A DNA stretch of 64,000 nucleotides, taken from NCBI RefSeq assembly GCF_000264315.1, contig NZ_AJXU01000021.1, positions 1-64,000 of the forward strand, given 5' to 3'. The notes below the pieces were generated by a model. It saw nothing but the letters and a program-made list of their open reading frames with translations. It ran no database searches and was not told the origin of the DNA. The translations under genes and the position numbers were made by a program. This document shows positions 1 to 64,000 of this stretch, one piece after another (position 1 is the first letter of the stretch; each line of letters starts with the position of its first letter). Source of the stretch: Rhodanobacter fulvus Jip2 (lineage in GTDB: Bacteria; Pseudomonadota; Gammaproteobacteria; Xanthomonadales; Rhodanobacteraceae).

Positions 1-4
1 CTGT

Positions 5-80
5 TGTGGGAGCGGCTTCAGCCGCGATGCTCTTGCTGTGGAACTCCAGAGCAAAGGCATCGCGACTGAAGTCGCTCCTA
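5..80. repeat. REP-like inverted pair of short palindromes
   Basis: Two roughly 24-base copies of an element containing GGAGCGGCTTCAGCCGCGAT face each other (about 5-30 and 57-80). The right copy, read in reverse, differs by about three bases. Each copy also contains its own small palindrome (GCGGCTTCAGCCGC in the left one). This is the layout of REP/BIME elements common between genes of Pseudomonas and xanthomonads. It lies just past the 3' end of the first gene and may act as a transcript-end hairpin. Confidence 0.7.
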
Positions 81-99
81 AAGCGGCCAGGCGCTTGCC

Positions 100-753
100 T
101 CAATAATCGCGCACATCCAGCACGATAAAGCAGCGGGCGGTGTAGGCGCGTTCGCCGTCCGGCCACGCCAGTGCATCCAGCGCCTGCGTGCCGGCAGCCC
201 ATGGCTCGTTGTCGAGCAGCGCTTCGCTCTGCCCTGCGCCATCGGGCGCATGCCGGTGCGCCAGCCGCAGCCAGTGCAATTCGGGCGTCAGCGATTCGCG
301 CTTCACCGCCGTTTCGATCGCGGCGGTCACCTCGTCCAGCATCTCGATGTCGGTGATATCGACGCCGCGCAGCGAGAACGGGCCCATGAAGACATCCCAG
401 CTGCGCACACCGATGTCCCACGCGGCGATGCGCATGCGGCGGTCGTCGGTGACGTACCAGCAGGCGGCCAGCAGCGGATGGAAAGCGTCGTGCTCGAACG
501 TGCGCAACGCATCCCGGCAGGCTTCGTCGCCCGTGCCCACGCCGGCAAAGCTTTCCTCGATGCGGCGGTCCTCGCCCAGCACCACGTCCACGTCCAGGCG
601 GCCGGGCTCGCCGCCGGCGCCGTCGTGCCATTCGGCGCGGACGGCGGGGAAATCGTCATCGGTCACCAGCCAGCCGTCCTCGTCGGCGTCCAGTTCCACC
701 CCATGCCGCTCGAACAACTGCCGCAAATATTTTTGTAGCGCCGCACTATCCAT
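100..753 (-). CDS. DUF6348 family protein
   Basis: Uncharacterised protein of 217 residues. The segment LDVDVVLGEDRRIEESFAG, followed by a conserved Ala/Phe-rich stretch and FHPLLAACW, matches what I recall of the DUF6348 family; no function is known. No signal peptide or membrane segment is visible, so it is probably cytosolic. An in-frame ATG two codons upstream (757-759) abuts an AGGA, whereas the ATG at 751-753 has that AGGA six bases upstream, so I take the latter as the start. It stands alone between two palindromic repeat regions. Confidence 0.75.
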   Translation of the reverse strand: MDSAALQKYLRQLFERHGVELDADEDGWLVTDDDFPAVRAEWHDGAGGEPGRLDVDVVLGEDRRIEESFAGVGTGDEACRDALRTFEHDAFHPLLAACWYVTDDRRMRIAAWDIGVRSWDVFMGPFSLRGVDITDIEMLDEVTAAIETAVKRESLTPELHWLRLAHRHAPDGAGQSEALLDNEPWAAGTQALDALAWPDGERAYTARCFIVLDVRDY

Positions 754-788
754 CGTCATTCCTGTTCGGTTGGCCCGGATTCCCCCGG

Positions 789-878
789 CCGTTCTCCCTG
801 AGCGTAGCGCAGCGCAGTCGAAGGGCCGGTCGGCGCGAATGCTGGCCTTCGGCTGCGACCCGCGCTCAGGGAGAACGG
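789..878. repeat. Long intergenic inverted repeat
   Basis: The left arm (about 789-825, starting CCGTTCTCCCTGAGCG) and right arm (about 847-878, ending CGCTCAGGGAGAACGG) are inverted copies of the dispersed CGTTCTCCCTGAGC...GTCGAAGG repeat type seen between genes in xanthomonads. The outer 11-16 bases pair perfectly and the inner part imperfectly. It fills most of the gap between two same-strand genes and could end the upstream transcript. Confidence 0.6.
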
Positions 879-893
879 CTTCTTTCCGGCTCT

Positions 894-1400
894 TCAGCTT
901 GCGCGCTGATTCGCCAAATCCCGCCATGTCAGATACATGCGCAGGTCGAACTCGCGCTGGTGGTATTCCGGCAGCATGTACTGGCACAACTGGTAGAACG
1001 CCTTGTTGTGGTCGTGCTCCTTCAGGTGCGCCAGTTCGTGCACCACAATCATCTGCAGGAATTCCGGCGCCGCGGCCTTGAACAACGCAGCCACGCGGAT
1101 TTCCTTTTTCGCCTTCAGCTTGCCGCCCTGCACCCGCGAGATCGCCGTGTGCAACCCCAGCGCGCGCTGCACCACGTCCAGCTTGCTGTCGTACAACACC
1201 TTGTCGATCGCCGGTGCGTTGCGCAGGTGCTGCTGCTTCAGCGCGGTGGTGTACGCGTACAGCGCCTTGTCGCTCTGCACATCGTGGCGGGCCGGATAAC
1301 GCCTGGCCAGGTGCTCGCCCAGGCGTTCCTGCGCGATCAGTTCGCGCACCTTGTCCTGCGTCGCGGCGGGGTAGCCCTGGAGATATTTCAGCACGGTCAT
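894..1400 (-). CDS. YgjP-like metallopeptidase-domain protein
   Basis: A 168-residue protein of the YgjP/DUF45 type, related to SprT and M48 zinc peptidases. The zinc motif HELAHLKEHDH (HExxH, near residue 121) is followed by NKAFYQLCQYMLPEY, typical of the family. No signal peptide is present, so it acts in the cytosol. The substrate is unknown. The E. coli relative has been reported as a UTP pyrophosphatase, so proteolysis should not be assumed. It stands alone, with a weak ribosome-binding site before the ATG. Confidence 0.8.
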   Translation of the reverse strand: MTVLKYLQGYPAATQDKVRELIAQERLGEHLARRYPARHDVQSDKALYAYTTALKQQHLRNAPAIDKVLYDSKLDVVQRALGLHTAISRVQGGKLKAKKEIRVAALFKAAAPEFLQMIVVHELAHLKEHDHNKAFYQLCQYMLPEYHQREFDLRMYLTWRDLANQRAS

Positions 1401-1427
1401 GCGGGCATTCTCGCATTCGCCGCGGCG

Positions 1428-3659
1428 CTAGATGTCGAAGCGGTAGCTCAGCTTCACCAGCAGTTGCTCGTCGTCGCGCAGCGAGAACGTGTTGCGGAAC
1501 ACGCCGCCGGTGCTGTGCAGGTCGCCCTGGTCCAGCGCGTAGCCGCCGCGGCCGTAGACCACGTACAGGTACGACAGCGGGGCCAGCTCGTAGCGGTAGC
1601 GAAGCTGCAAGCCCAGGTTGCGCACGCTGAAATCCTCCACCGGCTCGTCGGTGGCCACCGCGCGGCCGTTGCCGTCCACGCGATAGGCGTCACGCAGGCG
1701 CGCGTCCAGCCCGATCGCCTGCAGCTTCAGGCGCAGCTCCTGGCGGTCGTCGATGCTCCAGTCGAAACCCGCGTTGAGCTGCAGCGTGTGCTGGTCGAAA
1801 CTGCCGATCAGGTTGTCGTGCTGCCACACCAGCCAGTCGGGCGTGTGCTCGTAGTACGGGCCGGCAAAGACGCTGAACGCGTCGCTGACGAAGTAGGTGG
1901 GCGTGAACTCGATGTCGTAGCCCATCCGGCGGTTGCCGCTGAGCCCGCCGCTGACGAACTCTCCCTCCAGCTCGTAGGCCCAATCGCCGTGGCGCGGGCT
2001 TGTGCGCTCGAACGCCAGCGCCAGCGACGGCGGCAGGAAGATCGCGCCGTGCCCGCGCGTCAGCAAATCATCCCAGGCGGCCGTGTTGAGGTTGAGCTGC
2101 ACATCCTCGTTGGCGCCGTTGCGCAGGGTGCTGGAGCGGCTGATGCGCAGCTGGCGGCGCAGGCGCAGGCCATGGTCGTTGTCCAGCGCGTCGATGCGGA
2201 AATGCCAGTCGTGCGAGCTGTACGCCGAATCGGGCGCCAGGCCGGTGATGCGCTTGCGCACTTCCCAATGGCCGTAGTTGAAATTGTTGCGCTCCAGGTA
2301 GCCGAAGTCGTTGATCTGCAATTGATCGCCGAAGTGCATGCCCAGCCATTGCTGGCGCCAGCCGTTGCCCATTTCGAGGTCGGCCAGCAGCGTGCCGCCG
2401 CTGCCGCGCGTGTGCGAACCGCGCTGAAGGATGTCGCTCATCACCGCATTGGTGGCCACGGTGAGCCGCGCCGTGGGCTGCCAGTGGTGATCGACGCCCA
2501 GTACGGTCGCCTCGCGATCGAGCCAGGGACGGTCGACCCGGGTCAGCATCGCGCCCAGGCTCTGCACGCCGAAATCATGGGTGACGCGCGCCGCGCCGAA
2601 GAAGCGGCCGGCCTCACCCCGCTCGTCCGCCGCCAGCACGCCGTAGCTGGTGCCGCCCACGCTGCCGTTGAGCTTGACCGCCGCGTCGATGTCGGCCGCA
2701 CCGTGGCCATCGTCGGCCGATGCGCCCACCCGACGCGTGTAGATCAGCTGGCTGTTGTCATCCAGCAGGCTGAAATCGAAGATGCCCTGGTTCTCGGTGA
2801 AAAACGGCCGCTTGTCGCTGACATAGGTTTCGGTGGCGCCGAAATTCACCACCAGGTCGTCGCTTTCCACCTGGCCGAAATCCGGGTTCAGCGCGGCGGT
2901 GAGCTGGAACTGGCCGCTGGGCTTCCACAGGATGTCGGCGCCCTCCTGGAAGTGGCTGCGCCCGCGCACGTTGTCGTACAGGCCGGAGACGTACGGCGTC
3001 ACCGCCAGCAGCGACTGGCTGTACGCCGGCACGTCCACACGCTGGAATTCCGACAGGAAGCGCGGCCGCTTGAAGCTGGCCGCCGGCCACGCGTCGCGCT
3101 CGCCGCTGGAGCCGGTGACGCGATCGAGATAGATGCCCAGCGTGCGTTTGCCGTCGCGGCTGGCATGCATCGGCGCGATGTACCACGGAATCAGCATCTC
3201 CACCGTCCAACCGGCGGCATCCTCGCTGACGGCGTGTTGCCAGGTGCTGTCCCAGTCCTTGCTGAAATTGCTCTCGTTGGTGATCACGGCGTCGTTGATG
3301 CCGCCGGTGGAGCTGACCACGAAGTTGTAGCCGGTGCGACCGGTGCCGTCGAAATCCACCATCAGGTTGACCCGGTCGACCTGGTCCTCGAAGTCGCGCT
3401 GCACGCGCTGCGGTGTGCGCGGCACGCCCGGCGGCTGGTCGCAGCGGAACGCCACCGCCAGCCCTTCGGGCGTGGCCAGCAGCCACGCTTCGGTGCGCAA
3501 CGAGGCCGGTTCACCGGTCAGCGGCTGCACCTTGCGGAAATCGGTGACGTGCCGCGCGCCCTCCCACTCGGCCGCGTCGATGCGGCCATCGATATCCACG
3601 GCCAAGGCAGGCGCGGACACCGCGGAAAGGACGAGGGTGAACAGGCATGCAAGACGCAT
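1428..3659 (-). CDS. DUF5916 / CBM9-like outer-membrane barrel protein
   Basis: A 743-residue secreted protein. The start at 3657-3659 gives a clear signal peptide (MRLACLFTLVLSAVSAPALA); reading further upstream would bury it. The mature N-terminus (IDGRIDAAEWEGA) is a carbohydrate-binding family 9-like beta-sandwich. The remainder is rich in alternating beta-strands with aromatic girdles and ends in SYRFDI, a plausible outer-membrane insertion signal. This matches the DUF5916 family, thought to be outer-membrane proteins of unknown cargo. Neighbours suggest no pathway. Confidence 0.8.
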   Translation of the reverse strand: MRLACLFTLVLSAVSAPALAVDIDGRIDAAEWEGARHVTDFRKVQPLTGEPASLRTEAWLLATPEGLAVAFRCDQPPGVPRTPQRVQRDFEDQVDRVNLMVDFDGTGRTGYNFVVSSTGGINDAVITNESNFSKDWDSTWQHAVSEDAAGWTVEMLIPWYIAPMHASRDGKRTLGIYLDRVTGSSGERDAWPAASFKRPRFLSEFQRVDVPAYSQSLLAVTPYVSGLYDNVRGRSHFQEGADILWKPSGQFQLTAALNPDFGQVESDDLVVNFGATETYVSDKRPFFTENQGIFDFSLLDDNSQLIYTRRVGASADDGHGAADIDAAVKLNGSVGGTSYGVLAADERGEAGRFFGAARVTHDFGVQSLGAMLTRVDRPWLDREATVLGVDHHWQPTARLTVATNAVMSDILQRGSHTRGSGGTLLADLEMGNGWRQQWLGMHFGDQLQINDFGYLERNNFNYGHWEVRKRITGLAPDSAYSSHDWHFRIDALDNDHGLRLRRQLRISRSSTLRNGANEDVQLNLNTAAWDDLLTRGHGAIFLPPSLALAFERTSPRHGDWAYELEGEFVSGGLSGNRRMGYDIEFTPTYFVSDAFSVFAGPYYEHTPDWLVWQHDNLIGSFDQHTLQLNAGFDWSIDDRQELRLKLQAIGLDARLRDAYRVDGNGRAVATDEPVEDFSVRNLGLQLRYRYELAPLSYLYVVYGRGGYALDQGDLHSTGGVFRNTFSLRDDEQLLVKLSYRFDI

Positions 3660-3752
3660 GTCGAGGGTTCCGGAAGCGGCGCGGGCTACGCGAGGAGGAT
3701 GGCGCACCGGGGATGTGCTCACCGGCAGATGCACAGCATGCCCAAAGCGTTC

Positions 3753-3768
3753 GGCCGTCTCGACGGCC
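3753..3768 (-). terminator. Candidate hairpin downstream of the small membrane gene
   Basis: GGCCGTC and GACGGCC form a seven-base inverted repeat with a two-base centre, 39 bases beyond the stop of the small membrane gene at 3808. No T-run follows on either strand, so a Rho-independent terminator is only possible. Confidence 0.3.
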
Positions 3769-3807
3769 ACAAGTCATGCGCGATGCACGATGACTGCCAC
3801 GGCAGAA

Positions 3808-4131
3808 TCAGCGGCGACGGCCCCAGCACACGTGGCGCCACACCATCGCCAACGCCAACACGCCCGCGAACGCGCCATAGCCATACAGCGCGGGCAGCAC
3901 CTGTTGCCAGATGGCGCCGCTGGCGCGGCCGAACCCGTCCACCGCCGGCAACGCGGCGCGATCGAAACCGAGCAGGGCGCACTGCACCGCGGTGACCAGT
4001 GCCAGCAGCAATGCCGCCACGTCGAACACGCGACGGCCGGCCGACCGCGGCAGACTTTTGGGGTACGCCCAGTAACCCCAGCACAGGATCAGCAAGGGGG
4101 GCGCAAGCAGCATCAGGGCCAGATAACGCAT
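3808..4131 (-). CDS. Small inner-membrane protein, unknown function
   Basis: A 107-residue hydrophobic protein with about three membrane segments: near residues 3-22 (LALMLLAPPLLILCWGYWAY), 36-54 (VAALLLALVTAVQCALLG) and 80-98. It ends in a basic tail (WRHVCWGRRR). It starts 32 bases past the trpS stop on the same strand, so it is probably co-transcribed. I do not recognise the family and the sequence shows no catalytic motif. The hydrophobic profile and operon position support a real gene. Confidence 0.6.
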   Translation of the reverse strand: MRYLALMLLAPPLLILCWGYWAYPKSLPRSAGRRVFDVAALLLALVTAVQCALLGFDRAALPAVDGFGRASGAIWQQVLPALYGYGAFAGVLALAMVWRHVCWGRRR

Positions 4132-4163
4132 CGATCAGATACTCCACCGCGCCATGCGGTACG

Positions 4164-5525
4164 TCATGCCTTGGCGGCCAGTTGGCCGAGCGCCTCGCGC
4201 AAGCGCCGCAGCGCTTCATCGCGGGCGGATGCATCGGCGTAGTCGGGGCTTTCCGCCACCGTCTCGCCATCCACGTCCAGCGTCATGCCGAGCTCATTCA
4301 TCTGCAGCAAGGCATCGGTGGCGCCCAGGCTACCGATGCGCTTCTGCAAGGCACCGGCCGCCTTCGGATCGGCAAACGCCATCGACAGCAGCAACTGCTC
4401 GCCTTCGGCCGACAACAGGCGAAAGCGGAACTTGCCCTCGGCATCGCGGAAGCTGGCGAAGCGCGGCATCTTGCCCACCCCGGCCACTTTCTTCGTCGCG
4501 CTCGACGCGCCGGGCGCGGCGCTGGAACGCAAGCCCAACGCTTCGCGCAGCGCCGCCAGCTTGGGCGTGGCGATGGCGCGCGCCTTGGCGGCACCACGCA
4601 GCAGGATCGCCTCGATGCCGGCCGGGTCGGCCATCAGCGCCTCGTAGCGTTCGCGCATGGGCGCCACATCGGTTTCGATGCGCTCGTACAGCACCTGCTT
4701 GGCCTCACCCCAGCCCATGCCTTCTTCCAGCGCCTGGCGATAAGCGGCCGTTTCGGGCTCGGTGGCAAAGGCGCGAAACAGGGTGAACAACGCGCTGCCG
4801 TCCGCATCCTTCGGCTCGCCCGGTGCGCGCGAGTCGGTGACGATGCGCATGATGGTGTCGCGCAGCGCCTTCTTGCCGCCGGCGAACAACGGGATGGTGT
4901 TGTCGTAGCTCTTGGACATCTTGCGGCCGTCGAGCCCCGGCAAGGTGGCCACCTGTTCATCGATCTGCACCTGCGGCAGCACGAAGAACTCGCCGCCATG
5001 CAGATGGTTGAAACGCTGCGCGATGTCGCGCGCCATCTCGATGTGCTGGATCTGGTCGCGCCCCACCGGCACCTGGTTGGCGTCGAACGCCAGGATGTCG
5101 GCCGCCATCAGCACCGGGTACATGTACAGCCCGGCGGTGATGCCCGCATCGGCGTCCTCACCCGTTTCCGCATTGCGATCCACCGCCGCCTTGTACGCAT
5201 GCGCGCGGTTGAGCATGCCCTTGCTGGTGATGCAGGTGAGAAACCAGGTCAGCTCGGGGATCTCGGGGATGTCCGACTGCCGGTAGAACGTGGCCTTTTC
5301 CGGGTCCAGCCCCGCCGCCAGCCAGGTGGCGGCGATCTCCAGCCGCGAGCGCTCGATCCGCGCCGCATCACCACTCTTGATCAGCGCGTGGTAGTCGGCC
5401 ATGAAGAAAAACGCATCCACGCCCGGCTCGCGGCTGGCCACGATGGCCGGGCGGATCGCGCCCACGTAGTTGCCCAGGTGCGGGGTGCCGGTGGTGGTGA
5501 TGCCGGTGAGGACTCGTGTGTTCAT
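4164..5525 (-). CDS. trpS: Tryptophan-tRNA ligase with C-terminal extension
   Basis: Charges tRNA-Trp with tryptophan in the cytosol. The class I signatures are present: a HIGH-type motif (GTPHLGNY, residues 13-20) and KMSKS in DGRKMSKSYDN near residue 205. At 453 residues it is about 110-120 longer than E. coli TrpS. The extra C-terminal part contains FRFRLLSAEGEQLLLS, which resembles a YegP/DUF1508 beta-hairpin repeat, and then an acidic helical tail. A small membrane gene follows 32 bases downstream. The enzyme call is secure; the identity of the extra domain is inference. Confidence 0.95.
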   Translation of the reverse strand: MNTRVLTGITTTGTPHLGNYVGAIRPAIVASREPGVDAFFFMADYHALIKSGDAARIERSRLEIAATWLAAGLDPEKATFYRQSDIPEIPELTWFLTCITSKGMLNRAHAYKAAVDRNAETGEDADAGITAGLYMYPVLMAADILAFDANQVPVGRDQIQHIEMARDIAQRFNHLHGGEFFVLPQVQIDEQVATLPGLDGRKMSKSYDNTIPLFAGGKKALRDTIMRIVTDSRAPGEPKDADGSALFTLFRAFATEPETAAYRQALEEGMGWGEAKQVLYERIETDVAPMRERYEALMADPAGIEAILLRGAAKARAIATPKLAALREALGLRSSAAPGASSATKKVAGVGKMPRFASFRDAEGKFRFRLLSAEGEQLLLSMAFADPKAAGALQKRIGSLGATDALLQMNELGMTLDVDGETVAESPDYADASARDEALRRLREALGQLAAKA

Positions 5526-5566
5526 GCCGTGCCGCGCGAGGAAAACGCCAGTTTACGTTTATCGCC

Positions 5567-6484
5567 TCAACCGCGCAGCAAGGTGGATTTGCCGAACATC
5601 GATTCCACCAGATCCACCGCGACTTTCGCCGTCTGGTTGCGCTTGTCGTAGGCGGGATTCAACTCGACGATATCCAGCGACGCCAGCGCGCCGGTGTCGG
5701 CGATCATCTCCATGCACAACTGCGCCTCGCGGTAGTTGGGGCCGCCGCGTACGGTGGTGCCCACGCCGGGCGCGATGCTGGGGTCGAGAAAATCGACATC
5801 AAAGCTCACGTGCAGGTGGGTGTTTTCATCCATGCCCTCGAGCGCCCGCTCCATCACCCGGCGCATGCCGATCTCGTCGATCTGGCGCATGTCATGGATC
5901 GCCACGCTCGCCTCGCGCACCAGCTTTTTCTCGCCCTCGTCCACCGAGCGGATGCCGACCTGGCGAAACACGTCCGGCGTCACCGCGGGAGTGGTGCCGC
6001 CGATGCCGGTGAGCACATCCGGCCCGTAGCCGCACAGGCAGGCCACCGGCATGCCGTGGATATTGCCCGACGGCGTCGCCTGCGCGGTATTGAAATCGGT
6101 GTGCGCATCCAGCCACAGCACCCGCAACGCCTTGCCCTGCTCGCGGCAATGGCGCGCCACGGCACTGATCGATCCGATGCCCAGGCAATGATCGCCGCCC
6201 AGCATGATAGGCAGCCGGCCGTTCGCCAGCTCTCCATAAATGGCCGTATGGACGGCCGTATTCCACGCCACCACTTCGGCCAGGTGACGATACCCATCCA
6301 CCGGCGGCAGCCACGGATTGAACGGCCCCTGCAGATTGCCGCGATCGACCACCTGCAACCCCAGCTTCGTCAACTTCTCCGCGATCTGCGCCACCCGCAA
6401 CGCCTCCGGCCCCATCGACGCACCGCGATGCCCGGCGCCGATGTCGGTCGGCACACCAATCAGGGAGAGGTTTTTGCTGCTCAT
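5567..6484 (-). CDS. rocF: Arginase
   Basis: Hydrolyses L-arginine to ornithine and urea using a two-manganese centre. Of 305 residues, the usual arginase length, it contains GGDHCLGIGS, DAHTDFN, SGNIHGMP and SFDVDFLDP, which supply the metal-binding His and Asp residues. SGNIHGMP favours arginase over agmatinase. No signal peptide is visible. It lies 41 bases upstream of trpS in the same direction, possibly in one transcript, though no functional link is obvious. Confidence 0.92.
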   Translation of the reverse strand: MSSKNLSLIGVPTDIGAGHRGASMGPEALRVAQIAEKLTKLGLQVVDRGNLQGPFNPWLPPVDGYRHLAEVVAWNTAVHTAIYGELANGRLPIMLGGDHCLGIGSISAVARHCREQGKALRVLWLDAHTDFNTAQATPSGNIHGMPVACLCGYGPDVLTGIGGTTPAVTPDVFRQVGIRSVDEGEKKLVREASVAIHDMRQIDEIGMRRVMERALEGMDENTHLHVSFDVDFLDPSIAPGVGTTVRGGPNYREAQLCMEMIADTGALASLDIVELNPAYDKRNQTAKVAVDLVESMFGKSTLLRG

Positions 6485-6595
6485 GCCAGCGGTCTCTTGA
6501 TAACGGAATCAAGAACCAGTCTAGCGGCTCGACCTGCACGATTTGGTGACAGACCCGTTGCCGTGGCTGACAACACGTGAGCGATACGAGATGTG

Positions 6596-6671
6596 TGGTG
6601 CCGGCACCAGGAGTCGAACCCGGGACCTACTGATTACAAATCAGTTGCTCTACCAACTGAGCTATGCCGGC
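6596..6671 (-). tRNA. tRNA-Thr (anticodon TGT)
   Basis: A 76-base cloverleaf read on the minus strand. The acceptor stem GCCGGCA pairs with TGCCGGC. The D-arm contains AGCTCAGTTGGTAGAGC, the anticodon stem ACTGA/TCAGT encloses loop TTTGTAA, and the T-arm contains GGTTCGACTCC. A discriminator A and an encoded CCA end follow. Anticodon TGT reads ACA threonine codons. Confidence 0.97.
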
Positions 6672-6730
6672 GCACTGGCGGCGGATTCTAGCAGGCGGGG
6701 CCATTCCCGGCCATGTGCGGGCGGCGTGCT

Positions 6731-7429
6731 TCAGAAGCAGGGGATGCGGCGGGAATCGATGCCGCGCGGCACATGGTTGTGCCAGCGTGTGCCCGCATCA
6801 CCGGGCAGGACCAGGTCGAGCCAGTACTCGGCCACGGTCTCGCTGCGCTCGGTCACCTGGGCCGGGAAGCCAGCGGCGATCACCTCGGCGCGGCGCTTGC
6901 GCGCATTCCCCTGATCCTTGAACAGGCCCAGCGAGATGGTGTTGGGCTGTTCGCCGGAACTGACCACGAAATAGTCGTCGATGTGGTGATCGGCCAACTC
7001 GCGCGCCCGTGCCAGCGCCTGGGCGCGGGTGGCCATGGCAGGCAGATAGACCCACCAGCCATGCGATTGATTGACCTGCTCCTGGCGCGAGCGCATGCGC
7101 CGGGCCTGGCCCGAGAGCGCCTCCCGCGCGCGCCGCACATCCTCCGGCGTGGTGAACGGGCCCAGCGCCACACACGATGGCGCGGGCGCCGGGCCCTCGA
7201 TCTTCGCCGCGACCACCGGTTGGGGCACGGAAGCGGGGGGCGTGGTGGGAACCGGACCGGACACGGTCGCGGACGCGACCGGTTCGGGCAATTCGGACAG
7301 CAGGCGCAGCTCGGTCACGCCCGGGTCGGTGGCCATGCCGGTGCGCGAATACGGCTGCCCCAGCAGCAGCCACGCGCCCACGGCAATGTTGAGGGCGATC
7401 AGCAAGACGAACATCAAACGCAGAAACAT
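6731..7429 (-). CDS. SPOR-domain membrane-anchored protein
   Basis: A 232-residue protein with one N-terminal membrane anchor (FLRLMFVLLIALNIAVGAWLL), a Pro/Val-rich linker, and a C-terminal SPOR-like region with GWWVYLPA and NTISLGLFKDQGNARKRRAE. SPOR domains bind denuded septal peptidoglycan, so a periplasmic cell-envelope role is likely. The ATG at 7427-7429 follows GGGGG by about five bases. It is the last gene of birA-coaX-SPOR, a string I recall as common in related gammaproteobacteria, and lies 38 bases past coaX. Confidence 0.85.
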   Translation of the reverse strand: MFLRLMFVLLIALNIAVGAWLLLGQPYSRTGMATDPGVTELRLLSELPEPVASATVSGPVPTTPPASVPQPVVAAKIEGPAPAPSCVALGPFTTPEDVRRAREALSGQARRMRSRQEQVNQSHGWWVYLPAMATRAQALARARELADHHIDDYFVVSSGEQPNTISLGLFKDQGNARKRRAEVIAAGFPAQVTERSETVAEYWLDLVLPGDAGTRWHNHVPRGIDSRRIPCF

Positions 7430-7467
7430 CGAACCCCCGTACCCGTGCCGAACGCCTTCACCGGATG

Positions 7468-8205
7468 CTACTCGTCTGCATCGGCCCACAACGCCAGGCC
7501 GCGCAACACCGCATTGTGGGTGACCTGCGCCGGCAGCGACAGCAGCGGCACCAGTTGCTCGGCGTCGCCGCCGCTGAGGCACAGCGTGGGCGGCGCACCC
7601 AGCTCATGGGTCGACTGCCCGACAAAGCGTTCGATCAGCGCCACCGCCGCCAGCCAGCAACCGGAGACCACTGCGTCGGTGGTGTTGTCCGCCCGCTCCT
7701 GAACCCGGCCCGCCGCGTCCATCCGCACCTGCGCGGTGGCGCTGAGCAGGGTCTGCTGCATCAGCATCGGCCCGGGTGCGATCAAGCCGCCCAGATGGCG
7801 ACCGTCGGTCGCCAGCGCATCCAGCGTCAACGCCGTGCCCACGCCAACCAGCACGTGCGGCCCGCCACCATGCGCATGCGCCGCGACCATCGCCAGGAAG
7901 CGGTCCACGCCGAGCCGCTGCGGTTCGGCATACGCGTTGCGCACGCCGCAAGCGGCCGCGGGCGAACGGCGCCAGTCGATCGGCTGAGCACACAGCCGCA
8001 TGACGATGGCGGCGACCAGGGCTTCACGACTGGCATCCGCGACGGAGGCGGCCAGCACGAGGTCAGTGCGCGGCCAGGGCGCCAGTGCTTCGGCCAGCGC
8101 CGCGTCGAGGTCCTCGTTCCAGCCCACGGCGCCCTGCGCCAGCCAGCGGTCCGACGTCAGCGCCCATTTCAGGCGGGTGTTGCCCAGATCCAGCAGCAGT
8201 TTCAT
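7468..8205 (-). CDS. coaX: Type III pantothenate kinase
   Basis: Phosphorylates pantothenate, the first step of coenzyme A synthesis, in the cytosol. The 245-residue protein has the acetate-kinase-fold phosphate motif DLGNTRLKW (residues 6-14) and a second signature GVGTALTLDA with HLGGLIAPGP, as in CoaX. It overlaps the 3' end of birA by four bases (ATGA), indicating translational coupling, and is followed by the SPOR gene. CoA supply is indirectly relevant to the carrier-protein enzymes further right, but this is a housekeeping gene. Confidence 0.92.
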   Translation of the reverse strand: MKLLLDLGNTRLKWALTSDRWLAQGAVGWNEDLDAALAEALAPWPRTDLVLAASVADASREALVAAIVMRLCAQPIDWRRSPAAACGVRNAYAEPQRLGVDRFLAMVAAHAHGGGPHVLVGVGTALTLDALATDGRHLGGLIAPGPMLMQQTLLSATAQVRMDAAGRVQERADNTTDAVVSGCWLAAVALIERFVGQSTHELGAPPTLCLSGGDAEQLVPLLSLPAQVTHNAVLRGLALWADADE

Positions 8206-9173
8206 GCGCGACGCACCGAGACGTCGGCGCTGTCGACCTTGCGCCTTTCGCCGTCCGGCAGGCGCACCAGCAAGGCGCCGCGGCTGTCCACGCCGTCACC
8301 GATGCCTTCGAATTCCCCCTGGCCGCCGCTGACGGTGAGCGGTTGTCCGCGCAGCAGGTCGTAACGCGCGTAATCGGCGGCGAAGGCCTCGAAGCCATCG
8401 CGCTCGAATGCTCGGAGACCGTCGATCAACGCCCCGACCAGCGCGGCGGCCACGCGGTTGCGATCCGGCGGTGTGCCGCCAGCCAGGGTGGCCAGGTCGC
8501 ATACCGGCTGTCCCGCCTGCTCGCGCAATTGCGGGGTCAAACGCACGTTGAGGCCTACACCGATCACCGCCGCGCACGGCCCCTGGTATTCGCCGCTGAG
8601 TTCCACCAGCACGCCGGCAAGCTTGCCTTCGGTGGCGAGCACATCGTTGGGCCATTTCAGGCCGGCCCCGGCGATGCCGAGCTGCTCCAGCGCGCGCAGC
8701 ACCATCACGCCGATGGCGAGGGAAAGACCGGACAAGGCGGCGAAACCGGCATCGAAACGCTTCAGGCAGGACAGGTAGATGTTGAGCCCGGGCGGCGACA
8801 GCCAGGTACGCCCGCGGCGCCCGCGCCCTGCGCTCTGGGTTTCCGCAAACACCATGCCGAGATCCGCGGCGGCGGCGATGCGCCGCTGCAATTCGCTGGA
8901 GGTGGAATCGAGCTGCCAGTGCACCTCGAGCCCACCCAGGGCGGCGACATGATCGGCGCTCAGGGCGGCACGAATCCGCCCCGCCTCCAGCAACTGCAGC
9001 GGCCACGGCACCTTGTAGCCGGCGCTGCCCGATGCCACAGGCAAGCCGAGCGCGCGCAGCGTTTCGATCTGTTTCCAGATCGCCGCACGGGTCAACCCGG
9101 CCCGCGCCGCCAGTTCCACACCAGACACCGTCTCGCCACTGGCCAGCAGCGGCAGCAACGCCTCGACCGCCAT
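8202..9173 (-). CDS. birA: Biotin-[acetyl-CoA-carboxylase] ligase / biotin operon repressor
   Basis: Activates biotin as biotinyl-AMP and attaches it to AccB. The 323-residue protein has an N-terminal winged helix (LAARAGLTRAAIWKQIETLR, residues about 21-40), so it may also repress biotin genes. The ligase core has TQSAGRGRRGRTW and KWPNDVL, and a C-terminal SH3-like cap follows. I take the ATG at 9171-9173, where the family's usual start falls; an upstream in-frame start would add 37 low-complexity residues. It heads the birA-coaX-SPOR operon. Confidence 0.93.
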   Translation of the reverse strand: MAVEALLPLLASGETVSGVELAARAGLTRAAIWKQIETLRALGLPVASGSAGYKVPWPLQLLEAGRIRAALSADHVAALGGLEVHWQLDSTSSELQRRIAAAADLGMVFAETQSAGRGRRGRTWLSPPGLNIYLSCLKRFDAGFAALSGLSLAIGVMVLRALEQLGIAGAGLKWPNDVLATEGKLAGVLVELSGEYQGPCAAVIGVGLNVRLTPQLREQAGQPVCDLATLAGGTPPDRNRVAAALVGALIDGLRAFERDGFEAFAADYARYDLLRGQPLTVSGGQGEFEGIGDGVDSRGALLVRLPDGERRKVDSADVSVRRA

Positions 9174-9378
9174 CAGAAACCGCCGCTCATGGCGGCGCGG
9201 GGAGGGTGGGATCGGGGAGAAACGGAGAGAGGAATACGCATGGGGCAGATAGTAACGGGACAGTTCAGGGAGCGGCAGACCCAATTGTTAAAACCAAGTT
9301 ATTCAAGGCACTGGCACTGTCCGAACATTTCTGACACGATCCCGGACCTTCGCATGCGGATCAAGGATTTGAGTCGCC

Positions 9379-9696
9379 ATGAATGTAAAACATTGGTTCA
9401 TTGGCTGTGTGGTCGGGTTGGCGGGCGTCGGCGCCACGCTGACCGTGCACGCCAATCAGGCCGACCCCACCACCAGCGCGCGCATGTCGCCTGACCGTGG
9501 TGCGCGCATCGTGGCGGACCCGGATGGCGCCTGCCCTGCACGCGAATGCCCGACGACGGACGAAGCGGCCGGAAACGACACCCAGCGGCCGGATACGCAC
9601 AGCAACCGTTCCGGCGGCGGATCGGCGACGCCATCCAGCTCCGGCCGTCGTTCACACCTGGGTTGGCAGTCGCTGCTGCCGGGCTCGATCCAGTAG
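9379..9696 (+). CDS. Small secreted protein, unknown function
   Basis: A 105-residue predicted periplasmic or secreted protein. A classical signal peptide is visible (MNVKHWFIGCVVGLAGVGAT then LTVHA, cleavage near residue 25). The remainder is polar, low in hydrophobic residues and rich in Ser, Thr, Asp and Gly, with one Cys pair (near residues 52 and 56, CPAREC), and may be disordered. It lies alone between divergent birA and convergent phoQ. No family is recognised; the signal peptide is the main evidence. Confidence 0.5.
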   Translation: MNVKHWFIGCVVGLAGVGATLTVHANQADPTTSARMSPDRGARIVADPDGACPARECPTTDEAAGNDTQRPDTHSNRSGGGSATPSSSGRRSHLGWQSLLPGSIQ

Positions 9697-9712
9697 GCGA
9701 AAGCCGCCGCGC

Positions 9713-11089
9713 TCAGGCGTGGGTCAATTTCACGCAGAAGCGGGCGCCGCCGAATTCCGGCGAACGGTCCACGCCCAGCTCGCCGCGATAAGCCCGCACG
9801 ATGTCCTGCACGATGGACAGCCCGATGCCGTGGCCCTGCACTCTCTCGTCGCCACGCACGCCGCGCTGCAAGACCTTGTCGATCTTGTCCTCCTCGATGC
9901 CGGGGCCGTCGTCTTCCACGCTCAGCACCAGGTTCGGCCGCAGGCGGCCGGGCTGCGGCTCTGATTTCACCACCAGCAACACATGGTGGTTGGCCCATTT
10001 GAAGGCGTTCTCCAGCAGGTTGCCGAGCAATTCCAGCAAGTCGCCCTGCTCGCCGTAGAACACGGCGCCTTCGTCGATATCGAATTCGCACAAGACGTTC
10101 TTGGCGGCGTAGACCTTTTCCAGACTTTGCACCAGATCCTCGGCGTGTCCGGCGATCGGCACCGCGCTGGCGAATGTTTGCCGTCCGGAGGTGGCTGCGC
10201 GGGACAACTGGTAGGCCACCAGTTCGTCCATCCGGCGCACCTGGTCGAGCACGGCGCTGCGACGCTCCGCCTCTTCGCCGGTGGTTTCCAGTTGCGAACG
10301 GATGACCGCCAGCGGCGTCTTCAGGCTGTGCGCCAGGTCGGCCAACGTGTGCCGATAGCGCGTGCGCTGCTCGCGCTCGTTGTCGATGAAGGCATTGATG
10401 CGGTGCGTGAGGCCGGTCAACTCCAGCGGATACTGGCTGTCCAGATGTTCGCTGTCACCGCGCTCGACGCGGCTCATGTCGTTGGCCACCTTGCGCAACG
10501 GCGTCAGGCTCCAGCGCAGCAACAGCATCTGCAGCACGATCAGCATCACGCCCAGGATCGCCAGCCACATCACCAGGGTGCGCCGGTACACCGCGTTCTC
10601 GCCTTCGAACTGATCCTCCGTCTGCGCCACCATGAAGGTGAGCTTGACCGAGCGGTTGTCCGAGCTGTCGAAGGCCACGCCGTAGGCGTAGTAGTAAAGC
10701 CGACCCATGCGGGTATCGACGGGGCCCACGAACTGGCTTTCGCCCGGCTGCAGCGGCTTCAGGAAATGGAAATCACGGCCGATCGCCGACGAGGACTCCC
10801 AGTGGTAGCCACGCTCACCCAGCGCCATCGCGTACAGGCCGGAACCGGGCCGCATGAAGTTGGGGTCGGGCGGGGAATCGGGCAGCAACACCTTGCCGTA
10901 CCGGGTCACCTCGGTGCCGGCCAGGTAGGCGATCACGAAATTCTGCAGCCGATCCTGCAGGCTGCTGCGCGCGGCCCGGTACTGGGCCTGCGACAAGGTC
11001 AACCCGACGATGCCCAGGAACGCCGCCAGCGCGAAGCCGGTGGCGATCGCCGCGCGCGCCGCCAGCGACAGCGGGCGGCGCGGCGGCAC
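9713..11089 (-). CDS. phoQ: PhoQ-like sensor histidine kinase
   Basis: Inner-membrane sensor kinase of about 458 residues, partner of the adjacent PhoP-like regulator. It has two membrane segments (ARAAIATGFALAAFLGIVGL near the N-terminus, and LVMWLAILGVMLIVLQMLLL) flanking a periplasmic sensor region. A HAMP-like linker, H-box LADLAHSLKTPLAVI, N-box NLLENAFKWA and G-boxes DDGPGIEE and GHGIGLSI follow. The likely start is GTG at 11087-11089, overlapping the phoP 3' end by eight bases. By family it would sense divalent cations or antimicrobial peptides; the ligand is inference. Confidence 0.85.
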   Translation of the reverse strand: MPPRRPLSLAARAAIATGFALAAFLGIVGLTLSQAQYRAARSSLQDRLQNFVIAYLAGTEVTRYGKVLLPDSPPDPNFMRPGSGLYAMALGERGYHWESSSAIGRDFHFLKPLQPGESQFVGPVDTRMGRLYYYAYGVAFDSSDNRSVKLTFMVAQTEDQFEGENAVYRRTLVMWLAILGVMLIVLQMLLLRWSLTPLRKVANDMSRVERGDSEHLDSQYPLELTGLTHRINAFIDNEREQRTRYRHTLADLAHSLKTPLAVIRSQLETTGEEAERRSAVLDQVRRMDELVAYQLSRAATSGRQTFASAVPIAGHAEDLVQSLEKVYAAKNVLCEFDIDEGAVFYGEQGDLLELLGNLLENAFKWANHHVLLVVKSEPQPGRLRPNLVLSVEDDGPGIEEDKIDKVLQRGVRGDERVQGHGIGLSIVQDIVRAYRGELGVDRSPEFGGARFCVKLTHA

Positions 11090-11093
11090 CGGG

Positions 11094-11786
11094 TTATTCG
11101 TCGTCGCCGTCGGTGCGCGGGATGGCAAAGCGATATCCGCGTCCACGTACCGTCTCGATGGGTTTGAGGGTGCCTTCCGGGTCCAGCTTGCGGCGCAGGC
11201 GGCCAATGAACACTTCCAGCACATTCGAGTCGCGGTCGAAATCCTGCTGGTAGATGTGCTCGGTGAGGTCGGCCTTGGACACCAGCTCGCCCGCGTGCAG
11301 CATCAGGTATTCAAGCACCTTGTATTCGTAGCTGGTCAGGTCGACCAGCTTGCCCTCGACCGACACCGTCTGCGCAGTCGTGTCGAGCTTGATCACGCCG
11401 CACGCCAGCACCGGCTTGGACCAGCCGCTGGCGCGACGCACCAGTGCATTGATGCGCGCCAGCAACTCCTCGACGTGGAAAGGCTTCACCAGGTAATCGT
11501 CGGCGCCGTGCTTCAGCCCCTCGACCTTGTCCTGCCAGCTGCCGCGCGCGGTGAGAATCAAGATGGGATAACGCTGGCCGTGCTCGCGCAGTGCCTTGAC
11601 CAGCTCCATACCCGACATCTTGGGCAGGCCCAGGTCGATGATCGCCAGGTCGAATGGCACCTCCCGCCCCAGGTAGATGCCCTCCTCGCCGTCCTGCGCC
11701 GCGTCAACCGCAAAACCGTCCCGCTTCAGGCGGGCCGCCAGCGTCTCGCGCAATGGCGCCTCGTCCTCCACCAACAGGATGCGCAT
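11094..11786 (-). CDS. phoP: PhoP-like OmpR-family response regulator
   Basis: A DNA-binding regulator of 230 residues. The receiver has the acidic pair VEDE, phospho-acceptor Asp in IIDLGLPKMSG and Lys in LVKPFH. The C-terminal winged helix ends in VRGRGYRFAIP. The stretch LTARGSWQDKVEGLKHGADD is close to E. coli PhoP. AAGGAG eight bases before the ATG is a strong ribosome-binding site. Its ATG shares one base with the stop of the upstream PepSY gene, and phoQ follows, giving a three-gene operon. Confidence 0.9.
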   Translation of the reverse strand: MRILLVEDEAPLRETLAARLKRDGFAVDAAQDGEEGIYLGREVPFDLAIIDLGLPKMSGMELVKALREHGQRYPILILTARGSWQDKVEGLKHGADDYLVKPFHVEELLARINALVRRASGWSKPVLACGVIKLDTTAQTVSVEGKLVDLTSYEYKVLEYLMLHAGELVSKADLTEHIYQQDFDRDSNVLEVFIGRLRRKLDPEGTLKPIETVRGRGYRFAIPRTDGDDE

Positions 11787-12094
11787 CAGTGTTTCTCCTT
11801 GCTGCCTCCGGCCCTGCCGGAGGAACTTCTGGTTGACCGGGTCGAGCCCGGTGTCTTTCCCGTTTCCGACGATACCGCGACCACCCGCACATGTCCTTCC
11901 GGCGTGAGCACCTTGATGCGGTACTCCAGGCGACGGCCGAGTCGATGCGGCTCGGCCGACAATACCTTGCCGCCGGTATCGCTCTGCACCTGCCTCACCG
12001 CCTGGTCCAGCGTCACCGCCGGCGCCGCCTGTGGCTCGGCCATGGCCGCGAAGGCCCACATCAGCAGCGCCGTCAGCGCCACACTCCTGCCCAT
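11786..12094 (-). CDS. PepSY-domain periplasmic protein
   Basis: A 102-residue exported protein. The start at 12092-12094 has GAGG six bases upstream and gives a signal peptide (MGRSVALTALLMWAFAAMA). The mature part (VTLDQAVRQVQSDTGGKVLSAE ... YRIKVLTPEGHVRVV, cited in parts) is one PepSY domain, a fold that often binds or inhibits peptidases or sensors. It is the first gene of the phoP-phoQ operon, so a role in modulating the sensor is plausible but unproven. The tail is Ser/Lys-rich. Confidence 0.8.
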   Translation of the reverse strand: MGRSVALTALLMWAFAAMAEPQAAPAVTLDQAVRQVQSDTGGKVLSAEPHRLGRRLEYRIKVLTPEGHVRVVAVSSETGKTPGSTRSTRSSSGRAGGSKEKH

Positions 12095-12116
12095 GTTCAT
12101 CCTCAACCGTCCGCAC

Positions 12117-12147
12117 GTTACCTGCCCAATTGTGCAGCCTAGGTAAC
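12117..12147. promoter_or_regulatory. Inverted repeat upstream of the PepSY-phoPQ operon
   Basis: Perfect seven-base arms GTTACCT and AGGTAAC separated by 17 bases lie 23 bases upstream of the PepSY start. The position suits an operator or autoregulatory site, perhaps for PhoP, although PhoP boxes in enterics are direct repeats. The regulator is not identifiable from sequence. Confidence 0.4.
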
Positions 12148-12189
12148 AAGGCCTGAATAGCGCCCGGCCGGGCGCGCGCACGCCACCCA

Positions 12190-13185
12190 TCAGTTGACCT
12201 GCAACGCCGCCTGCTCCAGCACGTTCCAGCCCGCTCCCGGCAGGTGCGCGTTCTCGCTGATGACGCGACGAAACCCACGCGCACCCGGCTCGCCCTGATA
12301 CAGCCCGAGCACATGCCGGCTGACGTGTTTCAGCGCGGTCCCGCGCGCCAGCTCCGCCTCGATGTAAGGCCGCATGTGCCCGAGGATGTCGTCACGCGAA
12401 GGAAGCGGCCGACCGTAGAGCGCCGCCTCGATCTGTGCCAGCAGGTAGGGGTCGTGGTACGCCGCCCGGCCCAGCATCACGCCATCCACCTGGCGCAGAT
12501 GCGCCTGCACCTGCTCCACCGTGACGATGCCGCCGTTGATGACGACGATCAGCTGTGGAAACTCGCGCTTCAGCCGGTACACCCGCTCGTAGTCCAGCGG
12601 CGGGATGTCGCGGTTCTCCTTCGGCGACAACCCCTGCAGCCAGGCCTTGCGTGCATGCACCGCCAGCACGCCCACACCCGCCTCCAGCATGGTTTCGGTG
12701 AAATGCTGCAGGTCGGCGTAATCGTCCTGGTCGTCCACGCCGATGCGGCATTTCACAGTGACCGGAATGCCCACCTCCTGCTGCATCGCCCGCACGCAAT
12801 CGCCCACCAGCGCAGGCTCGCGCATCAGGCAGGCGCCGAAACGCCCGGATTGCACCCGGTCAGACGGACAGCCGACATTGAGGTTGATCTCGTCATAACC
12901 CGCATCGGCCCCCAACCTCGCCGCCAACGCCAGCTCGCGCGGATCGCTACCACCCAGCTGCAACGCTAGCGGATGTTCCTGCTGACTGTGTTCCAGCAAC
13001 CGCAACTGCCCGCCACGCACCAGCGCCGCGCTGGTCACCATCTCGGTATACAAGCGCGCTCGCGGCGACAGCAGGCGATGGAAATAGCGGCAGTGGCGAT
13101 CGGTCCAGTCCATCATCGGGGCGATGCAGACGCGCCAGTCGGCAGCGTGGAGAGGCGACGGTTGGGGCAGGGAAACGGCAGACAT
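12190..13185 (-). CDS. dusA: tRNA-dihydrouridine(20/20a) synthase
   Basis: Reduces uridines 20 and 20a in the tRNA D-loop with FMN and NADPH. The 331-residue TIM-barrel protein shows APMMDWTDRHCRYF, EMVTSAAL, the active-site INLNVGCPSDRVQ with its Cys, and KCRIGVDDQDDY. These are typical of DusA rather than DusB or DusC. It reads toward the PepSY-phoPQ operon with a 95-base gap that contains an inverted repeat. Confidence 0.93.
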   Translation of the reverse strand: MSAVSLPQPSPLHAADWRVCIAPMMDWTDRHCRYFHRLLSPRARLYTEMVTSAALVRGGQLRLLEHSQQEHPLALQLGGSDPRELALAARLGADAGYDEINLNVGCPSDRVQSGRFGACLMREPALVGDCVRAMQQEVGIPVTVKCRIGVDDQDDYADLQHFTETMLEAGVGVLAVHARKAWLQGLSPKENRDIPPLDYERVYRLKREFPQLIVVINGGIVTVEQVQAHLRQVDGVMLGRAAYHDPYLLAQIEAALYGRPLPSRDDILGHMRPYIEAELARGTALKHVSRHVLGLYQGEPGARGFRRVISENAHLPGAGWNVLEQAALQVN

Positions 13186-13342
13186 CCCTACATGTTCGCC
13201 GAAAATGGCGCCGCTGTCGCCACATCGTGGCGCCCGCGCCAGAGCAGCAACCGTGCGGCCGAACCGCGTATGGTGGTTCGACGCAATGCGGCCGGAGCCC
13301 GAGGTAAACCTTCCCCAAACAGAAGGTATAGATCGTTCAAAG

Positions 13343-13358
13343 TGTGACGCAATTCACT
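13343..13358. promoter_or_regulatory. CRP/Clp-like site upstream of the EPS export genes
   Basis: TGTGACGCAATTCACT matches nine of the ten defined bases of TGTGA-N6-TCACA. Its centre lies about 46 bases before the ATG of the export lipoprotein gene. Xanthomonad Clp, a CRP homologue that responds to cyclic di-GMP, uses this consensus and activates EPS genes in Xanthomonas. A possible -10 (TATAGAT at 13327) lies just upstream and another (TATGTT at 13363) just downstream, so activation or repression cannot be decided from sequence. Confidence 0.5.
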
Positions 13359-13395
13359 TGCTTATGTTACCTTTCCCGTTCTCAAACCCACCAAT

Positions 13396-14028
13396 ATGGC
13401 CGTCATGAAGAGTCTCTGCAGTCTCCTCACGTTGTCTCTCGTCCTGCTGCTTGCCGGATGTGCCTCCACGCGGGGGTCGAACCAGGCTCCGGTGCTCAAC
13501 CCCGAGGCCCACGCGGTGAGCTCGTACCACATTGGTGTAGACGACCAATTGCAGATTTCCGTGTGGCACAACCCGGATCTCAGCGTCAGCGTGCCGGTGC
13601 GTCCGGATGGCAGGATCACGGTGCCGCTGATCGGCGATGTCGAGGCCGGTGGCCATACGCCCGAGGAGGTCGCCGCGGTCATCAAGGACAAGCTGCAATC
13701 CTACGTGCGTGATCCGCAGGTGGCAGTCATCCTCACTCAGCTTCGCAGCCATGAATACCTCTCGCGCGTACGCGTGACAGGCGCCGTGCGTACGCCGGTA
13801 TCGGTACCTTATCGCCAGGGCATGACCGTGCTGGATGCCGTGCTCGCTGCTGGCGGCACCACCGAGTTCGCCGCGCCGGACAGGACCGAGCTGTATCGCA
13901 AGAGCGACGATGCCACCACCAAGTCCTATGCCGTCCACCTTGGCGACATCCTGCAAAAGGGCGCGTTGGACACGAACTACCCAGTGCAACCGGGCGACGT
14001 CATCACCGTGCCACAGCGCTCGTTCTGA
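13396..14028 (+). CDS. Polysaccharide export outer-membrane lipoprotein (Wza/EpsE-like)
   Basis: An outer-membrane export component of 210 residues. The lipoprotein signal ends in LLLLAGC, so the mature protein begins at that Cys. It is followed by a Poly_export domain (YHIGVDDQLQISVWHNPDLS) and a SLBB-like domain (VRVTGAVRTPVSVPYRQGM). It lacks the long C-terminal barrel helix of Wza and is the short type seen in exosortase-A and gum-like loci. An alternative ATG at 13405 starts closer to the Lys of the signal peptide. It is the first gene of the plus-strand EPS arm. Confidence 0.9.
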   Translation: MAVMKSLCSLLTLSLVLLLAGCASTRGSNQAPVLNPEAHAVSSYHIGVDDQLQISVWHNPDLSVSVPVRPDGRITVPLIGDVEAGGHTPEEVAAVIKDKLQSYVRDPQVAVILTQLRSHEYLSRVRVTGAVRTPVSVPYRQGMTVLDAVLAAGGTTEFAAPDRTELYRKSDDATTKSYAVHLGDILQKGALDTNYPVQPGDVITVPQRSF

Positions 14029-14055
14029 GCCAGGCCGGGGATGCAGGGGATCAAC

Positions 14056-15606
14056 ATGAATGAACAACCCACCTCGTTGCAGGCCCTGGTGCCTGTATTG
14101 CTGAGCGAGGCGCGGCGTCATCGCGTCGGCCTTGGCGCGCTGTTTGCCGTCATTGCGCTGGCCGCCCTGATCGTCGGGGTACTGTGGCCAAAGAAATACG
14201 ACGCTTCCGTCACCATCCTGGCGCAGGAAAGCAGCATCATCACGCCGCTGATGGAGGGAGCCGCCACACCCACTGGCACGGCAAACCGTGCCGGCATTGC
14301 GCGCGCCGTGATCTTCAGCGCCAAGGTGATGGATGAAATCCTCGTCGCGGGCGGTTGGATGGCTACACATCCCAGTGCGATCGAGCAGGATCGCATCATC
14401 GACGGCATCAAGGGCCGCACGACCATCCGGTACGGTCGCGACAACCTGATCACCATCAGCTACCACGACGTCGATCCCAAGCGCGCGTACATCGTCACGC
14501 GTCAGTTCGGCCAGCTTTTCATCAGCGAGAGCCTGGCGTCCAAGCAGCGTGAAAGCCGCGATGCCTACGAGTTCATCAATGGCCAGGTCGAGACCTACCG
14601 GGAGAAGCTGACCACGGCCGAAAACAAGCTCAAGGAATACCGAGAAGCCAACGTCGACGCCCGGCCCGGCAGCGAAGCCGATACCGCCTCACGGATCAGC
14701 CAGTTGCGCACGCAGGTCGAAAATGCGCACATGGACCTGATGGAGAAAAGGTCGCAGGAGGCGTCCCTGGTCGCTCAGCTTTCAGGTGAATCGGAGATCA
14801 GCTCCGTACAGACCGTCGAAGGCGTCTATCACGCCCAATTGGCAGACCTGCAGACCCAGCTCGACAAACTGCTGATGACCTACACGAGCGAATATCCCGA
14901 CGTGGTGCGCGTTCGCCATCAAATGCAGGATTTGCGTCAGCAGCTGACGCAGTCCGAACAGCGCAAACAGAGCGCGCGTCTCGCCGGCACGCCCACCACC
15001 ATCGACAACAACGCAAAATTCAACCCGCTTTATCAGCAATTGAAAAGCCAGCTGTCGGCGTTGCGCGGCGACATCGCCGCCACCAACGCCCGCATGGCTG
15101 CAAGCCAGACCATGCTGAAAGCCGAGCTGGAGCGCAGCAAGCGCATCGCCGGCTCCGAGAACGCCACGTCCGAGCTCACCCGCGACTACGACGTCAACCG
15201 GGATGTCTACCAGGACCTGCTGAAGCGGCGTGAGAACGCACGGGTTTCGATGAACCTCGACGCCGGCCAGCGCGGCCTGACCTTCATCGTGCAGAATCCG
15301 GCCGTGATGCCGCTGACTCCTTCGGGTCTGCGCTTCATGCATTTCGGCCTGGCCGGCATGCTCCTGGCACTGGCTGCGCCGTGCGGCCTGCTTTTCACCA
15401 TTGCCCGGTTCGATCCACGGATACGTTCGGCGGAACAGCTTGAGCGATTGACCGGCCTGACCACGCTGGCGACGGTTCCGTTCTATTCCACGCCGCAGGA
15501 TCAACGAAAGGGACGGTTGCAGAATATGGCTGTCATATTGACCGTGGCCGGCGTCTTTGCTGCCTACGCGATTCTTTTCTGGCTCAAACTGCGGGGGATG
15601 GCATGA
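14056..15606 (+). CDS. Polysaccharide chain-length determinant (Wzz/GNVR type)
   Basis: An inner-membrane copolymerase of 516 residues. Membrane segments flank the protein (LGALFAVIALAALIVGVLW near the N-terminus and MAVILTVAGVFAAYAILFWL at the end). Between them lie a Wzz domain and a long coiled coil (residues about 180-330). A proline-rich second half (NPAVMPLTPSGLRF) precedes another membrane helix. No kinase domain is fused; a kinase-like partner is the next gene, overlapping by four bases. I prefer the ATG at 14056, seven bases after AGGGG, over 14041. Confidence 0.88.
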   Translation: MNEQPTSLQALVPVLLSEARRHRVGLGALFAVIALAALIVGVLWPKKYDASVTILAQESSIITPLMEGAATPTGTANRAGIARAVIFSAKVMDEILVAGGWMATHPSAIEQDRIIDGIKGRTTIRYGRDNLITISYHDVDPKRAYIVTRQFGQLFISESLASKQRESRDAYEFINGQVETYREKLTTAENKLKEYREANVDARPGSEADTASRISQLRTQVENAHMDLMEKRSQEASLVAQLSGESEISSVQTVEGVYHAQLADLQTQLDKLLMTYTSEYPDVVRVRHQMQDLRQQLTQSEQRKQSARLAGTPTTIDNNAKFNPLYQQLKSQLSALRGDIAATNARMAASQTMLKAELERSKRIAGSENATSELTRDYDVNRDVYQDLLKRRENARVSMNLDAGQRGLTFIVQNPAVMPLTPSGLRFMHFGLAGMLLALAAPCGLLFTIARFDPRIRSAEQLERLTGLTTLATVPFYSTPQDQRKGRLQNMAVILTVAGVFAAYAILFWLKLRGMA

Positions 15607-16397
15607 ACGCGAAGAACCGCGGAAGCACGCCGCCGGGTAACGGAGCCAGCGTCGAAAACGACGCCGCCCTCGTCGTACCTGCTGGCGCGCTGCCCAACCA
15701 GGGTTCGCCCAGCAACTCGATCGCGCTGATGGCCGAACCGGGTCAGCTTGCACCACAGCAGTTGGGCCAGCGGCGACTCATCCATCGCGATCCATCGGTG
15801 CGCAAACAATCGGACGCGTTTCGCGAAATCCGCACGCGTTTGCTGGAACTGGCGGGTACACAGAATTTCGTGACACTGCTGGTGTCGGTAAGCCCGCGAT
15901 CCGGCAGCAGCTTCGTGGCGCGCAACCTCGCCGCCGCTTTCGCCTTCGATGAAAGCAAGACCAGCTTGCTGATCGACTGCAACCTGCGCTACCCGGAACA
16001 GCACAAGGCGCTGGGCGTGGACGCCAACCAGGGTGGATTGATCGATTTTCTCGAACACCCGTCGCCGGGCATCAAGCCCATGATCTACCACACCGGCATT
16101 CCGCGGGTGCGGCTGATCCCCGCGGGACAAGCCCGCGAGAACAGCGGCGAATACTTTTCATCGTTCCGGATGCGCGCGGTCATCGATTCGCTGCGCTGCC
16201 GCTATCCCGACCGTTACATCTTTCTCGACGGTCCCACGATCAAGGGCTCGCCGGATGCGCGCATCCTGTCCGAACTGGCTGATTTCGTGGTTGTCGTTGC
16301 CGGCTATGGCCGCGACACGCCCAAGGCGATCAACCAGGCAGTCGCGCATTTCGACCCGGAAAAACTGGCCGGCGTCGTGTTCAATCACGCGCCCTGA
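15603..16397 (+). CDS. CpsD/BY-kinase-like protein with degenerate P-loop
   Basis: A 264-residue homologue of the cytosolic tyrosine-kinase half of Wzc-type proteins (CpsD/CapB). The order of motifs is conserved: FREIRTRL activation helix (near residue 73), P-loop position VSPRSGSSFVARNLA (96-110) and Walker A' LLIDCNLRYP. The P-loop lacks the invariant Lys of GxxGKS/T, and no C-terminal Tyr cluster is present (it ends VFNHAP). It may bind the chain-length protein without kinase activity. It overlaps the upstream gene by ATGA. Homology is firm; loss of catalysis is inference. Confidence 0.8.
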   Translation: MNAKNRGSTPPGNGASVENDAALVVPAGALPNQGSPSNSIALMAEPGQLAPQQLGQRRLIHRDPSVRKQSDAFREIRTRLLELAGTQNFVTLLVSVSPRSGSSFVARNLAAAFAFDESKTSLLIDCNLRYPEQHKALGVDANQGGLIDFLEHPSPGIKPMIYHTGIPRVRLIPAGQARENSGEYFSSFRMRAVIDSLRCRYPDRYIFLDGPTIKGSPDARILSELADFVVVVAGYGRDTPKAINQAVAHFDPEKLAGVVFNHAP

Positions 16398-16421
16398 GCG
16401 GGCGACGCAAGGGTCGAGGTT

Positions 16422-16449
16422 GGCGCGCGGTCATTCGTAATCGCGCGCC
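16422..16449. terminator. GC-rich hairpin between EPS genes
   Basis: GGCGCGCG (16422-16429) and CGCGCGCC (16442-16449) pair perfectly over eight bases around a 12-base loop. It lies 25 bases past the kinase-like gene and before the outer-membrane gene. No T-run follows, so it may be a weak terminator or a stabilising stem rather than a full stop. Confidence 0.35.
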
Positions 16450-16555
16450 CGGCGCGAACCGTGAAGTCATCGGCAAATCAGTTTCAGCTTAGAAAAATAC
16501 GCCGCAATACCGCCATCGACCGTCCTCGCACGCTCGTCCACAGGGAGGGATGAAC

Positions 16556-17857
16556 ATGTCGACACCCAGCAAGCTGGCCAGCGCCATTGCGCTGACTTTC
16601 GTCCTCGCTCCAAGTGCGACCATCGCCGGTCAGCTCGATTACAGCCTGTATGGTGGCGTCGCGCACAGCGACAACATCAACCTGACGGCGCATGACCCGA
16701 TCAGCCAGACCATGCTGATCCCCGGCGTCAATTTCACCTATAACCAACAGGGTGAGGATCTGCAGGCCAACGTCATCGGCGACGTTGAATACCGCGATTA
16801 TCTCGGCAACCGGTTCAAGGACCAGACCCAGGTCGAATTGGCCAGCCAGCTCAACTGGAGCGTATTACCTGACCGGCTGGATTTCGCGGTGCAGGACTAC
16901 GCCGGCATCCAGCCACTGGACACGCTGGCCAGCGATGCACCGGGCAACCAGCAGCAAACCAACGTGTTTGCCGTGGGCCCCATCTACCATTTCCGGCTGG
17001 GCAGCACGGTACGCGGCCAGGCCGAGTTGCGCTATATCGACAGCTATGCGGAGAAAACCCGGGAGTTCAATTCCCACCGTAATCAGGGCGCGCTGCGCTT
17101 CGCCAAGATTCTGGGGCCGACCAGTCAGCTCTCGCTCAACGCCACCGTGCAACAGGTCGATTTCTACAACAACAGCGATTCGAACTACGACCGCAACGAG
17201 TTGTACGTCCGTTACGTCAGTCAACTGACTTTTTTCGACATCGACGCGGCGCTGGGTGAATCGCAGATCAATTACGATCGCGCCGGCGCGCGCACACAAT
17301 CGAGTCCGTTGGCACGTGCCACGCTGAGCTGGCGCCCCACCGAAAGCAGCACCTTCTCGGCCAACGTAATCCGGCAATACTCCGATGCCGCGCAGGACAT
17401 GATGTTGATGCCGGGTCAGTCGCCACTCGCCAACACCACGGGCATCAGTACCGGCGACGCCGTGGTCAGCTCCGAGGTTTACCTGGAGCGCAGCGTGCGG
17501 CTGACCTATGCGCTGCGCACCGAGCGCCTGACGTTCTCGATCAGTCCGAGCTACCGCAAGCTCGGTTACGGCAACGACCCCACCTACGACCAGACCGGGC
17601 GCGGCGGCAATGTCGCCATCGACTACCGGTTGCGCCCAACCATGACCCTTTCGGCTTTCGCCAGTGGGGAGCAACTGAAATACCACACCCTTTCCCGACG
17701 CGACAAAACCGTCACCTACGGACTGGAACTGGCAGACCAATGGACCGAGCACTGGAGCTGGCGTGCAGCACTTACGCAGCAACGCCGCACGAGCAACGTG
17801 CCTGATCAGGGTTTCCACGAAACCCTGGCCTACGTTGGAATCGTTTTCAAACGATGA
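16556..17857 (+). CDS. Outer-membrane beta-barrel protein of the EPS locus
   Basis: A 433-residue outer-membrane protein. The signal peptide runs to about residue 24 (KLASAIALTFVLAPSATIAG) and is followed by amphipathic beta-strands throughout, ending in LAYVGIVFKR. Similar barrels accompany exosortase-A/PEP-CTERM-type EPS loci and may form the outer-membrane exit with the short export lipoprotein. The ATG at 16556 has AGGGAGGG about six bases upstream; the ATG at 16550 abuts that site and is less likely. The next gene overlaps its stop by four bases. Confidence 0.8.
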   Translation: MSTPSKLASAIALTFVLAPSATIAGQLDYSLYGGVAHSDNINLTAHDPISQTMLIPGVNFTYNQQGEDLQANVIGDVEYRDYLGNRFKDQTQVELASQLNWSVLPDRLDFAVQDYAGIQPLDTLASDAPGNQQQTNVFAVGPIYHFRLGSTVRGQAELRYIDSYAEKTREFNSHRNQGALRFAKILGPTSQLSLNATVQQVDFYNNSDSNYDRNELYVRYVSQLTFFDIDAALGESQINYDRAGARTQSSPLARATLSWRPTESSTFSANVIRQYSDAAQDMMLMPGQSPLANTTGISTGDAVVSSEVYLERSVRLTYALRTERLTFSISPSYRKLGYGNDPTYDQTGRGGNVAIDYRLRPTMTLSAFASGEQLKYHTLSRRDKTVTYGLELADQWTEHWSWRAALTQQRRTSNVPDQGFHETLAYVGIVFKR

Positions 17858-18639
17858 TTGCGCGGCACGATGCCGAGCGCCCCCTCTTTTTCGGGGCGGA
17901 CCAGGGCTTGTTCGGCATCTATCATCCGCCCGCCGTGCCTGCCACGCAGGCCGTCCTGCTGTGTCCGCCACTGGGGCAGGATCACATCCGCAGCCACCGG
18001 CTCTATCGCCAGTTGGCCACGGCGCTGGCCGCCGCGGGCGTGCCGGCGCTGCGTTTTGATTTCCATGGCAGCGGGGATTCGGCCGGCGACAGCACGGACA
18101 TCCGCTGGAATCGCTGCCTCGCGGACACCACCGCTGCCGCCGCCGAACTGCGACAACTCAGTGGCTGCGAGCACATCGCGCTTTTTGGCGCGCGCCTCGG
18201 CGGAAGCATCGCCCTCGCCGCCGCCGCGAACGTGAAGCCCGATCGGATAGTCGCCTGGGACCCGGTGCTGAACGGGCCCGACTACGTGGCCCGGCTCGAT
18301 GCGTTGCAAGACAGCTTGCGCATCGATACCCGACGTTTCAACCAGGCCAGGACGGCAGAGGTGGCCGCCGGGCAGTGGCAGGGTTTCACAGTCGATGCCC
18401 GCCTTCGCCAGCAACTTGCGGAACTTCGTTTGGAACCGCCTGCCGTACAAGTGCGCCTGATCGAATCCGCGCTTCCGGTAACGACGTCGGCGGATCGGCA
18501 AAGGTTCATCGCCACCGGCGCGACCGTCACGACCCTGTCCTCATCCACACCCTGGGAGGAGCTGGAGCGGCTGGAGATGGCGATCATCTCGCATGAACTC
18601 GTTCAGTCCGCCAGCGGGCTTTTGCGGGAGCCGACATGA
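17854..18639 (+). CDS. Alpha/beta hydrolase, exosortase-A-associated hydrolase 2-like
   Basis: A 261-residue alpha/beta-hydrolase-fold protein without a signal peptide. AVLLCPPLGQDHIRSHRLYR, LRFDFHGSGDS and the nucleophile elbow FGARLGGS (residues 111-118) align with hydrolases found beside EPS genes in exosortase-A systems. The elbow position normally held by Ser carries Arg114, so ordinary esterase chemistry is doubtful; I recall similar Arg elbows in this family but cannot check. It overlaps both neighbours by ATGA. It may act in release or transfer of a carrier-bound acyl group (inference). Confidence 0.75.
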   Translation: MIARHDAERPLFFGADQGLFGIYHPPAVPATQAVLLCPPLGQDHIRSHRLYRQLATALAAAGVPALRFDFHGSGDSAGDSTDIRWNRCLADTTAAAAELRQLSGCEHIALFGARLGGSIALAAAANVKPDRIVAWDPVLNGPDYVARLDALQDSLRIDTRRFNQARTAEVAAGQWQGFTVDARLRQQLAELRLEPPAVQVRLIESALPVTTSADRQRFIATGATVTTLSSSTPWEELERLEMAIISHELVQSASGLLREPT

Positions 18640-19460
18640 CCGAGCAGGCTTTCCGTTTCGGACGCGCGGGACATCTGGTCGGCATTGCCGGATTGCCGTC
18701 GGTGGTATCGGCGCAAACCGGCATCATCCTGCTCAATGCCGGCCTGGTGCACCGTATCGGTCCCTTCCGGTTGCATGTCGCCATTGCGCGTCGACTGAGC
18801 GCTCGTGGCTACCCCACGCTGCGCTTCGACCTTTCCACGCTCGGCGACAGTGCCGCCAGCGACGAATCCCTGCCCCGCGCACAACAGGTCCGCGCCGATG
18901 TGGCCGATGCCATGGACCTCCTGGGCAAACAGGCAGGTTGCACCCGGTTCGTGCTGATCGGGTTGTGCTCCGGTGCGGAGAACGCCCATCTGGTGGCATG
19001 CAGCGACCCTCGCGTTGCCGGCGCCATCTTCCTCGATGGCTTTGCCTACCGGACGCCGGGTTTTCTGTTGCGGCACTACCTGCCCAAGCTGGCGAATCCC
19101 GTCCGCATCTGGCGCTTCGTACACCGCCGGCTGCGGCCCTCCAGGCAGGTTGCCGCACCGGATTTCGGCGTGGTCGCACCACCGCTGGGACAGGTCCGGG
19201 GGGAGCTTGCCGAGATGCTGCAGCGCGGGCTCAAGCTGTGCTTTGTCTACAGCGGCGGCACCAGCGAGTATTTCAACCATCGCCGCCAGTTCCGGGAATG
19301 CTACGGTGCCGTGGCGAACCATCCGGGAACCACCCTCGAATATTTCAAGGCGGCCGATCACACCTACATTCTTGAAGGTGACCGGCAACAGTTGGTCGAT
19401 ACCATCGAACGCTGGCTGCTCCTCAACCTCCCGCAGGTCACCGCGGGCGGCAGTGCGTAA
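18636..19460 (+). CDS. Alpha/beta hydrolase, exosortase-A-associated hydrolase 1-like
   Basis: A 274-residue cytosolic alpha/beta-hydrolase-fold protein. LLNAGLVHRIGPFRLHV, LRFDLSTLGDS and the elbow IGLCSGAENA place Cys111 at the usual nucleophile site (G-x-C-x-G), with a candidate catalytic His in KAADHTY. The pairing of one such protein with the preceding hydrolase is a hallmark of exosortase-A EPS loci. A thioesterase-like use of Cys111 on a carrier protein is possible but unproven. It is coupled to the upstream gene by an ATGA overlap. Confidence 0.75.
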   Translation: MTEQAFRFGRAGHLVGIAGLPSVVSAQTGIILLNAGLVHRIGPFRLHVAIARRLSARGYPTLRFDLSTLGDSAASDESLPRAQQVRADVADAMDLLGKQAGCTRFVLIGLCSGAENAHLVACSDPRVAGAIFLDGFAYRTPGFLLRHYLPKLANPVRIWRFVHRRLRPSRQVAAPDFGVVAPPLGQVRGELAEMLQRGLKLCFVYSGGTSEYFNHRRQFRECYGAVANHPGTTLEYFKAADHTYILEGDRQQLVDTIERWLLLNLPQVTAGGSA

Positions 19461-19543
19461 CCGGCGATCACCACGCATGTTCTGACTGCGGCAGGGATGC
19501 CGCAGTAGCGAAAAGCCCCATTCCCCAGACCGGTTGGATCCTC

Positions 19544-21283
19544 ATGTTCCGCACTCTGTCATACGGTTCGACCCGCTGGGTACCAGCCCTGCTCACTCTT
19601 GTCGCGTGGATGTTCGCCAGTTGCCTCCACGCCACCCAGGTCGCGACCCCAGGCAGCAGCGCGCCGGCCATCGCATCCAGCGCGGCCGATCGCAGCGTGG
19701 TGCAACTGGGGCAAGTGGCCGTAAGCGCCATCGCCGAAGCGGATTCACGCTGGCAGACGATCACGTTGCATCGCCATGGTGCCGAGGGCAACGCCGTCGC
19801 GGTCACCCTGGGCATCCCGTTTCCGCCGCACATGCTGCGCGACGCCAGGCGCGTGCTTATCCTCGATGAAGAAGGCCAGACGATTCCCGCGCACGTCGAA
19901 CCTACGCTGCACTGGTACATCAACGGCGGCGGCATCCGCTCCGTGAAGGTGCAGTTCCGGACCACACTGGACGGCAACACCCGCACGCTCCACTTCGCCG
20001 TGGGCGATCCCGACGGAAAAACGGCCGACGGCTGGGCGTACACCGACGGCTTGATCAAGGACGCGGACGGTGTGCTGGTGCCTGCCGTGCTTGCCACGCT
20101 GAGCCCCGAGTGGATGTCGACCTCGCTGATCGCCGGACCACAGCGTCCCGCCGTGCCCAAATCCGCCTACGATCGCTACTTTGCCACCCAGTTCCGCTGG
20201 GCCGAGGCGCTGCCCCGCGAGAACGGTGCCGCATGGCTGTTCGATCGCCCCACCACGTTGTTCCAGCAATACGTCCGCACCGGCCGCGTGGATTATCTGG
20301 CCGCGGCCACACAAAGCTATCGTTTCTACATGGAGCACATCCGGCGTCACGGCGCGCCCGGCTGGCCGCTGTGCGGCGGTGGCTGGAGCCTGGGCGAGGT
20401 CAATGTCTGCGACCCCAAGTACGTCTATATCGAACCGATCCTGCTTGCGCTCGGGCTCACGGGCGACGACAGCGAACACGACGCGGACCTGATCCAGCGC
20501 ATGATGGGTGCATGGGATACCGGCGGCTGGAGCATACCCGTCGGCCCCTACCTCAAGCCGGACCAGTTGTTCACCGAACGCCAGGCCGGGCTCGGCCTGA
20601 TCGCCGCGGTCAGCGCGTACGAAATCACTGGCGAGAAACGCTATCTCGACGGCATCAAGAACCGCCTGGGCTGGCTCTACCAGCACCAGCAACACAACCT
20701 CGATGGCCTCGGCGTTGACGGCTCCTGGCGCAACAGCTGGCAGGTGCATGAAGGTAACGACCACGACCCCGCCACCGACATCCGCGGCTCATCACCCTGG
20801 ATGACCGAGAACATCATCGACGGCCTGTGGCACGCCTGGCTCGCCACCGGCGACAAGCGCATTCCGGTGATGATCACCGCCTTTGGCCGCTACATGGAGC
20901 GCTACGGCTGGATTGACCCGAAAGTGATGAAGGAAGCCGGCGTCGACTGGCGCAACCCCTGCAGCGGGCCGAACGGACAGATCAGCTGGTACTGGTCGTC
21001 TGCCCACGCCACAACGCAACAGTTGATCGCCGTGCAGAGTTCCGAAGGCTGGTACAGCGACTCGCACAACGTGGAAATGACCTTGCCGGTAGCTGCCGCC
21101 CGCTATTTCGAGACCGATCCCGAGCAGCAGAAGGCGCTCGATCGGCGACTGAAACTGCTGTCCAGTTCATACAACCTCGACTGCGCCGACGGGCGCGCCA
21201 CGCCGCGGCGCTTCAATTGGAACAACCGCGGCGTGGGCGTGGTGCAATGGTTCATGGAGCAGTTCGGATCAGGCGCGGACTGA
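19544..21283 (+). CDS. Secreted helical-barrel-like protein, possible EPS lyase or hydrolase
   Basis: A 579-residue exported protein. The signal peptide region is WVPALLTLVAWMFASCLHA. An N-terminal beta region (NAVAVTLGIPFPPHMLRDA, then LHWYINGGGIRSVKVQF) resembles the front domain of exo-acting polysaccharide lyases. The rest is helical with repeats typical of (alpha/alpha) barrels (FYMEHIRRHG, YLDGIKNRLGWLYQHQ, GLWHAWLATGD). I cannot name the family. Placement among export genes suggests trimming or modifying the polymer in the periplasm. Catalytic residues are not assigned. Confidence 0.6.
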   Translation: MFRTLSYGSTRWVPALLTLVAWMFASCLHATQVATPGSSAPAIASSAADRSVVQLGQVAVSAIAEADSRWQTITLHRHGAEGNAVAVTLGIPFPPHMLRDARRVLILDEEGQTIPAHVEPTLHWYINGGGIRSVKVQFRTTLDGNTRTLHFAVGDPDGKTADGWAYTDGLIKDADGVLVPAVLATLSPEWMSTSLIAGPQRPAVPKSAYDRYFATQFRWAEALPRENGAAWLFDRPTTLFQQYVRTGRVDYLAAATQSYRFYMEHIRRHGAPGWPLCGGGWSLGEVNVCDPKYVYIEPILLALGLTGDDSEHDADLIQRMMGAWDTGGWSIPVGPYLKPDQLFTERQAGLGLIAAVSAYEITGEKRYLDGIKNRLGWLYQHQQHNLDGLGVDGSWRNSWQVHEGNDHDPATDIRGSSPWMTENIIDGLWHAWLATGDKRIPVMITAFGRYMERYGWIDPKVMKEAGVDWRNPCSGPNGQISWYWSSAHATTQQLIAVQSSEGWYSDSHNVEMTLPVAAARYFETDPEQQKALDRRLKLLSSSYNLDCADGRATPRRFNWNNRGVGVVQWFMEQFGSGAD

Positions 21284-21337
21284 GTTTTTCACAAACCGAC
21301 AACCGGCGAGAAAGCCGCAACCTTTGCAGAGGCTCGC

Positions 21338-22438
21338 ATGAGTCAGCCGAACATCGATGACGGTCGCCGATTCGCCGGTGCAGCCCCTTCGGCCTATACG
21401 CAAATCGATGCCAACATCGAGCAGGACCGTGCGACAGCGGCAGGCGTCTGGGATGGCATTCTGGGCTGGACGGGGCGCTTTCCCGAGATGTACGACGCCT
21501 TTTACCGCGACTGTCCTGGCGGTCGGCCCGTGCTGAAGTTCTTGCGCCACGAACCGAGTCAGACGATTGTCGGTACCGGGGGGGTGGGACCGCGCCGCGT
21601 ATTGTGGCGCGATCTGGAGATCCGCGCGGGCGTGCTGGCTCATTTTTGCGTTACGCCGACACACCGCTCGGTGAAGCCTGCCATCTTCATGCTTCGGTCG
21701 ATGGTGGAGGCCGCGAGGGGCCGGTTCGATGTGTTGTATGGATTTCCAAGACCCAAGGCCGCGGCGATCTGCAAGCTCGCCGGTTACAAAGTAGGCGGGG
21801 AACTGATCCGGCGCGTGAAAATACTGCGCCATGAAAATTACGCTGCACGCTTCCTGCCACGCCCACTCGCCATCCTCGTCGGGCGGCTGATCGACTTGGT
21901 CTTTCGCATCAGCGACATCGCCCGCCACCCCACTGGGCGCGCCACGCCATTCGCCGAATGGACAGACGCCGTCGACCCGCGCATGGGTGAACTTTGGGAG
22001 AAAACGGACCACGGAGACGGCTGGACCGCGGTCCGCGACACCGAAACGCTGCGCTGGCGTTTCGACCGCCTGCTTTCTACCAGGCGTTGCTATCTCTTGC
22101 TCGGCGATGCTCCCGGGGGCCCGCTTTCAGCCTGGTTTGCGTGCGACACCCATCCACGCGATGCGAGCATTCTCACCATCAACGACTTCTGGTCCAAGGA
22201 TGGCCTGAATGCCATCGATCCCAGCGCGGTAAGGACCCTGTGCCGCGCCGCGCGTGACGAAGGTTTCCATGCACTGGAGCTGCGGTTCACCGGTTCGGAA
22301 CAGGCCCACGCAAGCTGGGCCAACGAGGGATTCACCGAACGCGGAAGACAGCCGCTGTACGTACTTTGGCTCAACCCCGACTTGGCCGGCGAGCTCGCGG
22401 GCAAGATGCACATCACCGACATCGACAACGACGGGTAG
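21338..22438 (+). CDS. GNAT-like acyltransferase, paralogue A
   Basis: A 366-residue protein with GNAT-like segments: VGTGGVGPRRVLWRDLEIRA (acetyl-CoA-fold strand region), FCVTPTHRSVKPAIFML and LYGFPRPKAAAICKLAGYKV, followed by a second half ending in a GNAT-like ANEGFTERGRQPLY. It is clearly paralogous to the protein at 59,520 (shared VKLLRH/LKFLRH, VDPRM.ELW...HGDG, LRWRFD, DFWS). No signal peptide. It may acylate a sugar or an aminoacyl group on the EPS precursor. It is the last gene of the plus-strand arm and converges on the minus-strand operon with a 32-base gap. Confidence 0.65.
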   Translation: MSQPNIDDGRRFAGAAPSAYTQIDANIEQDRATAAGVWDGILGWTGRFPEMYDAFYRDCPGGRPVLKFLRHEPSQTIVGTGGVGPRRVLWRDLEIRAGVLAHFCVTPTHRSVKPAIFMLRSMVEAARGRFDVLYGFPRPKAAAICKLAGYKVGGELIRRVKILRHENYAARFLPRPLAILVGRLIDLVFRISDIARHPTGRATPFAEWTDAVDPRMGELWEKTDHGDGWTAVRDTETLRWRFDRLLSTRRCYLLLGDAPGGPLSAWFACDTHPRDASILTINDFWSKDGLNAIDPSAVRTLCRAARDEGFHALELRFTGSEQAHASWANEGFTERGRQPLYVLWLNPDLAGELAGKMHITDIDNDG

Positions 22439-22470
22439 CCCCTCGGGCGGAGCCGCTCCATGGGTGCTCT

Positions 22471-23271
22471 TCAAATTCCAGCAGATGGCCGCGGCCTCTC
22501 CAGCCGGCTACGCCGCACCCAGCGATACAGCGGCCGCGCCCAGCGCTTGAGAGGTTTCTTCAGGTTCCACGCCAGCCACTGACGCTGGCGCGCCATGCCG
22601 CTGCCCAGCGCCAGCTCCAGCGCACGCTGCGCGGGCATGCCGCGCCAAAGCGTGTAGCGGCCAAGGACTAGACATCCATCGACGATATGAGTGCCCACCG
22701 TGGGCTCCGACGTGAACAGGTAGCGGATGCCGGCCGCCGCTGCCGCCTGTGCCACCTGCCGCGAGTAGAACCCGCCCGGCACCGATGCCACGGTTACCGG
22801 CGCGCCCAGCAATCCGGACAGGATGTCGACGCTCTGCTGCCACTCGTGCTCGAGTTCGGCCATCGAGAGGCGGGAAATTTCCGCCGGGTGCGTGTGCGAA
22901 TGACTTCCCACCACATGACCGGCGGCGTGCAGCGCCACCACATCCTCGGCGCTGACAAACCCTTGCTGGCCAATCTGCGCCGTGGTGACGAGGAAGTGTC
23001 CGACCATGCCCCGCCTGGTCAATGCCGCCGCCACGGCGACGGCACTCGCACCGCCATCATCGAAGGTGAGCAGGCCGTTGCCCGTTGCCGCAGCAGACGA
23101 TGCCCCGGTGACCGCCGCAAAGCGCGGACCACGTGCAGCCAGCACCCCCAGATGCGCGTCGAACTCGGCCACGTCGAGCTTGTAGTGGCCCGCCGCGCCA
23201 CCCGGAAAACCGCTGGCGTCAGCCTGCCCCGGCTCGACCACGTCGTGGTACATCAGCGAAGGAATCTTCAT
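22471..23271 (-). CDS. Polysaccharide deacetylase (NodB fold), copy 1
   Basis: Carbohydrate esterase 4-like protein of 266 residues, expected to remove N-acetyl or O-acetyl groups from a polysaccharide or its intermediate. The N-terminus PSLMYHDVVEPG, the metal and base motif LLTFDDGGAS (near residue 69) and SHSHTHPAEIS supply the Asp and His residues. No signal peptide is visible, so it may act on cytosolic intermediates. It is the last gene of the roughly 30-kb minus-strand run and overlaps the formyltransferase gene by ATGA. Confidence 0.85.
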   Translation of the reverse strand: MKIPSLMYHDVVEPGQADASGFPGGAAGHYKLDVAEFDAHLGVLAARGPRFAAVTGASSAAATGNGLLTFDDGGASAVAVAAALTRRGMVGHFLVTTAQIGQQGFVSAEDVVALHAAGHVVGSHSHTHPAEISRLSMAELEHEWQQSVDILSGLLGAPVTVASVPGGFYSRQVAQAAAAAGIRYLFTSEPTVGTHIVDGCLVLGRYTLWRGMPAQRALELALGSGMARQRQWLAWNLKKPLKRWARPLYRWVRRSRLERPRPSAGI

Positions 23272-24065
23272 CGTGCAGTCGCCTTGGCCACGGCACGGCG
23301 CCAACCCAGGTAACGAGTCAACCACGGCTGCCCCCAGTTGGCGCTGGCCCTGCCATGCGTATCGATCGGTTGCGCCGTACCGGCGGCGATCTGGCCGAAG
23401 CGGTCGGCCAGTGCGTCGAGGTTTTCCGACACCACGCGATACTGGATCACGTTGTACGACTCGCGCTTTTCATCGAAGGGATAGCTGTAGTGGCCGTAGA
23501 CCGGACCGGTGTCGACACCCGCATCGACCTTCAGCAAGGTCATCCCAACCCGGGTCAGGTCGCGCTCCGCCAGTGCCCAGAAGCAGCCGTGGGCATTGCG
23601 GTATTCCGGACAGATGCCGGGATGCAACACGAAACAGCCCAGCCGAGGCAGGTTGATCAGTTTCTTCTTCAGCAACTGCTTGCAGCGGGCCAGCATCAGA
23701 TCCGGCGCGATGCCGCGCAAAAACTCCAGTACCTCGGCATCGTTGACGCTGGCAGCCACGATCTGCGGCACCACCGGCGGAGCCCCGTAACGACGGCGCA
23801 TGTCCGCCAGCGCCTGGCGTGTCCAGGCATGATCGCGCGCTGCGATCGCCAGGCGCTGATAGATGCGCATCGCCACCACATCCAGAAAGCGCAGCACGCC
23901 GACACGGCGCAACTCGCGCCGGAACCGCGCACGCTTCTGCGCCGCCGTCTCATCGAGCAGCACGATGCCCGCCAGCTCGGTGAAGGACCCCAGCCAGGCG
24001 GCCAGGCCCTCACGGTCGAAGTCGTCGCCGGCATGACAGATCAGCACGCTGCGCATGGGCTTCAT
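23268..24065 (-). CDS. Formyltransferase-family protein
   Basis: A 265-residue relative of methionyl-tRNA and sugar N-formyltransferases. The signature CFVLHPGICPEYRNAHGCFWAL contains the N/H...HPG core (parts cited), followed by VGMTLLKVDAGVDTGPV, the catalytic-Asp region that binds N10-formyl-tetrahydrofolate enzymes' substrates. The usual Asn is less obvious, and an N-terminal segment (CHAGDDFDREGLAAWL) is not typical of Fmt. It probably formylates an amino sugar of the EPS. It overlaps genes on both sides by four bases. Confidence 0.75.
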   Translation of the reverse strand: MKPMRSVLICHAGDDFDREGLAAWLGSFTELAGIVLLDETAAQKRARFRRELRRVGVLRFLDVVAMRIYQRLAIAARDHAWTRQALADMRRRYGAPPVVPQIVAASVNDAEVLEFLRGIAPDLMLARCKQLLKKKLINLPRLGCFVLHPGICPEYRNAHGCFWALAERDLTRVGMTLLKVDAGVDTGPVYGHYSYPFDEKRESYNVIQYRVVSENLDALADRFGQIAAGTAQPIDTHGRASANWGQPWLTRYLGWRRAVAKATAR

Positions 24066-25228
24066 CGCGCAGCGTGCGGCGGAGGCGGCAGTTCGAAATC
24101 GCGCCAGTCGTTCGGATTGCCGCTCTTGCCCGCCTCCGCCGCCTTGATGATGTTGTACATCTCGCGCGCGGTCACGTAGTGCAGCACGTGGCGGCTGCCG
24201 TCGTTGTACGCCGTTTCCAGATGGCGATGCATGGTGTGTGCAGCCTCGCCCAGCAAGGTATCCATGTCGCGCTCTTGCGTGCCATGCGTGTGCACCTTGA
24301 TGAAGATCCACTCCGGCCGGCCTTCGACGTGGATGCCGGTGCGCACCCAGTCGTCCACGCGCGCCGGCGTGGGCGGACAGGCACGGCGCACGTCCGAGGC
24401 CTCGATGCGGGGAATCAGGCCGAACCGCCGCTCACGCCAGTTCAGGCCCAGCGGCCCCTGCACGATCATCAAGTCACCGCTGGGCTTGCCACCCACCCGC
24501 ACCAACTCGCCGGTGTTGTGCGATTTCGGGCGCAGCGGATCGTCGGTGGCGTAGTAGATCGCGTTGATCATCCGCGTCTGCGTATCGCTCGGTGCCGACG
24601 GCAGGGTGAAATCGGCATAGCAGCCCAGCTCACGCAGCAGGGTCAATTCGTTGTTGATGCCGCACCAGCGGCCGTCGGCGCGCGAGTTGTCCAGGCTCCA
24701 GTTGCCGTGGATAAAACCGAAGCGCAACTGTCCGGTGCGCGGATCGCGCGGCAACGCGCCATGGCGCTCGTGCAGCAGCTTGTTGAAGCGGTCGATGGTC
24801 GCGTTGAAGTTTTCGGCGGTATCGTTGTCGTGATGCAGGTGGATCTCGATCTCGCCAAAGCCGTCGGCGCACAGGCTGGCGAGCTTGTCGAGATGTTCCT
24901 CGACGTACTCTTCCTCGGGATAGAAGAAGCTGTGTTGCGGCGGGCGGCCATCCGCATCGCGATGCGCGCCGGCCAGCGCGCGATAGTCGCGGCACCAGCG
25001 ATCCACCCGCGCGCGCTGGGTGGCCATGTCGACCCGGCCCCAGTTCGGCTCGAAGTGGTCGACGAAACAGAACATCACGTGGACCGGCCCATCGACCGGC
25101 GGTGGTCGCTTCCGGCGCAGGTAACTGCCCAGCCATATCTGCATGTTGCGGGCGCGGATCGCCCAGCTCAGCAACGCCGCCGCCCCGATCAGCAGCAGTA
25201 CGAAAAGCGTCAACACGACAGTCCACAT
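24062..25228 (-). CDS. Membrane-anchored deacetylase-like protein of EPS loci
   Basis: A 388-residue protein with one N-terminal membrane helix (MWTVVLTLFVLLLIGAAALL) and then a large domain rich in conserved His and Asp: FCFVDHFEPNW, EIHLHHDNDTAENF and FGFIHGNWSLDNS. This pattern resembles divergent polysaccharide deacetylases that sit in EPS loci, but it is not a canonical NodB domain. A strong ribosome-binding site (GGAGGT, nine bases before the ATG) makes the start secure. The ATG shares one base with the upstream glycosyltransferase stop (TGATG). The enzymatic role is inference. Confidence 0.6.
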   Translation of the reverse strand: MWTVVLTLFVLLLIGAAALLSWAIRARNMQIWLGSYLRRKRPPPVDGPVHVMFCFVDHFEPNWGRVDMATQRARVDRWCRDYRALAGAHRDADGRPPQHSFFYPEEEYVEEHLDKLASLCADGFGEIEIHLHHDNDTAENFNATIDRFNKLLHERHGALPRDPRTGQLRFGFIHGNWSLDNSRADGRWCGINNELTLLRELGCYADFTLPSAPSDTQTRMINAIYYATDDPLRPKSHNTGELVRVGGKPSGDLMIVQGPLGLNWRERRFGLIPRIEASDVRRACPPTPARVDDWVRTGIHVEGRPEWIFIKVHTHGTQERDMDTLLGEAAHTMHRHLETAYNDGSRHVLHYVTAREMYNIIKAAEAGKSGNPNDWRDFELPPPPHAAR

Positions 25229-26400
25229 CAGCGTGTTACCTCCGCCGGCACCAGCGTCAGCAACTGCTCGGCATTGTTGCGCCACTGGCGCTCGCGGGCG
25301 ATATAGTCGCGCGCCGCCGCACCGACGCGGCGACGCTCCTCCGTCTGGGTTGCAAGATCCAGCACGCGCTGTACGCAGGCATCGGTCTGTCGGCGCGGAA
25401 ACAACCAGCCGGTGCGGCCATCGTCGATCACTTCGGCAACCGGCGCATAGTCGGGTGCCACCACGGCCACGCCCATTGCCATCTGTTCGAACAGTTTCAT
25501 CGGCGAACCGTACTGGTTGGAATCGGGCAACACGGCGTAGTCCATGCAGGCAATCCAGCTGGCGATTTCGTCATGCGCGACGCGACCGGGCAACAGCACG
25601 CGATCGCTCAGCCCGCGGCTGGCCACCAGCTCGCGCACGGCCGGCAGGGTGCGTCCATCGCCGACCAGCACCAGCGCCAGCTGCGGCGCTTCGGCCAGGC
25701 GTTGCGAGATGGCCTCGACAAAGCCATCGACGCCGTGCCAGCGCGCGAACACGCCGATATGGCCGCACACCACCCGCCCGGCCAGGCCGCGTTGCTCGCG
25801 CAGTTGCTCGCGGTCGAAACGGCTCGGGTCGAAACGCGCCAGATCCGCCGCATTGGGCGAGACTACCGACGGTGCGACCTGCGGGTAGGTCGCCTCGGCC
25901 TGGTCGCGGAAATAGCTGGAAATGAAAACCAGACCGGTGCAATGGCGCAGACACCAGCCTTCGATGCGACGCGCAAGGCGTTTCAGCCGCAAGGGACGCA
26001 CGCGTTCCACCAGCGCTGAATCGTTTATTTCGAGCACCACGGGAATGCCGTGGCGCCGTGCCAGCCAGATGGTGGCGCACAGGAACAGCGAATAGCGCTC
26101 GTAGATCAACTGTGGTTGCAGGCGGCGAATGGCAGCGGCCATGCGGAACAGAGTGACCACGTTGTAGGCCAGTTCCATGAACTCGAACAACACGCCGGGC
26201 AACTTCGCCACGGCGCCAGCCAATCGCCCCTTGCCGGCCGACGCCTGCGCCGTCGGAGCGGGTTCGTGCTCGGGATCGGCGCCGGGAAACGACATCACCG
26301 TGACCTGGTGGCCCAGCTCACGCAACGCGTTGACGATGCCGCGGATATGCACGCCCTCGACATGCCTGCCGCGGGTGCGATGGTGGTAGAGAATTCTCAT
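25228..26400 (-). CDS. Glycosyltransferase family 4, copy 1
   Basis: A GT-B fold retaining glycosyltransferase of 390 residues, building the EPS repeat unit at the cytosolic face. The N-terminal domain begins MRILYHHRTRGRHVEGVHI; the nucleotide-sugar domain has GHIGVFARWHGVDGFVEA, LVGDG and the acidic motif region MKLFEQMAMGVAVVAPD, matching the E-x7-E site of GT4. It has the ATGA overlap typical of this run with its upstream neighbour. Donor and acceptor sugars cannot be read from the sequence. Confidence 0.88.
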   Translation of the reverse strand: MRILYHHRTRGRHVEGVHIRGIVNALRELGHQVTVMSFPGADPEHEPAPTAQASAGKGRLAGAVAKLPGVLFEFMELAYNVVTLFRMAAAIRRLQPQLIYERYSLFLCATIWLARRHGIPVVLEINDSALVERVRPLRLKRLARRIEGWCLRHCTGLVFISSYFRDQAEATYPQVAPSVVSPNAADLARFDPSRFDREQLREQRGLAGRVVCGHIGVFARWHGVDGFVEAISQRLAEAPQLALVLVGDGRTLPAVRELVASRGLSDRVLLPGRVAHDEIASWIACMDYAVLPDSNQYGSPMKLFEQMAMGVAVVAPDYAPVAEVIDDGRTGWLFPRRQTDACVQRVLDLATQTEERRRVGAAARDYIARERQWRNNAEQLLTLVPAEVTR

Positions 26401-27032
26401 GAGGCTTCCGGAAGCAGGGCCTGGAACGCGTGGCCTTCGGCACACCATTGCGGCAGCAGCATGGCCAGCGCTTCGCCGGCCAACGCACTGTCATCGTGCA
26501 TCAATACGATATCGCCGGCCTGCGGCGGCCGGCGCCGCAACCGGGCGGCAAGCTCTGTCGACGACTGACCGCGATAATCCATGCTGTCATACGACCAGTA
26601 GGCGATGCTGCGGCCACGACGGGCGAGGTGCAGGAACAGCGGCAGGGGCAGGACGCCTTGCGGTGGCCGCACGCGGTGTCGGGGCTGATGGTCGAAGCCG
26701 GCCAGCAATACGTCCGTTCGCTCCAGCTCCGCCACCTGCTCGCGCAGGGACAACCGTCCGAACCGGTTGTGACTCCAGGAATGGTTGCCCAGCAGGTGCC
26801 CCTCGGCCACGATCCGCTCGATCACGGCGGGGTGCCGCTCCGCCCGATCGCCCACCACGAAAAAACTTGCCCGGATATCGTGCGCGGCCAGCAGATCCAG
26901 CAGGCGCGGGGTGTGTTCCGGATGCGGGCCATCGTCGAAGCTGAGAAACCGGGCATGGCGCGGGCCATGGGTTTGCACCAGCGTATCCGGCAGCAAGCTC
27001 AACAGGTGTTGCTTTTTCAGTTTGAAATTCAT
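26397..27032 (-). CDS. Polysaccharide deacetylase (NodB fold), copy 2
   Basis: A 211-residue compact NodB-domain deacetylase with all family motifs: FLSFDDGPHPEHTP (metal Asp and base), GNHSWSHNRF (metal His pair), RPPQG in place of the usual R-x-P-Y/F-G, and VLMHDDS near the end. No signal peptide, so it could deacetylate a cytosolic lipid-linked precursor, as PIG-L or NodB-type enzymes do. It overlaps glycosyltransferase genes on both sides by ATGA. Confidence 0.87.
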   Translation of the reverse strand: MNFKLKKQHLLSLLPDTLVQTHGPRHARFLSFDDGPHPEHTPRLLDLLAAHDIRASFFVVGDRAERHPAVIERIVAEGHLLGNHSWSHNRFGRLSLREQVAELERTDVLLAGFDHQPRHRVRPPQGVLPLPLFLHLARRGRSIAYWSYDSMDYRGQSSTELAARLRRRPPQAGDIVLMHDDSALAGEALAMLLPQWCAEGHAFQALLPEAS

Positions 27033-28201
27033 GCGGCCGAACCGACGCGAGGTGGATGGACGGCTGTCTGCAGAATGCCGCTCAGCCGAGCCACATTATC
27101 GTCCCAACGAAAGCCGCTCGCGTGCGCGGCGATCCGGCTGCTGTCCCATTCGCGGGCAACGGCTTCCACCAGCGCCGCAGACAAGGCAGCCGGGTCCTGC
27201 GGCGGCACCAGCGACCCGGCGTAGTCGGGAACCACCTCGGGAATGCCGCCCACGCGGGTGGCGACCACCGGAATGCCACAGGCCATCGCTTCCAGGATCA
27301 CGTTCGGCACGCCTTCGTTATGGCTGGGCAGACACAGCAGGTCGGCCGCGCGAAACCAGTCGCCCAGCGCTGCGTGCGGCACGGCACCGGCCAGCGATAT
27401 GCGATCAGAACAAGCCAGCGCCGCCGCGCGTTCCAGCAATGCATCGCGGCACGGACCAGCACCGACGTAGATCAGTCGCGCCTGGGATTGTGTCGCCAGC
27501 AATGCCGGAAACGCTTCCAGCAGATCCAGACAGCCCTTGCTCGACTTCAAATTGCCCACGTAGAGCAGCAGCGGCTCTTCCGACGAAAGACCCAATCGCG
27601 TGCGTGCCTCGCTGCGCGAACCGGGGGCGAAGCGATCGCTGTCGACGCCGTTGTAGATGACGTGCACGCGATCGGGCGCCGCGCCGATCGCCACCGCCTT
27701 TTCGGCCAGCGCGCGGCTCACCGCCACCACCGCGCCCGCGCCGCGCAAGGCGGAGCGTATCTGCCGGCGGCGCAGCGGATAGCTGGCCTGCACGTTGAGG
27801 TCGCTGCCGTGCACCTTCACCACGTAGGGAATGCGCAATCGCCGCGCCAGCCAGCCTGTCGCGGCAGCATCGGGATAAGCCCAGCTGACCAGGATGCAAT
27901 CGTAGCCAGCCGCGCGCAGCCGGCGCCCACGCTGCAGCCACAGCGACAACAACCACGTCATGGCATGCAACGAGCGGCCGAAGCGCGGCGGATAGAAGAA
28001 CGTGAAGTAATCCGTGCGCAAACTGTCCACGCTGACCTCGCCGCGCACCCCGCGCAGGCGTTCGCGGAAATCCACCGCGGTAAGCACGTCGATATCGTGG
28101 TGCTGCCCCAGCCGCTCGAATTGCTGGCGATTGAACGCGCCGCGCAACGGATCCCATGGCGTCGGAAACAGGTTGGTGAGGATCAGTATCTTCAATCGCA
28201 C
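27029..28201 (-). CDS. Glycosyltransferase family 4, copy 2
   Basis: A 390-residue GT-B glycosyltransferase. ILILTNLFPTPWDPLRGAFN opens the acceptor domain; VVKVHGSDLN, LLYVGNLKSSKGCLDLLEAF and NEGVPNVILEAMACGIPVVATRVGG carry the GT4 donor-site E-x7-E. It is closely packed with copy 3 (three bases between them) and overlaps the deacetylase downstream. Likely adds one sugar of the repeat unit. Confidence 0.9.
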   Translation of the reverse strand: MRLKILILTNLFPTPWDPLRGAFNRQQFERLGQHHDIDVLTAVDFRERLRGVRGEVSVDSLRTDYFTFFYPPRFGRSLHAMTWLLSLWLQRGRRLRAAGYDCILVSWAYPDAAATGWLARRLRIPYVVKVHGSDLNVQASYPLRRRQIRSALRGAGAVVAVSRALAEKAVAIGAAPDRVHVIYNGVDSDRFAPGSRSEARTRLGLSSEEPLLLYVGNLKSSKGCLDLLEAFPALLATQSQARLIYVGAGPCRDALLERAAALACSDRISLAGAVPHAALGDWFRAADLLCLPSHNEGVPNVILEAMACGIPVVATRVGGIPEVVPDYAGSLVPPQDPAALSAALVEAVAREWDSSRIAAHASGFRWDDNVARLSGILQTAVHPPRVGSAA

Positions 28202-28204
28202 GGC

Positions 28205-29314
28205 TCAGCCCACCGATGCCCGATACAGATCGGCATAACGCGCCGCCATGCTTTCCAGCGAACCATGCGCCTCCACCCACGTTCGCGCCGCTTGTGCCAC
28301 GGCGTCAGCCCGTGCCGGTTGTGCCAGCAGCTCCCGCATTCCCGCCGCCAATGCCGCCGCGTCATTGGCAGGTACCAGCCTGCCTGTTTTTCCATCACGA
28401 ATGATTTCACCGTTGCCACCGACATCGGTGGCCACGATCGGCAACGCCACGGCGCAGGCTTCCAGCAAGGCCATCGAATAGCCTTCGCTCACCGACGACA
28501 GCACGAACAGATCAAGCCCCTGCAGCAGCTCGCGCACATCATTGCGATCGCCGAGAAAATGCACGCTGTCCATTACCCCCTCGTCGCGCGCGGTTTGCTG
28601 CAGGGCGTCGCGCAACTCGCCGTCCCCGATCAGCACCAGCACCGTGTCGGGCTGCGGTTCGCGCAGCAGGCGGAACGCGCGAATCAGGCTGGCCTGATCC
28701 TTCGCCCAGTTCAGCCGGCCCACCGTGCCGATCACGCGGGTGGTGGCAGCGACACCGAGCAGTTGGCGCAACGACTGGCGCATGGCTTCCGATGCCTGGC
28801 GGAAGGACGCCAGTGGAATACCGTTCGGCACCACCCTGGCCTTTTCCCGCGGAACGATGCCGCGCTGGATGGCGTCCTTGCGCGCCGCCTCGCACACGGT
28901 GACGACAGCGTCCGTGCGCACCAGCGCGCGCCGGTAGAACCACTCGCGTCGCGCCGCCCGCCGGTTGCCACCCATGCCGTGGCGGGTATTGATGATCCGC
29001 CGCAAACCGAGCCCGCAGGTCGCCAGCACCGCCTGGTAATGGGCGACTGCATTGTGAGTGTGCAACACGTCGGTGGCATGCTCGCTGATCCGGCGCCGCG
29101 CACGCGCCAGCGCGCGCAGATCCAGGCCCTGCCGCTTGCCGCAGGCATGCACCGGAATCTGCAGTGCCGCCAACTCGTGCGCCAGCGTGCCCTCCTCGTA
29201 AAGGCACACCACCTGGCAGCGGTGCCCCTGCCGATGCTGGATCTTGACCAGTTCCAGAACCATGCGTTCCAGCCCACCGCGATTCAGGTTTTCCACGAAG
29301 TGCGTGATGTTCAA
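28205..29314 (-). CDS. Glycosyltransferase family 4, copy 3 (TTG start)
   Basis: A GT4 enzyme of 369 residues from the start chosen. The N-terminus LNITHFVENLNRGGLERMV is characteristic of WcaL/WbnH-like transferases, and SSVSEGYSMALLEACAVALPIV carries the donor motif. The TTG at 29312-29314 overlaps the upstream stop by four bases (TTGA), the same coupling pattern used across this operon. An in-frame start further upstream (29,386) would add 24 basic residues inside the neighbouring gene and is unlikely. Confidence 0.85.
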   Translation of the reverse strand: MNITHFVENLNRGGLERMVLELVKIQHRQGHRCQVVCLYEEGTLAHELAALQIPVHACGKRQGLDLRALARARRRISEHATDVLHTHNAVAHYQAVLATCGLGLRRIINTRHGMGGNRRAARREWFYRRALVRTDAVVTVCEAARKDAIQRGIVPREKARVVPNGIPLASFRQASEAMRQSLRQLLGVAATTRVIGTVGRLNWAKDQASLIRAFRLLREPQPDTVLVLIGDGELRDALQQTARDEGVMDSVHFLGDRNDVRELLQGLDLFVLSSVSEGYSMALLEACAVALPIVATDVGGNGEIIRDGKTGRLVPANDAAALAAGMRELLAQPARADAVAQAARTWVEAHGSLESMAARYADLYRASVG

Positions 29315-30672
29315 GACGGTAACTCGGACACGGTGACACGCAGCTTGCCGCTGGGCGTCAGTGGAATGTCGTCGACGAAACGGCAATCCAGTTCGACGCT
29401 GTCACCCAGTACCTTGACGACTTCGCGGCGGATGTAGGTCAGCGAGGCCTCATCGAAATCCGCGCCGCGCACGATGGCAAGATCGAGCCGATCCAGTTGA
29501 CGCTGCACCAGCTGGAAGCGCTGAACGCCCGGCACGTCCTTCAACATATGCGGGAAAAACTCGCCGGGCAGCACGTGACCCGACGGCGTGCGAATGGCGT
29601 CCAGCACACGCCCGTCGACCCGAGTCAGCAGCGGCAGGCCACGACCGCAGCTGCAAGATTCGGTGGCCGCCGTAGCCATGTCGCCATTGGCATAGCGCAG
29701 GAACGGCATGCCGTAGTTGAACAGATCGGTGATCACTACCTCACCCGTGTGCGTATCCGGCGGCGCGTGCTGCGGCTTGTGCAGCTCGACCACCAGGTGA
29801 TCGGCGTTCACGTGCAGGCCGTGGCGCTTCTCGCACTCCGCGGCGATCAGCATGAATTCGCGGCAGCCATAAGTATTGAAGGCCGGCGCGCCGAAAGCCT
29901 GTTCAATGATTTCACGCTGGAACTCGTGCAGGGCCTCGGCCGCGCCGATAATGCCCTGCGGCCGCCAGATGCGGCGCTTGTTGGCAATCAGCCACTGCGC
30001 CAGCCGCACCAGCGGGCCGACATACGCGACGATGATTTCCGGGCGGTAGCGATCGATGGCGTCGGCGTACTCGGCCATGTTGGCCTCGGTCATGTGGAAG
30101 CTGTTCAGCACATGCCGGGCGAAAAGCCGGTTGTAGATGGCGTCCTTCCATTGGTGCGTGCGGGTCGGCTCGCCCACCGCGCCGCCCCACAGAAACAGCG
30201 TGCGCCGCCCCATGCGCGAACCGGCCCACTCGTAGCCACGCCACATCACCGCCGTGCGCCGGTCGTTGCTTTCGCGCGTGTAGCCGAAACGCATCGGCTC
30301 GCCGGTGGAACCACCGGTAGCCTTGGTCAGCAGGCGGCCGCGCCAGGAGTCGGCCTGCAATTCATCGAAGTTGGCGCGGATATCCGCCTTGGTCAGCAAC
30401 GGCAGCTTCGCGTAATCATCGAGGTTGCGTATATCCGCCGGCACCACACCCAGTTCGCGCCAGCGACGCTGGTAATAAGGCACTTCGCGATGGCAATGCT
30501 CAAGCAATCGCTTCAGGCGCTGCCACTGCAGCGCGGCGACCTGCTCCGGCGCCAGCCACTGGTCGCGCTGGTAGTCGGCCAGCCAGGCCAGCGTGTGGCG
30601 TCGTCGCAAGCCGCTTTCGTAGGCAGGAAACAATACGCGCCGAAATGCCGTTTCATACCAACCGCTCATCAT
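29311..30672 (-). CDS. CapK/PaaK-type adenylate-forming ligase
   Basis: A 453-residue member of the phenylacetate-CoA ligase family, the CapK branch found in capsule and EPS clusters. The phosphate loop KATGGSTGEPMRF (near residues 117-129), FNTYGCREFM (aromatic-Gly-x-x-E) and the hinge VDGRVLDAIRTPSGH are visible. CapK proteins are linked to uronate or acyl/amino-acid modification of polymers but few have been assayed. With the NRPS genes upstream, it could activate an aminoacyl or acid group for transfer to sugar (inference). It overlaps the flippase gene by four bases. Confidence 0.82.
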   Translation of the reverse strand: MMSGWYETAFRRVLFPAYESGLRRRHTLAWLADYQRDQWLAPEQVAALQWQRLKRLLEHCHREVPYYQRRWRELGVVPADIRNLDDYAKLPLLTKADIRANFDELQADSWRGRLLTKATGGSTGEPMRFGYTRESNDRRTAVMWRGYEWAGSRMGRRTLFLWGGAVGEPTRTHQWKDAIYNRLFARHVLNSFHMTEANMAEYADAIDRYRPEIIVAYVGPLVRLAQWLIANKRRIWRPQGIIGAAEALHEFQREIIEQAFGAPAFNTYGCREFMLIAAECEKRHGLHVNADHLVVELHKPQHAPPDTHTGEVVITDLFNYGMPFLRYANGDMATAATESCSCGRGLPLLTRVDGRVLDAIRTPSGHVLPGEFFPHMLKDVPGVQRFQLVQRQLDRLDLAIVRGADFDEASLTYIRREVVKVLGDSVELDCRFVDDIPLTPSGKLRVTVSELPS

Positions 30673-32219
30673 GGATGCCTCGCTGCACGCGCACCGGCCC
30701 AGCCCAGAAACTGCCCCAGCATGCGCGGATGGCCACCTGCAAAACGCAGATGCAGCCCCTGCAACTGGCCGATGTCATCCTCGCTCCAGCATCCCAGTAC
30801 CAGGGTCAGGCACAGATACGTGACCGATACCAGCACGCCGCCCAGCAGCAAGGTCCACAACGGCAGCAGATGCAAACCGAGCACGGGAAGGGCGACCATT
30901 GCCGCGCCAAGCCCCGAGAGAATGATGCGCAGCAAGCGGCCCCACTGCAGTCCCGTTCCACCCACCCGCACGCCGATGGCGACATACGCGGTCGAGCCGA
31001 TCAGGGTTCCGGAAAGGATGGCGGCCACTGCGCCGTACAACCCGAAGTGCCGGATCAACACGACATCCAGGATGACTTTCATCAATCCGAAAATGATCGT
31101 GAGTATCAGGATGGTCTGTTGCCGGTCCGCACTGATCAGAAGGCTGCTTGCCCCTTGCGTCGCCGTGCCCACGCCGCCGGAAAAAATGAGCAGCGCGAAT
31201 ACCGGAGCCGCGGCGGCGTAGGAACTGCCATACAGCAAGGCGATCACCGGGCCGGCAAAACACACACCGAAGGTCACCACCGGAACCGCCAGCAACACGA
31301 GGTAGGACGTCACCATCGCGAAACGCCGCCCGGCCACGGCCTGTCCCTGACTCAACGCCTTGGCCATCATCGGCAACAACAAGGCACCAAACACGCCAGG
31401 CACCAGCAGGATGATGCCCGAAGCGAGCTGATAGGCCACCTTGAAATAGCCAGCCGACCTGGCGCTGTCGTACATGTTCAGAAACAGGATTTCCACGTCG
31501 CTGGCGATCAGGAAGCTGATAACCACCGTGGCGGACACGATGCGCAAATGTCGGCGCATGCGTTGCACCAGTGCCGCCGGTAGCGCGCCAAGCTTTGGAA
31601 GCATGGCCATCACGCGCTGGGCCTGGACATGCGAAACCGCCAGGAAAACCACGCTGGAGACGGCATACACCACCACAAACAGGAAGATGTCCCCCTTCAT
31701 CAACATCGCAATGACGACCATGGCCAGGTTCAACGGCGCGGCCACCAGAGCCACCTTGGCCGTCGCGTCGAAAGCTTCGAAGCCCTTGGCCACCGCAATG
31801 TTGAACATGTAGGACGCGCGCATCACCATCGCGCCCAGCAGCAGCACGAACTCGAGCCGCTTGATGGGGATGGGAAAGCGGCTGCCCATGGAGAAATACA
31901 GCACCACCCCGATGCCCACCGCGGCGAGCATGTGCATGCGTTGAACGCGGCGCAAACGCCTGACCACGGGCACGATCAACTCGTCCTGGCCACTACCGCG
32001 CAATTCGGCCACAAACTTGATCACGCCGGTGGTGATGCCCGAGTTGGTGATGACCATGCCCACCGAGACAAACCACATGAACAAGCCATAGACACCGTAG
32101 AACTCGGGTCCGAGATGGCGGGCGATCATGATCGCCGCGAGCATGCCCAGGGCATACTCCGTATAGATTCCGACCGAGGAAAACACGGTATTGCGTAATG
32201 TCAGCGCGCGATTGCTCAT
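30669..32219 (-). CDS. Wzx-type oligosaccharide flippase (MATE/PST family)
   Basis: Moves lipid-linked repeat units across the inner membrane. The 516-residue protein has roughly 12-14 hydrophobic segments and no soluble domain. The start MSNRALTLRNTVFSSVGIYT, then ALGMLAAIMIARHLGPEFYGVYGLFMW, is typical of the polysaccharide-transport family. The ATG at 32217-32219 forms an ATGA overlap with the upstream ligase gene. This is the only obvious exporter in the minus-strand run, and no ABC or MFS pump accompanies the NRPS genes. Confidence 0.9.
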   Translation of the reverse strand: MSNRALTLRNTVFSSVGIYTEYALGMLAAIMIARHLGPEFYGVYGLFMWFVSVGMVITNSGITTGVIKFVAELRGSGQDELIVPVVRRLRRVQRMHMLAAVGIGVVLYFSMGSRFPIPIKRLEFVLLLGAMVMRASYMFNIAVAKGFEAFDATAKVALVAAPLNLAMVVIAMLMKGDIFLFVVVYAVSSVVFLAVSHVQAQRVMAMLPKLGALPAALVQRMRRHLRIVSATVVISFLIASDVEILFLNMYDSARSAGYFKVAYQLASGIILLVPGVFGALLLPMMAKALSQGQAVAGRRFAMVTSYLVLLAVPVVTFGVCFAGPVIALLYGSSYAAAAPVFALLIFSGGVGTATQGASSLLISADRQQTILILTIIFGLMKVILDVVLIRHFGLYGAVAAILSGTLIGSTAYVAIGVRVGGTGLQWGRLLRIILSGLGAAMVALPVLGLHLLPLWTLLLGGVLVSVTYLCLTLVLGCWSEDDIGQLQGLHLRFAGGHPRMLGQFLGWAGARAARHP

Positions 32220-33478
32220 GAGGTGTGCATCAATACTTCGACGATGACGAACAACGCGAAGATGCTGCCCAGGGCTATCGGTATCCAGCGCCACCAGCCT
32301 TCGGCCAGGCTGAAGGAAGGCAGCGACGGGTAGCGTTTGCGCACGCCGACGTAATAGCCCACCAGCACCGCGATCAGCAGGTACATCACCACCGTATAGC
32401 TGCGGCTGAGAAAGAAGGCGGCGGCAAACAGGCCCAACTGCGACAGCAACAAGGTCAGGGCCAGCGTGCGTTCGTCCGCCCATGCGCCAACCACACCCTC
32501 AGCCGCGGGCTGCGGCGGGCTCCGCAATACCTTCAACATCATCCAGAAGCCGTAGCCCACGAAGGCAAGCCAGGTAATGAAACCGAAGAAGCCGGTTTCG
32601 GCCAGCACCAGCACAAACGAGTTGTGGGCGGTGAGGTAGTTGTATTCGGTGAAGTTGCCCGCTCCCACGCCAAACAGCGGATGCGAAAGGAACATGTGCA
32701 AGCCTTCGTACCACGCATCAACGCGACCGGCAGCCGACGACTCGTCGGCGTCCAGCTCCTGCATGCGCGATGACAGAAGCTGCATGGCGACCAGGCCGAC
32801 GCTGCCAAGTATTCCGGCTGTCACGATGCCGCGCTTGTACCAGACATAGGCGCCACCGATCGCCAGCACCGCAAGGAAGGCGCCGCGCGAATTGGTGAGG
32901 TAAACACCGTAAAGCAACAATCCCGCGGCCGCCAACCAGAAGATCCGGCGCAAAAAGCCACCCCGTCCGCTGAGGAAACAGGCCATCGGCAACACCGCGG
33001 CGAACAGCAGTCCCAGGTCGTTCGGGTCGTTGAAGATGCCCACGTACTGGATGCGGCCGTCCTCGGCCATGCCCACGCCGGTCCAGCCGATACCGTTCAG
33101 CGACTGGTCCACGCCGTGCAAGGCCAGCACGCACGCGCACAGGACGAATACCGCAAACGTCGTCGCAATGCGGCGTGGACTGTTGGCCGTCACCGTGGCC
33201 AGCACGAAGAACGCGATCATGGTGGGGCCAAATGCGGACAACACTTCCAATGCCCCGCCAGCCCAGCCCGCAGCTACCTGCGACATCATCATTGCCAGCA
33301 GGAAAACCGGCAGGATCATGAACTGAGGCGCAGCAAACGTCTTGGCCGACGACAGCAGCCAGCTGAAAAACGCCAGCAGCAGCACCACCGAAAGTATCGG
33401 CAGGCCGGTAAGCCCCGGCATGTAGTCCTGCGGACGAACGATGGTCAACGCGAGATAAAGAAGAATGAAAATGAGCAT
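32216..33478 (-). CDS. O-antigen ligase/polymerase-like membrane protein (Wzy/WaaL fold)
   Basis: A 420-residue integral membrane protein with about ten or more helices and a large periplasmic loop (ESSAAGRVDAWYEGLHMFLS ... FGVGAGNFTEYNYLTAHNSF, cited in parts) that holds the Arg and His residues typical of the Wzy_C domain. It probably polymerises EPS repeat units in the periplasm. The N-terminus resembles the putative O-glycosylation ligases of exosortase-A loci. It lies just upstream of the flippase with an ATGA overlap. Confidence 0.87.
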   Translation of the reverse strand: MLIFILLYLALTIVRPQDYMPGLTGLPILSVVLLLAFFSWLLSSAKTFAAPQFMILPVFLLAMMMSQVAAGWAGGALEVLSAFGPTMIAFFVLATVTANSPRRIATTFAVFVLCACVLALHGVDQSLNGIGWTGVGMAEDGRIQYVGIFNDPNDLGLLFAAVLPMACFLSGRGGFLRRIFWLAAAGLLLYGVYLTNSRGAFLAVLAIGGAYVWYKRGIVTAGILGSVGLVAMQLLSSRMQELDADESSAAGRVDAWYEGLHMFLSHPLFGVGAGNFTEYNYLTAHNSFVLVLAETGFFGFITWLAFVGYGFWMMLKVLRSPPQPAAEGVVGAWADERTLALTLLLSQLGLFAAAFFLSRSYTVVMYLLIAVLVGYYVGVRKRYPSLPSFSLAEGWWRWIPIALGSIFALFVIVEVLMHTS

Positions 33479-33494
33479 GCAACATCGAGCCTGA

Positions 33495-34580
33495 TCAGGT
33501 AATGCGGCTGACGGTGGGGTAACTCATCAGTTCCGGTAACGTCAGCATGGATGCGAACCAGCCCGCGCTCATCTCGCGCTCGACCGGCAAGCGGTACAAG
33601 GCGTAGCGGTTCGCCGATGGCATGGGGTTGGTGCCGCTGATATAGCTGCAGCCGGCGCGGTAACCCGCTGCAATGGTGGCCTGCACGACGCGTTCGTCGA
33701 ACGCCGCATCGCCGCCTACCGGATAGGAAATAAGCGTCGCCGCCCCGCCGAGCTCGCGCTCCAGCGTCGCCTTCGAGTCGCGCAGTTCGCTCTCAAGTTC
33801 GCTCTGCGGCAACTTCGCCAGCATCCGGTGATTGACGCCGTGCGAGCCGATCTCGAAACCGGCCGCGTGCATTTCGCGCAACTGGTCCCAGCTCATCGGT
33901 TGGCAGGCAGGGTGCGCTCCCGTCATGGGCACATCCAGGTCGGCGGCGAGCCGGGCCAGCAAGGCCGACTGGATCACGGCCTGGAGTGCCTTCAATCGAT
34001 TCAGTATCTCGCCGGCGAGCTGGCGCCGGCCGATGCGTTCTTCCGGCAACGGCAAGTCCAGACCAAGCTCGGGGATGTGCAGGCGGCTTGCCGTCGTGCG
34101 CAAGACCATGTGCACCAGCCAGTCGTAGTCGTAGGGGCGGCCGCTATCGACGTGCCCGGTCGACACGAAGAAGGTGGCCGGCAGATCCAGTTCGCGCAAT
34201 ATCGGGTACGCGACATGGTAGTTGTCGTCGTAACCGTCATCGAAAGTCACCACCACGGCGCCAGCCGGCAGACCCTGCCCTGCTTCCATTGCCGTCACCA
34301 CGTCCCCGAGGCGCATGGGGACGAATCGCTGCTTCAGCAGCAGCATCTGTTCACGGAACTGTTCGGCCGAGGCACTGACAAGATCGAGGTCGAAGTCGAA
34401 CGTGCGTGCATCGGTCACCGTCACCACCCGGTGGTAGGCCAGAATGCGCAAGTCGCGGTACTTCCAGGCGCGCATCCGTTGCAACACATGCAGCAGGCCA
34501 CTGTTGTGACAGAACTCCCCCAGCCGGCCCCGAATACCCGGCGAGTGAACCCTTTCATCGTTTTCTTCCGTGCGGTTCAC
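33495..34580 (-). CDS. Polysaccharide deacetylase (NodB fold), copy 3 (GTG start)
   Basis: A 361-residue cytosolic NodB-type protein. ILAYHRVV, VVVTFDDGYDDNYHVAYPIL (metal Asp) and EIGSHGVNHRML (metal His) are typical of the YadE/PgaB-like deacetylases in EPS loci. An insertion of about 100 residues lies between the two motifs. The GTG at 34578-34580 overlaps the upstream GT2 stop by four bases (GTGA), which fits the coupling pattern. It is the third NodB-type protein in the island, so the polymer or its precursors are probably de-N-acetylated. Confidence 0.86.
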   Translation of the reverse strand: MNRTEENDERVHSPGIRGRLGEFCHNSGLLHVLQRMRAWKYRDLRILAYHRVVTVTDARTFDFDLDLVSASAEQFREQMLLLKQRFVPMRLGDVVTAMEAGQGLPAGAVVVTFDDGYDDNYHVAYPILRELDLPATFFVSTGHVDSGRPYDYDWLVHMVLRTTASRLHIPELGLDLPLPEERIGRRQLAGEILNRLKALQAVIQSALLARLAADLDVPMTGAHPACQPMSWDQLREMHAAGFEIGSHGVNHRMLAKLPQSELESELRDSKATLERELGGAATLISYPVGGDAAFDERVVQATIAAGYRAGCSYISGTNPMPSANRYALYRLPVEREMSAGWFASMLTLPELMSYPTVSRIT

Positions 34581-35707
34581 CACAGGTGCAACCTCCGATT
34601 CCGGACGAAAGCGACGAGTGCCTGCGCGGCGAACAGATTGAGATAAAAGAAAGCCCCAAGCAGGCGAATCGGTGCCAGTTTCCCCAACGTCGGCCTCAGC
34701 TTTCCTGCCACGACCAGGGCCACGCCCACGGCCAGCAGCAGTACGGCTGCAGCGTAGATTACATGGCGCGATGCCAACGCGGCGGAACTTGACGCAAACA
34801 ACAGCAGCAACCACGGCGCCAGCAATCGCAGCAGCTTGTGGCTGACGAAGCGGAACCACAGCGGATTGCCTGTCGGCGACAGCAACCAGGGCGCCAGCTG
34901 GATCAACTGGTAGTTGCCGGCCAGGGTGCGGATCTTGCGTTTCTGCTCCTGCGCCGCGTGTTGCGAGGGCCGGTCCCAGGCCAGGGCCAGCGGCTCAAAC
35001 ACCACGCGCTTGCCAGCCGCAACCACCTGCATCGGCACCAGCACGTCGTCGAGTACGGTGCCCGCAGGCAATGGCTGGAACAGATCGCGACGCATCGCAT
35101 ACAGCGCCCCGCTGACGCCGACGGTCGAGCCGGCGCGGCTTTCGGCATGACGGATCAGCTTTTCATAGCGCCAGTAGGCATCGACACCTCGCGCAAAGCC
35201 GGTTTGCGCATCCTCCAACTGGAGTTCCCCACTGACGGCACCCACCGACTCGTCACCAAGGTTGGCGGCCAGCTCGCGCAGTGCCACCGGCGCCAGCCGC
35301 TGGCGAATGTCCGTCAGCAGAAGCACCTCGCCCGTGGCGGCGGCGATGCCATCGTTGAGACAGGCAGCCTTGCCGCGACGTTCGGCAAACTCCAGCACGC
35401 GCAGGCGCGGGTCGCCAAACCGCCGGCAGCGTTCCGCCGTGTCGTCGCCGCAACCATCGCAAACGATCACGATATCCAGCAGCTGCGACGGATAGTCCAG
35501 CGCGTTGAGGTTGGCCAGCTTGGCCTCGACCTCGCCAGCGCCATCGTGAACGGCGATGACGATCGTCACGGTTGGCGTGATGTCACGCTTGCGCACGGGC
35601 TGCGGCGCCAGACTCGCCATCAGCCACATGCATACCGGGTAGCCCGCAAAGACATGCACGAGCAGCAAGGCGCTGCCCCAGAACGCAAGCTCCAATGCGC
35701 TGGTCAT
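34577..35707 (-). CDS. Glycosyltransferase family 2 membrane protein
   Basis: A 376-residue GT-A enzyme of the BcsA/IcaA type. One N-terminal helix (LELAFWGSALLLVHVFAGYP) precedes the catalytic domain with VTIVIAVHDGAGEVE, the acidic DxD-like LLLTDIRQ and the base region VLDDVLVPMQVV. QEQKRKIRTLAG replaces the canonical Q-x-x-R-W. About three C-terminal membrane helices follow. It links the NRPS genes (30 bases downstream of the NRPS stop) to the polymerase and transferase block. Confidence 0.88.
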   Translation of the reverse strand: MTSALELAFWGSALLLVHVFAGYPVCMWLMASLAPQPVRKRDITPTVTIVIAVHDGAGEVEAKLANLNALDYPSQLLDIVIVCDGCGDDTAERCRRFGDPRLRVLEFAERRGKAACLNDGIAAATGEVLLLTDIRQRLAPVALRELAANLGDESVGAVSGELQLEDAQTGFARGVDAYWRYEKLIRHAESRAGSTVGVSGALYAMRRDLFQPLPAGTVLDDVLVPMQVVAAGKRVVFEPLALAWDRPSQHAAQEQKRKIRTLAGNYQLIQLAPWLLSPTGNPLWFRFVSHKLLRLLAPWLLLLFASSSAALASRHVIYAAAVLLLAVGVALVVAGKLRPTLGKLAPIRLLGAFFYLNLFAAQALVAFVRNRRLHLW

Positions 35708-35737
35708 GGCATAGGTCTCCCGCGAGGCTGGTCCATG

Positions 35738-38700
35738 TCACTTGATCCCGAACAGCCGGCGCAGGCGCATGCCCAGCGACGCGTCGCCTGAACCCGCAAC
35801 AGCCTTCATCTCGGGCAGCTCGGCGGCCAACGCCGCCAGCGTGCTGGTGGCCACATCGAGCAACGCAATGCGCACGCCGGTTTCGCGCTGCACGCGATTG
35901 GCAAACTCGACGGCCAGCAGCGAATGTCCCCCGATATCGAAGAAATTATCGTTGCGCCTTATGTCGCTTACGCCAATCAGATCGCCCCATACCTCGGCCA
36001 GATAGGCTTCCCGCGGGTTATCGAGCGTGGGGGCGGTCGCCGTCGTGGTGCTGTGGCCGATGGCACCGGCGGCCGAGGGTTCGGGCAAGGCCTTGCGATC
36101 GATCTTGCCGTTGGGTGTCTTGGGCAGAGCGTCGAGCAGCTCGACATGTTGCGGCAGCATGTAGGTTGGCAGGCGCGCGCGCAGGTGCTCGCGCAGCGCT
36201 CGGGCCACGTCCGTGCGATCACCATCGACGACGGCGTACAGCACCAGCCGCAAGTCGTTGTCGCCGAAGCGGTGCGCCACCGCGACGCATTCGCGCATGC
36301 CCGCATAGGCATCCGCCGCAGCCTCGATGTCGCCTGGCTCGATACGGTATCCACGAATCTTGATCTGGTTGTCGACGCGCCCGTTGAAATACAGCACGCC
36401 ATCGCGCCAGCTGCCAAGATCGCCGGTGCGATACATGCGCGCGTCACCACCGACAAACGGGTCGGCGAGGAAACGTTCGGCGGTCAGCTCAGGCTGATGG
36501 AGATAGCCGTCCGCCACGCCATCGCCGCCGATCCAGATTTCGCCGATGAGGCCAGGCAGCGTCGGCTCACCATTGGCGTCGAGCACGTAAATGCGGGTAT
36601 TGGCGATCGGCTTGCCCAGCGGCACCTCGGTCAGCCCCGGGCGAACCCGGGCCACGGTCGACCAGATCGTGGTCTCGGTGGGGCCGTACAGATTCCAGAA
36701 CTCGCGGCAACGCCCGGCCAGGCTGTTGGCCACTTCCAGCGGCAGGGCTTCGCCACCCACGAACAGGCGCAGGTTGCGCACCTCGTTGTCACGCCCGGAA
36801 TCCATCAGCAACCGCAGCAGCGAAGGCGTCGTCTGCAACACGTTGCAGCCGCTGCGCTCCACCAGATCCCACAGCGGTTGCGGCTCGTGGTGTTCTTCCT
36901 CCGTGGCGATCACCAGGCGGGCGCCCACGATCAGCGGCAGGTACAACTCCAGCCCGGCGATATCGAACGACAGCGTGGTCACCGCGCACAACACGTCATC
37001 CGCCCCGAAACCGGGCTCGTGGCTCATGCTGAGCAGGAAGTTGACCAGGTTGCGATGGGTGATACCCACGCCCTTGGGCTTGCCGGTGGAGCCGGAGGTG
37101 TACAGCACATAGGCCAGGTTTTCGCCGCTGACCGTCGGCAGCGCCGTCTGTTCTTCGGGCTCCTTCAGCAACTCCGTGACGTCAAGCAGGAGGCGATTCG
37201 ACGCCACTTCCTGTGGCAACAGTTCGGCGTCAGTCACCAGCACATGCTGCAGGCCGGAATGCTCGGCCATGTAGCGCAGGCGTTCCGCCGGGAACGTGGG
37301 ATCCAGCGGTACGTAGGCCGCGCCGCTGCGCAGCACGCCGACCACCGCGATCAACATTTCCAGGCTGCGCGGCACGCAGATACCCACCAGCTTGCCGCGC
37401 CCGATACCGCGGCGCGCCAGCGCGAGGGCCAGCGCGCGTGACGACCGATCCAGTTCGGCATAGGTGATCGTTTTTCCGCCGCATTCGGCAGCCACGTTCT
37501 GCCGCACCCGGTGCATCTGCGCCTCGATCAGCGCCGTCAGTCCCAGTTCGCACGAATACGGCGTCACCGTATCGTTCCAGTGTTCCAACACTTCGCGCCG
37601 GCCCGTGGTTCCGAGCACGTCAATGTCGGCAAGGCGGGTGCCGGCGCGGGCCGCCGCATCTCCCAATCCGCTCACGCTGGAAAGCAATGCCTCATAGAAG
37701 CCGATCCAGCGGCGCACCGTGCTCGCGTCGTAGCGGACCGTCGCGTAATGGAGGTTGAGTGCCAGCGTCTTGCCGCTGTCGCTGAGGTTCAGGCTCAGGT
37801 CCCAATCCATGGCTGCACGTGCGCATTCGCGCAATTGATGGTCCAAGCCCTCGAAGGCCACCGAGGGCATCCGCGGCAGCAGGTTGAACTCGACACCGGT
37901 CAAGGCCGCTTCGCCGTGACTGGCGCGCACCCCCAACATGCGCTGGATCGCGGTCAGCGTCAGACCCTGGTGGTCCGCTGCCTCAAGCAAGGCCGCATGG
38001 GTGTGGGACACAAATTCATCAAACGGCAAGGCCGCATCGGTTCGCATCCGCACCGGCAGCGAACTCACGCCGTCACCCATCGACGCCCCGCCATCCGCGA
38101 GCGCCAGGCCGGCGAAGGGTACGGCCACCGCAAAGTCGCTCTGGCCGGAAAGCCGCGCCATCAACACGCCGAAACCACTCAGCAACAAGCTGAAGAGGCT
38201 CACGCCCCGCCGGCCGGCCTCACTCCTCAGTCGCTCGGTCAAGGCGGACGAAAATTCATGCCGTTCGGTGGCCGCCGCATAATCCGGCTGTTTCGGCATC
38301 GGCCGGTCGGCGGGCAACCTCAGGGGCGAAGGCGGCACGGCATGAACCTGTCGCCAATAGTCCAGATCCGCCGCCTCGCGTGAAAGGCGATGTTCGCGAC
38401 GGTCGATCAGGTAGCGCCGGAATGAACCTGGCGCAGCCATCGCCGGTTCGCGCCCGGCACGGAAAGCGTTGTAGCCCTCGGCCAGCTCCGAGATGAGCAC
38501 CGCCAGCGACCAGCCGTCGAAGACCAGGTGATGCGCGATGACATGCAGCGCATGGCGCTGCTCGCCGAGCCGGATCAGCGTGAAACGCACAAGCGGCGCC
38601 ACCGTCATGTCGAACGGCTGGCGTACCTGCTGATCGCAGAAGGCAGCCAAGCGCTCATCCCCCGTGTTGGGCGGCGACGCGTAGTCGAGCTCGCCCAAGG

Positions 38701-40762
38701 GCAACGGTGCGTCCTGCTGGAAGTGTTGGCGGCTGCCGTCCGCAGCGAAACTGAAGCGAAGCGCTTCATGCCGGCCCCATATCATGGCCAGCGACCGCTT
38801 CAGCGCGTCGGCATCCAGGACGCCATCCAGATGCAGCACCGACGATTCGTTGAACGTGAGCGCCGCCATGCCACCGAACTGGCTGACGAACCATTTCTCC
38901 ATCTGACCGTCGCTCAGCGGCACGTCCGTCGGCAGATCGATATCCCTTTCCGCCGGAACTGGGTCGGCGTCCACTGCCGGCGCCAGAGTCATGGCCGACA
39001 GCGCCTGCACTTGCCGCCTCGGTGTGCGCAAGGCGTAGATGGCCGCCGCACTCGGCGTTCCGCCTGCCATGGCGCGCAGACGGGTGACGAACGCCATCAC
39101 CAGCAGCGAATCGGCACCAGCATCGAACACATCGTCGTCGGCAGCCAGCGTGGGCGCAACCAGCAACTCGCGCCATAGCGCCAGAACGCGCTCCTCCAGC
39201 GTCGCGTCGACGGCCAGATGCGTTTCCTCGAGGCGTACTTCGGACACCGCTTCGAGCTGAAGCCGGTCGATCTTGCCGTTCGGTGTCAATGCCAGTGCAT
39301 CGTGGAACAACAACTGTTGCGGGCGCGCAAACGGCGGTAGCCGGGCAGCGAGATGCGCCGCCAGTTCGGCACGCAATGCCCCCTCGGCTTGAGCCTTGTT
39401 CATGGGCACGACATGACCTACCAGGCGACGTCCCTGCCCCACCACTGGCGCCACGACAGCCGCTGCACGCACCGCCGGATGGGCAATCAGCACCGATTCG
39501 ACCTCGCCAAGCTCGATGCGGTACCCGGCCACCTTGACCTGATCGTCCATGCGCCCGAGAAACTCCATGCGCCCATCCGGCTCGCGGCGAACGCGATCGC
39601 CACTGCGATAGACGCGCTCTTGCGTGCCATCCTGATGACGGAACCGCACAAAACGTTCGGCATCGAGCTCGGGCCGATGGATATAGCCATCGGCAAGGCT
39701 GTCGCCACCGATCAACAATTCGCCCTCGCTACCATCGGGCAGGGCTTGCAAGTATTCGTCGACGACATGCAGGCGCACGTGCGGCAGCGGTGCGCCGATG
39801 TCGGGACGCTCGGGCCAGAACACAGGCGCGCCGGACAACGGCTTGCTGGTAACGAACACGCAGGACTCCGTCGGCCCGTATTCGTTGTGGAGCTCGGCGT
39901 CGGGCAACGCCGCGAACAATTGTCGAATCGCCGGCGTGATCGACAGCGCCTCGCCACCGGTCATGAGATCGCGCAGATTTCCCGGCAAGGTGCCGCCCTC
40001 GGCATGGGCCTGCGCCAACGCGCGAAGCGCCACATAGGGCAAGAATGCGCGTTCGATGCGCTGCTCTCGCATCAGCTCGAGCATGCGGAACGGATCAAGC
40101 CGCTGCGGCCCCGACGCCATGATTAGGGAACCGCCGGTGGCGAACGTTGCAAACACATCCCGCACCGACGAATCGAACCCCAGCGTGGCAAATTGCAACA
40201 CCCGCGCTGCCTTGCCCAAGCGCGGATGATTCCGGTGCCACGCCACCATTCGACCCAGCGCACGGCGCGACAGCACAGCGCCTTTGGGACGTCCGGTAGA
40301 GCCGGAGGTAAACAGCACATAGGCAGGCCAGCTAGCGTCCACGGCTACCGGCTCGTCCAAGGCGTTGGCAGGCTCCCCCATGGCGGATTCGACAAACGGC
40401 AATTCAAGCGAGTGCAGCAGCTCACCCGGCGCGCCGGGCACAAGCACGCCAAGCCGCGGACGGGCATCCTCGAGCATCTGGACAAGACGGGCCCGTGGAT
40501 AGGACAAATCCAACGGCAGGTACGCCGCACCGACTGCGTACACCGCAAGAATGCCAATCACACTCTCGACGGAACGGTCACAAGTTACCGCAACCACGTC
40601 GCCGGGAATCACGCCGGCGACACGCAACTGCCCCGCCAAGGCCAGCACGCGCGTGCGCAGCTGGGCGTAATCCAGCGTGCACTGATCGTCCGACAGCGCC
40701 GCGCACTCGGAAACCGGCTGAGCCCGATACAAAAAGCCCAGTGTCAAGCCATCAGCAACCAT
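35738..40762 (-). CDS. Nonribosomal peptide synthetase A-T-C-A-T
   Basis: A 1674-residue assembly-line enzyme. Domains in order: adenylation (about 20-505; FTSGSTGRPKG, NEYGPTES), carrier (Ser552 in FDAGADSLL), condensation (about 610-1050; HHLVFDG 744-750), adenylation (about 1075-1560; YTSGSTGKPKG, YGPTETTIW) and carrier (Ser614-type position at 1614, GGHSLL). Manual ten-residue codes give DSRFMGEVFK (no match recalled) and DILQFGLIWK (glycine-like). No thioesterase, reductase or terminal condensation domain follows; the protein ends LRRLFGIK. GGGG precedes the ATG at 40760-40762. It has its own 396-base upstream gap, so it may have a separate promoter. Confidence 0.93.
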   Translation of the reverse strand: MVADGLTLGFLYRAQPVSECAALSDDQCTLDYAQLRTRVLALAGQLRVAGVIPGDVVAVTCDRSVESVIGILAVYAVGAAYLPLDLSYPRARLVQMLEDARPRLGVLVPGAPGELLHSLELPFVESAMGEPANALDEPVAVDASWPAYVLFTSGSTGRPKGAVLSRRALGRMVAWHRNHPRLGKAARVLQFATLGFDSSVRDVFATFATGGSLIMASGPQRLDPFRMLELMREQRIERAFLPYVALRALAQAHAEGGTLPGNLRDLMTGGEALSITPAIRQLFAALPDAELHNEYGPTESCVFVTSKPLSGAPVFWPERPDIGAPLPHVRLHVVDEYLQALPDGSEGELLIGGDSLADGYIHRPELDAERFVRFRHQDGTQERVYRSGDRVRREPDGRMEFLGRMDDQVKVAGYRIELGEVESVLIAHPAVRAAAVVAPVVGQGRRLVGHVVPMNKAQAEGALRAELAAHLAARLPPFARPQQLLFHDALALTPNGKIDRLQLEAVSEVRLEETHLAVDATLEERVLALWRELLVAPTLAADDDVFDAGADSLLVMAFVTRLRAMAGGTPSAAAIYALRTPRRQVQALSAMTLAPAVDADPVPAERDIDLPTDVPLSDGQMEKWFVSQFGGMAALTFNESSVLHLDGVLDADALKRSLAMIWGRHEALRFSFAADGSRQHFQQDAPLPLGELDYASPPNTGDERLAAFCDQQVRQPFDMTVAPLVRFTLIRLGEQRHALHVIAHHLVFDGWSLAVLISELAEGYNAFRAGREPAMAAPGSFRRYLIDRREHRLSREAADLDYWRQVHAVPPSPLRLPADRPMPKQPDYAAATERHEFSSALTERLRSEAGRRGVSLFSLLLSGFGVLMARLSGQSDFAVAVPFAGLALADGGASMGDGVSSLPVRMRTDAALPFDEFVSHTHAALLEAADHQGLTLTAIQRMLGVRASHGEAALTGVEFNLLPRMPSVAFEGLDHQLRECARAAMDWDLSLNLSDSGKTLALNLHYATVRYDASTVRRWIGFYEALLSSVSGLGDAAARAGTRLADIDVLGTTGRREVLEHWNDTVTPYSCELGLTALIEAQMHRVRQNVAAECGGKTITYAELDRSSRALALALARRGIGRGKLVGICVPRSLEMLIAVVGVLRSGAAYVPLDPTFPAERLRYMAEHSGLQHVLVTDAELLPQEVASNRLLLDVTELLKEPEEQTALPTVSGENLAYVLYTSGSTGKPKGVGITHRNLVNFLLSMSHEPGFGADDVLCAVTTLSFDIAGLELYLPLIVGARLVIATEEEHHEPQPLWDLVERSGCNVLQTTPSLLRLLMDSGRDNEVRNLRLFVGGEALPLEVANSLAGRCREFWNLYGPTETTIWSTVARVRPGLTEVPLGKPIANTRIYVLDANGEPTLPGLIGEIWIGGDGVADGYLHQPELTAERFLADPFVGGDARMYRTGDLGSWRDGVLYFNGRVDNQIKIRGYRIEPGDIEAAADAYAGMRECVAVAHRFGDNDLRLVLYAVVDGDRTDVARALREHLRARLPTYMLPQHVELLDALPKTPNGKIDRKALPEPSAAGAIGHSTTTATAPTLDNPREAYLAEVWGDLIGVSDIRRNDNFFDIGGHSLLAVEFANRVQRETGVRIALLDVATSTLAALAAELPEMKAVAGSGDASLGMRLRRLFGIK

Positions 40763-41158
40763 CACTTTCCCCTGTCCGCCGACCTGTTCATTGATCGACC
40801 AGCAGCCCACAAAAAGATCGACCCGTCGCTTGGGCGCACAAACGCGGCCTCAGCGACACAGCCTTTCATCAATTCCAAACAATCGGCAAACCTTGGTGAA
40901 TTTCACCGCCGGAACCACGAAATCGTGACGTCTATCGCAGACTATTACACGGTAGCTATGGTCTCACATCGAAAGTCCCGATCAAATCGGGGCTCGCCTC
41001 GGCTTCCAAGGCCAGGCGCTAGAAAAAATCCGAGAGTAGCGCCGTGCGAGCCTGCTCCGTTACGTGGGCGGGCACTGGCAGACATCGAGCATAGCGCGAT
41101 GCGCCAGAAGGCTCATCGACCCGGTTGTGCCGGGCCTATTCTGCTTACTGGCGCTGCT
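40763..41158. other. 396-base gene-free region upstream of the A-T-C-A-T synthetase
   Basis: No coding sequence is visible on either strand, and the base composition is more A/T-rich than the neighbouring genes. It holds two close palindromes (40895-40907 and 40916-40927) and a five-base GC stem with five-base loop (41120-41134) just past the PKS-NRPS stop. This is the only long gap inside the minus-strand run and probably contains a promoter for the downstream synthetase; I could not identify convincing -35/-10 boxes. Confidence 0.55.
40895..40927. promoter_or_regulatory. Paired palindromes, candidate operator
   Basis: GGTGAATTTCACC (40895-40907) is a perfect palindrome around one base, and CACGAAATCGTG (40916-40927) has perfect five-base arms. 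Their centres are about 20 bases apart, close to two helical turns, on the upstream side of the synthetase gene. Such spacing suits a dimer-pair regulator. No regulator gene is adjacent, so the binding protein is unknown. Confidence 0.35.
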
Positions 41159-44100
41159 TTAGCCGATTCCCAACAGCCGACGCAGCCGTGCACCGAACGA
41201 GGGCGTACCGGGCGCAGTCGCCGCCGCGGTTTCGGGCAATTCCCTGGCCAGCGACGCCAGCGTGCCGGTGGCGATATCGAGCAAATGGATGCGCACACCG
41301 GTCTCACGCTGGACCCGGGTGGCAAACTCGACCGCCAGCAGCGAGTGGCCGCCGACGTCGAAGAAATTGTCGCTTTCGCGAGCATCCTCGACACCGATCA
41401 ACTCGCGCCAGATGCCGGCGATGTAGACCTCGCGCGGGCCCATCAGCGCCGATTGTTTCGACGGCGCCGGCGAGGCCGCTGACGGCGCAGCGAACTCCGC
41501 CGCTCGCGCGGGCAGCGGCAGCGCCTTGCGGTCGATCTTGCCGTTGGGCGTCTTGGGCAGGCTGTCGAGCCGCTCGATGTGCTGCGGCAGCATGTAGGCA
41601 GGCAACTGGTCGCGCAGTCGATCGCGCAGCTGGGCGAGCCAGGCCGGGTCGTCCACCGCTGCCGCCACGTACAGCACCAGCCGCACGTCGTTGTCGCCGA
41701 AGGATTGCGCCACCGCGACGCATTCGCGCACGGCCGGGTCGGTGCCCGCCGCCGCTTCGATATCGCCCGGTTCGATGCGATATCCGCGAACCTTCAGCTG
41801 ATGATCCACGCGGCCGTGGAAGAACAGCACGCCATCGCGTTCACTGCCCAGGTCGCCGGTGCGGTACATGCGCGATCCGTCCGTCGCGAAGGGATCAGGG
41901 CGAAACCGTTCCGCGGTGAGGTCGTCGCGGAACAGATAACCGTCGGCCACGCCATCACCGCCAATCCAGATTTCACCCACCTCGCCTTGCGGCACCGCTT
42001 GCTGCTGCTCATCGAGAATGTGGATGCGCGTGCGGGCGATCGGGCGGCCCAACGGCACCGGGCCCGGACCCGGCTGCACCTGGACAAGGGTGGACCAGAT
42101 CGTGGTTTCGGTGGGGCCGTACATGTTCCACAACTCGCGGCATTTCCCGGTCAGCAGGGCGGCGGTGGCCCGCGGCAGTTCCTCGCCGCCCACCAGCAAT
42201 TTGAGCTTGCGCATGACGCCAGCGGCATCATGGTCGGCCAACATCCGCAGCAGCGCGGGAGTCGTTTGCAGCACGCTGGCCTGGCACTCGCGCAGCAACT
42301 GCAGCAGCGCGTCGGGGTCACGCTGCCGCGCATCGCTGGCCACCACCACACGGGCACCGGCGATCAGGGGCAGGTAAAGCTCGAGGCCAGCGATGTCGAA
42401 CGAAAGGGTGGTGACCGCGCACAGCACATCCGCTTCGTCGATACCCGGTTGTGTACGCATGCTGGTGAGGAAGTTGGCCAGGTTCCGGTGCGAAACACAT
42501 ACGCCCTTCGGCTGACCGGTCGACCCGGACGTGTAAAGCACGTAGGCCAGGTCGCTGCCTTCGACCACAGGCAAGGTCGCCGCTGCTGGCGGACCGGCTT
42601 CGATATCGGCGATGGCCAACAGTTCACGACCACGGGCCAAGCTCGCCGGCAACGCATCGACCTCCGCCGTCAGCACATGCCGAAGCTGCGCGTGCTCGGC
42701 CATGTAGCGCAGACGCTCCTCCGGAAACGCAGGGTCGAGCGGAACGTAGGCCGCACCACTTTTCATCACGCCCAGTACCGCAATCAGCATGTGCTCGCTG
42801 CGCGGCATGGAAACGCCAACCAGCTGGCCCCTGCCGACGCCGCGCGCTAGCAGTGCCTGCGCAACGGCGGTGGCCCGCCGGTCCAGTTCGGCATAGGAAA
42901 GCGTGCGCCCTTCGCACGCCACGGCAATGCGCTGCGGCGTCCTTTTCACCTGCGCGTCGATCAGCGTGGTCAAGGTATCCCGGGCGTCCGTCCGCCCGCT
43001 CCCGTTGGCCACTTGGCTGCCGTTGCCAACCATGCCCGCAAGCACGGCTTCGTACGTCTGGATCCAGCGACGGATGGTGGCGTTGTCGAACCTGGCGGTG
43101 GCGTAGTGAAGATCCAGCGTGAGTGTTTTCGCGGTGTCGTTGAGGTTGAAGAACAGATCCCACGCCAGCGCGGCGCGGCGGCAATCGTGGAGCTCGTATT
43201 CCAAACCGCTGAAGGCGACATCCGGCACACGCGGGTTGAGGTTGAAGATCACTCCGGTCAACGGCGTGCCGCCGGCGCGGCGGTGCAGGCCCAGCGCGCG
43301 CAGGATGTTCATGAAGGTGACGTCCTGGTGCTCGGACGCATCAAGCAGTGCCGCATGCGTGCGGCTTACCAGCGCCGCCGTGGTCGCGGCGGGATCGACC
43401 TTCAGCCGCACCGGCAGCGTGTTGACACCATCGCCGATCAACGCATGACTGCCTGCCAGCGCCTGGCCGGCGAACGGGATGCCGACGGCGAAGTCGTGCT
43501 GCCCGGTCAAGCGCGAAATCCAGGCGCCGAAGCCGGCCAGCAGCAGGCTGTACAGACTCACGCCCAGCCGGCGCGCTTCCTGTTTGAGCGCGATGGTCAG
43601 CGCGGGCGAGAACGCATGACGCTCGGTCGCTGCGGCAAAGTCCGGCGCCGCCTGCGGGTGGTCGCCGGGCAATTGCAGCGCAGCCGGTGGCGTCGCATAG
43701 ATGGCCTTCCAGTAATCGAGTTCGCTGGCCTGCGTGCGGGTTTGCCGCGACCGCTCGTCCAACACGTAGGCACGGAACGACTCCGCCACCGGCAGAGCCG
43801 GCGCGCGGCCGGCGACGGCGGCGCTGTAGCAACTGGCCAGTTCATCCATGAACACGGCCACCGACCAGCCATCCATCACCAGATGGTGAGAAATCACGTG
43901 CAGGCCGTGGCTTCGTTCGCCCAACCGCACCAGGCTGAAGCGCACCAGCGGCGCCCGGGTGGTGTCGAAAGGCAGGCCCATCTGCGCTTCGCAATACGCC
44001 GTGAAGCGTGTCTGCGCCTCGTCTCCATAGCCCGCGTAATCCATCTCGGCCAGCGGCAAGGGCGTGTCATCGTTGATCCGCTGGCTTTTGCCATCCGCCG

Positions 44101-47100
44101 CGAAGCTCAGGCGGAACGCTTCATGGCGCGACCATACCGTTTGCAGCGCCTGCCGCAGCGCAGCCACGTCCAGCGTGCCCTCCAACCGCAGCGCCATCGA
44201 TTCGTTGAATGCCAGCTCGGCGGCGCCGCCGTACTGGCCGCCCAGCCATTTCTCCAATTGCCCTTCGCTGAGTGGCACTTCCATCGGTAGCTCGGGGGCG
44301 GGCGCCTGGGCCGGTTCGGTCGATGCGTCGCGGGGCGTCAGCACGTGGCCGTCCATCAATGCATCTACCGCCGCCGTAACCGCTTCCACGATCCGCGCCA
44401 CCTCGGCGTCGCCATGCGCCACCGACAGGAAGCAGTTGAACTGTTCGTAGACGTGCAGGCCTTCATGGCGCAGGCGGTACCAGAACAGGCTGGCGCAGGG
44501 CTGATCGTCATCGACCAGGATGCGCCACAGCGAGCTGTAACCCAGCGCGGTGAGCGGCGCACGGCGTGACTTGAACACCGCATTGAGCTGATCGATCAGC
44601 CCGGTCGTGCGCGCATTGAGGCCGGTCTGCAGCGCCGGCCCCTGCTGCTTGACCCAGCTCAGCGCGGCGTGGGCCGCGGCCAGCGCCAGCGGATGACGCA
44701 CGAAGGTGCCGGCGAAATAGGTGACGCCCGCCTCGGGATAGCTGTCATCACCGAACTGCCAATGGCCGCCATCCAGCGCATCCATCCAGCGCGTGCCGCC
44801 GGCGATGGCCGCGAACGGCAGGCCGCCGCCGATGATCTTGCCGTAGGTGGCAATGTCCGCGCGTACGCCGTAGTACTCCTGCGCACCGCCGGGCGCCATG
44901 CGGAAACCGGTGATCACCTCGTCGAAGATCAGCGCGCAGCCGCCGTCGTCGCACAGCCGGCGCAACGCGCGCACGAACGCATGCGGCTGCAAGGTGGGGT
45001 GCTTGCTCTGCACCGGTTCGATCATCACCGCGGCCAGCTCGTGGGCGCGCTCGCGGATGATGCGCAAAGCCTCGTCGCTGCCGTAATCGAGCACCAGCAC
45101 GTTTTCCACCGCGTTGGCGAGAATGCCCGGCGCGGCCGCGATCGAACGCAGCGTACGCGTGCCACGCACGATCACTTCGTCGAAGATGCCGTGATAGGAA
45201 TCGCGGAAGATCACGATGGTCTTGCGCCCGGTCACGGTGCGGGCGATGCGCATCGCACCCATCACCGCTTCGGAGCCGGTGTTGCAGAACGCCACGCGCG
45301 GCATGCCGGTCATGTCGTTGATCAGCTGTGCCACATCGGCGGTCAGCGGGTGCTGCGGCCCGATCTCCATGCCGGCGTCGAGCTGCGCATGCAGCGCGGC
45401 GGTAATGAACTCGGGCTGGTAACCGAGGAAGTTGACGCCGAAACCGTTGAGCAGGTCGATGTATTCGTTGCCATCCAGATCCCACAACCGTGCGCCCTGC
45501 GAGCGCTCGACCACGATCGGGTAGGTCAGCTCCTTCCACAGCGGGTTGAAGCCGGTGACCACGCGCGGGTCGGCCATCAGGGCGCGGTGCTGCTGGCTGA
45601 AAGCCTTGGACCGCGCGGTGCGCTGGCCATAGGCGCGACTGAACGCATCCACCCACGCACGCTGCGCCGGGTTCAATTCGCCATGACGCGCGGTGACGAT
45701 GCGGGCGGACGCGCCGAACGGCCGCTCCACCAGATTGGCTTCCGGCACGATTTCGCCGGCGACCGGAGTCGAGGTTTCAACAGGTGCAGCGGGCACCGCC
45801 GTTCCGCCGGCCAGCGCGCGCAGCAATTCGGCTTGCTGGTTCATCAGCGCCATCTGGCTCTGGATCAGCTGGGCCAGCGCCGACGGATCGGAGCTGGCAC
45901 CGGTGGGCGCGGGCGGCGCGATCAGCGGGGCAGCGACCGCGACAGGCTCGGCGGGGAGCGTTTCATCGAGCAGCGTCACCAGCCGCGAAACGCTGTCCAG
46001 ATCCTCCATCAGCCGGCGGAATTTCAGCTTCACGCCGTAGCGCCGCTCGATCTCCAGCGTGGCCTGGGTGAGCGCCAGCGAATCCAGCCCCAGGCTGAGA
46101 AAGCTGTCGCCCTCATGCGCGGGAGCGATGGCTTCGCCGCTGAGGTTCTCGAACAGTTCGCGCAGCTCCTGCGCCAGACGCGACGCGCGCGCCGGCACTG
46201 CTGGCGTGGCGACGGGGGCGATGGTCGATGCCAATCCTTCGTGCATGGTGATCTTCCCTTCCGTGATGTGTTGCGTTGCCGGGGCCGCGGCGGGCGGCTC
46301 GATCCAGTAGCGCTCGCCGCGAAACGGATAACCGGGCAGCGGCACGCGCTGGCGTTGCTGACCCGTGAAATAGTCTGCCCATGCCGGTGTGATGCCGGCG
46401 CACCAGCATTCGCCCAGCGCTCGCTGCATGTGCTCGGAGGCATCGCCGGGACGCGCTGCCGGGCCCAGCGACGCCACCGCGCGGCCACGCCCATCGAGCA
46501 TGCTGCGCGCCAGGCCGGTCAGCGCCTGCGCCGGGCCGACTTCCAGCAGCACCGCTTTTTCCTGCCGCGCCAGCACGTCCTGCACCGCCTCGACAAAATG
46601 CACCGGCTGGCGCAACTGGGCGCACCAGTAATCCACCGAGGTGGCCTCGGCGGCGGTGATCGGCGCGCCGCGGACGCAGGAATAGAACGGACGCTGCGGC
46701 GCGTGCAACGACACACCTTCGAACGCGCGACGAAAAAACGGCAGCGCGCCGTCCATCGCGGCGGAGTGGAACGCATGGCTCACCCGCAAGCGGGTCGAGG
46801 CGATGCTGTTGTCTGAAAGCGCCTGCGCAAAGCCCTCGATGGCCGCTTCGCTGCCACTCACCACGGTCAACGCGAGTGCATTGTGACCGGCGATTTCCAC
46901 ACCGGGCGGCAACCGCGAAGCCACGCCTTCCGCATCCAGCCGCACCGCCAGCATGGCGCCGCGGGGTTGCGCAGCCATCGCCGCGCCGCGAGCGACCACC
47001 AGCGCCAGCGCGTCGTCCAGACTGAACACGCCGGCACGGCAGGCGGCCACGTATTCACCGATGCTGTGACCGATCATGGCGGCCGGCTGCACGCCCCACG

Positions 47101-48919
47101 ACTCCCACAGGTCGGCCAGTGCGTATTCCACCGCGAACAACGCCGGCTGGGTGAAACGTGTATCCGCCAGCGCGGCGTTTGCCGCTTCCTCCTCGCCGGC
47201 CGCGGGCAGGATCAGCGAACGCAGGTCGCGATCCAGACAGGTGGATGCGATGGCGCAGCAGCGCTCGAACGCATCGCGGAAAACCGGCTCGCTGTCGATC
47301 AGTTCGCGGACCATGTGGGCATGCTGCGAACCCTGCCCCGGAAACAGGAACACCGCGGAAACCGACGCCGCCACCGGCGCCTGCGCGGACAGTTCGGCCA
47401 GCCTGGCGCGCGCGTCGGCCACGTCGCGGGCCACCACGCAACCACGCACCGGCAGCGCGCGCCGTCCCACTGCCAGCGTGTAACCGATATCGGGCAGCGA
47501 GGCGTCGGGGCGATCCGCCAGTGCGTCGGCCAGCTCGGCGGCACGGCGCAGCAGCGCAGGTTCATCGCGTGCGGACAGCGGCAACAGCGTGAACGGCCGG
47601 CCCGGCGCGGCGGTTTCGGGCAACGGCGCCTCCTCAAGGATGACGTGCGCATTGGTGCCGCCCACACCGAACGAGCTGACACCCGCACGCCGCGGCCGTG
47701 CGCCGCGTGGCCAGTCGATCAACTGGTCGACGACCTTGAACCGGCCGGAGGCGAAATCGATCTCCGGGTTGGGCACGCGGTAGTGCAAGGTAGGCGGAAT
47801 CTTGCCGTGGTGCAGCGCCAGTGCAGCCTTGATCAAACCGGTCACGCCGCTGGCGGCATTGAGGTGGCCGAGGTTGCCCTTGACCGATCCCAGCCAGCAG
47901 CTGTTGCCGGTAGCCGGAGACGCGCCGAATGCGCGGGTCAGCGCGGCAACTTCGATGGGATCGCCCAACGGCGTCGCCGTGCCATGCGCTTCCACGTAAC
48001 CGATCGACTCGGCGTCCACATCGGCGCTGGCCAGCGCCTGGGCGATCACCGCCGCCTGCCCGCGCACGCTGGGCGCGGTGAAGCTGGCCTTGTCGCCGCC
48101 ATCGTTGTTGACGCCCACGCCGCGGATCACCGCGTAGATGGTGTCGCCATCGGCGATGGCCTCGGCGACGCGCTTCAGCGCCACCACCGCGCCGCCGGAC
48201 GAAAACAGCGTGCCGCTGGCCGCCGCATCGAAGGGGCGGCAATGGCCGTCCTCCGACTCCATGCCGCCCTCGACCGGCAGGTAGCCGGACGCCTGCGGCA
48301 CCACGATGTTGATGCCGCCCGCCAAGGCCAGGTCGCACTGCCAGCTCATCAGTGCGTACCAGGCTTGCGCAATCGCCACCAACGAGGTGGAGCAGGCCGT
48401 GTGCAGGCTCAGCGCCGGGCCGGTCAGGTCGAGTCGATGGGCCACGCGGGTGGCCACGTAGTCCTTCTCGTTGGCCAGCATGGTGGCGAATTCGCCGGCG
48501 GCCTGGACCAGGTCCGCGCGTGAATCCACCAGCTTGCGGTAACCGTTGTTGGAGGTGCCGGCATACACGCCGATGCTGCCGGGAAACCGTTGCGAATCGA
48601 CGCCGGCGTTCTCCAGCGCGTTCCAGCACAGCTCGAGAAACACGCGCTGCTGCGGATCCATCAGCAACGCTTCGCGCGCAGGGATGCCGAAGAACGCCGC
48701 GTCGAAGCGATCGGCATCGGCAATCACGCCGCGTGCGGGCACATAGCGTGGATGCGCGCGCAGGTCGGCCGCGATGGACGGCGACAGTTGATCGGGGGTG
48801 AACCGGGTGATGCTCTCGCGTCCGGCCAGCAGGTTGCGCCACAAGGCATCGACCGAATCGGCGTCGGGAAAACGCCCGGCCATGCCGACGATGGCAACGC
48901 CTTCGATATCCTGGTTCAT
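41159..48919 (-). CDS. Hybrid PKS-NRPS with aminotransferase: KS-AT-ACP-AMT-C-A-T
   Basis: A 2586-residue hybrid. Ketosynthase (1-430; Cys176 in TACSTSL, His312, His352), acyltransferase (about 520-820; GHSIGE Ser619, HAFH 715-718, the malonyl type), carrier (LGLDSL Ser947), class III PLP aminotransferase (about 1080-1520; TYGKIIGGG Lys1361), condensation (about 1545-1970; HHLVMDG), adenylation (about 1985-2465; code DILQLGMIWK, glycine-like) and carrier (GGHSLL Ser2526). No KR, DH, ER or thioesterase. KS-AT-ACP-AMT modules of the iturin/mycosubtilin kind convert a beta-keto thioester to a beta-amino one. It would extend the upstream aminoacyl carrier by malonate, aminate it, and join glycine. 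It overlaps the preceding A-T gene by four bases. Confidence 0.95.
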   Translation of the reverse strand: MNQDIEGVAIVGMAGRFPDADSVDALWRNLLAGRESITRFTPDQLSPSIAADLRAHPRYVPARGVIADADRFDAAFFGIPAREALLMDPQQRVFLELCWNALENAGVDSQRFPGSIGVYAGTSNNGYRKLVDSRADLVQAAGEFATMLANEKDYVATRVAHRLDLTGPALSLHTACSTSLVAIAQAWYALMSWQCDLALAGGINIVVPQASGYLPVEGGMESEDGHCRPFDAAASGTLFSSGGAVVALKRVAEAIADGDTIYAVIRGVGVNNDGGDKASFTAPSVRGQAAVIAQALASADVDAESIGYVEAHGTATPLGDPIEVAALTRAFGASPATGNSCWLGSVKGNLGHLNAASGVTGLIKAALALHHGKIPPTLHYRVPNPEIDFASGRFKVVDQLIDWPRGARPRRAGVSSFGVGGTNAHVILEEAPLPETAAPGRPFTLLPLSARDEPALLRRAAELADALADRPDASLPDIGYTLAVGRRALPVRGCVVARDVADARARLAELSAQAPVAASVSAVFLFPGQGSQHAHMVRELIDSEPVFRDAFERCCAIASTCLDRDLRSLILPAAGEEEAANAALADTRFTQPALFAVEYALADLWESWGVQPAAMIGHSIGEYVAACRAGVFSLDDALALVVARGAAMAAQPRGAMLAVRLDAEGVASRLPPGVEIAGHNALALTVVSGSEAAIEGFAQALSDNSIASTRLRVSHAFHSAAMDGALPFFRRAFEGVSLHAPQRPFYSCVRGAPITAAEATSVDYWCAQLRQPVHFVEAVQDVLARQEKAVLLEVGPAQALTGLARSMLDGRGRAVASLGPAARPGDASEHMQRALGECWCAGITPAWADYFTGQQRQRVPLPGYPFRGERYWIEPPAAAPATQHITEGKITMHEGLASTIAPVATPAVPARASRLAQELRELFENLSGEAIAPAHEGDSFLSLGLDSLALTQATLEIERRYGVKLKFRRLMEDLDSVSRLVTLLDETLPAEPVAVAAPLIAPPAPTGASSDPSALAQLIQSQMALMNQQAELLRALAGGTAVPAAPVETSTPVAGEIVPEANLVERPFGASARIVTARHGELNPAQRAWVDAFSRAYGQRTARSKAFSQQHRALMADPRVVTGFNPLWKELTYPIVVERSQGARLWDLDGNEYIDLLNGFGVNFLGYQPEFITAALHAQLDAGMEIGPQHPLTADVAQLINDMTGMPRVAFCNTGSEAVMGAMRIARTVTGRKTIVIFRDSYHGIFDEVIVRGTRTLRSIAAAPGILANAVENVLVLDYGSDEALRIIRERAHELAAVMIEPVQSKHPTLQPHAFVRALRRLCDDGGCALIFDEVITGFRMAPGGAQEYYGVRADIATYGKIIGGGLPFAAIAGGTRWMDALDGGHWQFGDDSYPEAGVTYFAGTFVRHPLALAAAHAALSWVKQQGPALQTGLNARTTGLIDQLNAVFKSRRAPLTALGYSSLWRILVDDDQPCASLFWYRLRHEGLHVYEQFNCFLSVAHGDAEVARIVEAVTAAVDALMDGHVLTPRDASTEPAQAPAPELPMEVPLSEGQLEKWLGGQYGGAAELAFNESMALRLEGTLDVAALRQALQTVWSRHEAFRLSFAADGKSQRINDDTPLPLAEMDYAGYGDEAQTRFTAYCEAQMGLPFDTTRAPLVRFSLVRLGERSHGLHVISHHLVMDGWSVAVFMDELASCYSAAVAGRAPALPVAESFRAYVLDERSRQTRTQASELDYWKAIYATPPAALQLPGDHPQAAPDFAAATERHAFSPALTIALKQEARRLGVSLYSLLLAGFGAWISRLTGQHDFAVGIPFAGQALAGSHALIGDGVNTLPVRLKVDPAATTAALVSRTHAALLDASEHQDVTFMNILRALGLHRRAGGTPLTGVIFNLNPRVPDVAFSGLEYELHDCRRAALAWDLFFNLNDTAKTLTLDLHYATARFDNATIRRWIQTYEAVLAGMVGNGSQVANGSGRTDARDTLTTLIDAQVKRTPQRIAVACEGRTLSYAELDRRATAVAQALLARGVGRGQLVGVSMPRSEHMLIAVLGVMKSGAAYVPLDPAFPEERLRYMAEHAQLRHVLTAEVDALPASLARGRELLAIADIEAGPPAAATLPVVEGSDLAYVLYTSGSTGQPKGVCVSHRNLANFLTSMRTQPGIDEADVLCAVTTLSFDIAGLELYLPLIAGARVVVASDARQRDPDALLQLLRECQASVLQTTPALLRMLADHDAAGVMRKLKLLVGGEELPRATAALLTGKCRELWNMYGPTETTIWSTLVQVQPGPGPVPLGRPIARTRIHILDEQQQAVPQGEVGEIWIGGDGVADGYLFRDDLTAERFRPDPFATDGSRMYRTGDLGSERDGVLFFHGRVDHQLKVRGYRIEPGDIEAAAGTDPAVRECVAVAQSFGDNDVRLVLYVAAAVDDPAWLAQLRDRLRDQLPAYMLPQHIERLDSLPKTPNGKIDRKALPLPARAAEFAAPSAASPAPSKQSALMGPREVYIAGIWRELIGVEDARESDNFFDVGGHSLLAVEFATRVQRETGVRIHLLDIATGTLASLARELPETAAATAPGTPSFGARLRRLLGIG

Positions 48920-50796
48920 TGCATGCCTCCACGCCTGGGCGCAAACCGCGCCAGCGCCGCGCGCTGACGATTGCCACGTGCCAATTCATCGGCTGACGAC
49001 GGCGCCGCAGCAGGCGCGTCCGACAACAGCGAGGCCAACCGGGCGACGCTGGGATGCTCATAAATCTGCGCGGCGCTGAGCGTGTGAAAACCGCGGCGGC
49101 GCAACTCCGTCAACGCCCGCACCACGGTCAGCGAACGCGCGCCCAGGTCGAACAGGTTCTGCTGCACGTCGATCTCGGCCAGGCCCAGCAGTTGCTGCCA
49201 CAGGCCGCGCAACTGCTGCTGCAGCGGTGCGTCCTCCTGCCAGGTCAGTGGCGGGGCGGTGTTCGCGGTCGCCAGCGCGCGTCGATCGATCTTGCCGCTC
49301 GCGGTGAGCGGCAGCAGCGGCACCACCACGAACGCGTGTGGCTGCAGATACGCGGGCAACCATTGTTCGCCATGCGCGCGCAGCTCCCGCAGCAGCACGG
49401 TCTCGTCCGTCTGCGCATCGCGCGGCACCACATGCGCCACCAGTCGCCGGCCTTGCGCATCATCCACCGCCACCACGACCGCCTCGGCGACGCCGGGATG
49501 GCGGCCCAAAACCGACTCGATCTCGGCCGGCTCGATGCGGAAGCCGTCCAGCTTGATCTGCTGATCCAGCCGGCCTCGGTAGGTCAGCACGCCGTTGCCG
49601 GTATCGCACACGCCATCGCCGCTGCGATACCAGCGCTCGCCATCGAGCTCGATGAAACGTTCGGCGGTGAGATCCGCTCGATGGATGTAGCCGGCGGCAA
49701 GGCAATCGCCGCCCAGCAGCAACTCGCCTTCGGCCGGGGCGTCGACATCGCGCAGTGAATCATCGACCAGGCGTACCCGCACATGCGGCAGCGGTTGCCC
49801 GATCGGCGGCAGCTCGGGCCAGTTCGTCGCGTCGCCCGCCAGCTCGTGCGCCGTGACCACATGCGTTTCGGTGGGGCCGTAATGGTTGTGCAGCACGCCA
49901 CCGTCGAGCGCGGCAAACAGCGTGCGGATCGCGGGTGTCACGCGCAACTGTTCGCCCGCCGTCACCACGTCACGCAAGGTGGCTGGCATCTGGCCGCCGG
50001 TCGCCACCGCTTCAGCCAGCGCCTGCAACGCCACATAGGGCAGGAATATCCGCTCGACGCGTTGCCGCGCGATCAACGCCAGCAGCGCGTACGGATCGCG
50101 GCGCTCCGCTTCCGTGGGCAACACCAGGGTGCCGCCGACGGCGAAGGTCACCAGCATTTCCTGGAACGACACATCGAAGCTCAGCGGCGCAAATTGCAAC
50201 GTGCGCGCGGGGTGCCCAAGCCGCGGATGCGACACATGCCACGCCACCAGATGCCCGAGCACGGCGCTGCGCATGGCCACACCCTTGGGGCGCCCGCTGG
50301 AGCCGGAGGTAAACAGTACGTAGATCCACTCACCCGCCGCCTGCGCCGCAAGCGGCGCCATCGCCGCCGCCACCGTTTCGAGCTGATTGCGATCAATGCG
50401 CGTCGTACCGTCGGGAAGGTCGTAGCCTGCCTGCGCGTCCGCGATGAGCAATCGCGGCCGCGCATCTTCCAGCATGGCCGCCAGCCGGACCGGCGGATAC
50501 GCCGCATCCAGTGGCAGGCAGGCGCCGCCGGCCAGCGCAATCGCCAGCATCAGGATCAGCGTGGCGGGGTCGCGCTCGGCCACCAGCGCGATCACATCAC
50601 TGCGCTGCATGCCTTGTGCCTGCAATGCAGCAGCCAGCCGCCCTGCCCGCTCCAGCAGCTCGGCGTAGTCGATTGACGCATCCAGCGCACACAAGGCGAT
50701 CGCCTGCGGGCGCAGGTGTGCCTGCGCGCGGATCAGGTCCAGCATGTGCGCGGCGGCATGCTCGCTGGGCGGCATTGCGGCGATGGCGACGGACAT
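48916..50796 (-). CDS. Nonribosomal peptide synthetase loading module A-T, proline-like code
   Basis: A 626-residue adenylation-carrier didomain. FTSGSSGRPKG, HYGPTETH, YRSGDG and ASGKIDR mark the A domain (about 20-505); FDLGARSL (Ser555) is the carrier. Manual code DVQFVAHVVK differs by two conservative residues from the DVQLIAHVVK proline code I recall from gramicidin S and tyrocidine. With no condensation domain it should start the line and pass prolyl to the ketosynthase of the next gene, whose start overlaps its stop by four bases. The ATG at 50794-50796 overlaps the cupin stop; an in-frame TTG 15 bases upstream is less likely. Confidence 0.9.
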   Translation of the reverse strand: MSVAIAAMPPSEHAAAHMLDLIRAQAHLRPQAIALCALDASIDYAELLERAGRLAAALQAQGMQRSDVIALVAERDPATLILMLAIALAGGACLPLDAAYPPVRLAAMLEDARPRLLIADAQAGYDLPDGTTRIDRNQLETVAAAMAPLAAQAAGEWIYVLFTSGSSGRPKGVAMRSAVLGHLVAWHVSHPRLGHPARTLQFAPLSFDVSFQEMLVTFAVGGTLVLPTEAERRDPYALLALIARQRVERIFLPYVALQALAEAVATGGQMPATLRDVVTAGEQLRVTPAIRTLFAALDGGVLHNHYGPTETHVVTAHELAGDATNWPELPPIGQPLPHVRVRLVDDSLRDVDAPAEGELLLGGDCLAAGYIHRADLTAERFIELDGERWYRSGDGVCDTGNGVLTYRGRLDQQIKLDGFRIEPAEIESVLGRHPGVAEAVVVAVDDAQGRRLVAHVVPRDAQTDETVLLRELRAHGEQWLPAYLQPHAFVVVPLLPLTASGKIDRRALATANTAPPLTWQEDAPLQQQLRGLWQQLLGLAEIDVQQNLFDLGARSLTVVRALTELRRRGFHTLSAAQIYEHPSVARLASLLSDAPAAAPSSADELARGNRQRAALARFAPRRGGMQ

Positions 50797-51737
50797 CAGC
50801 GGTTTCCCCAATCTCGCGATCGGTTCGCGCCGAAGGCCTCGCCCACGCTCAGCACCGGACCCAGCAAGCGCAGGTACGCGCCCAGCAAAAACCCCTTCAG
50901 CGGATGCCTCAGCCGCCGCCGCTGTTCAACCACGTCGCCGATGAACGCCGACCAGTTGTCCGGCCCCAATTGATCGAACGCGATCGAGATCGTCATGTTG
51001 AGGCTGCGCGCGGTGTGCCACCAGCCGCACGGCAGGAACAGCGTTTCACCCGCCCGCACCACCACCTTTTGCGATTTCGCCTGGCGCAACAGCGGGTAGC
51101 GTTCGTAATCCGGGTGATGGTGGTCCTGGATGCTGGATTGCCAGGGGATGTCCGGATTGACGTAGAGCAGGTGCTCCTGCCCCGGCGCGTACACGGTGAA
51201 TTCCTTGTCGCCGTGCAACTGGGTGATCCACGCGTGCAGGCGCATCACGTCGTAATGCAGGTAGGGGAATTCGCCACCCGGGCCACCGAAGAAGATCTCC
51301 AGGTTGTTGACCGACCGGAACAGCTGCTGCGGCAGCAGCGGATTGGCCTGGCGATCGGGCAGGCTGTAGCGGAACCGCGGCGTGACCTCGGACACCAGTT
51401 CGCGGAAATCCCTGGCGATCTCGAACTTGCACGGATACGGCGCCGGCTGGTCCACCGTGGAGGCTTCCAGCAGGTCGATCAACTCGCCCAACGCGTAGTC
51501 GCGGCCGCGTACCCGCACCGTGCGACTGCCGTAGGCGCGGCGAAAATGGTCGGGCGTGGCGCGCCCATAAATGGGCCACTCGCGGGCGGCATCCACCAGA
51601 ATGACCGGCCGCCGGGGCTTGCGATGTTCGGCGATGAACTCGTCCACGCCCATGCCGGCGATACGCTGCACCGGTACGACATCATCCGACGGCATCAGGG
51701 CCTCGGACGCAACCGCTGCGGAAATCTGCTCGTTCAT
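50796..51737 (-). CDS. Cupin-8/JmjC-like Fe(II)/2-oxoglutarate oxygenase, copy 2
   Basis: A 313-residue protein of the FIH/JmjC-like cupin-8 family. FGGPGGEFPYLHYDVMRLHAW provides the His-x-Asp pair of the iron site and FLPCGWWHTARSLN the distal His (parts cited). RPVILVDAAREWP opens the family fold. It is a tandem paralogue of the next upstream gene and is joined to the NRPS loading module by a one-base stop/start overlap. It probably hydroxylates an amino acid, perhaps while tethered to a carrier protein, since it is co-expressed with the NRPS. The substrate is inference. Confidence 0.87.
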   Translation of the reverse strand: MNEQISAAVASEALMPSDDVVPVQRIAGMGVDEFIAEHRKPRRPVILVDAAREWPIYGRATPDHFRRAYGSRTVRVRGRDYALGELIDLLEASTVDQPAPYPCKFEIARDFRELVSEVTPRFRYSLPDRQANPLLPQQLFRSVNNLEIFFGGPGGEFPYLHYDVMRLHAWITQLHGDKEFTVYAPGQEHLLYVNPDIPWQSSIQDHHHPDYERYPLLRQAKSQKVVVRAGETLFLPCGWWHTARSLNMTISIAFDQLGPDNWSAFIGDVVEQRRRLRHPLKGFLLGAYLRLLGPVLSVGEAFGANRSRDWGNR

Positions 51738-51783
51738 TGCACTCGTCCCCTGTGTGCCGCACTCGTGTCGGCAATATCCATGA

Positions 51784-52731
51784 TCAATGCATACCCCAGT
51801 CGCCGCGGCGACCGGTCCCCGACCGCCTGGCGCCCCACCGCTCGGCAAAATCCAGCCATGGGCCCAGCATGCGCAGATAGACAGCCAACATGACAGCCCG
51901 GCCATTACGCTGCGCCCGGCGCTCGGCAGCACACACCTCGCCCACGAACTCGGCCCAGTTGTCGGCCCCCAATTGATCGAAAGCAACGGTGATGCCCACG
52001 TTCAGGCAGCGCGCCGTGTGCCACGTACCGCAAGGTAGAAACAGCGCCTCACCCGCATGCACCACCACCTTGTGGCAGCGCGCCTGGCGAAACAGCGGAA
52101 AGCGATCGTCATCGGGGTTTTCCGAATGCTCCACGCGGGACAGCCACGGTTTCAGCGGGTCCACATAAAGCAGCGGCTCCTGTCCGCGCTCGTACAGGGT
52201 GAACTCCTTGTCACCGTACATCTGCGCGATCCACGCATGCATACGCAGATAGTCATAGTGCAAATAGGGGAACTGGCCGCCCGGCCCGCCGAAAAAGATC
52301 TCCAGGTGGTTGACCCACTCGAACAGCGCCGTGGGAATCAGCGGATTGGCGTGGCGGCTTGGCAGGCTCTGGGCGAAGCGCGGGCTGATGTCCGGCAGCA
52401 GGCTGGCGCAATCGGAAAAGGTGCACGGGTAAGGCCCCGGATGCTGCTCGTCGGACGCCTCCTGCTGCTCGATGACCTCGCTCAGCCGGTAATCGCGACC
52501 ACGTATCCGGATCAGCCGGTCGCCGTGCTCGCGCTTGAAGAAATCGGGCGTGTAGCGACCAAGGGCCGGCCATTGGCGCAGCGCATCGGTGAGGATCACG
52601 GGGTGCCGTGGCTCGCGGTAGCGACGGACGAACTCCTCCTGGCTCAGGCCGCTGACACGCTCGATCGCTTCAGCCGCGTCGACATCGACGCGAGGCGGGG
52701 CCACGACGGCGCCGGAATAATCGAATGTCAT
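51784..52731 (-). CDS. Cupin-8/JmjC-like Fe(II)/2-oxoglutarate oxygenase, copy 1
   Basis: A 315-residue paralogue of the preceding entry: FPYLHYDYLRMHAW gives His-x-Asp and FLPCGTWHTARCLN the third iron ligand. RHPVILTDALRQWP and NHLEIFFGGPGGQ are shared with copy 2. GGGGG four bases before the ATG is a good ribosome-binding site. It is the first gene of the long minus-strand run, 46 bases ahead of copy 2. Two hydroxylases in a row suggest two hydroxylation events or different substrates. Confidence 0.87.
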   Translation of the reverse strand: MTFDYSGAVVAPPRVDVDAAEAIERVSGLSQEEFVRRYREPRHPVILTDALRQWPALGRYTPDFFKREHGDRLIRIRGRDYRLSEVIEQQEASDEQHPGPYPCTFSDCASLLPDISPRFAQSLPSRHANPLIPTALFEWVNHLEIFFGGPGGQFPYLHYDYLRMHAWIAQMYGDKEFTLYERGQEPLLYVDPLKPWLSRVEHSENPDDDRFPLFRQARCHKVVVHAGEALFLPCGTWHTARCLNVGITVAFDQLGADNWAEFVGEVCAAERRAQRNGRAVMLAVYLRMLGPWLDFAERWGARRSGTGRRGDWGMH

Positions 52732-52833
52732 GCTGCCCCCTTGTCCGCCCGGGACGTCTCATGCGGCGCGGCCCGCCCGCCGCTGCCAGCGACTGTGTCG
52801 CCCTGAACCGGCGGCGTCTGCCACCCGTATTTG

Positions 52834-52849
52834 TGTGATCCATATCACA
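52834..52849. promoter_or_regulatory. Perfect CRP/Clp-type site in a divergent promoter region
   Basis: TGTGATCCATATCACA is an exact TGTGA-N6-TCACA palindrome in the 260-base gap between the minus-strand cupin-NRPS run and the plus-strand J-domain/asnB operon. A -10-like TATACT lies at 52867-52872 on the plus strand, putting the site near -38 to -42, where CRP-family activators bind. Xanthomonad Clp uses this consensus. It may also act on the leftward operon, whose start codon is 110 bases away. Confidence 0.65.
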
Positions 52850-52991
52850 TATCGGGAAAGCTATCTTATACTTGTCGTTGGTCAAGGGCGATGCCCGGAC
52901 GCTGTTCCGGCCAGCCTTTGGTGGCGCCGCGCCACAACATCGAAGTTGCGCGACAGGGGCGCGCACGCGGCGCCGGACAGGGGGATGCACC

Positions 52992-53630
52992 GTGGCTCGC
53001 GACACCGATTTTCTTGAGCTGTACCGGAACCTCGGGTTGAACCCCGACTGCGGACTGATCGAGTTCAAGCAGGCCTATCGCCGTCGCCTGGCCGTCCTGC
53101 ACCCGGATCGGCAAACCGCGGCCACGCGTACGTCGCCGGCCGAACTGCAGCGGCTGACTGCGATGTACGGCGCCGCCATGGAATTCCAGCGCCGCCACGG
53201 TCGCCTCCCGGGCGCGCCGCAAGCGCGTCCGGCCCGCAGCGTGATGGCCGGCCGGTCGTCACGCCCTGCCATCACCGCGGCGCCCAACGGCCGTTCGCGG
53301 CGCATGTTGGTGTTGCTGGGGGTCTCGGTCGCGGTGTGGCTGCTGTGGAACAACGAGCCCGCGCAACAACCGCACATGACCTGGTCCCTCGCCGCACCGT
53401 CGCACCCGGCGCCACCGGCGAAAACCGCTGCCAGGGTTTCTCCGCTGGCGCCGGGGCTGGGCGAGGACGCCGTGCGCGCGGCGGAAGGCGAGCCGCTGAT
53501 CATGAGCGACGGCCGCTGGGAATACGGCCCCTCATGGGTTCGCCTCGAGGATCACAAGGTGGTGGACTGGTACAGCTCGCCGCTGCGTCCGCTGAAATCC
53601 GCGCCGTCATCGTCGACCTCGCAGCCATGA
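52992..53630 (+). CDS. Membrane-anchored J-domain protein
   Basis: A 212-residue protein from the GTG start, eight bases after AGGGGG. Residues about 6-60 are a J domain (FLELYRNLGLNPDCGLIEFK then HPD at 37-39), so it can stimulate an Hsp70. A basic linker leads to a single membrane helix (MLVLLGVSVAVWLLW, 105-119), placing the C-terminus in the periplasm. The end RWEYGPSWVRLEDHKVVDWY is a small beta-hairpin motif seen in envelope proteins. It opens the asnB operon. It may assist folding or localisation of the large synthetases (inference). Confidence 0.75.
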   Translation: MARDTDFLELYRNLGLNPDCGLIEFKQAYRRRLAVLHPDRQTAATRTSPAELQRLTAMYGAAMEFQRRHGRLPGAPQARPARSVMAGRSSRPAITAAPNGRSRRMLVLLGVSVAVWLLWNNEPAQQPHMTWSLAAPSHPAPPAKTAARVSPLAPGLGEDAVRAAEGEPLIMSDGRWEYGPSWVRLEDHKVVDWYSSPLRPLKSAPSSSTSQP

Positions 53631-53755
53631 CCTTCGCCGACACGACATCACGCCTTCACCTCCACGCCGACAACGGCGGCGATGAAGCCGTCCCCGCACC
53701 CTCCCGCCACGCCTTCATTCGGGCCTGATCACCAAGACACCGGAGTCCGCGTCAC

Positions 53756-55738
53756 ATGTGTGGAATCGCAGGCTTTTCAGGCGTTCCCGCAGCGCCCGAA
53801 ACAGCTCGGGCCACGCTGGAGCGGATGATCCATACGCTGCATCACCGCGGCCCGGACGGCTATGGCTTCCATGTGGGCGATGGCGTGGGGCTGGCCCATG
53901 CGCGGCTTTCGATCATCGACCTGGCCACCGGCCAGCAGCCTATCCACAACGAGCGGCGCACCGTGTGGACGGTGTTCAACGGCGGGATCTTCAACTACGT
54001 CGAACTGCGGGAGCAGCTGGAGCGCCAGGGCCATCGCTTCTACACGCAATCCGACACCGAAGTGATCGTGCACCTGTACGAGCAGCACGGCGATGACTTC
54101 GTCAGCCATCTCAACGGCCAGTTCGCGATAGCGCTGTGGGACGCCGAGCGGCGCCGGCTGCTGCTGGCGCGCGACCGCACCGGCATCCGCCCGCTGTTCC
54201 ATACCCGCGCCCATGGCCGGCTCTGGTTCGGCTCGGAGATCAAGGCCTTGCTGGCCGTGTTGCCGCAACGGGCCACGCTCGATCCGACAGGCCTGGCGCA
54301 GACGCTGAACTACTGGGGCCCGGTCGACCCCGCCACGGTCTTCGAGGGCATCCACAGCCTGCCGCCCGGCCATGTACTGACCGTGGACGAGGGCAATCGG
54401 GAAACACTGCGCCGTTACTGGGACTGGAGCTTCCCGGTCGCGGCGGAACAGACCATGGCTAGCGCCCGGCGCATGTTCGGCTCGGAGGAGCAGGCCGCCG
54501 CCGAGCTGCGCGAGCTGCTGATCGACGCCGTACGCCTGCGCCTGCGCGCCGACGTGCCGGTCGGCGCCTACCTCAGCGGCGGACTGGACTCGTCCGGCAT
54601 CGTGGCGCTGATCCGTCGTTTCACCGACACGCCGGTGCGCACGTTCTCGGTCGCGTTTGCCGACAGCGAGTTCGACGAAAGTGCGGAACAGGCCGCCATG
54701 GTCCGTCACCTTGGCACCGAACACACCACCATGCACTGCTCGCGCCGCGATATCGGCATGGCCTTTCCGCAGCTGATCCGCCACACCGAGACACCTATTC
54801 TGCGCACGGCGGCGGCACCGCTGATGCTGCTCTCCGGGCGCGTTCGCTCCGAAGGCTACAAGGTGGTGCTGACCGGCGAAGGCGCGGACGAGGTATTCGG
54901 CGGTTACGACATTTTCAAGGAAGCCAAGGTACGCCGTTTCTGGGCGCGGCAACCGCAGTCACGCTTCCGCCCACGATTGCTTGAACGTCTTTACGGCTAT
55001 CTTGAGAATTCGCCGGTCGGCAACGCGGCGTTCGCGCAGGCCTTCTTCGGCAAGGGCATGGAACACATCGACCGGCCCATCTTCGCGCATGCGCCACGTT
55101 GGGCTACCTCGCAACATGCGCTGCGGTTCCTTTCAGCGGACATGCGCGCCAGCATTGGCGACTGGCAGCCGCTCGACGGCTACGAGCAACGGCTGCCCGC
55201 GTCCATCATGTCCTGGCACCCGTTGGCGCGCGACCAGTACGTGGAGGCCAAGTCGCTGCTGGCGGCGTACCTGCTGCCGGCGCAGGGCGACCGGGTAGCG
55301 ATGGCCAACTCGATCGAGGGGCGTTTTCCCTACCTCGATCACCGGTTGATCGAGTTCGCCAACCGCCTGCCACCGAGCTGGAAGATCCGCGGCCTCACCG
55401 AAAAATACCTACTGCGCCGCGCGCTCGATGGACTGCTGCCAGCGGACATTCTCCACCGCACCAAGCAACCCTATCGCGCACCCGACCAGACGAGTTTCTT
55501 CTTCGATGGCAAACCGCTGGATTACGTGGCCGACCTGATGAGCAGCGAACGCATCCGCGCCGCCGGCTACTTCGACGCCGACGCCACCGGCCGCCTGTTC
55601 GACAAGTGCCGCCACGGACGCGCGATCGGTTTCGCCGACAACCAGGCGTTCGTCGGCATCCTCTCGACCATGCTGCTCGATGAAACCTTCCTGCGTCGTT
55701 CCTCCAGCGATCCGCACGGCGCCCTTTGCAGCGACTGA
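53756..55738 (+). CDS. asnB: Asparagine synthase-like glutamine amidotransferase (exosortase-A amidotransferase type)
   Basis: A 660-residue two-domain enzyme: N-terminal glutaminase (Cys2, RLSIID, QSDTEV) and C-terminal ATP-pyrophosphatase (SGGLDSS, 274-280; GEGADEVFGGY). AsnB enzymes adenylate a carboxylate and amidate it with ammonia from glutamine. In exosortase-A EPS loci a relative is always near an acyl carrier and AMP-ligase, as here. In the usual FNGEIYN motif Glu is Gly (FNGGIFN, 74-80), which may weaken glutamine binding. Substrate unknown; a carrier-bound or sugar carboxylate is likely. Confidence 0.88.
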   Translation: MCGIAGFSGVPAAPETARATLERMIHTLHHRGPDGYGFHVGDGVGLAHARLSIIDLATGQQPIHNERRTVWTVFNGGIFNYVELREQLERQGHRFYTQSDTEVIVHLYEQHGDDFVSHLNGQFAIALWDAERRRLLLARDRTGIRPLFHTRAHGRLWFGSEIKALLAVLPQRATLDPTGLAQTLNYWGPVDPATVFEGIHSLPPGHVLTVDEGNRETLRRYWDWSFPVAAEQTMASARRMFGSEEQAAAELRELLIDAVRLRLRADVPVGAYLSGGLDSSGIVALIRRFTDTPVRTFSVAFADSEFDESAEQAAMVRHLGTEHTTMHCSRRDIGMAFPQLIRHTETPILRTAAAPLMLLSGRVRSEGYKVVLTGEGADEVFGGYDIFKEAKVRRFWARQPQSRFRPRLLERLYGYLENSPVGNAAFAQAFFGKGMEHIDRPIFAHAPRWATSQHALRFLSADMRASIGDWQPLDGYEQRLPASIMSWHPLARDQYVEAKSLLAAYLLPAQGDRVAMANSIEGRFPYLDHRLIEFANRLPPSWKIRGLTEKYLLRRALDGLLPADILHRTKQPYRAPDQTSFFFDGKPLDYVADLMSSERIRAAGYFDADATGRLFDKCRHGRAIGFADNQAFVGILSTMLLDETFLRRSSSDPHGALCSD

Positions 55739-55759
55739 ATCTCCAACCCAAGGAAAACC

Positions 55760-56029
55760 ATGTCGAACGAACCCAAAGAAATCGAAGCCAAGATCCGCAG
55801 CTACATCCTGGAAAACCTGCTTTTCAGCAACGACCCGACCGAACTGCCCAACGACGCCTCGCTGCTGGACCGCGGCATCATCGACTCCACCGGCGTGCTC
55901 GAGATCGTGCTGTTCCTCGAAGGCGAGTTCGATATCCAGATCAAGGCCAGCGAGATGTTGCCGGAGAATTTCGATACGGTGAACAACATGGTCGCCTTCG
56001 TGCAACGGCTGCGGGTTGCCGTGCAATGA
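55760..56029 (+). CDS. Acyl/peptidyl carrier protein
   Basis: An 89-residue free-standing carrier protein. The phosphopantetheine site is Ser43 in GIIDSTGVLE, within a typical four-helix sequence (IRSYILENLL, VLEIVLFLEGEF). It lies between asnB and the AMP-ligase, 21 bases after asnB and overlapping the ligase by ATGA. It probably carries the acid activated by that ligase, which could then be amidated or passed to the EPS. Confidence 0.92.
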   Translation: MSNEPKEIEAKIRSYILENLLFSNDPTELPNDASLLDRGIIDSTGVLEIVLFLEGEFDIQIKASEMLPENFDTVNNMVAFVQRLRVAVQ

Positions 56030-57585
56030 CGATACCGTCCCAACGCCTGCTGCAGGACGCCCTGCTGGCCCGCGCCACCGACCCCGCGTTCGCGGACAAG
56101 CCGGTGGTGGTGATCGAAGGGCAGCCTTACCGCTATGCCGAGCTGCTGGACAGCACGCAACGCCTGGCCGGCGCACTGGTGACGCGCGGGGTGGCGCGCG
56201 GCGATCGCGTGGCGATCTACATGGACAACAGCTGGCCGTGCGTGGTGTCCATCTTCGCCGTGCTGCTGGCCGGCGGCGTGTTCCTGCTGATCAACCCGCA
56301 AACCAAATCCGAAAAACTCGGTTTCATTCTCGATGACAGCGGCGCCCGCCTGCTGCTGACCGACGGACACCTGGCGCAGGAGTTCGTGCCGCTGTTCGGC
56401 CATGGCTTGTCTCCCGCCCAGCTGGTCAGCTCGGGCAAGCTGCCCGATGGCCACGACATCGCCGCGTTCGACGTGGTGATCCACGCCGCTGCACCGCTAG
56501 CCGTGCCGCCGGCCACGATTCCGCTGGACCTGGCCGCCTTGATCTACACCTCGGGCAGCACCGGCACGCCCAAGGGCGTCATGCAGACGCACCAGTCGAT
56601 GGTGTTCGCCCGCGACAGCCTGATCGAATACCTGCGCCTGGCCGCGCACGACAACATCCTGTGTGCCCTGCCGCTGGCGTTCGACTACGGCCTGTACCAG
56701 TTGCTGATGACGGTGCAACTGGGCGCCACACTGGTGCTGGAACGCTCGTTCACCTACCCCGCGCAGGTGTTTGCGCGAATGGCTGAATTCGGCGTCACCG
56801 TATTCCCCGGCGTCCCCACCATCTTCGCGATGCTGCTGTCGGCGCACCGACGCGAACCTCTGCATTTCCCCGGCGTCACCCGGGTCACCAATACCGCCGC
56901 TGCCCTGGCCGACGACGCCGCCACCCGTCTGCGCGAGATCTTCCCCCACGCGCTGATCTACAAGATGTACGGGCTCACCGAATGCAAGCGGGTGAGCTAT
57001 CTCGCGCCCGAGCTGGCGCAGAGCAAGCCTGGCTCGGTAGGCAAGGCCATTCCCGGCACCGAGGTATACCTGCTTTCCGTCGACGGCCAGCCCACCGCCC
57101 CGGGCGAAACCGGCACGCTGTACGTGCGCGGCCCGCACGTGATGCGCGGCTACTGGAACCGCCCGGAATTGTCGGCGCGCATGCTCAAGCCCGGCCCGCT
57201 GCCCGGCGAAATGGTGCTGTGCACGCAGGATCAATTCCGCATGGACGCCGAGGGCTTCCTGTATTTCGTGGGCCGCAGCGACGACATCATCAAGACCCGC
57301 GGCGAAAAGGTGAGCCCTGTCGAAGTGGAAAACGCCATGCATACGATCGATGGCATTCGCGAGGTGGCCGTCGTCGGTATCGATGACGAACTGCTGGGTC
57401 AGGCCATCCGCGCGTACGTGGTGCTGGAGTCCGGCGTCGCCCTCAGCGGCGGCCAGATCCGCGCGCAGTGCATCAAGCGACTGGAAAATTTCATGGTTCC
57501 GCAGCAGATCGTGCTGTGCGCGGACCTGCCCCGCACCGCCACCGGCAAGGTCAGCAAGAAAGCCCTGCTGGAGCAGACCGCCTGA
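56026..57585 (+). CDS. AMP-forming acyl/aminoacyl ligase (exosortase-A ligase type)
   Basis: A 519-residue ANL-family ligase. The phosphate loop TSGSTGTPKG (175-184), YGLTECKRVSYL, hinge FVGRSDDIIKTRGEK and C-terminal Lys in RTATGKVSKK are all present. The enzyme would make acyl-AMP and load the adjacent carrier protein, with which its gene overlaps by four bases. The same trio (ligase, carrier, asparagine synthase) marks exosortase-A EPS loci. The substrate cannot be read; hydrophobic or amino acids are both possible. Confidence 0.9.
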   Translation: MTIPSQRLLQDALLARATDPAFADKPVVVIEGQPYRYAELLDSTQRLAGALVTRGVARGDRVAIYMDNSWPCVVSIFAVLLAGGVFLLINPQTKSEKLGFILDDSGARLLLTDGHLAQEFVPLFGHGLSPAQLVSSGKLPDGHDIAAFDVVIHAAAPLAVPPATIPLDLAALIYTSGSTGTPKGVMQTHQSMVFARDSLIEYLRLAAHDNILCALPLAFDYGLYQLLMTVQLGATLVLERSFTYPAQVFARMAEFGVTVFPGVPTIFAMLLSAHRREPLHFPGVTRVTNTAAALADDAATRLREIFPHALIYKMYGLTECKRVSYLAPELAQSKPGSVGKAIPGTEVYLLSVDGQPTAPGETGTLYVRGPHVMRGYWNRPELSARMLKPGPLPGEMVLCTQDQFRMDAEGFLYFVGRSDDIIKTRGEKVSPVEVENAMHTIDGIREVAVVGIDDELLGQAIRAYVVLESGVALSGGQIRAQCIKRLENFMVPQQIVLCADLPRTATGKVSKKALLEQTA

Positions 57586-57595
57586 GGGAACGCCT

Positions 57596-58486
57596 TTGAA
57601 CGCTACCTATCTTGCGCTGCGCGACCGCCTCGCCAGCGGCCTCGACGTGCTGCCGGACAAACCCGAGGAAACGCCGGATAGCACGCTGCGCGCCTTGTGG
57701 TTCGCCGCCACCGGCAGCCCGCGCTCGGCCACAGCTGCGGCCCTTGGCGAGCTGCCCTCGCTGGCGCACAACCATGCACATGCGCTGGAACATTTCGTCA
57801 CGCGCCGGCTCGCTGGCGAACCGCTGGCCCACATCACCGGCCGCCAGCATTTCATGGGGCTGGAAATGCTGAGCTCGCCGCAGGCGCTGATACCGCGTGC
57901 GGAAACCGAGCAGCTTGCCGGCGCCAGCATCGACCTGCTGCGGTCCTCGACCTCGCCCCGTCCCGCACGAGTCGTCGACGTCTGCACCGGCAGCGGCAAC
58001 CTGGCGTTCGCCATTGCCCACCACGTGGCCTATGCGGAGGTGTTCGGCAGCGACCTCAGCGCAGAAGCGATCGACTTCGCGCAGCGCAACGGACGCCACC
58101 TGGGGCTAGCGTCGCGCGTGCAGTTCCGCACCGGTGATCTGCTGGCTCCGTTCGAGACGGCGAACTTCATCGATCACACCGACCTGATCGTCTGCGCGCC
58201 GCCGTATATCCGCAGCACCAAGGTCGAGCAGATGGCCACCGAGATCGCCGGTCACGAACCACGCCTGGCCTTCGACGGCGGTCCGTTCGGCGTCACCATC
58301 TTGATGCGATTGATCGAAGATGCGCCGCGCTTTCTGCGCCACGGCGGCTGGCTGACGCTGGAAGTCGGCCTTGGCCAGGGGCCCGCATTGACCAAACGGC
58401 TGCAACGTGACGGGAACTGGCAGGAGGTCCGTGCGCTGGCCGATGCCAACGGCGACACGCGCGTACTGCTGGCCTGCCGAAGCTGA
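57596..58486 (+). CDS. PrmC/HemK-like methyltransferase with altered catalytic motif
   Basis: A 296-residue class I methyltransferase related to PrmC. The SAM site is VVDVCTGSGNLAFAIA, with FGSDLSAEAIDFA for the ribose. The substrate motif is CAPPYI, where the family has N-P-P-Y, so the side-chain-amide-contacting Asn is Ala. N-terminal helices and the ITGRQHFMGLEM region match PrmC. I choose TTG at 57596-57598, eight bases after GAGGG. It probably methylates an amide- or amino-containing small molecule of the operon rather than release factors; a separate true prmC is expected elsewhere. Confidence 0.75.
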   Translation: MNATYLALRDRLASGLDVLPDKPEETPDSTLRALWFAATGSPRSATAAALGELPSLAHNHAHALEHFVTRRLAGEPLAHITGRQHFMGLEMLSSPQALIPRAETEQLAGASIDLLRSSTSPRPARVVDVCTGSGNLAFAIAHHVAYAEVFGSDLSAEAIDFAQRNGRHLGLASRVQFRTGDLLAPFETANFIDHTDLIVCAPPYIRSTKVEQMATEIAGHEPRLAFDGGPFGVTILMRLIEDAPRFLRHGGWLTLEVGLGQGPALTKRLQRDGNWQEVRALADANGDTRVLLACRS

Positions 58487-58536
58487 GAACCGGGCGGCAA
58501 CGCCCGGCAAGAACCACTGTGGTCAAGGGGAAATCC

Positions 58537-59523
58537 GTGGATGAATTGAACTGGGGTGTGCTCGATCTCGACTACGCGCAGGAAGCCGAACGCATCGCCG
58601 CCCGCCTGCGTGAAGCCACCGCGCGCACGCTGCACAAGCGCGGCCTGGTGGTGGCGATTTCCGGCGGCGTGGACAGCTCGGTCTGCGCTGCACTCGCGGT
58701 CAAGGCGCTCGGTGTCGAACGCGTCTACACGCTGATCCTGCCCGAGCGCGATTCGGCCGACGCCAGCGCCGACAACGCGCACATCCTTGCCGAACACCTC
58801 GGTGTGCGCGCGGAAACCTTCGACATCGCCCCCGCGCTGGCCGCCATCGGCTGCTACCGCGCACGCGACGAAGCGGTGCGCCGCGTGCTGCCCGAGTACG
58901 CCGACGACTGGCGCATGAAGATCGCCATCGCCGGCGGACTGGATGGCCGCATCAACCATTTCAACCTGATTGCGCAGGCACCCGACGGCACGCTGCACGA
59001 AAAGCCACTGGGCCTGTCCGAATACCTGCAGATCGTGGCCGCCACCAGCTTCAAGCAACGCCTGCGCAAGACACTGGAGTACTACCACGCGGATCGCCTG
59101 AACTATGCCGTTGTCGGCACCCCCAACAGACTGGAATACGACCAGGGCTTTTTCGTGAAGAACGGTGACGGCTCCGCCGACATCAAGCCGATCGCGCACC
59201 TCTACAAAACCCAGGTCTACGGCATGGCCCGCTACCTTGCCCTACCCGAATGCGTCGCCACCGCCGCGCCCACCACCGATACCTACAGCCTTGCGCAAGG
59301 CCAGGACGAGTTCTATTTCGCCCTGCCATGGCAATCGATGGACCTGGCGTTGTGGGCGCTGGAGCAGCAGTTGCCATCCGCCAGGCTGGCGCACGCCCTG
59401 GATATTTCTCCGGCTGCCGCCGAGGCGGTATACGCCGACATTCAAAACAAGCGGCGCAGCACGCGTTACCTGCATCAGGCGCCCATCCTGCTGGACGAAG
59501 GAATGGGAGCCGCGGCGCCGTGA
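58537..59523 (+). CDS. NadE-like ammonia-dependent amide synthase
   Basis: A 328-residue protein of the NAD(+) synthetase family. The ATP loop SGGVDSS is at residues 42-48, and GTPNRLEYDQGFFVKNGDG, PIAHLYKTQVYGMA are close to NadE. There is no glutaminase domain. The usual NadE of bacteria is about 275 residues; this one carries 50 extra. Its place in an amidation operon suggests the family fold is reused to amidate an operon-specific carboxylate, though ordinary NAD synthesis is possible. GTG at 58537 follows AGGGG by seven bases; GTG at 58519 is an alternative. Confidence 0.8.
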   Translation: MDELNWGVLDLDYAQEAERIAARLREATARTLHKRGLVVAISGGVDSSVCAALAVKALGVERVYTLILPERDSADASADNAHILAEHLGVRAETFDIAPALAAIGCYRARDEAVRRVLPEYADDWRMKIAIAGGLDGRINHFNLIAQAPDGTLHEKPLGLSEYLQIVAATSFKQRLRKTLEYYHADRLNYAVVGTPNRLEYDQGFFVKNGDGSADIKPIAHLYKTQVYGMARYLALPECVATAAPTTDTYSLAQGQDEFYFALPWQSMDLALWALEQQLPSARLAHALDISPAAAEAVYADIQNKRRSTRYLHQAPILLDEGMGAAAP

Positions 59524-60587
59524 CTGACGACACGCCCCAGGGCTCTCGCGATTACGTCGTTCACGCGGGCGACGTCACGCGCGAACGCGATGCCGTTATC
59601 GAGGTGTGGCACGGAAATCTGGGCACATCCGGCCGTCACGCGCCCAAGTTCGACTGGTTCTATCTCCACTGCCCCTATGGCGAACCCTTGGTGAAGCTGC
59701 TTCGCCACCAGCCATCCTCGCGTTGGGTGGGCGCCTGTGCCGCCGGCCCGCGCCGCATGGAGTGGCGGAGGCGTGAGCTTCGCGCCGGTGTACTGGTGGA
59801 CATGGCCGTCGATGCACAGCACCGGACGCTGGGGCCGGCCATGATGCTGCAGGCCGAGCTCATCGAGACGGCGAGGGGGAAGTTCGAGTTGCTTTATGGC
59901 TTCCCCAATCGCAAGTCGTTGCCGGTCGTCAAACGGCTCGGTTACGACGTGTTGGGATACATCCCCCGCTTCTCTCGCGTGTTGCGGCACGCCCCGTACC
60001 TCGAACGGCATCTGCCGCCCTGGTTGGCACGATCGACGGGATGGTTGCTCGACACCTTTCGCGACATGTGGCGTGCACTGAGCAGGCCACATGGTGCACA
60101 TCCCTCGGCCGTCTGGTCCGACCAGGTCGACCCGCGCATGGACGAGCTCTGGCAGCAGTCCAGCCACGGCGACGGGCCGATCACGGTGCGCGACACCACC
60201 TTCCTGCGTTGGCGATTCGACCAATCACCCGCGGCGGCGACGACCTATCTGCTGCTTGGCGACCAACCCGATGGCTCCTTGCAGGCCTGGTTCGCCTGTC
60301 AGGTCGACGGCGACACGCTGAGGGTGCGCGATTTCTGGTCGATGGATGCCAGCGTGGGTGTCGGACGCCGGTGGATCGAGGCATTGATCCGGTGCGCGCG
60401 ACGCGATGGGCATTCCGCCGTTGCACTCGAATACGCGGCCTCTGCACGAAATCTTACCCACTGGCTCGATGCCGGCTTCAGCGAACGCGAAAGGCGACCG
60501 ATCATCGGAAAATGGATGCGGGACCTACCCACCGATACGCCCGGTGCCATCGAGTGGCATCTGACGGCAGCGGACGAAGACGAGTGA
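59520..60587 (+). CDS. GNAT-like acyltransferase, paralogue B (GTG start)
   Basis: A 355-residue paralogue of the protein at 21,338: FDWFYLHCPYGEPLVKLLRH, LYGFPNRKSLPVVKRLGYDV, VDPRMDELWQQSSHGDG and LRWRFD are shared positions. It has two GNAT-like halves, no signal peptide and no membrane helix. The GTG at 59520-59522 overlaps the NadE-like stop by GTGA, so it is the last gene of the asnB operon. With the other copy at the far end of the island, each divergent arm ends in such a protein, which suggests two related acyl or aminoacyl transfers to sugar. Confidence 0.7.
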   Translation: MTDDTPQGSRDYVVHAGDVTRERDAVIEVWHGNLGTSGRHAPKFDWFYLHCPYGEPLVKLLRHQPSSRWVGACAAGPRRMEWRRRELRAGVLVDMAVDAQHRTLGPAMMLQAELIETARGKFELLYGFPNRKSLPVVKRLGYDVLGYIPRFSRVLRHAPYLERHLPPWLARSTGWLLDTFRDMWRALSRPHGAHPSAVWSDQVDPRMDELWQQSSHGDGPITVRDTTFLRWRFDQSPAAATTYLLLGDQPDGSLQAWFACQVDGDTLRVRDFWSMDASVGVGRRWIEALIRCARRDGHSAVALEYAASARNLTHWLDAGFSERERRPIIGKWMRDLPTDTPGAIEWHLTAADEDE

Positions 60588-60591
60588 CTGT

Positions 60592-60658
60592 GCGTGCTGG
60601 CGTGCTGGCGTGCTGGCGGGTGGCGGGTGACGGGTGACGGGTGACGGGTGACGGGTGA
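60592..60658. repeat. Adjacent short tandem repeats (8-mer x3, 7-mer x5)
   Basis: GCGTGCTG is repeated three times (60592-60615), then after eight bases CGGGTGA is repeated five times (60624-60658) with a partial sixth. They lie between the convergent ends of the asnB operon and the GNAT genes. Perfect copies suggest recent slippage. They do not encode protein; the gap is not otherwise explained. Confidence 0.9.
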
Positions 60659-60702
60659 CGGAAGCTTGCTGTGCTATCGCGTCGAAGCTGCCGACCCGCC
60701 GC

Positions 60703-61254
60703 TCATTCGGGAAGCCGCGGCGTGCAGCCCATTGCCGAACCGAAATCGCAGTTGGCGATCATCTTCTGGCACGCCAGGTTGTCGGCCGAGGTGTCGATGT
60801 AGAACGTCGACAGCCCACGCCCGATCAGCTCGTTGATGGCGCGCTGGGTGGCGTACTTGGCCAGGCCCTGCCCCCGCGTGCCCGGGGCCGACCAGATCGG
60901 CCCGATCACCACGTCGCCCGGGCCCACCTTGTAATGGTTGCAGAACGACACGCTTACCCAGCCGCGGTGCAGGATCACCCCATCACGAAGCAGACAATAG
61001 AACATGCGCCCGCCCACGTTGATGCGAACCAGCGACTTTACCCACTCTGAGGTGGTCACCACGCGCCGCAACGGCAACGCCAGCGGCAGCAATTGCGGCA
61101 GACTGGAGACAAACCGGAACTCGACATCATCCCTGGCGGGGGCGTCGAACAGTGCAGTTCGATGCATCCGGTAAATCAACTGATACGGCAGGTTCGCGGG
61201 AATCCGCAATTCAACCAGGCGATCGGCCATGCTGGCGGCAACAGAGTTGGACAA
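60703..61254 (-). CDS. GNAT N-acetyltransferase-like protein
   Basis: A protein of about 183 residues with GNAT motifs: VSFCNHYKVGPGDVVIGPIW (the V-x-G strand), SAPGTRGQGLAKYATQRAIN (the Q/R-x-x-G-x-G/A acetyl-CoA loop) and FYIDTSADNLACQKMI. The start is uncertain. TTG at 61252-61254 has GGGAG about seven bases upstream; a TTG at 61260 overlaps the previous stop; ATG at 61230 lacks a site. It follows the FemAB-like gene directly and is probably in the same operon. Confidence 0.75.
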   Translation of the reverse strand: MSNSVAASMADRLVELRIPANLPYQLIYRMHRTALFDAPARDDVEFRFVSSLPQLLPLALPLRRVVTTSEWVKSLVRINVGGRMFYCLLRDGVILHRGWVSVSFCNHYKVGPGDVVIGPIWSAPGTRGQGLAKYATQRAINELIGRGLSTFYIDTSADNLACQKMIANCDFGSAMGCTPRLPE

Positions 61255-61256
61255 GA

Positions 61257-62042
61257 TCAATCTCCCAGTATCCAGCGAGCCCGATGGGGCATGAAACCGA
61301 ACTTCCGCTTGAAGCGCTGCATCGTTTCGGTGGCGCCGAAATACGTACCGTATGAATAATATTTGACGTCGGGGTGATGCTTGATGACCCACTCGGCCAT
61401 ATCGATGATCATCATCGGCACGATGCCATCGGCCTGATGATCGGCGTGACCATAGATGGTCTCGATCGAACACAGTTCGCCCGCGATCAGGCAGCTGGCA
61501 AACGCATAAAGGTGTCCATCGCGAAGGATGCCGAAGTAAGGATAATCATGCAGCGCGGACGTGGATGGCGGATCGTTGGAAGCCACCGTCTCGCGGGTGA
61601 ACAGCGCCGCCGGCATGGGTCGGCCCTGCCGCACCCGGGTCGAGCGCAGGATGGTCGTGATGTCGTCCAGATGATTGTTGTAGTCGATGCGGTCGAAGCT
61701 GTAACCCAGCCGCAGGGACTTCTTGTAGTTGCGCCGCGCCGCGCTCTCGATCGACTTGAAATAATCATTGAAGTCGTGCGTGAGGTGGCAGGCGGTGACG
61801 CCGTACTGGTAATTGCGCACCAGCGGAAACTTGCGATGGCGGCGCATCGCGTCACGATAGAACTTGCGCACGATACGCTCAAAAAAGGGATCGTTTCCGG
61901 CCGTTTCCGCACAACGAAGGTTGACCTCCAGCGGTGGCAATGCACGCAATTCGGAGATCAGTTTCGTAACGCGGTTGAACACAGTGCGATTTCCATGGGT
62001 GGTTTTGGGTACGTCCGCCTGGCTCGGCGGCCTGACGCACAA
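61257..62042 (-). CDS. GNAT/FemAB-like acyltransferase
   Basis: A 261-residue protein related to FemAB/GNAT-2-type transferases: YGVTACHLTHDFNDYFKSIE, RRNYKKSLRLGYSF and YSYGTYFGATETMQRFKRKF (lysine-rich acceptor region and final helix of the Acetyltransf_6 fold). TTG at 62040-62042, eight bases after GGGGG, is the likely start. Such proteins transfer amino acids or acyl groups to sugars or peptidoglycan. A link to the NRPS-EPS system is possible because it sits at the island edge, but not shown. Confidence 0.7.
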   Translation of the reverse strand: MCVRPPSQADVPKTTHGNRTVFNRVTKLISELRALPPLEVNLRCAETAGNDPFFERIVRKFYRDAMRRHRKFPLVRNYQYGVTACHLTHDFNDYFKSIESAARRNYKKSLRLGYSFDRIDYNNHLDDITTILRSTRVRQGRPMPAALFTRETVASNDPPSTSALHDYPYFGILRDGHLYAFASCLIAGELCSIETIYGHADHQADGIVPMMIIDMAEWVIKHHPDVKYYSYGTYFGATETMQRFKRKFGFMPHRARWILGD

Positions 62043-62070
62043 GATGGCGACCCCCTGCTCGGCACATGGT

Positions 62071-64000
62071 TCAAGGCTTGTAGCCCCGCGGATAGCCTTT
62101 CACCGGAAGTGAACTCACCGGTAGTCCGGTGTCGCCGCCCTCGGTAACGGTGCCGCTGGCATCCACATAAAAGTTGAGCACGCCCTGCGCGCTGCTTACG
62201 TAGGTGCCACCCGGGCTGATGCTTACGGTCTGCCCGGTGCCACCCGTGACGGTAATGTTGTAACCGGTGGCCTTGGCCAGCTCGGTAACGACATGGTGTG
62301 CCGGTCCCGGCACGGTGTATGCCACCGTGCCGCTGATCGCAGTACCCGCCGCCCCGGTACTGTTGATCACCACGCTGTCGCCGTCACTGCCGGCAATCCA
62401 TGCCCCAACGACGCTTCCCTGGGTGATCGTGACCGGGCTGATCGCCGCCACATCCGACGCCTGGCTCGAAAGATCGAAAACCGTCATCCAGCGCTGGCTG
62501 ACACTGGTGGTGGACGGGCGCACCTGCACCTGCCAGACCTTGGTGGTACTGCTGCTCGGATACAGCGGCACCGTGGTGATGGTTGTGTTCGCGGGCAGCA
62601 ACGTGGTCATGGCACCGGCATACTGTCCGTTGTAGCTCACGTCGAGTCGCTTCTGGCCCGCAGCGGCCACGCCCGCGACCGGATTGGCGGGAAAATGCCA
62701 GGCCATGTACTGGTCGTACGAGGCGCTACCCGACGTGGTGCGGTCATAAACCACGAAGCGGTTCGGTCGCAGATAGACGATCTGTCGCGACCATGCCGCC
62801 ACACCCGGGCCAGCGGAAAATTTGCGGTACATGTCCTCGAGATTGGTCGACTGCACGTAGACGTAATCGCCGCCGTCTTCGAATGCCGACACCTTCGTGC
62901 GAACGTTGTCGTCCTCGGTCGTGTAGGCGGCCTGGCCAAAACGATCGACTACCGTGCTGCCGCTCATGTTGCGCACGTAGAACACGTTGTACATCTGCCG
63001 ATTGCCCAGGTACAGCGTGTTGTTGAACGAGCCGAACAGATCGCTGTACAACAGGTTTTCGTCGGCCGAACCATTCGGTTCGTGCGCCATCCAGCCAAAG
63101 GTGTTGACCAGCAACGGCACATTGCCGCGCACCAGGGCGAGGCTGCCCTGATCGAAGCCTTCCTCGCCCTGAGCCGGATTGTTGACGTAAGCGGCGGCCC
63201 GGAACGACATCCAGCTGGCGCCTGTCGTCCAGTTCGAGCGCGCGGCGACCGCACCCAAACCCTTCGCCAGGTAGGAGCGCGGCATGGTGCCTACCTCGAC
63301 GGTGGGCGCCGAAGGATAGGACTGCAGGAACAGCAACCATGGCGCCGCCGGGTTGTAGCCGGAGGTCGCCGCACTGACCTCGTTGAGATACTGATGAAAC
63401 ACGCCGACGCGTGGCGAGCCCCAATAGTTCAGCGCGCCAAACAGCTGTTCGTACATGCCCACCGGGGTCGTCCCCACGGGAGGGTTCGCCGTGCCGCTGG
63501 CGTGGTTGGTATCGCGATCATCGAAATAGGCACGGGAAGGCCAGGTGAAGTGCATCGCGTAATCAGCGCTTTCCAGCGGGAAGCTGTACGGTGCCGCGGC
63601 GTGCACCAGATCCACGCCCGTCGCCGTTTTCACCTCACGCGCTGGCAGGCTCATGTTGAGGATGGCCAGCGGCGCGTAGTTGCCATAGCCCTCGGGCCAG
63701 CCGCCGCCGCTCAGGTGCAGCGCAAAATACGGCTGCACCCGCTGGCTGAACTGGTTGCCGTACCAATCTTCCCATTGCGCGGCGGCGCTGGAATTTTCGC
63801 CATAGGTTGCCAGCGCGATCGCCGCCTTCGCATGGAAGTAACCGGCAAAGTAATTGCTGTGCGGATGCACGTACTCGAAATTCGCACAGGCCGACGGACT
63901 GGGGTCTTCCCATGCGGTCAACCATGCATTTGCGGCGGTATAGACCTGCGTCCGCTGGGATGAGTTCAGCAGCTCATACACCCAGTCGTAGCCGAGCCCG
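62071..64000 (-). CDS. Heparinase II/III-like secreted protein, 5' end off the window
   Basis: At least 640 residues; the frame is open to the window edge, so the start is missing. The N-terminal part (YFAGYFHAKAAIALATYGEN, SGGGWPEGYGNYAP) is a helical barrel, and the C-terminal half (RNMSGSTVVDRFGQAAYTTE, RPNRFVVYDRTTSG) is a beta-sandwich like heparinase II/III-type lyases. A small beta-domain ends at residue -50, with GTVTEGGDTGLP. It probably degrades or trims acidic polysaccharide. The Gly/Ser/Thr-rich end could be a secretion tail. The exact substrate is unknown. Confidence 0.75.
   Translation of the reverse strand, partial: GLGYDWVYELLNSSQRTQVYTAANAWLTAWEDPSPSACANFEYVHPHSNYFAGYFHAKAAIALATYGENSSAAAQWEDWYGNQFSQRVQPYFALHLSGGGWPEGYGNYAPLAILNMSLPAREVKTATGVDLVHAAAPYSFPLESADYAMHFTWPSRAYFDDRDTNHASGTANPPVGTTPVGMYEQLFGALNYWGSPRVGVFHQYLNEVSAATSGYNPAAPWLLFLQSYPSAPTVEVGTMPRSYLAKGLGAVAARSNWTTGASWMSFRAAAYVNNPAQGEEGFDQGSLALVRGNVPLLVNTFGWMAHEPNGSADENLLYSDLFGSFNNTLYLGNRQMYNVFYVRNMSGSTVVDRFGQAAYTTEDDNVRTKVSAFEDGGDYVYVQSTNLEDMYRKFSAGPGVAAWSRQIVYLRPNRFVVYDRTTSGSASYDQYMAWHFPANPVAGVAAAGQKRLDVSYNGQYAGAMTTLLPANTTITTVPLYPSSSTTKVWQVQVRPSTTSVSQRWMTVFDLSSQASDVAAISPVTITQGSVVGAWIAGSDGDSVVINSTGAAGTAISGTVAYTVPGPAHHVVTELAKATGYNITVTGGTGQTVSISPGGTYVSSAQGVLNFYVDASGTVTEGGDTGLPVSSLPVKGYPRGYKP

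Follow-up and report, generated by a model that had tools for sequence, protein, structure and literature searches.

The closest described relatives of the locus reported here belong to separate systems. VinN, the ligase of the vicenistatin pathway, is reported to load the beta-carboxyl of its substrate onto a free ACP, with S299 and R331 assigned to the alpha-carboxyl (PMC7756342), while D230 is described as the amine contact and F231 as an important residue (PMC11253843). As for amides of surface glycans, PGN_1234 (WbpS), an AsnB homologue of Porphyromonas gingivalis, is linked to the uronamide in the Wbp/Vim linking sugar, to which VimA, a putative N-acetyltransferase, presumably attaches Ser or Gly (PMC7468200), and WbpS-like genes are reported from a Rubrivivax exopolysaccharide (EPS) cluster (PMC3684757). 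In turn, the NMN synthetase of Francisella is presented as a precedent for a substrate change among NadE enzymes (PMC3376133). Our search of open-licence papers, by titles and abstract openings, returned no description of the module discussed below.

We assign a probability of roughly 0.45 to the reading that six genes of Rhodanobacter fulvus Jip2 would make an amidated C4 acyl group by way of a carrier protein. The genes occupy positions 53756-60587 of the window, i.e., the whole stretch of 64,000 nucleotides that was analysed, and the run described in the first-pass annotation is real: all six ORFs are intact, closely spaced and lie on the + strand. The first gene encodes an AsnB-type glutamine-dependent amidotransferase (53756..55738; 660 aa, with Cys2 and SGGLDSS) and is separated by 21 bp from that of a free-standing carrier protein (ACP; 55760..56029; 89 aa, DS motif with Ser43), which overlaps by 4 bp with the gene for a VinN-like AMP-forming ligase (56026..57585; ATG start). 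A PrmC/HemK-like SAM methyltransferase gene (57596..58486) follows after 10 bp; its start was corrected to the TTG at 57596, the ATG at 57350 being located within the ligase gene. For the next gene, encoding a NadE-like ammonia-dependent amide synthetase (58537..59523; 328 aa), we think that the GTG at 58537, 50 bp after the PrmC-like gene and behind AAGGGG, is better placed than an alternative GTG at 58519 (32 bp after it). It overlaps by 4 bp with the last gene, encoding a tandem-GNAT acyltransferase (59520..60587; 355 aa, GTG start). An NRPS/PKS cluster adjoins the cassette in the window.

The earlier family assignments were borne out by profile searches for five of the proteins. AsnB matches TIGR01536 (508.7 bits, cut-off 267.1), PF00733 and PF13537 (Pfam); the ligase PF00501 (293.1 bits); the PrmC-like protein TIGR03534 (206.6 bits, above the cut-off of 199.1); and the NadE-like protein NF002048 (461.5 bits, cut-off 313). 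The carrier matches PF00550 with 21.6 bits, barely above the cut-off of 20.8, and its top NCBIfam match, ACP_for_OlsHI (59.1 bits), stays under the cut-off of 130. Neither Pfam nor NCBIfam yielded a family for the GNAT protein at E 0.01. Its AlphaFold2 model (mean pLDDT 93.2) predicts two GNAT folds in a single chain, similar to 2hv2 (Z 22.1, with an rmsd of 3.1 across 292 residues) and the tandem GNAT 7q3a (Z 20.5, rmsd 3.7 across 284), as well as to Eis2 (Z 21.4) and N-myristoyltransferases (Z ~20 to 21.5); these matches do not point to a particular acyl donor. The proposal that AsnB, carrier and ligase belong to the exosortase-A EPS setting fails, because the organism's own genome (given as 99.94% complete) holds no TIGR03109 or PF09721 match to an exosortase; moreover, AsnB reaches only 441.9 of the 816.9 bits required by TIGR03108 and is also under the TIGR03104 cut-off, and the ligase reaches 404.6 of the 592.35 bits required by TIGR03098. 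Exosortase-A membership was accordingly rejected.

We found that the conserved unit is smaller than the six-gene set supposed at first. Its core consists of ACP, ligase and the NadE-like protein (NF002048), mostly together with AsnB, while the PrmC-like and GNAT genes are accessories. One scan returned 577 stretches encoding NadE-like relatives. Among 43 related loci with full flanks, the NadE-like gene is neighbored by ACP in 43/43, ligase in 40/43 and AsnB in 39/43, and in an even phylum draw by the same genes in 14/14, 14/14 and 13/14; wherever flanks are complete, ACP is found beside it (43/43, 11/11, 5/5), and none of the 20 stretches taken around ordinary nadE as controls holds these neighbors. 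Full-flank loci with no AsnB nearby are L021, L025, L037 and L062; those with no ligase nearby are L043-L045. Judging by record titles, AsnB, ACP and ligase accompany the NadE-like gene in Beta- and Gammaproteobacteria, a Myxococcota bin and others, and the cassette is also carried by plasmids of Alphaproteobacteria. In Sinorhizobium meliloti 1021, the four genes are found together, with PrmC-like and tandem-GNAT-type genes ~11 kb from this core, which makes the carrier-linked acid chemistry directly testable.

The full-length ligase, compared with PDB sequences, matches linear gramicidin synthase A best (297 bits, in two stretches), ahead of VinN (261); for residues 186-401 alone (phmmer), VinN leads with 155 bits and the next protein scores 78. 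D220, Y221, T290, K321 and R322 of the window ligase occupy the positions of VinN D230, F231, S299, K330 and R331, so that the equivalents of D230, K330 and R331 are all kept, and Tyr for F231 and Thr for S299 are conservative, not identical, replacements. These residues give the window ligase an amino-acid pocket of the VinN type, which disfavours a fatty-acid loader, and the notion of a dedicated carrier pathway with its own loading ligase is supported. In one sister ligase (L053), the top NCBIfam match is a fatty-acid ligase subfamily, under cut-off. Among the 91 nearest ligases, the carboxylate-binding Arg (R331 position) is kept in all and the amine-binding Asp (D230 position) in 30; D220 is paired with T290 in these 30 and a non-Asp residue with A290 in the other 61, with no mixed cases.

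The presence of the methyltransferase gene follows what the ligase pocket can hold, which agrees with its assignment to the pathway in the first-pass annotation. PrmC-like genes occur beside an Asp-type ligase in 26/33 loci versus 0/58 other loci (window included), a count which covers 91 of 100 loci, the window among them. Left out were two ligases in alignment gaps (L066 and L075; by eye of the non-Asp type, with no PrmC-like gene) and the seven loci that have no ligase inside 7.5 kb (L023, L030, L042-L045, L048), five of which (L030, L042-L045) carry a PrmC-like gene. The even draw alone gave 6/7 Asp-type versus 0/7 others (p 0.005). On the NadE-like tree the ligase state changes 9 times (6 forced), and independent pairs never place PrmC in the opposite direction; the sign test corrected for the tree, with a median p of 0.06 (0.125 with the traits swapped), lends the association weak support. 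Asp-type loci L041, L051 and L115 hold no PrmC-like gene within the stretch examined. The window copy is not the sole PrmC of its genome, as a second copy on another contig (C23) reaches 297.9 bits against TIGR03534. It has APPY where PrmC has NPPY, and among 32 aligned PrmC-like proteins (window counted once) this N is retained in 20 and is A, S, L or I in 12.

The NadE-like protein carries a family-specific insertion (residues ~105-160, from alignment with 10 canonical NadE domains), which is conserved, contains invariant residues and separates the family from ordinary NadE. The ATP-pyrophosphatase motif SGG-DS is invariant in 29/29 NadE-like proteins, and so are R175, T195, E200, K208, D215, K224, T246 and K305, which we take to be deamido-NAD-binding positions; the His preceding the last Lys of the canonical site, as we understand its layout, is not kept. 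Given this near-complete retention, an NAD-like substrate is still conceivable. The best 38 PDB matches of its AlphaFold2 model (mean pLDDT 89.3) are all NAD or NMN synthetases (Z 28.2 to 18.6), with Francisella NMN synthetase 3fiu tied at the top (Z 28.2).

The residues presumed to form the dinucleotide site would also suit a division of labor, in which the NadE-like protein and/or AsnB amidate a sugar nucleotide (e.g., UDP-uronic acid) in a WbpS-like manner, and ligase, ACP, PrmC-like protein and GNAT serve a separate aminoacyl decoration. UDP-uronic acid carries a diphosphate, like deamido-NAD, and AsnB homologues are reported to make uronamides in surface glycans (PMC7468200, PMC3684757); however, the NadE-like gene tracks ACP and ligase no less strictly than AsnB (43/43 and 40/43 versus 39/43), and some cassettes have no annotated polysaccharide genes around them, which leaves this explanation unlikely. 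We regard as improbable that the protein is a true NAD synthase with an auxiliary role, traveling by chance with a carrier-acid cassette. Its conserved ATP- and substrate-site residues, the uniformly NAD or NMN synthetase top structural matches and the NCBIfam name of NF002048, NAD(+) synthase, point that way, but the invariant-bearing insertion sets the family apart, stretches around ordinary nadE share 0/20 of the cassette neighbors, and the genome encodes a second, ordinary NadE, which is split between the ends of contigs C14 and C13. An ordinary NadE is likewise complete in at least 26 of 30 other genomes (in one bin, G028, no second NadE was seen), so the NadE-like protein is a paralogue and was rejected as the genome's sole NadE, a role that, along with complementation of a nadE mutant, had been named beforehand as fatal to the proposal. 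Its relatives, where checked, are annotated as NAD(+) synthase, a name that probably misstates their role. An NF002048 control match was also obtained in Methanosarcina acetivorans.

As to gene context, a deacetylase-type match was found within 7.5 kb in 23/43 full-flank loci and 4/11 loci of the even draw (0/20 controls), and 30/81 clustered loci contain one or more of four gene families for which the representative member had matched an EPS model of the XrtA set. Around the cassettes on the Nitratireductor and Shinella plasmids, no polysaccharide genes are annotated for 10 and 12 kb, respectively; the Nitratireductor cassette is located a few kb past transposition genes. A small diffusible molecule or the head group of a lipid as the product, instead of a polysaccharide decoration, would agree with these two plasmid cassettes, the adjoining NRPS/PKS cluster and the ornithine-lipid ACP as the carrier's top NCBIfam match (under cut-off), but the EPS-type families in 30/81 clustered loci and the frequent deacetylase-type matches near the cassette make it a poor prospect.

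The proposed carrier-based route could run in four steps. In the first, which we consider likely from the pocket residues, the VinN-like ligase would adenylate L-aspartate (or a close relative) at the side-chain carboxyl and load it on ACP as isoaspartyl-S-ACP, with alpha-amine and alpha-carboxylate remaining free. The alpha-carboxylate would be retained because the operon lacks a VinO/TIGR03099-type decarboxylase, and would then be adenylated and amidated by the NadE-like protein, with AsnB as the ammonia source or the maker of a second amide; that either enzyme acts on the carrier is our inference, and the odds of the NadE-like amidation, and of this site, are about even. Somewhat better placed is the third step, N-methylation of the aspartyl-derived unit by the PrmC-like protein, where the methylated position is our suggestion. 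Finally, the tandem-GNAT may, again with about even odds, pass the acyl group to an amine, the presumed acceptor probably being an EPS amino sugar made available by a deacetylase. Where sister loci have a pocket without the amine-binding Asp and a methyltransferase is absent, the product may be a succinamoyl-type group, perhaps from succinyl-ACP, but this succinate reading is weakened by loss of the S299-position residue in the non-Asp class.

The PLP decarboxylase step of the VinN/VinO pathway has no counterpart among the six operon genes, and TIGR03099 gives only 144.7 and 50.9 bits in this genome (cut-off 478.45), the former ~50 kb from the cassette on the same contig. In one other case (G009), a TIGR03099 decarboxylase is encoded ~4 kb from the NadE-like gene. 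The seven stretches that surround the best TIGR03099 matches (six above cut-off, one below) divide into three with a ligase that has Asp and Arg but no NadE-like gene, three with no ligase and one that combines a NadE-like gene with a non-Asp ligase, a mixed outcome that makes an alternation of 'decarboxylate or amidate' only a lead. More broadly, we tentatively suggest, as a possibility short of even odds, a widespread transferable cassette whose former NAD synthetase now amidates the free carboxylate of a carrier-held dicarboxylic acid, with two interchangeable ligase types (aspartate and succinate-like), a PrmC-derived methyltransferase in the aspartate version and delivery of the acyl amide onto surface polysaccharide or another amine. 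The gene set is common to many bacteria of soil and water, and the pocket residues yield a concrete prediction of the ligase substrate; confirmation of the chemistry would also put right how NAD metabolism is annotated automatically.

Compared with known systems, the window resembles VinN/VinL (vicenistatin) and BolO/BolC (bolagladin) in its free-standing ligase with equivalents of D230, K330 and R331 and an adjoining free-standing carrier, but has Thr for S299 and Tyr for F231, and its operon contains NadE-like, AsnB, PrmC-like and GNAT genes instead of a PLP decarboxylase of the VinO/BtrK type. With the XrtA/PEP-CTERM system (AsnB, TIGR03108; ligase, TIGR03098; decarboxylase, TIGR03099), it shares a related AsnB and ligase, as found there in EPS loci, yet both stay under the cut-offs, and there is no exosortase and no TIGR03099 match above cut-off. 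The Wbp/Vim pathway of P. gingivalis likewise combines an AsnB-type amidotransferase with a putative N-acyltransferase, which presumably attaches an amino acid to an amino sugar; there, however, it is the sugar's own carboxylate that is amidated, and the portion of the account at hand describes no trio of carrier, ligase and NadE-like protein. Finally, NadE and Francisella NMN synthetase share the fold, the ATP pyrophosphatase motif and the substrate-site residues with the window protein, which differs by its insertion at ~105-160, its carrier-cassette context and the ordinary NadE alongside.

The six genes at 53756-60587 all lie on the plus strand, in the positions that the first-pass annotation gave them, and our family scans concur with its names for the proteins: AsnB, a carrier protein (ACP), an AMP-forming ligase, a PrmC-like methyltransferase, a NadE-like protein (NF002048) and a tandem GNAT. 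From AsnB to GNAT the intergenic gaps are 21, -4, 10, 32 (or 50) and -4 bp. We took TTG at 57596 as the PrmC-like start because the listed ATG at 57350 falls within the ligase gene. The proposed membership in exosortase-A families was not borne out, as AsnB reaches about half and the ligase about two thirds of the respective cut-offs. Directly upstream of AsnB, a plus-strand gene (52872-53630) encodes a protein that on visual inspection resembles a J-domain protein, with Pfam giving no match at E 1e-4; its relatives precede AsnB in three other loci (L007, L008 and L038). The six genes are adjoined, within the EPS locus, by a minus-strand multi-gene NRPS/PKS cluster (35738-52731) with condensation, adenylation, ketosynthase, acyltransferase and class-III aminotransferase domains and two cupin-type hydroxylase-like genes. 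On the other side, two overlapping minus-strand ORFs (60703-62042), one with a GNAT match, are possibly one frame-broken gene or have wrongly chosen starts.

We found that the core of this cassette is widely conserved. A scan of public genomes with the NadE-like protein, whose closest relative among the matches listed is a Rhodanobacter protein (85%), gave at least 577 relatives, and the best 80 of these loci were kept. In the 43 of them with at least 7.5 kb on each side of the NadE-like gene (full-flank loci), that distance holds ACP in 43/43, ligase in 40/43, AsnB in 39/43 and all three in 36/43, with PrmC-like in 12/43 and a tandem GNAT-type protein in 30/43. With cut loci included, the counts among the best 80 are 75 for ACP, 73 for ligase, 62 for AsnB, 57 for all three, 23 for PrmC-like and 45 for the tandem GNAT type. 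In an even draw of the phylum, 15 of 398 genomes carry the NadE-like family, our own among them; near it, the other 14 have ACP (14/14), ligase (14/14), AsnB (13/14) and PrmC-like (6/14). None of 20 control stretches around ordinary nadE in the same genomes (one, L138, shortened) holds any cassette gene. The control genome of the archaeon Methanosarcina acetivorans has an NF002048 match above cut-off. The family also occurs in 116 plasmid records, 76 of them from Sinorhizobium; AsnB, ACP and ligase are present in 5/5 with readable annotation and in 4/4 further unannotated stretches, including S. meliloti 1021. On a Nitratireductor plasmid (L120:1214-10897) the cassette comes after Mu-type transposase, TniB and TniQ genes, which suggests mobility.

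The NadE-like protein is a paralogue. Its being the only NadE of its genome had been named beforehand as part of a refuting condition, and an ordinary NadE was also found in the own genome (3.88 Mb, 130 contigs), where two contig ends each carry a matching piece of it. A full second NadE is present in 26/30 genomes carrying the family; in G005 and G022 it is split up or lies at the end of a contig, G006 has a second match of lower score, and in the metagenome bin G028 no second NadE was found. Like NAD synthase NadE, the family has the ATP motif and retains nearly all positions that we take to contact deamido-NAD; in contrast to it, the family adds a conserved insertion (residues ~105-160), missing from 10/10 canonical NadE domains aligned and predicted to form one helix and three strands. 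The best structural matches of the model are NAD and NMN synthetases. A substrate change in the NadE family has precedent, since a Francisella homologue acts as an NMN synthetase and its NAD synthetase activity is marginal (PMC3376133).

Against solved structures, ligase residues 186-401 match best VinN (155 bits; next best 78), the vicenistatin-pathway ligase that loads aspartate, while the full-length protein matches linear gramicidin synthase A (297 bits, two stretches) and then VinN (261). VinN D230, K330 and R331 correspond to D220, K321 and R322, and F231 and S299 to Y221 and T290. In VinN, D230 contacts the amine (PMC11253843). Another paper assigns the alpha-carboxyl to S299/R331 and proposes that L-Asp goes onto a free ACP via its beta-carboxyl (PMC7756342); a VinN-type ligase was shown to activate L-Asp, with Arg proposed as the alpha-carboxylate holder (PMC12186527). 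This Arg is kept in the nearest ligases of all 91 loci (91/91). D220 pairs with T290 in 30/91 (Asp-type), and S, A, G, T, N or C at 220 pairs with A290 in 61/91, with no mixed cases. We infer two substrate classes, an aspartate-like acid and a dicarboxylic acid without amine; the ligase pocket alone points to the second. In S. meliloti ml56 the ligase gene has a frame break (L123:18320-19890); a single frame spans most of the gene in strains AK76, LMB1 and 1021. In three loci with no NadE-like gene close by (L148, L150 and L154), ligases near TIGR03099-type decarboxylases carry the VinN D and R, and this exosortase-A ligase/decarboxylase pair may work like VinN and its decarboxylase partner VinO.

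The PrmC-like gene goes with the Asp-type ligase, in a consistent direction: it is present in 26/33 loci with any such ligase versus 0/58 without one, in 26/30 versus 0/61 when scored by the nearest ligase, and in 6/7 versus 0/7 in the even draw alone (p 0.005). On the NadE-like tree, ligase state changes nine times (six forced by supported branches), and among six independent pairs PrmC changes in the same direction in 4.6 on average and in the opposite in none. The sign test on the tree is weak (median p 0.06; 0.125 with traits swapped), and the raw Fisher value of 1e-16 therefore overstates the association. Seven loci with an Asp-type ligase are exceptions: three (L034, L064, L076) have a non-Asp ligase nearer, S. 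meliloti L123 has the gene ~11 kb away, and L041, L051 and L115 are without explanation. In 12/32 aligned PrmC-like proteins, that of the window among them, another residue stands in place of the N of NPPY, which may indicate a target other than amide nitrogen.

Predicted structure and structural matches identify the sixth protein as a tandem GNAT. Alphaproteobacterial loci encode a remote relative of about the same length (hhalign E 1.3e-5, probability 80%), present in seven of the alphaproteobacterial stretches searched. Deacetylase-type matches (E 1e-6, weak matches counted) lie within 7.5 kb of NadE-like in 23/43 full-flank loci, 4/11 of the even draw and 0/20 controls; in the window a deacetylase-like gene (33495-34859) is ~19 kb from the six genes. 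One or more of four families whose representatives match XrtA-set EPS models occur in 30/81 clustered loci; annotated polysaccharide genes were not found in the flanks read of the Shinella and Nitratireductor cassettes. The window has plus-strand XrtA-type EPS export and chain-length genes (13396-15606; TIGR03027 and TIGR03007 above cut-off), yet an exosortase search of the own genome gave no match. Exosortase was matched in 10/31 genomes tested, and likewise not in those of Rhodanobacter, Dyella, Dokdonella, Pseudoxanthomonas, Lysobacter and Luteimonas.

We propose that the ligase would load an aspartate-like acid onto the ACP, the best supported step of the chain, and that the alpha-carboxylate left free would be the target of an adenylating amide synthetase. 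The carrier lies near NadE-like (within 7.5 kb) in every full-flank locus. AsnB is occasionally missing near NadE-like (4/43 full-flank loci from the best 80; 1/11 in the full-flank even draw), which fits a helper role, e.g., in supplying ammonia or forming uronamides. Uronamides of the AsnB type and sugars carrying aminoacyl groups have been described (PMC7468200), as has aspartate loading on a free carrier. In the open-licence literature searched, we found no description of a NadE-like enzyme in a carrier cassette of such kind.
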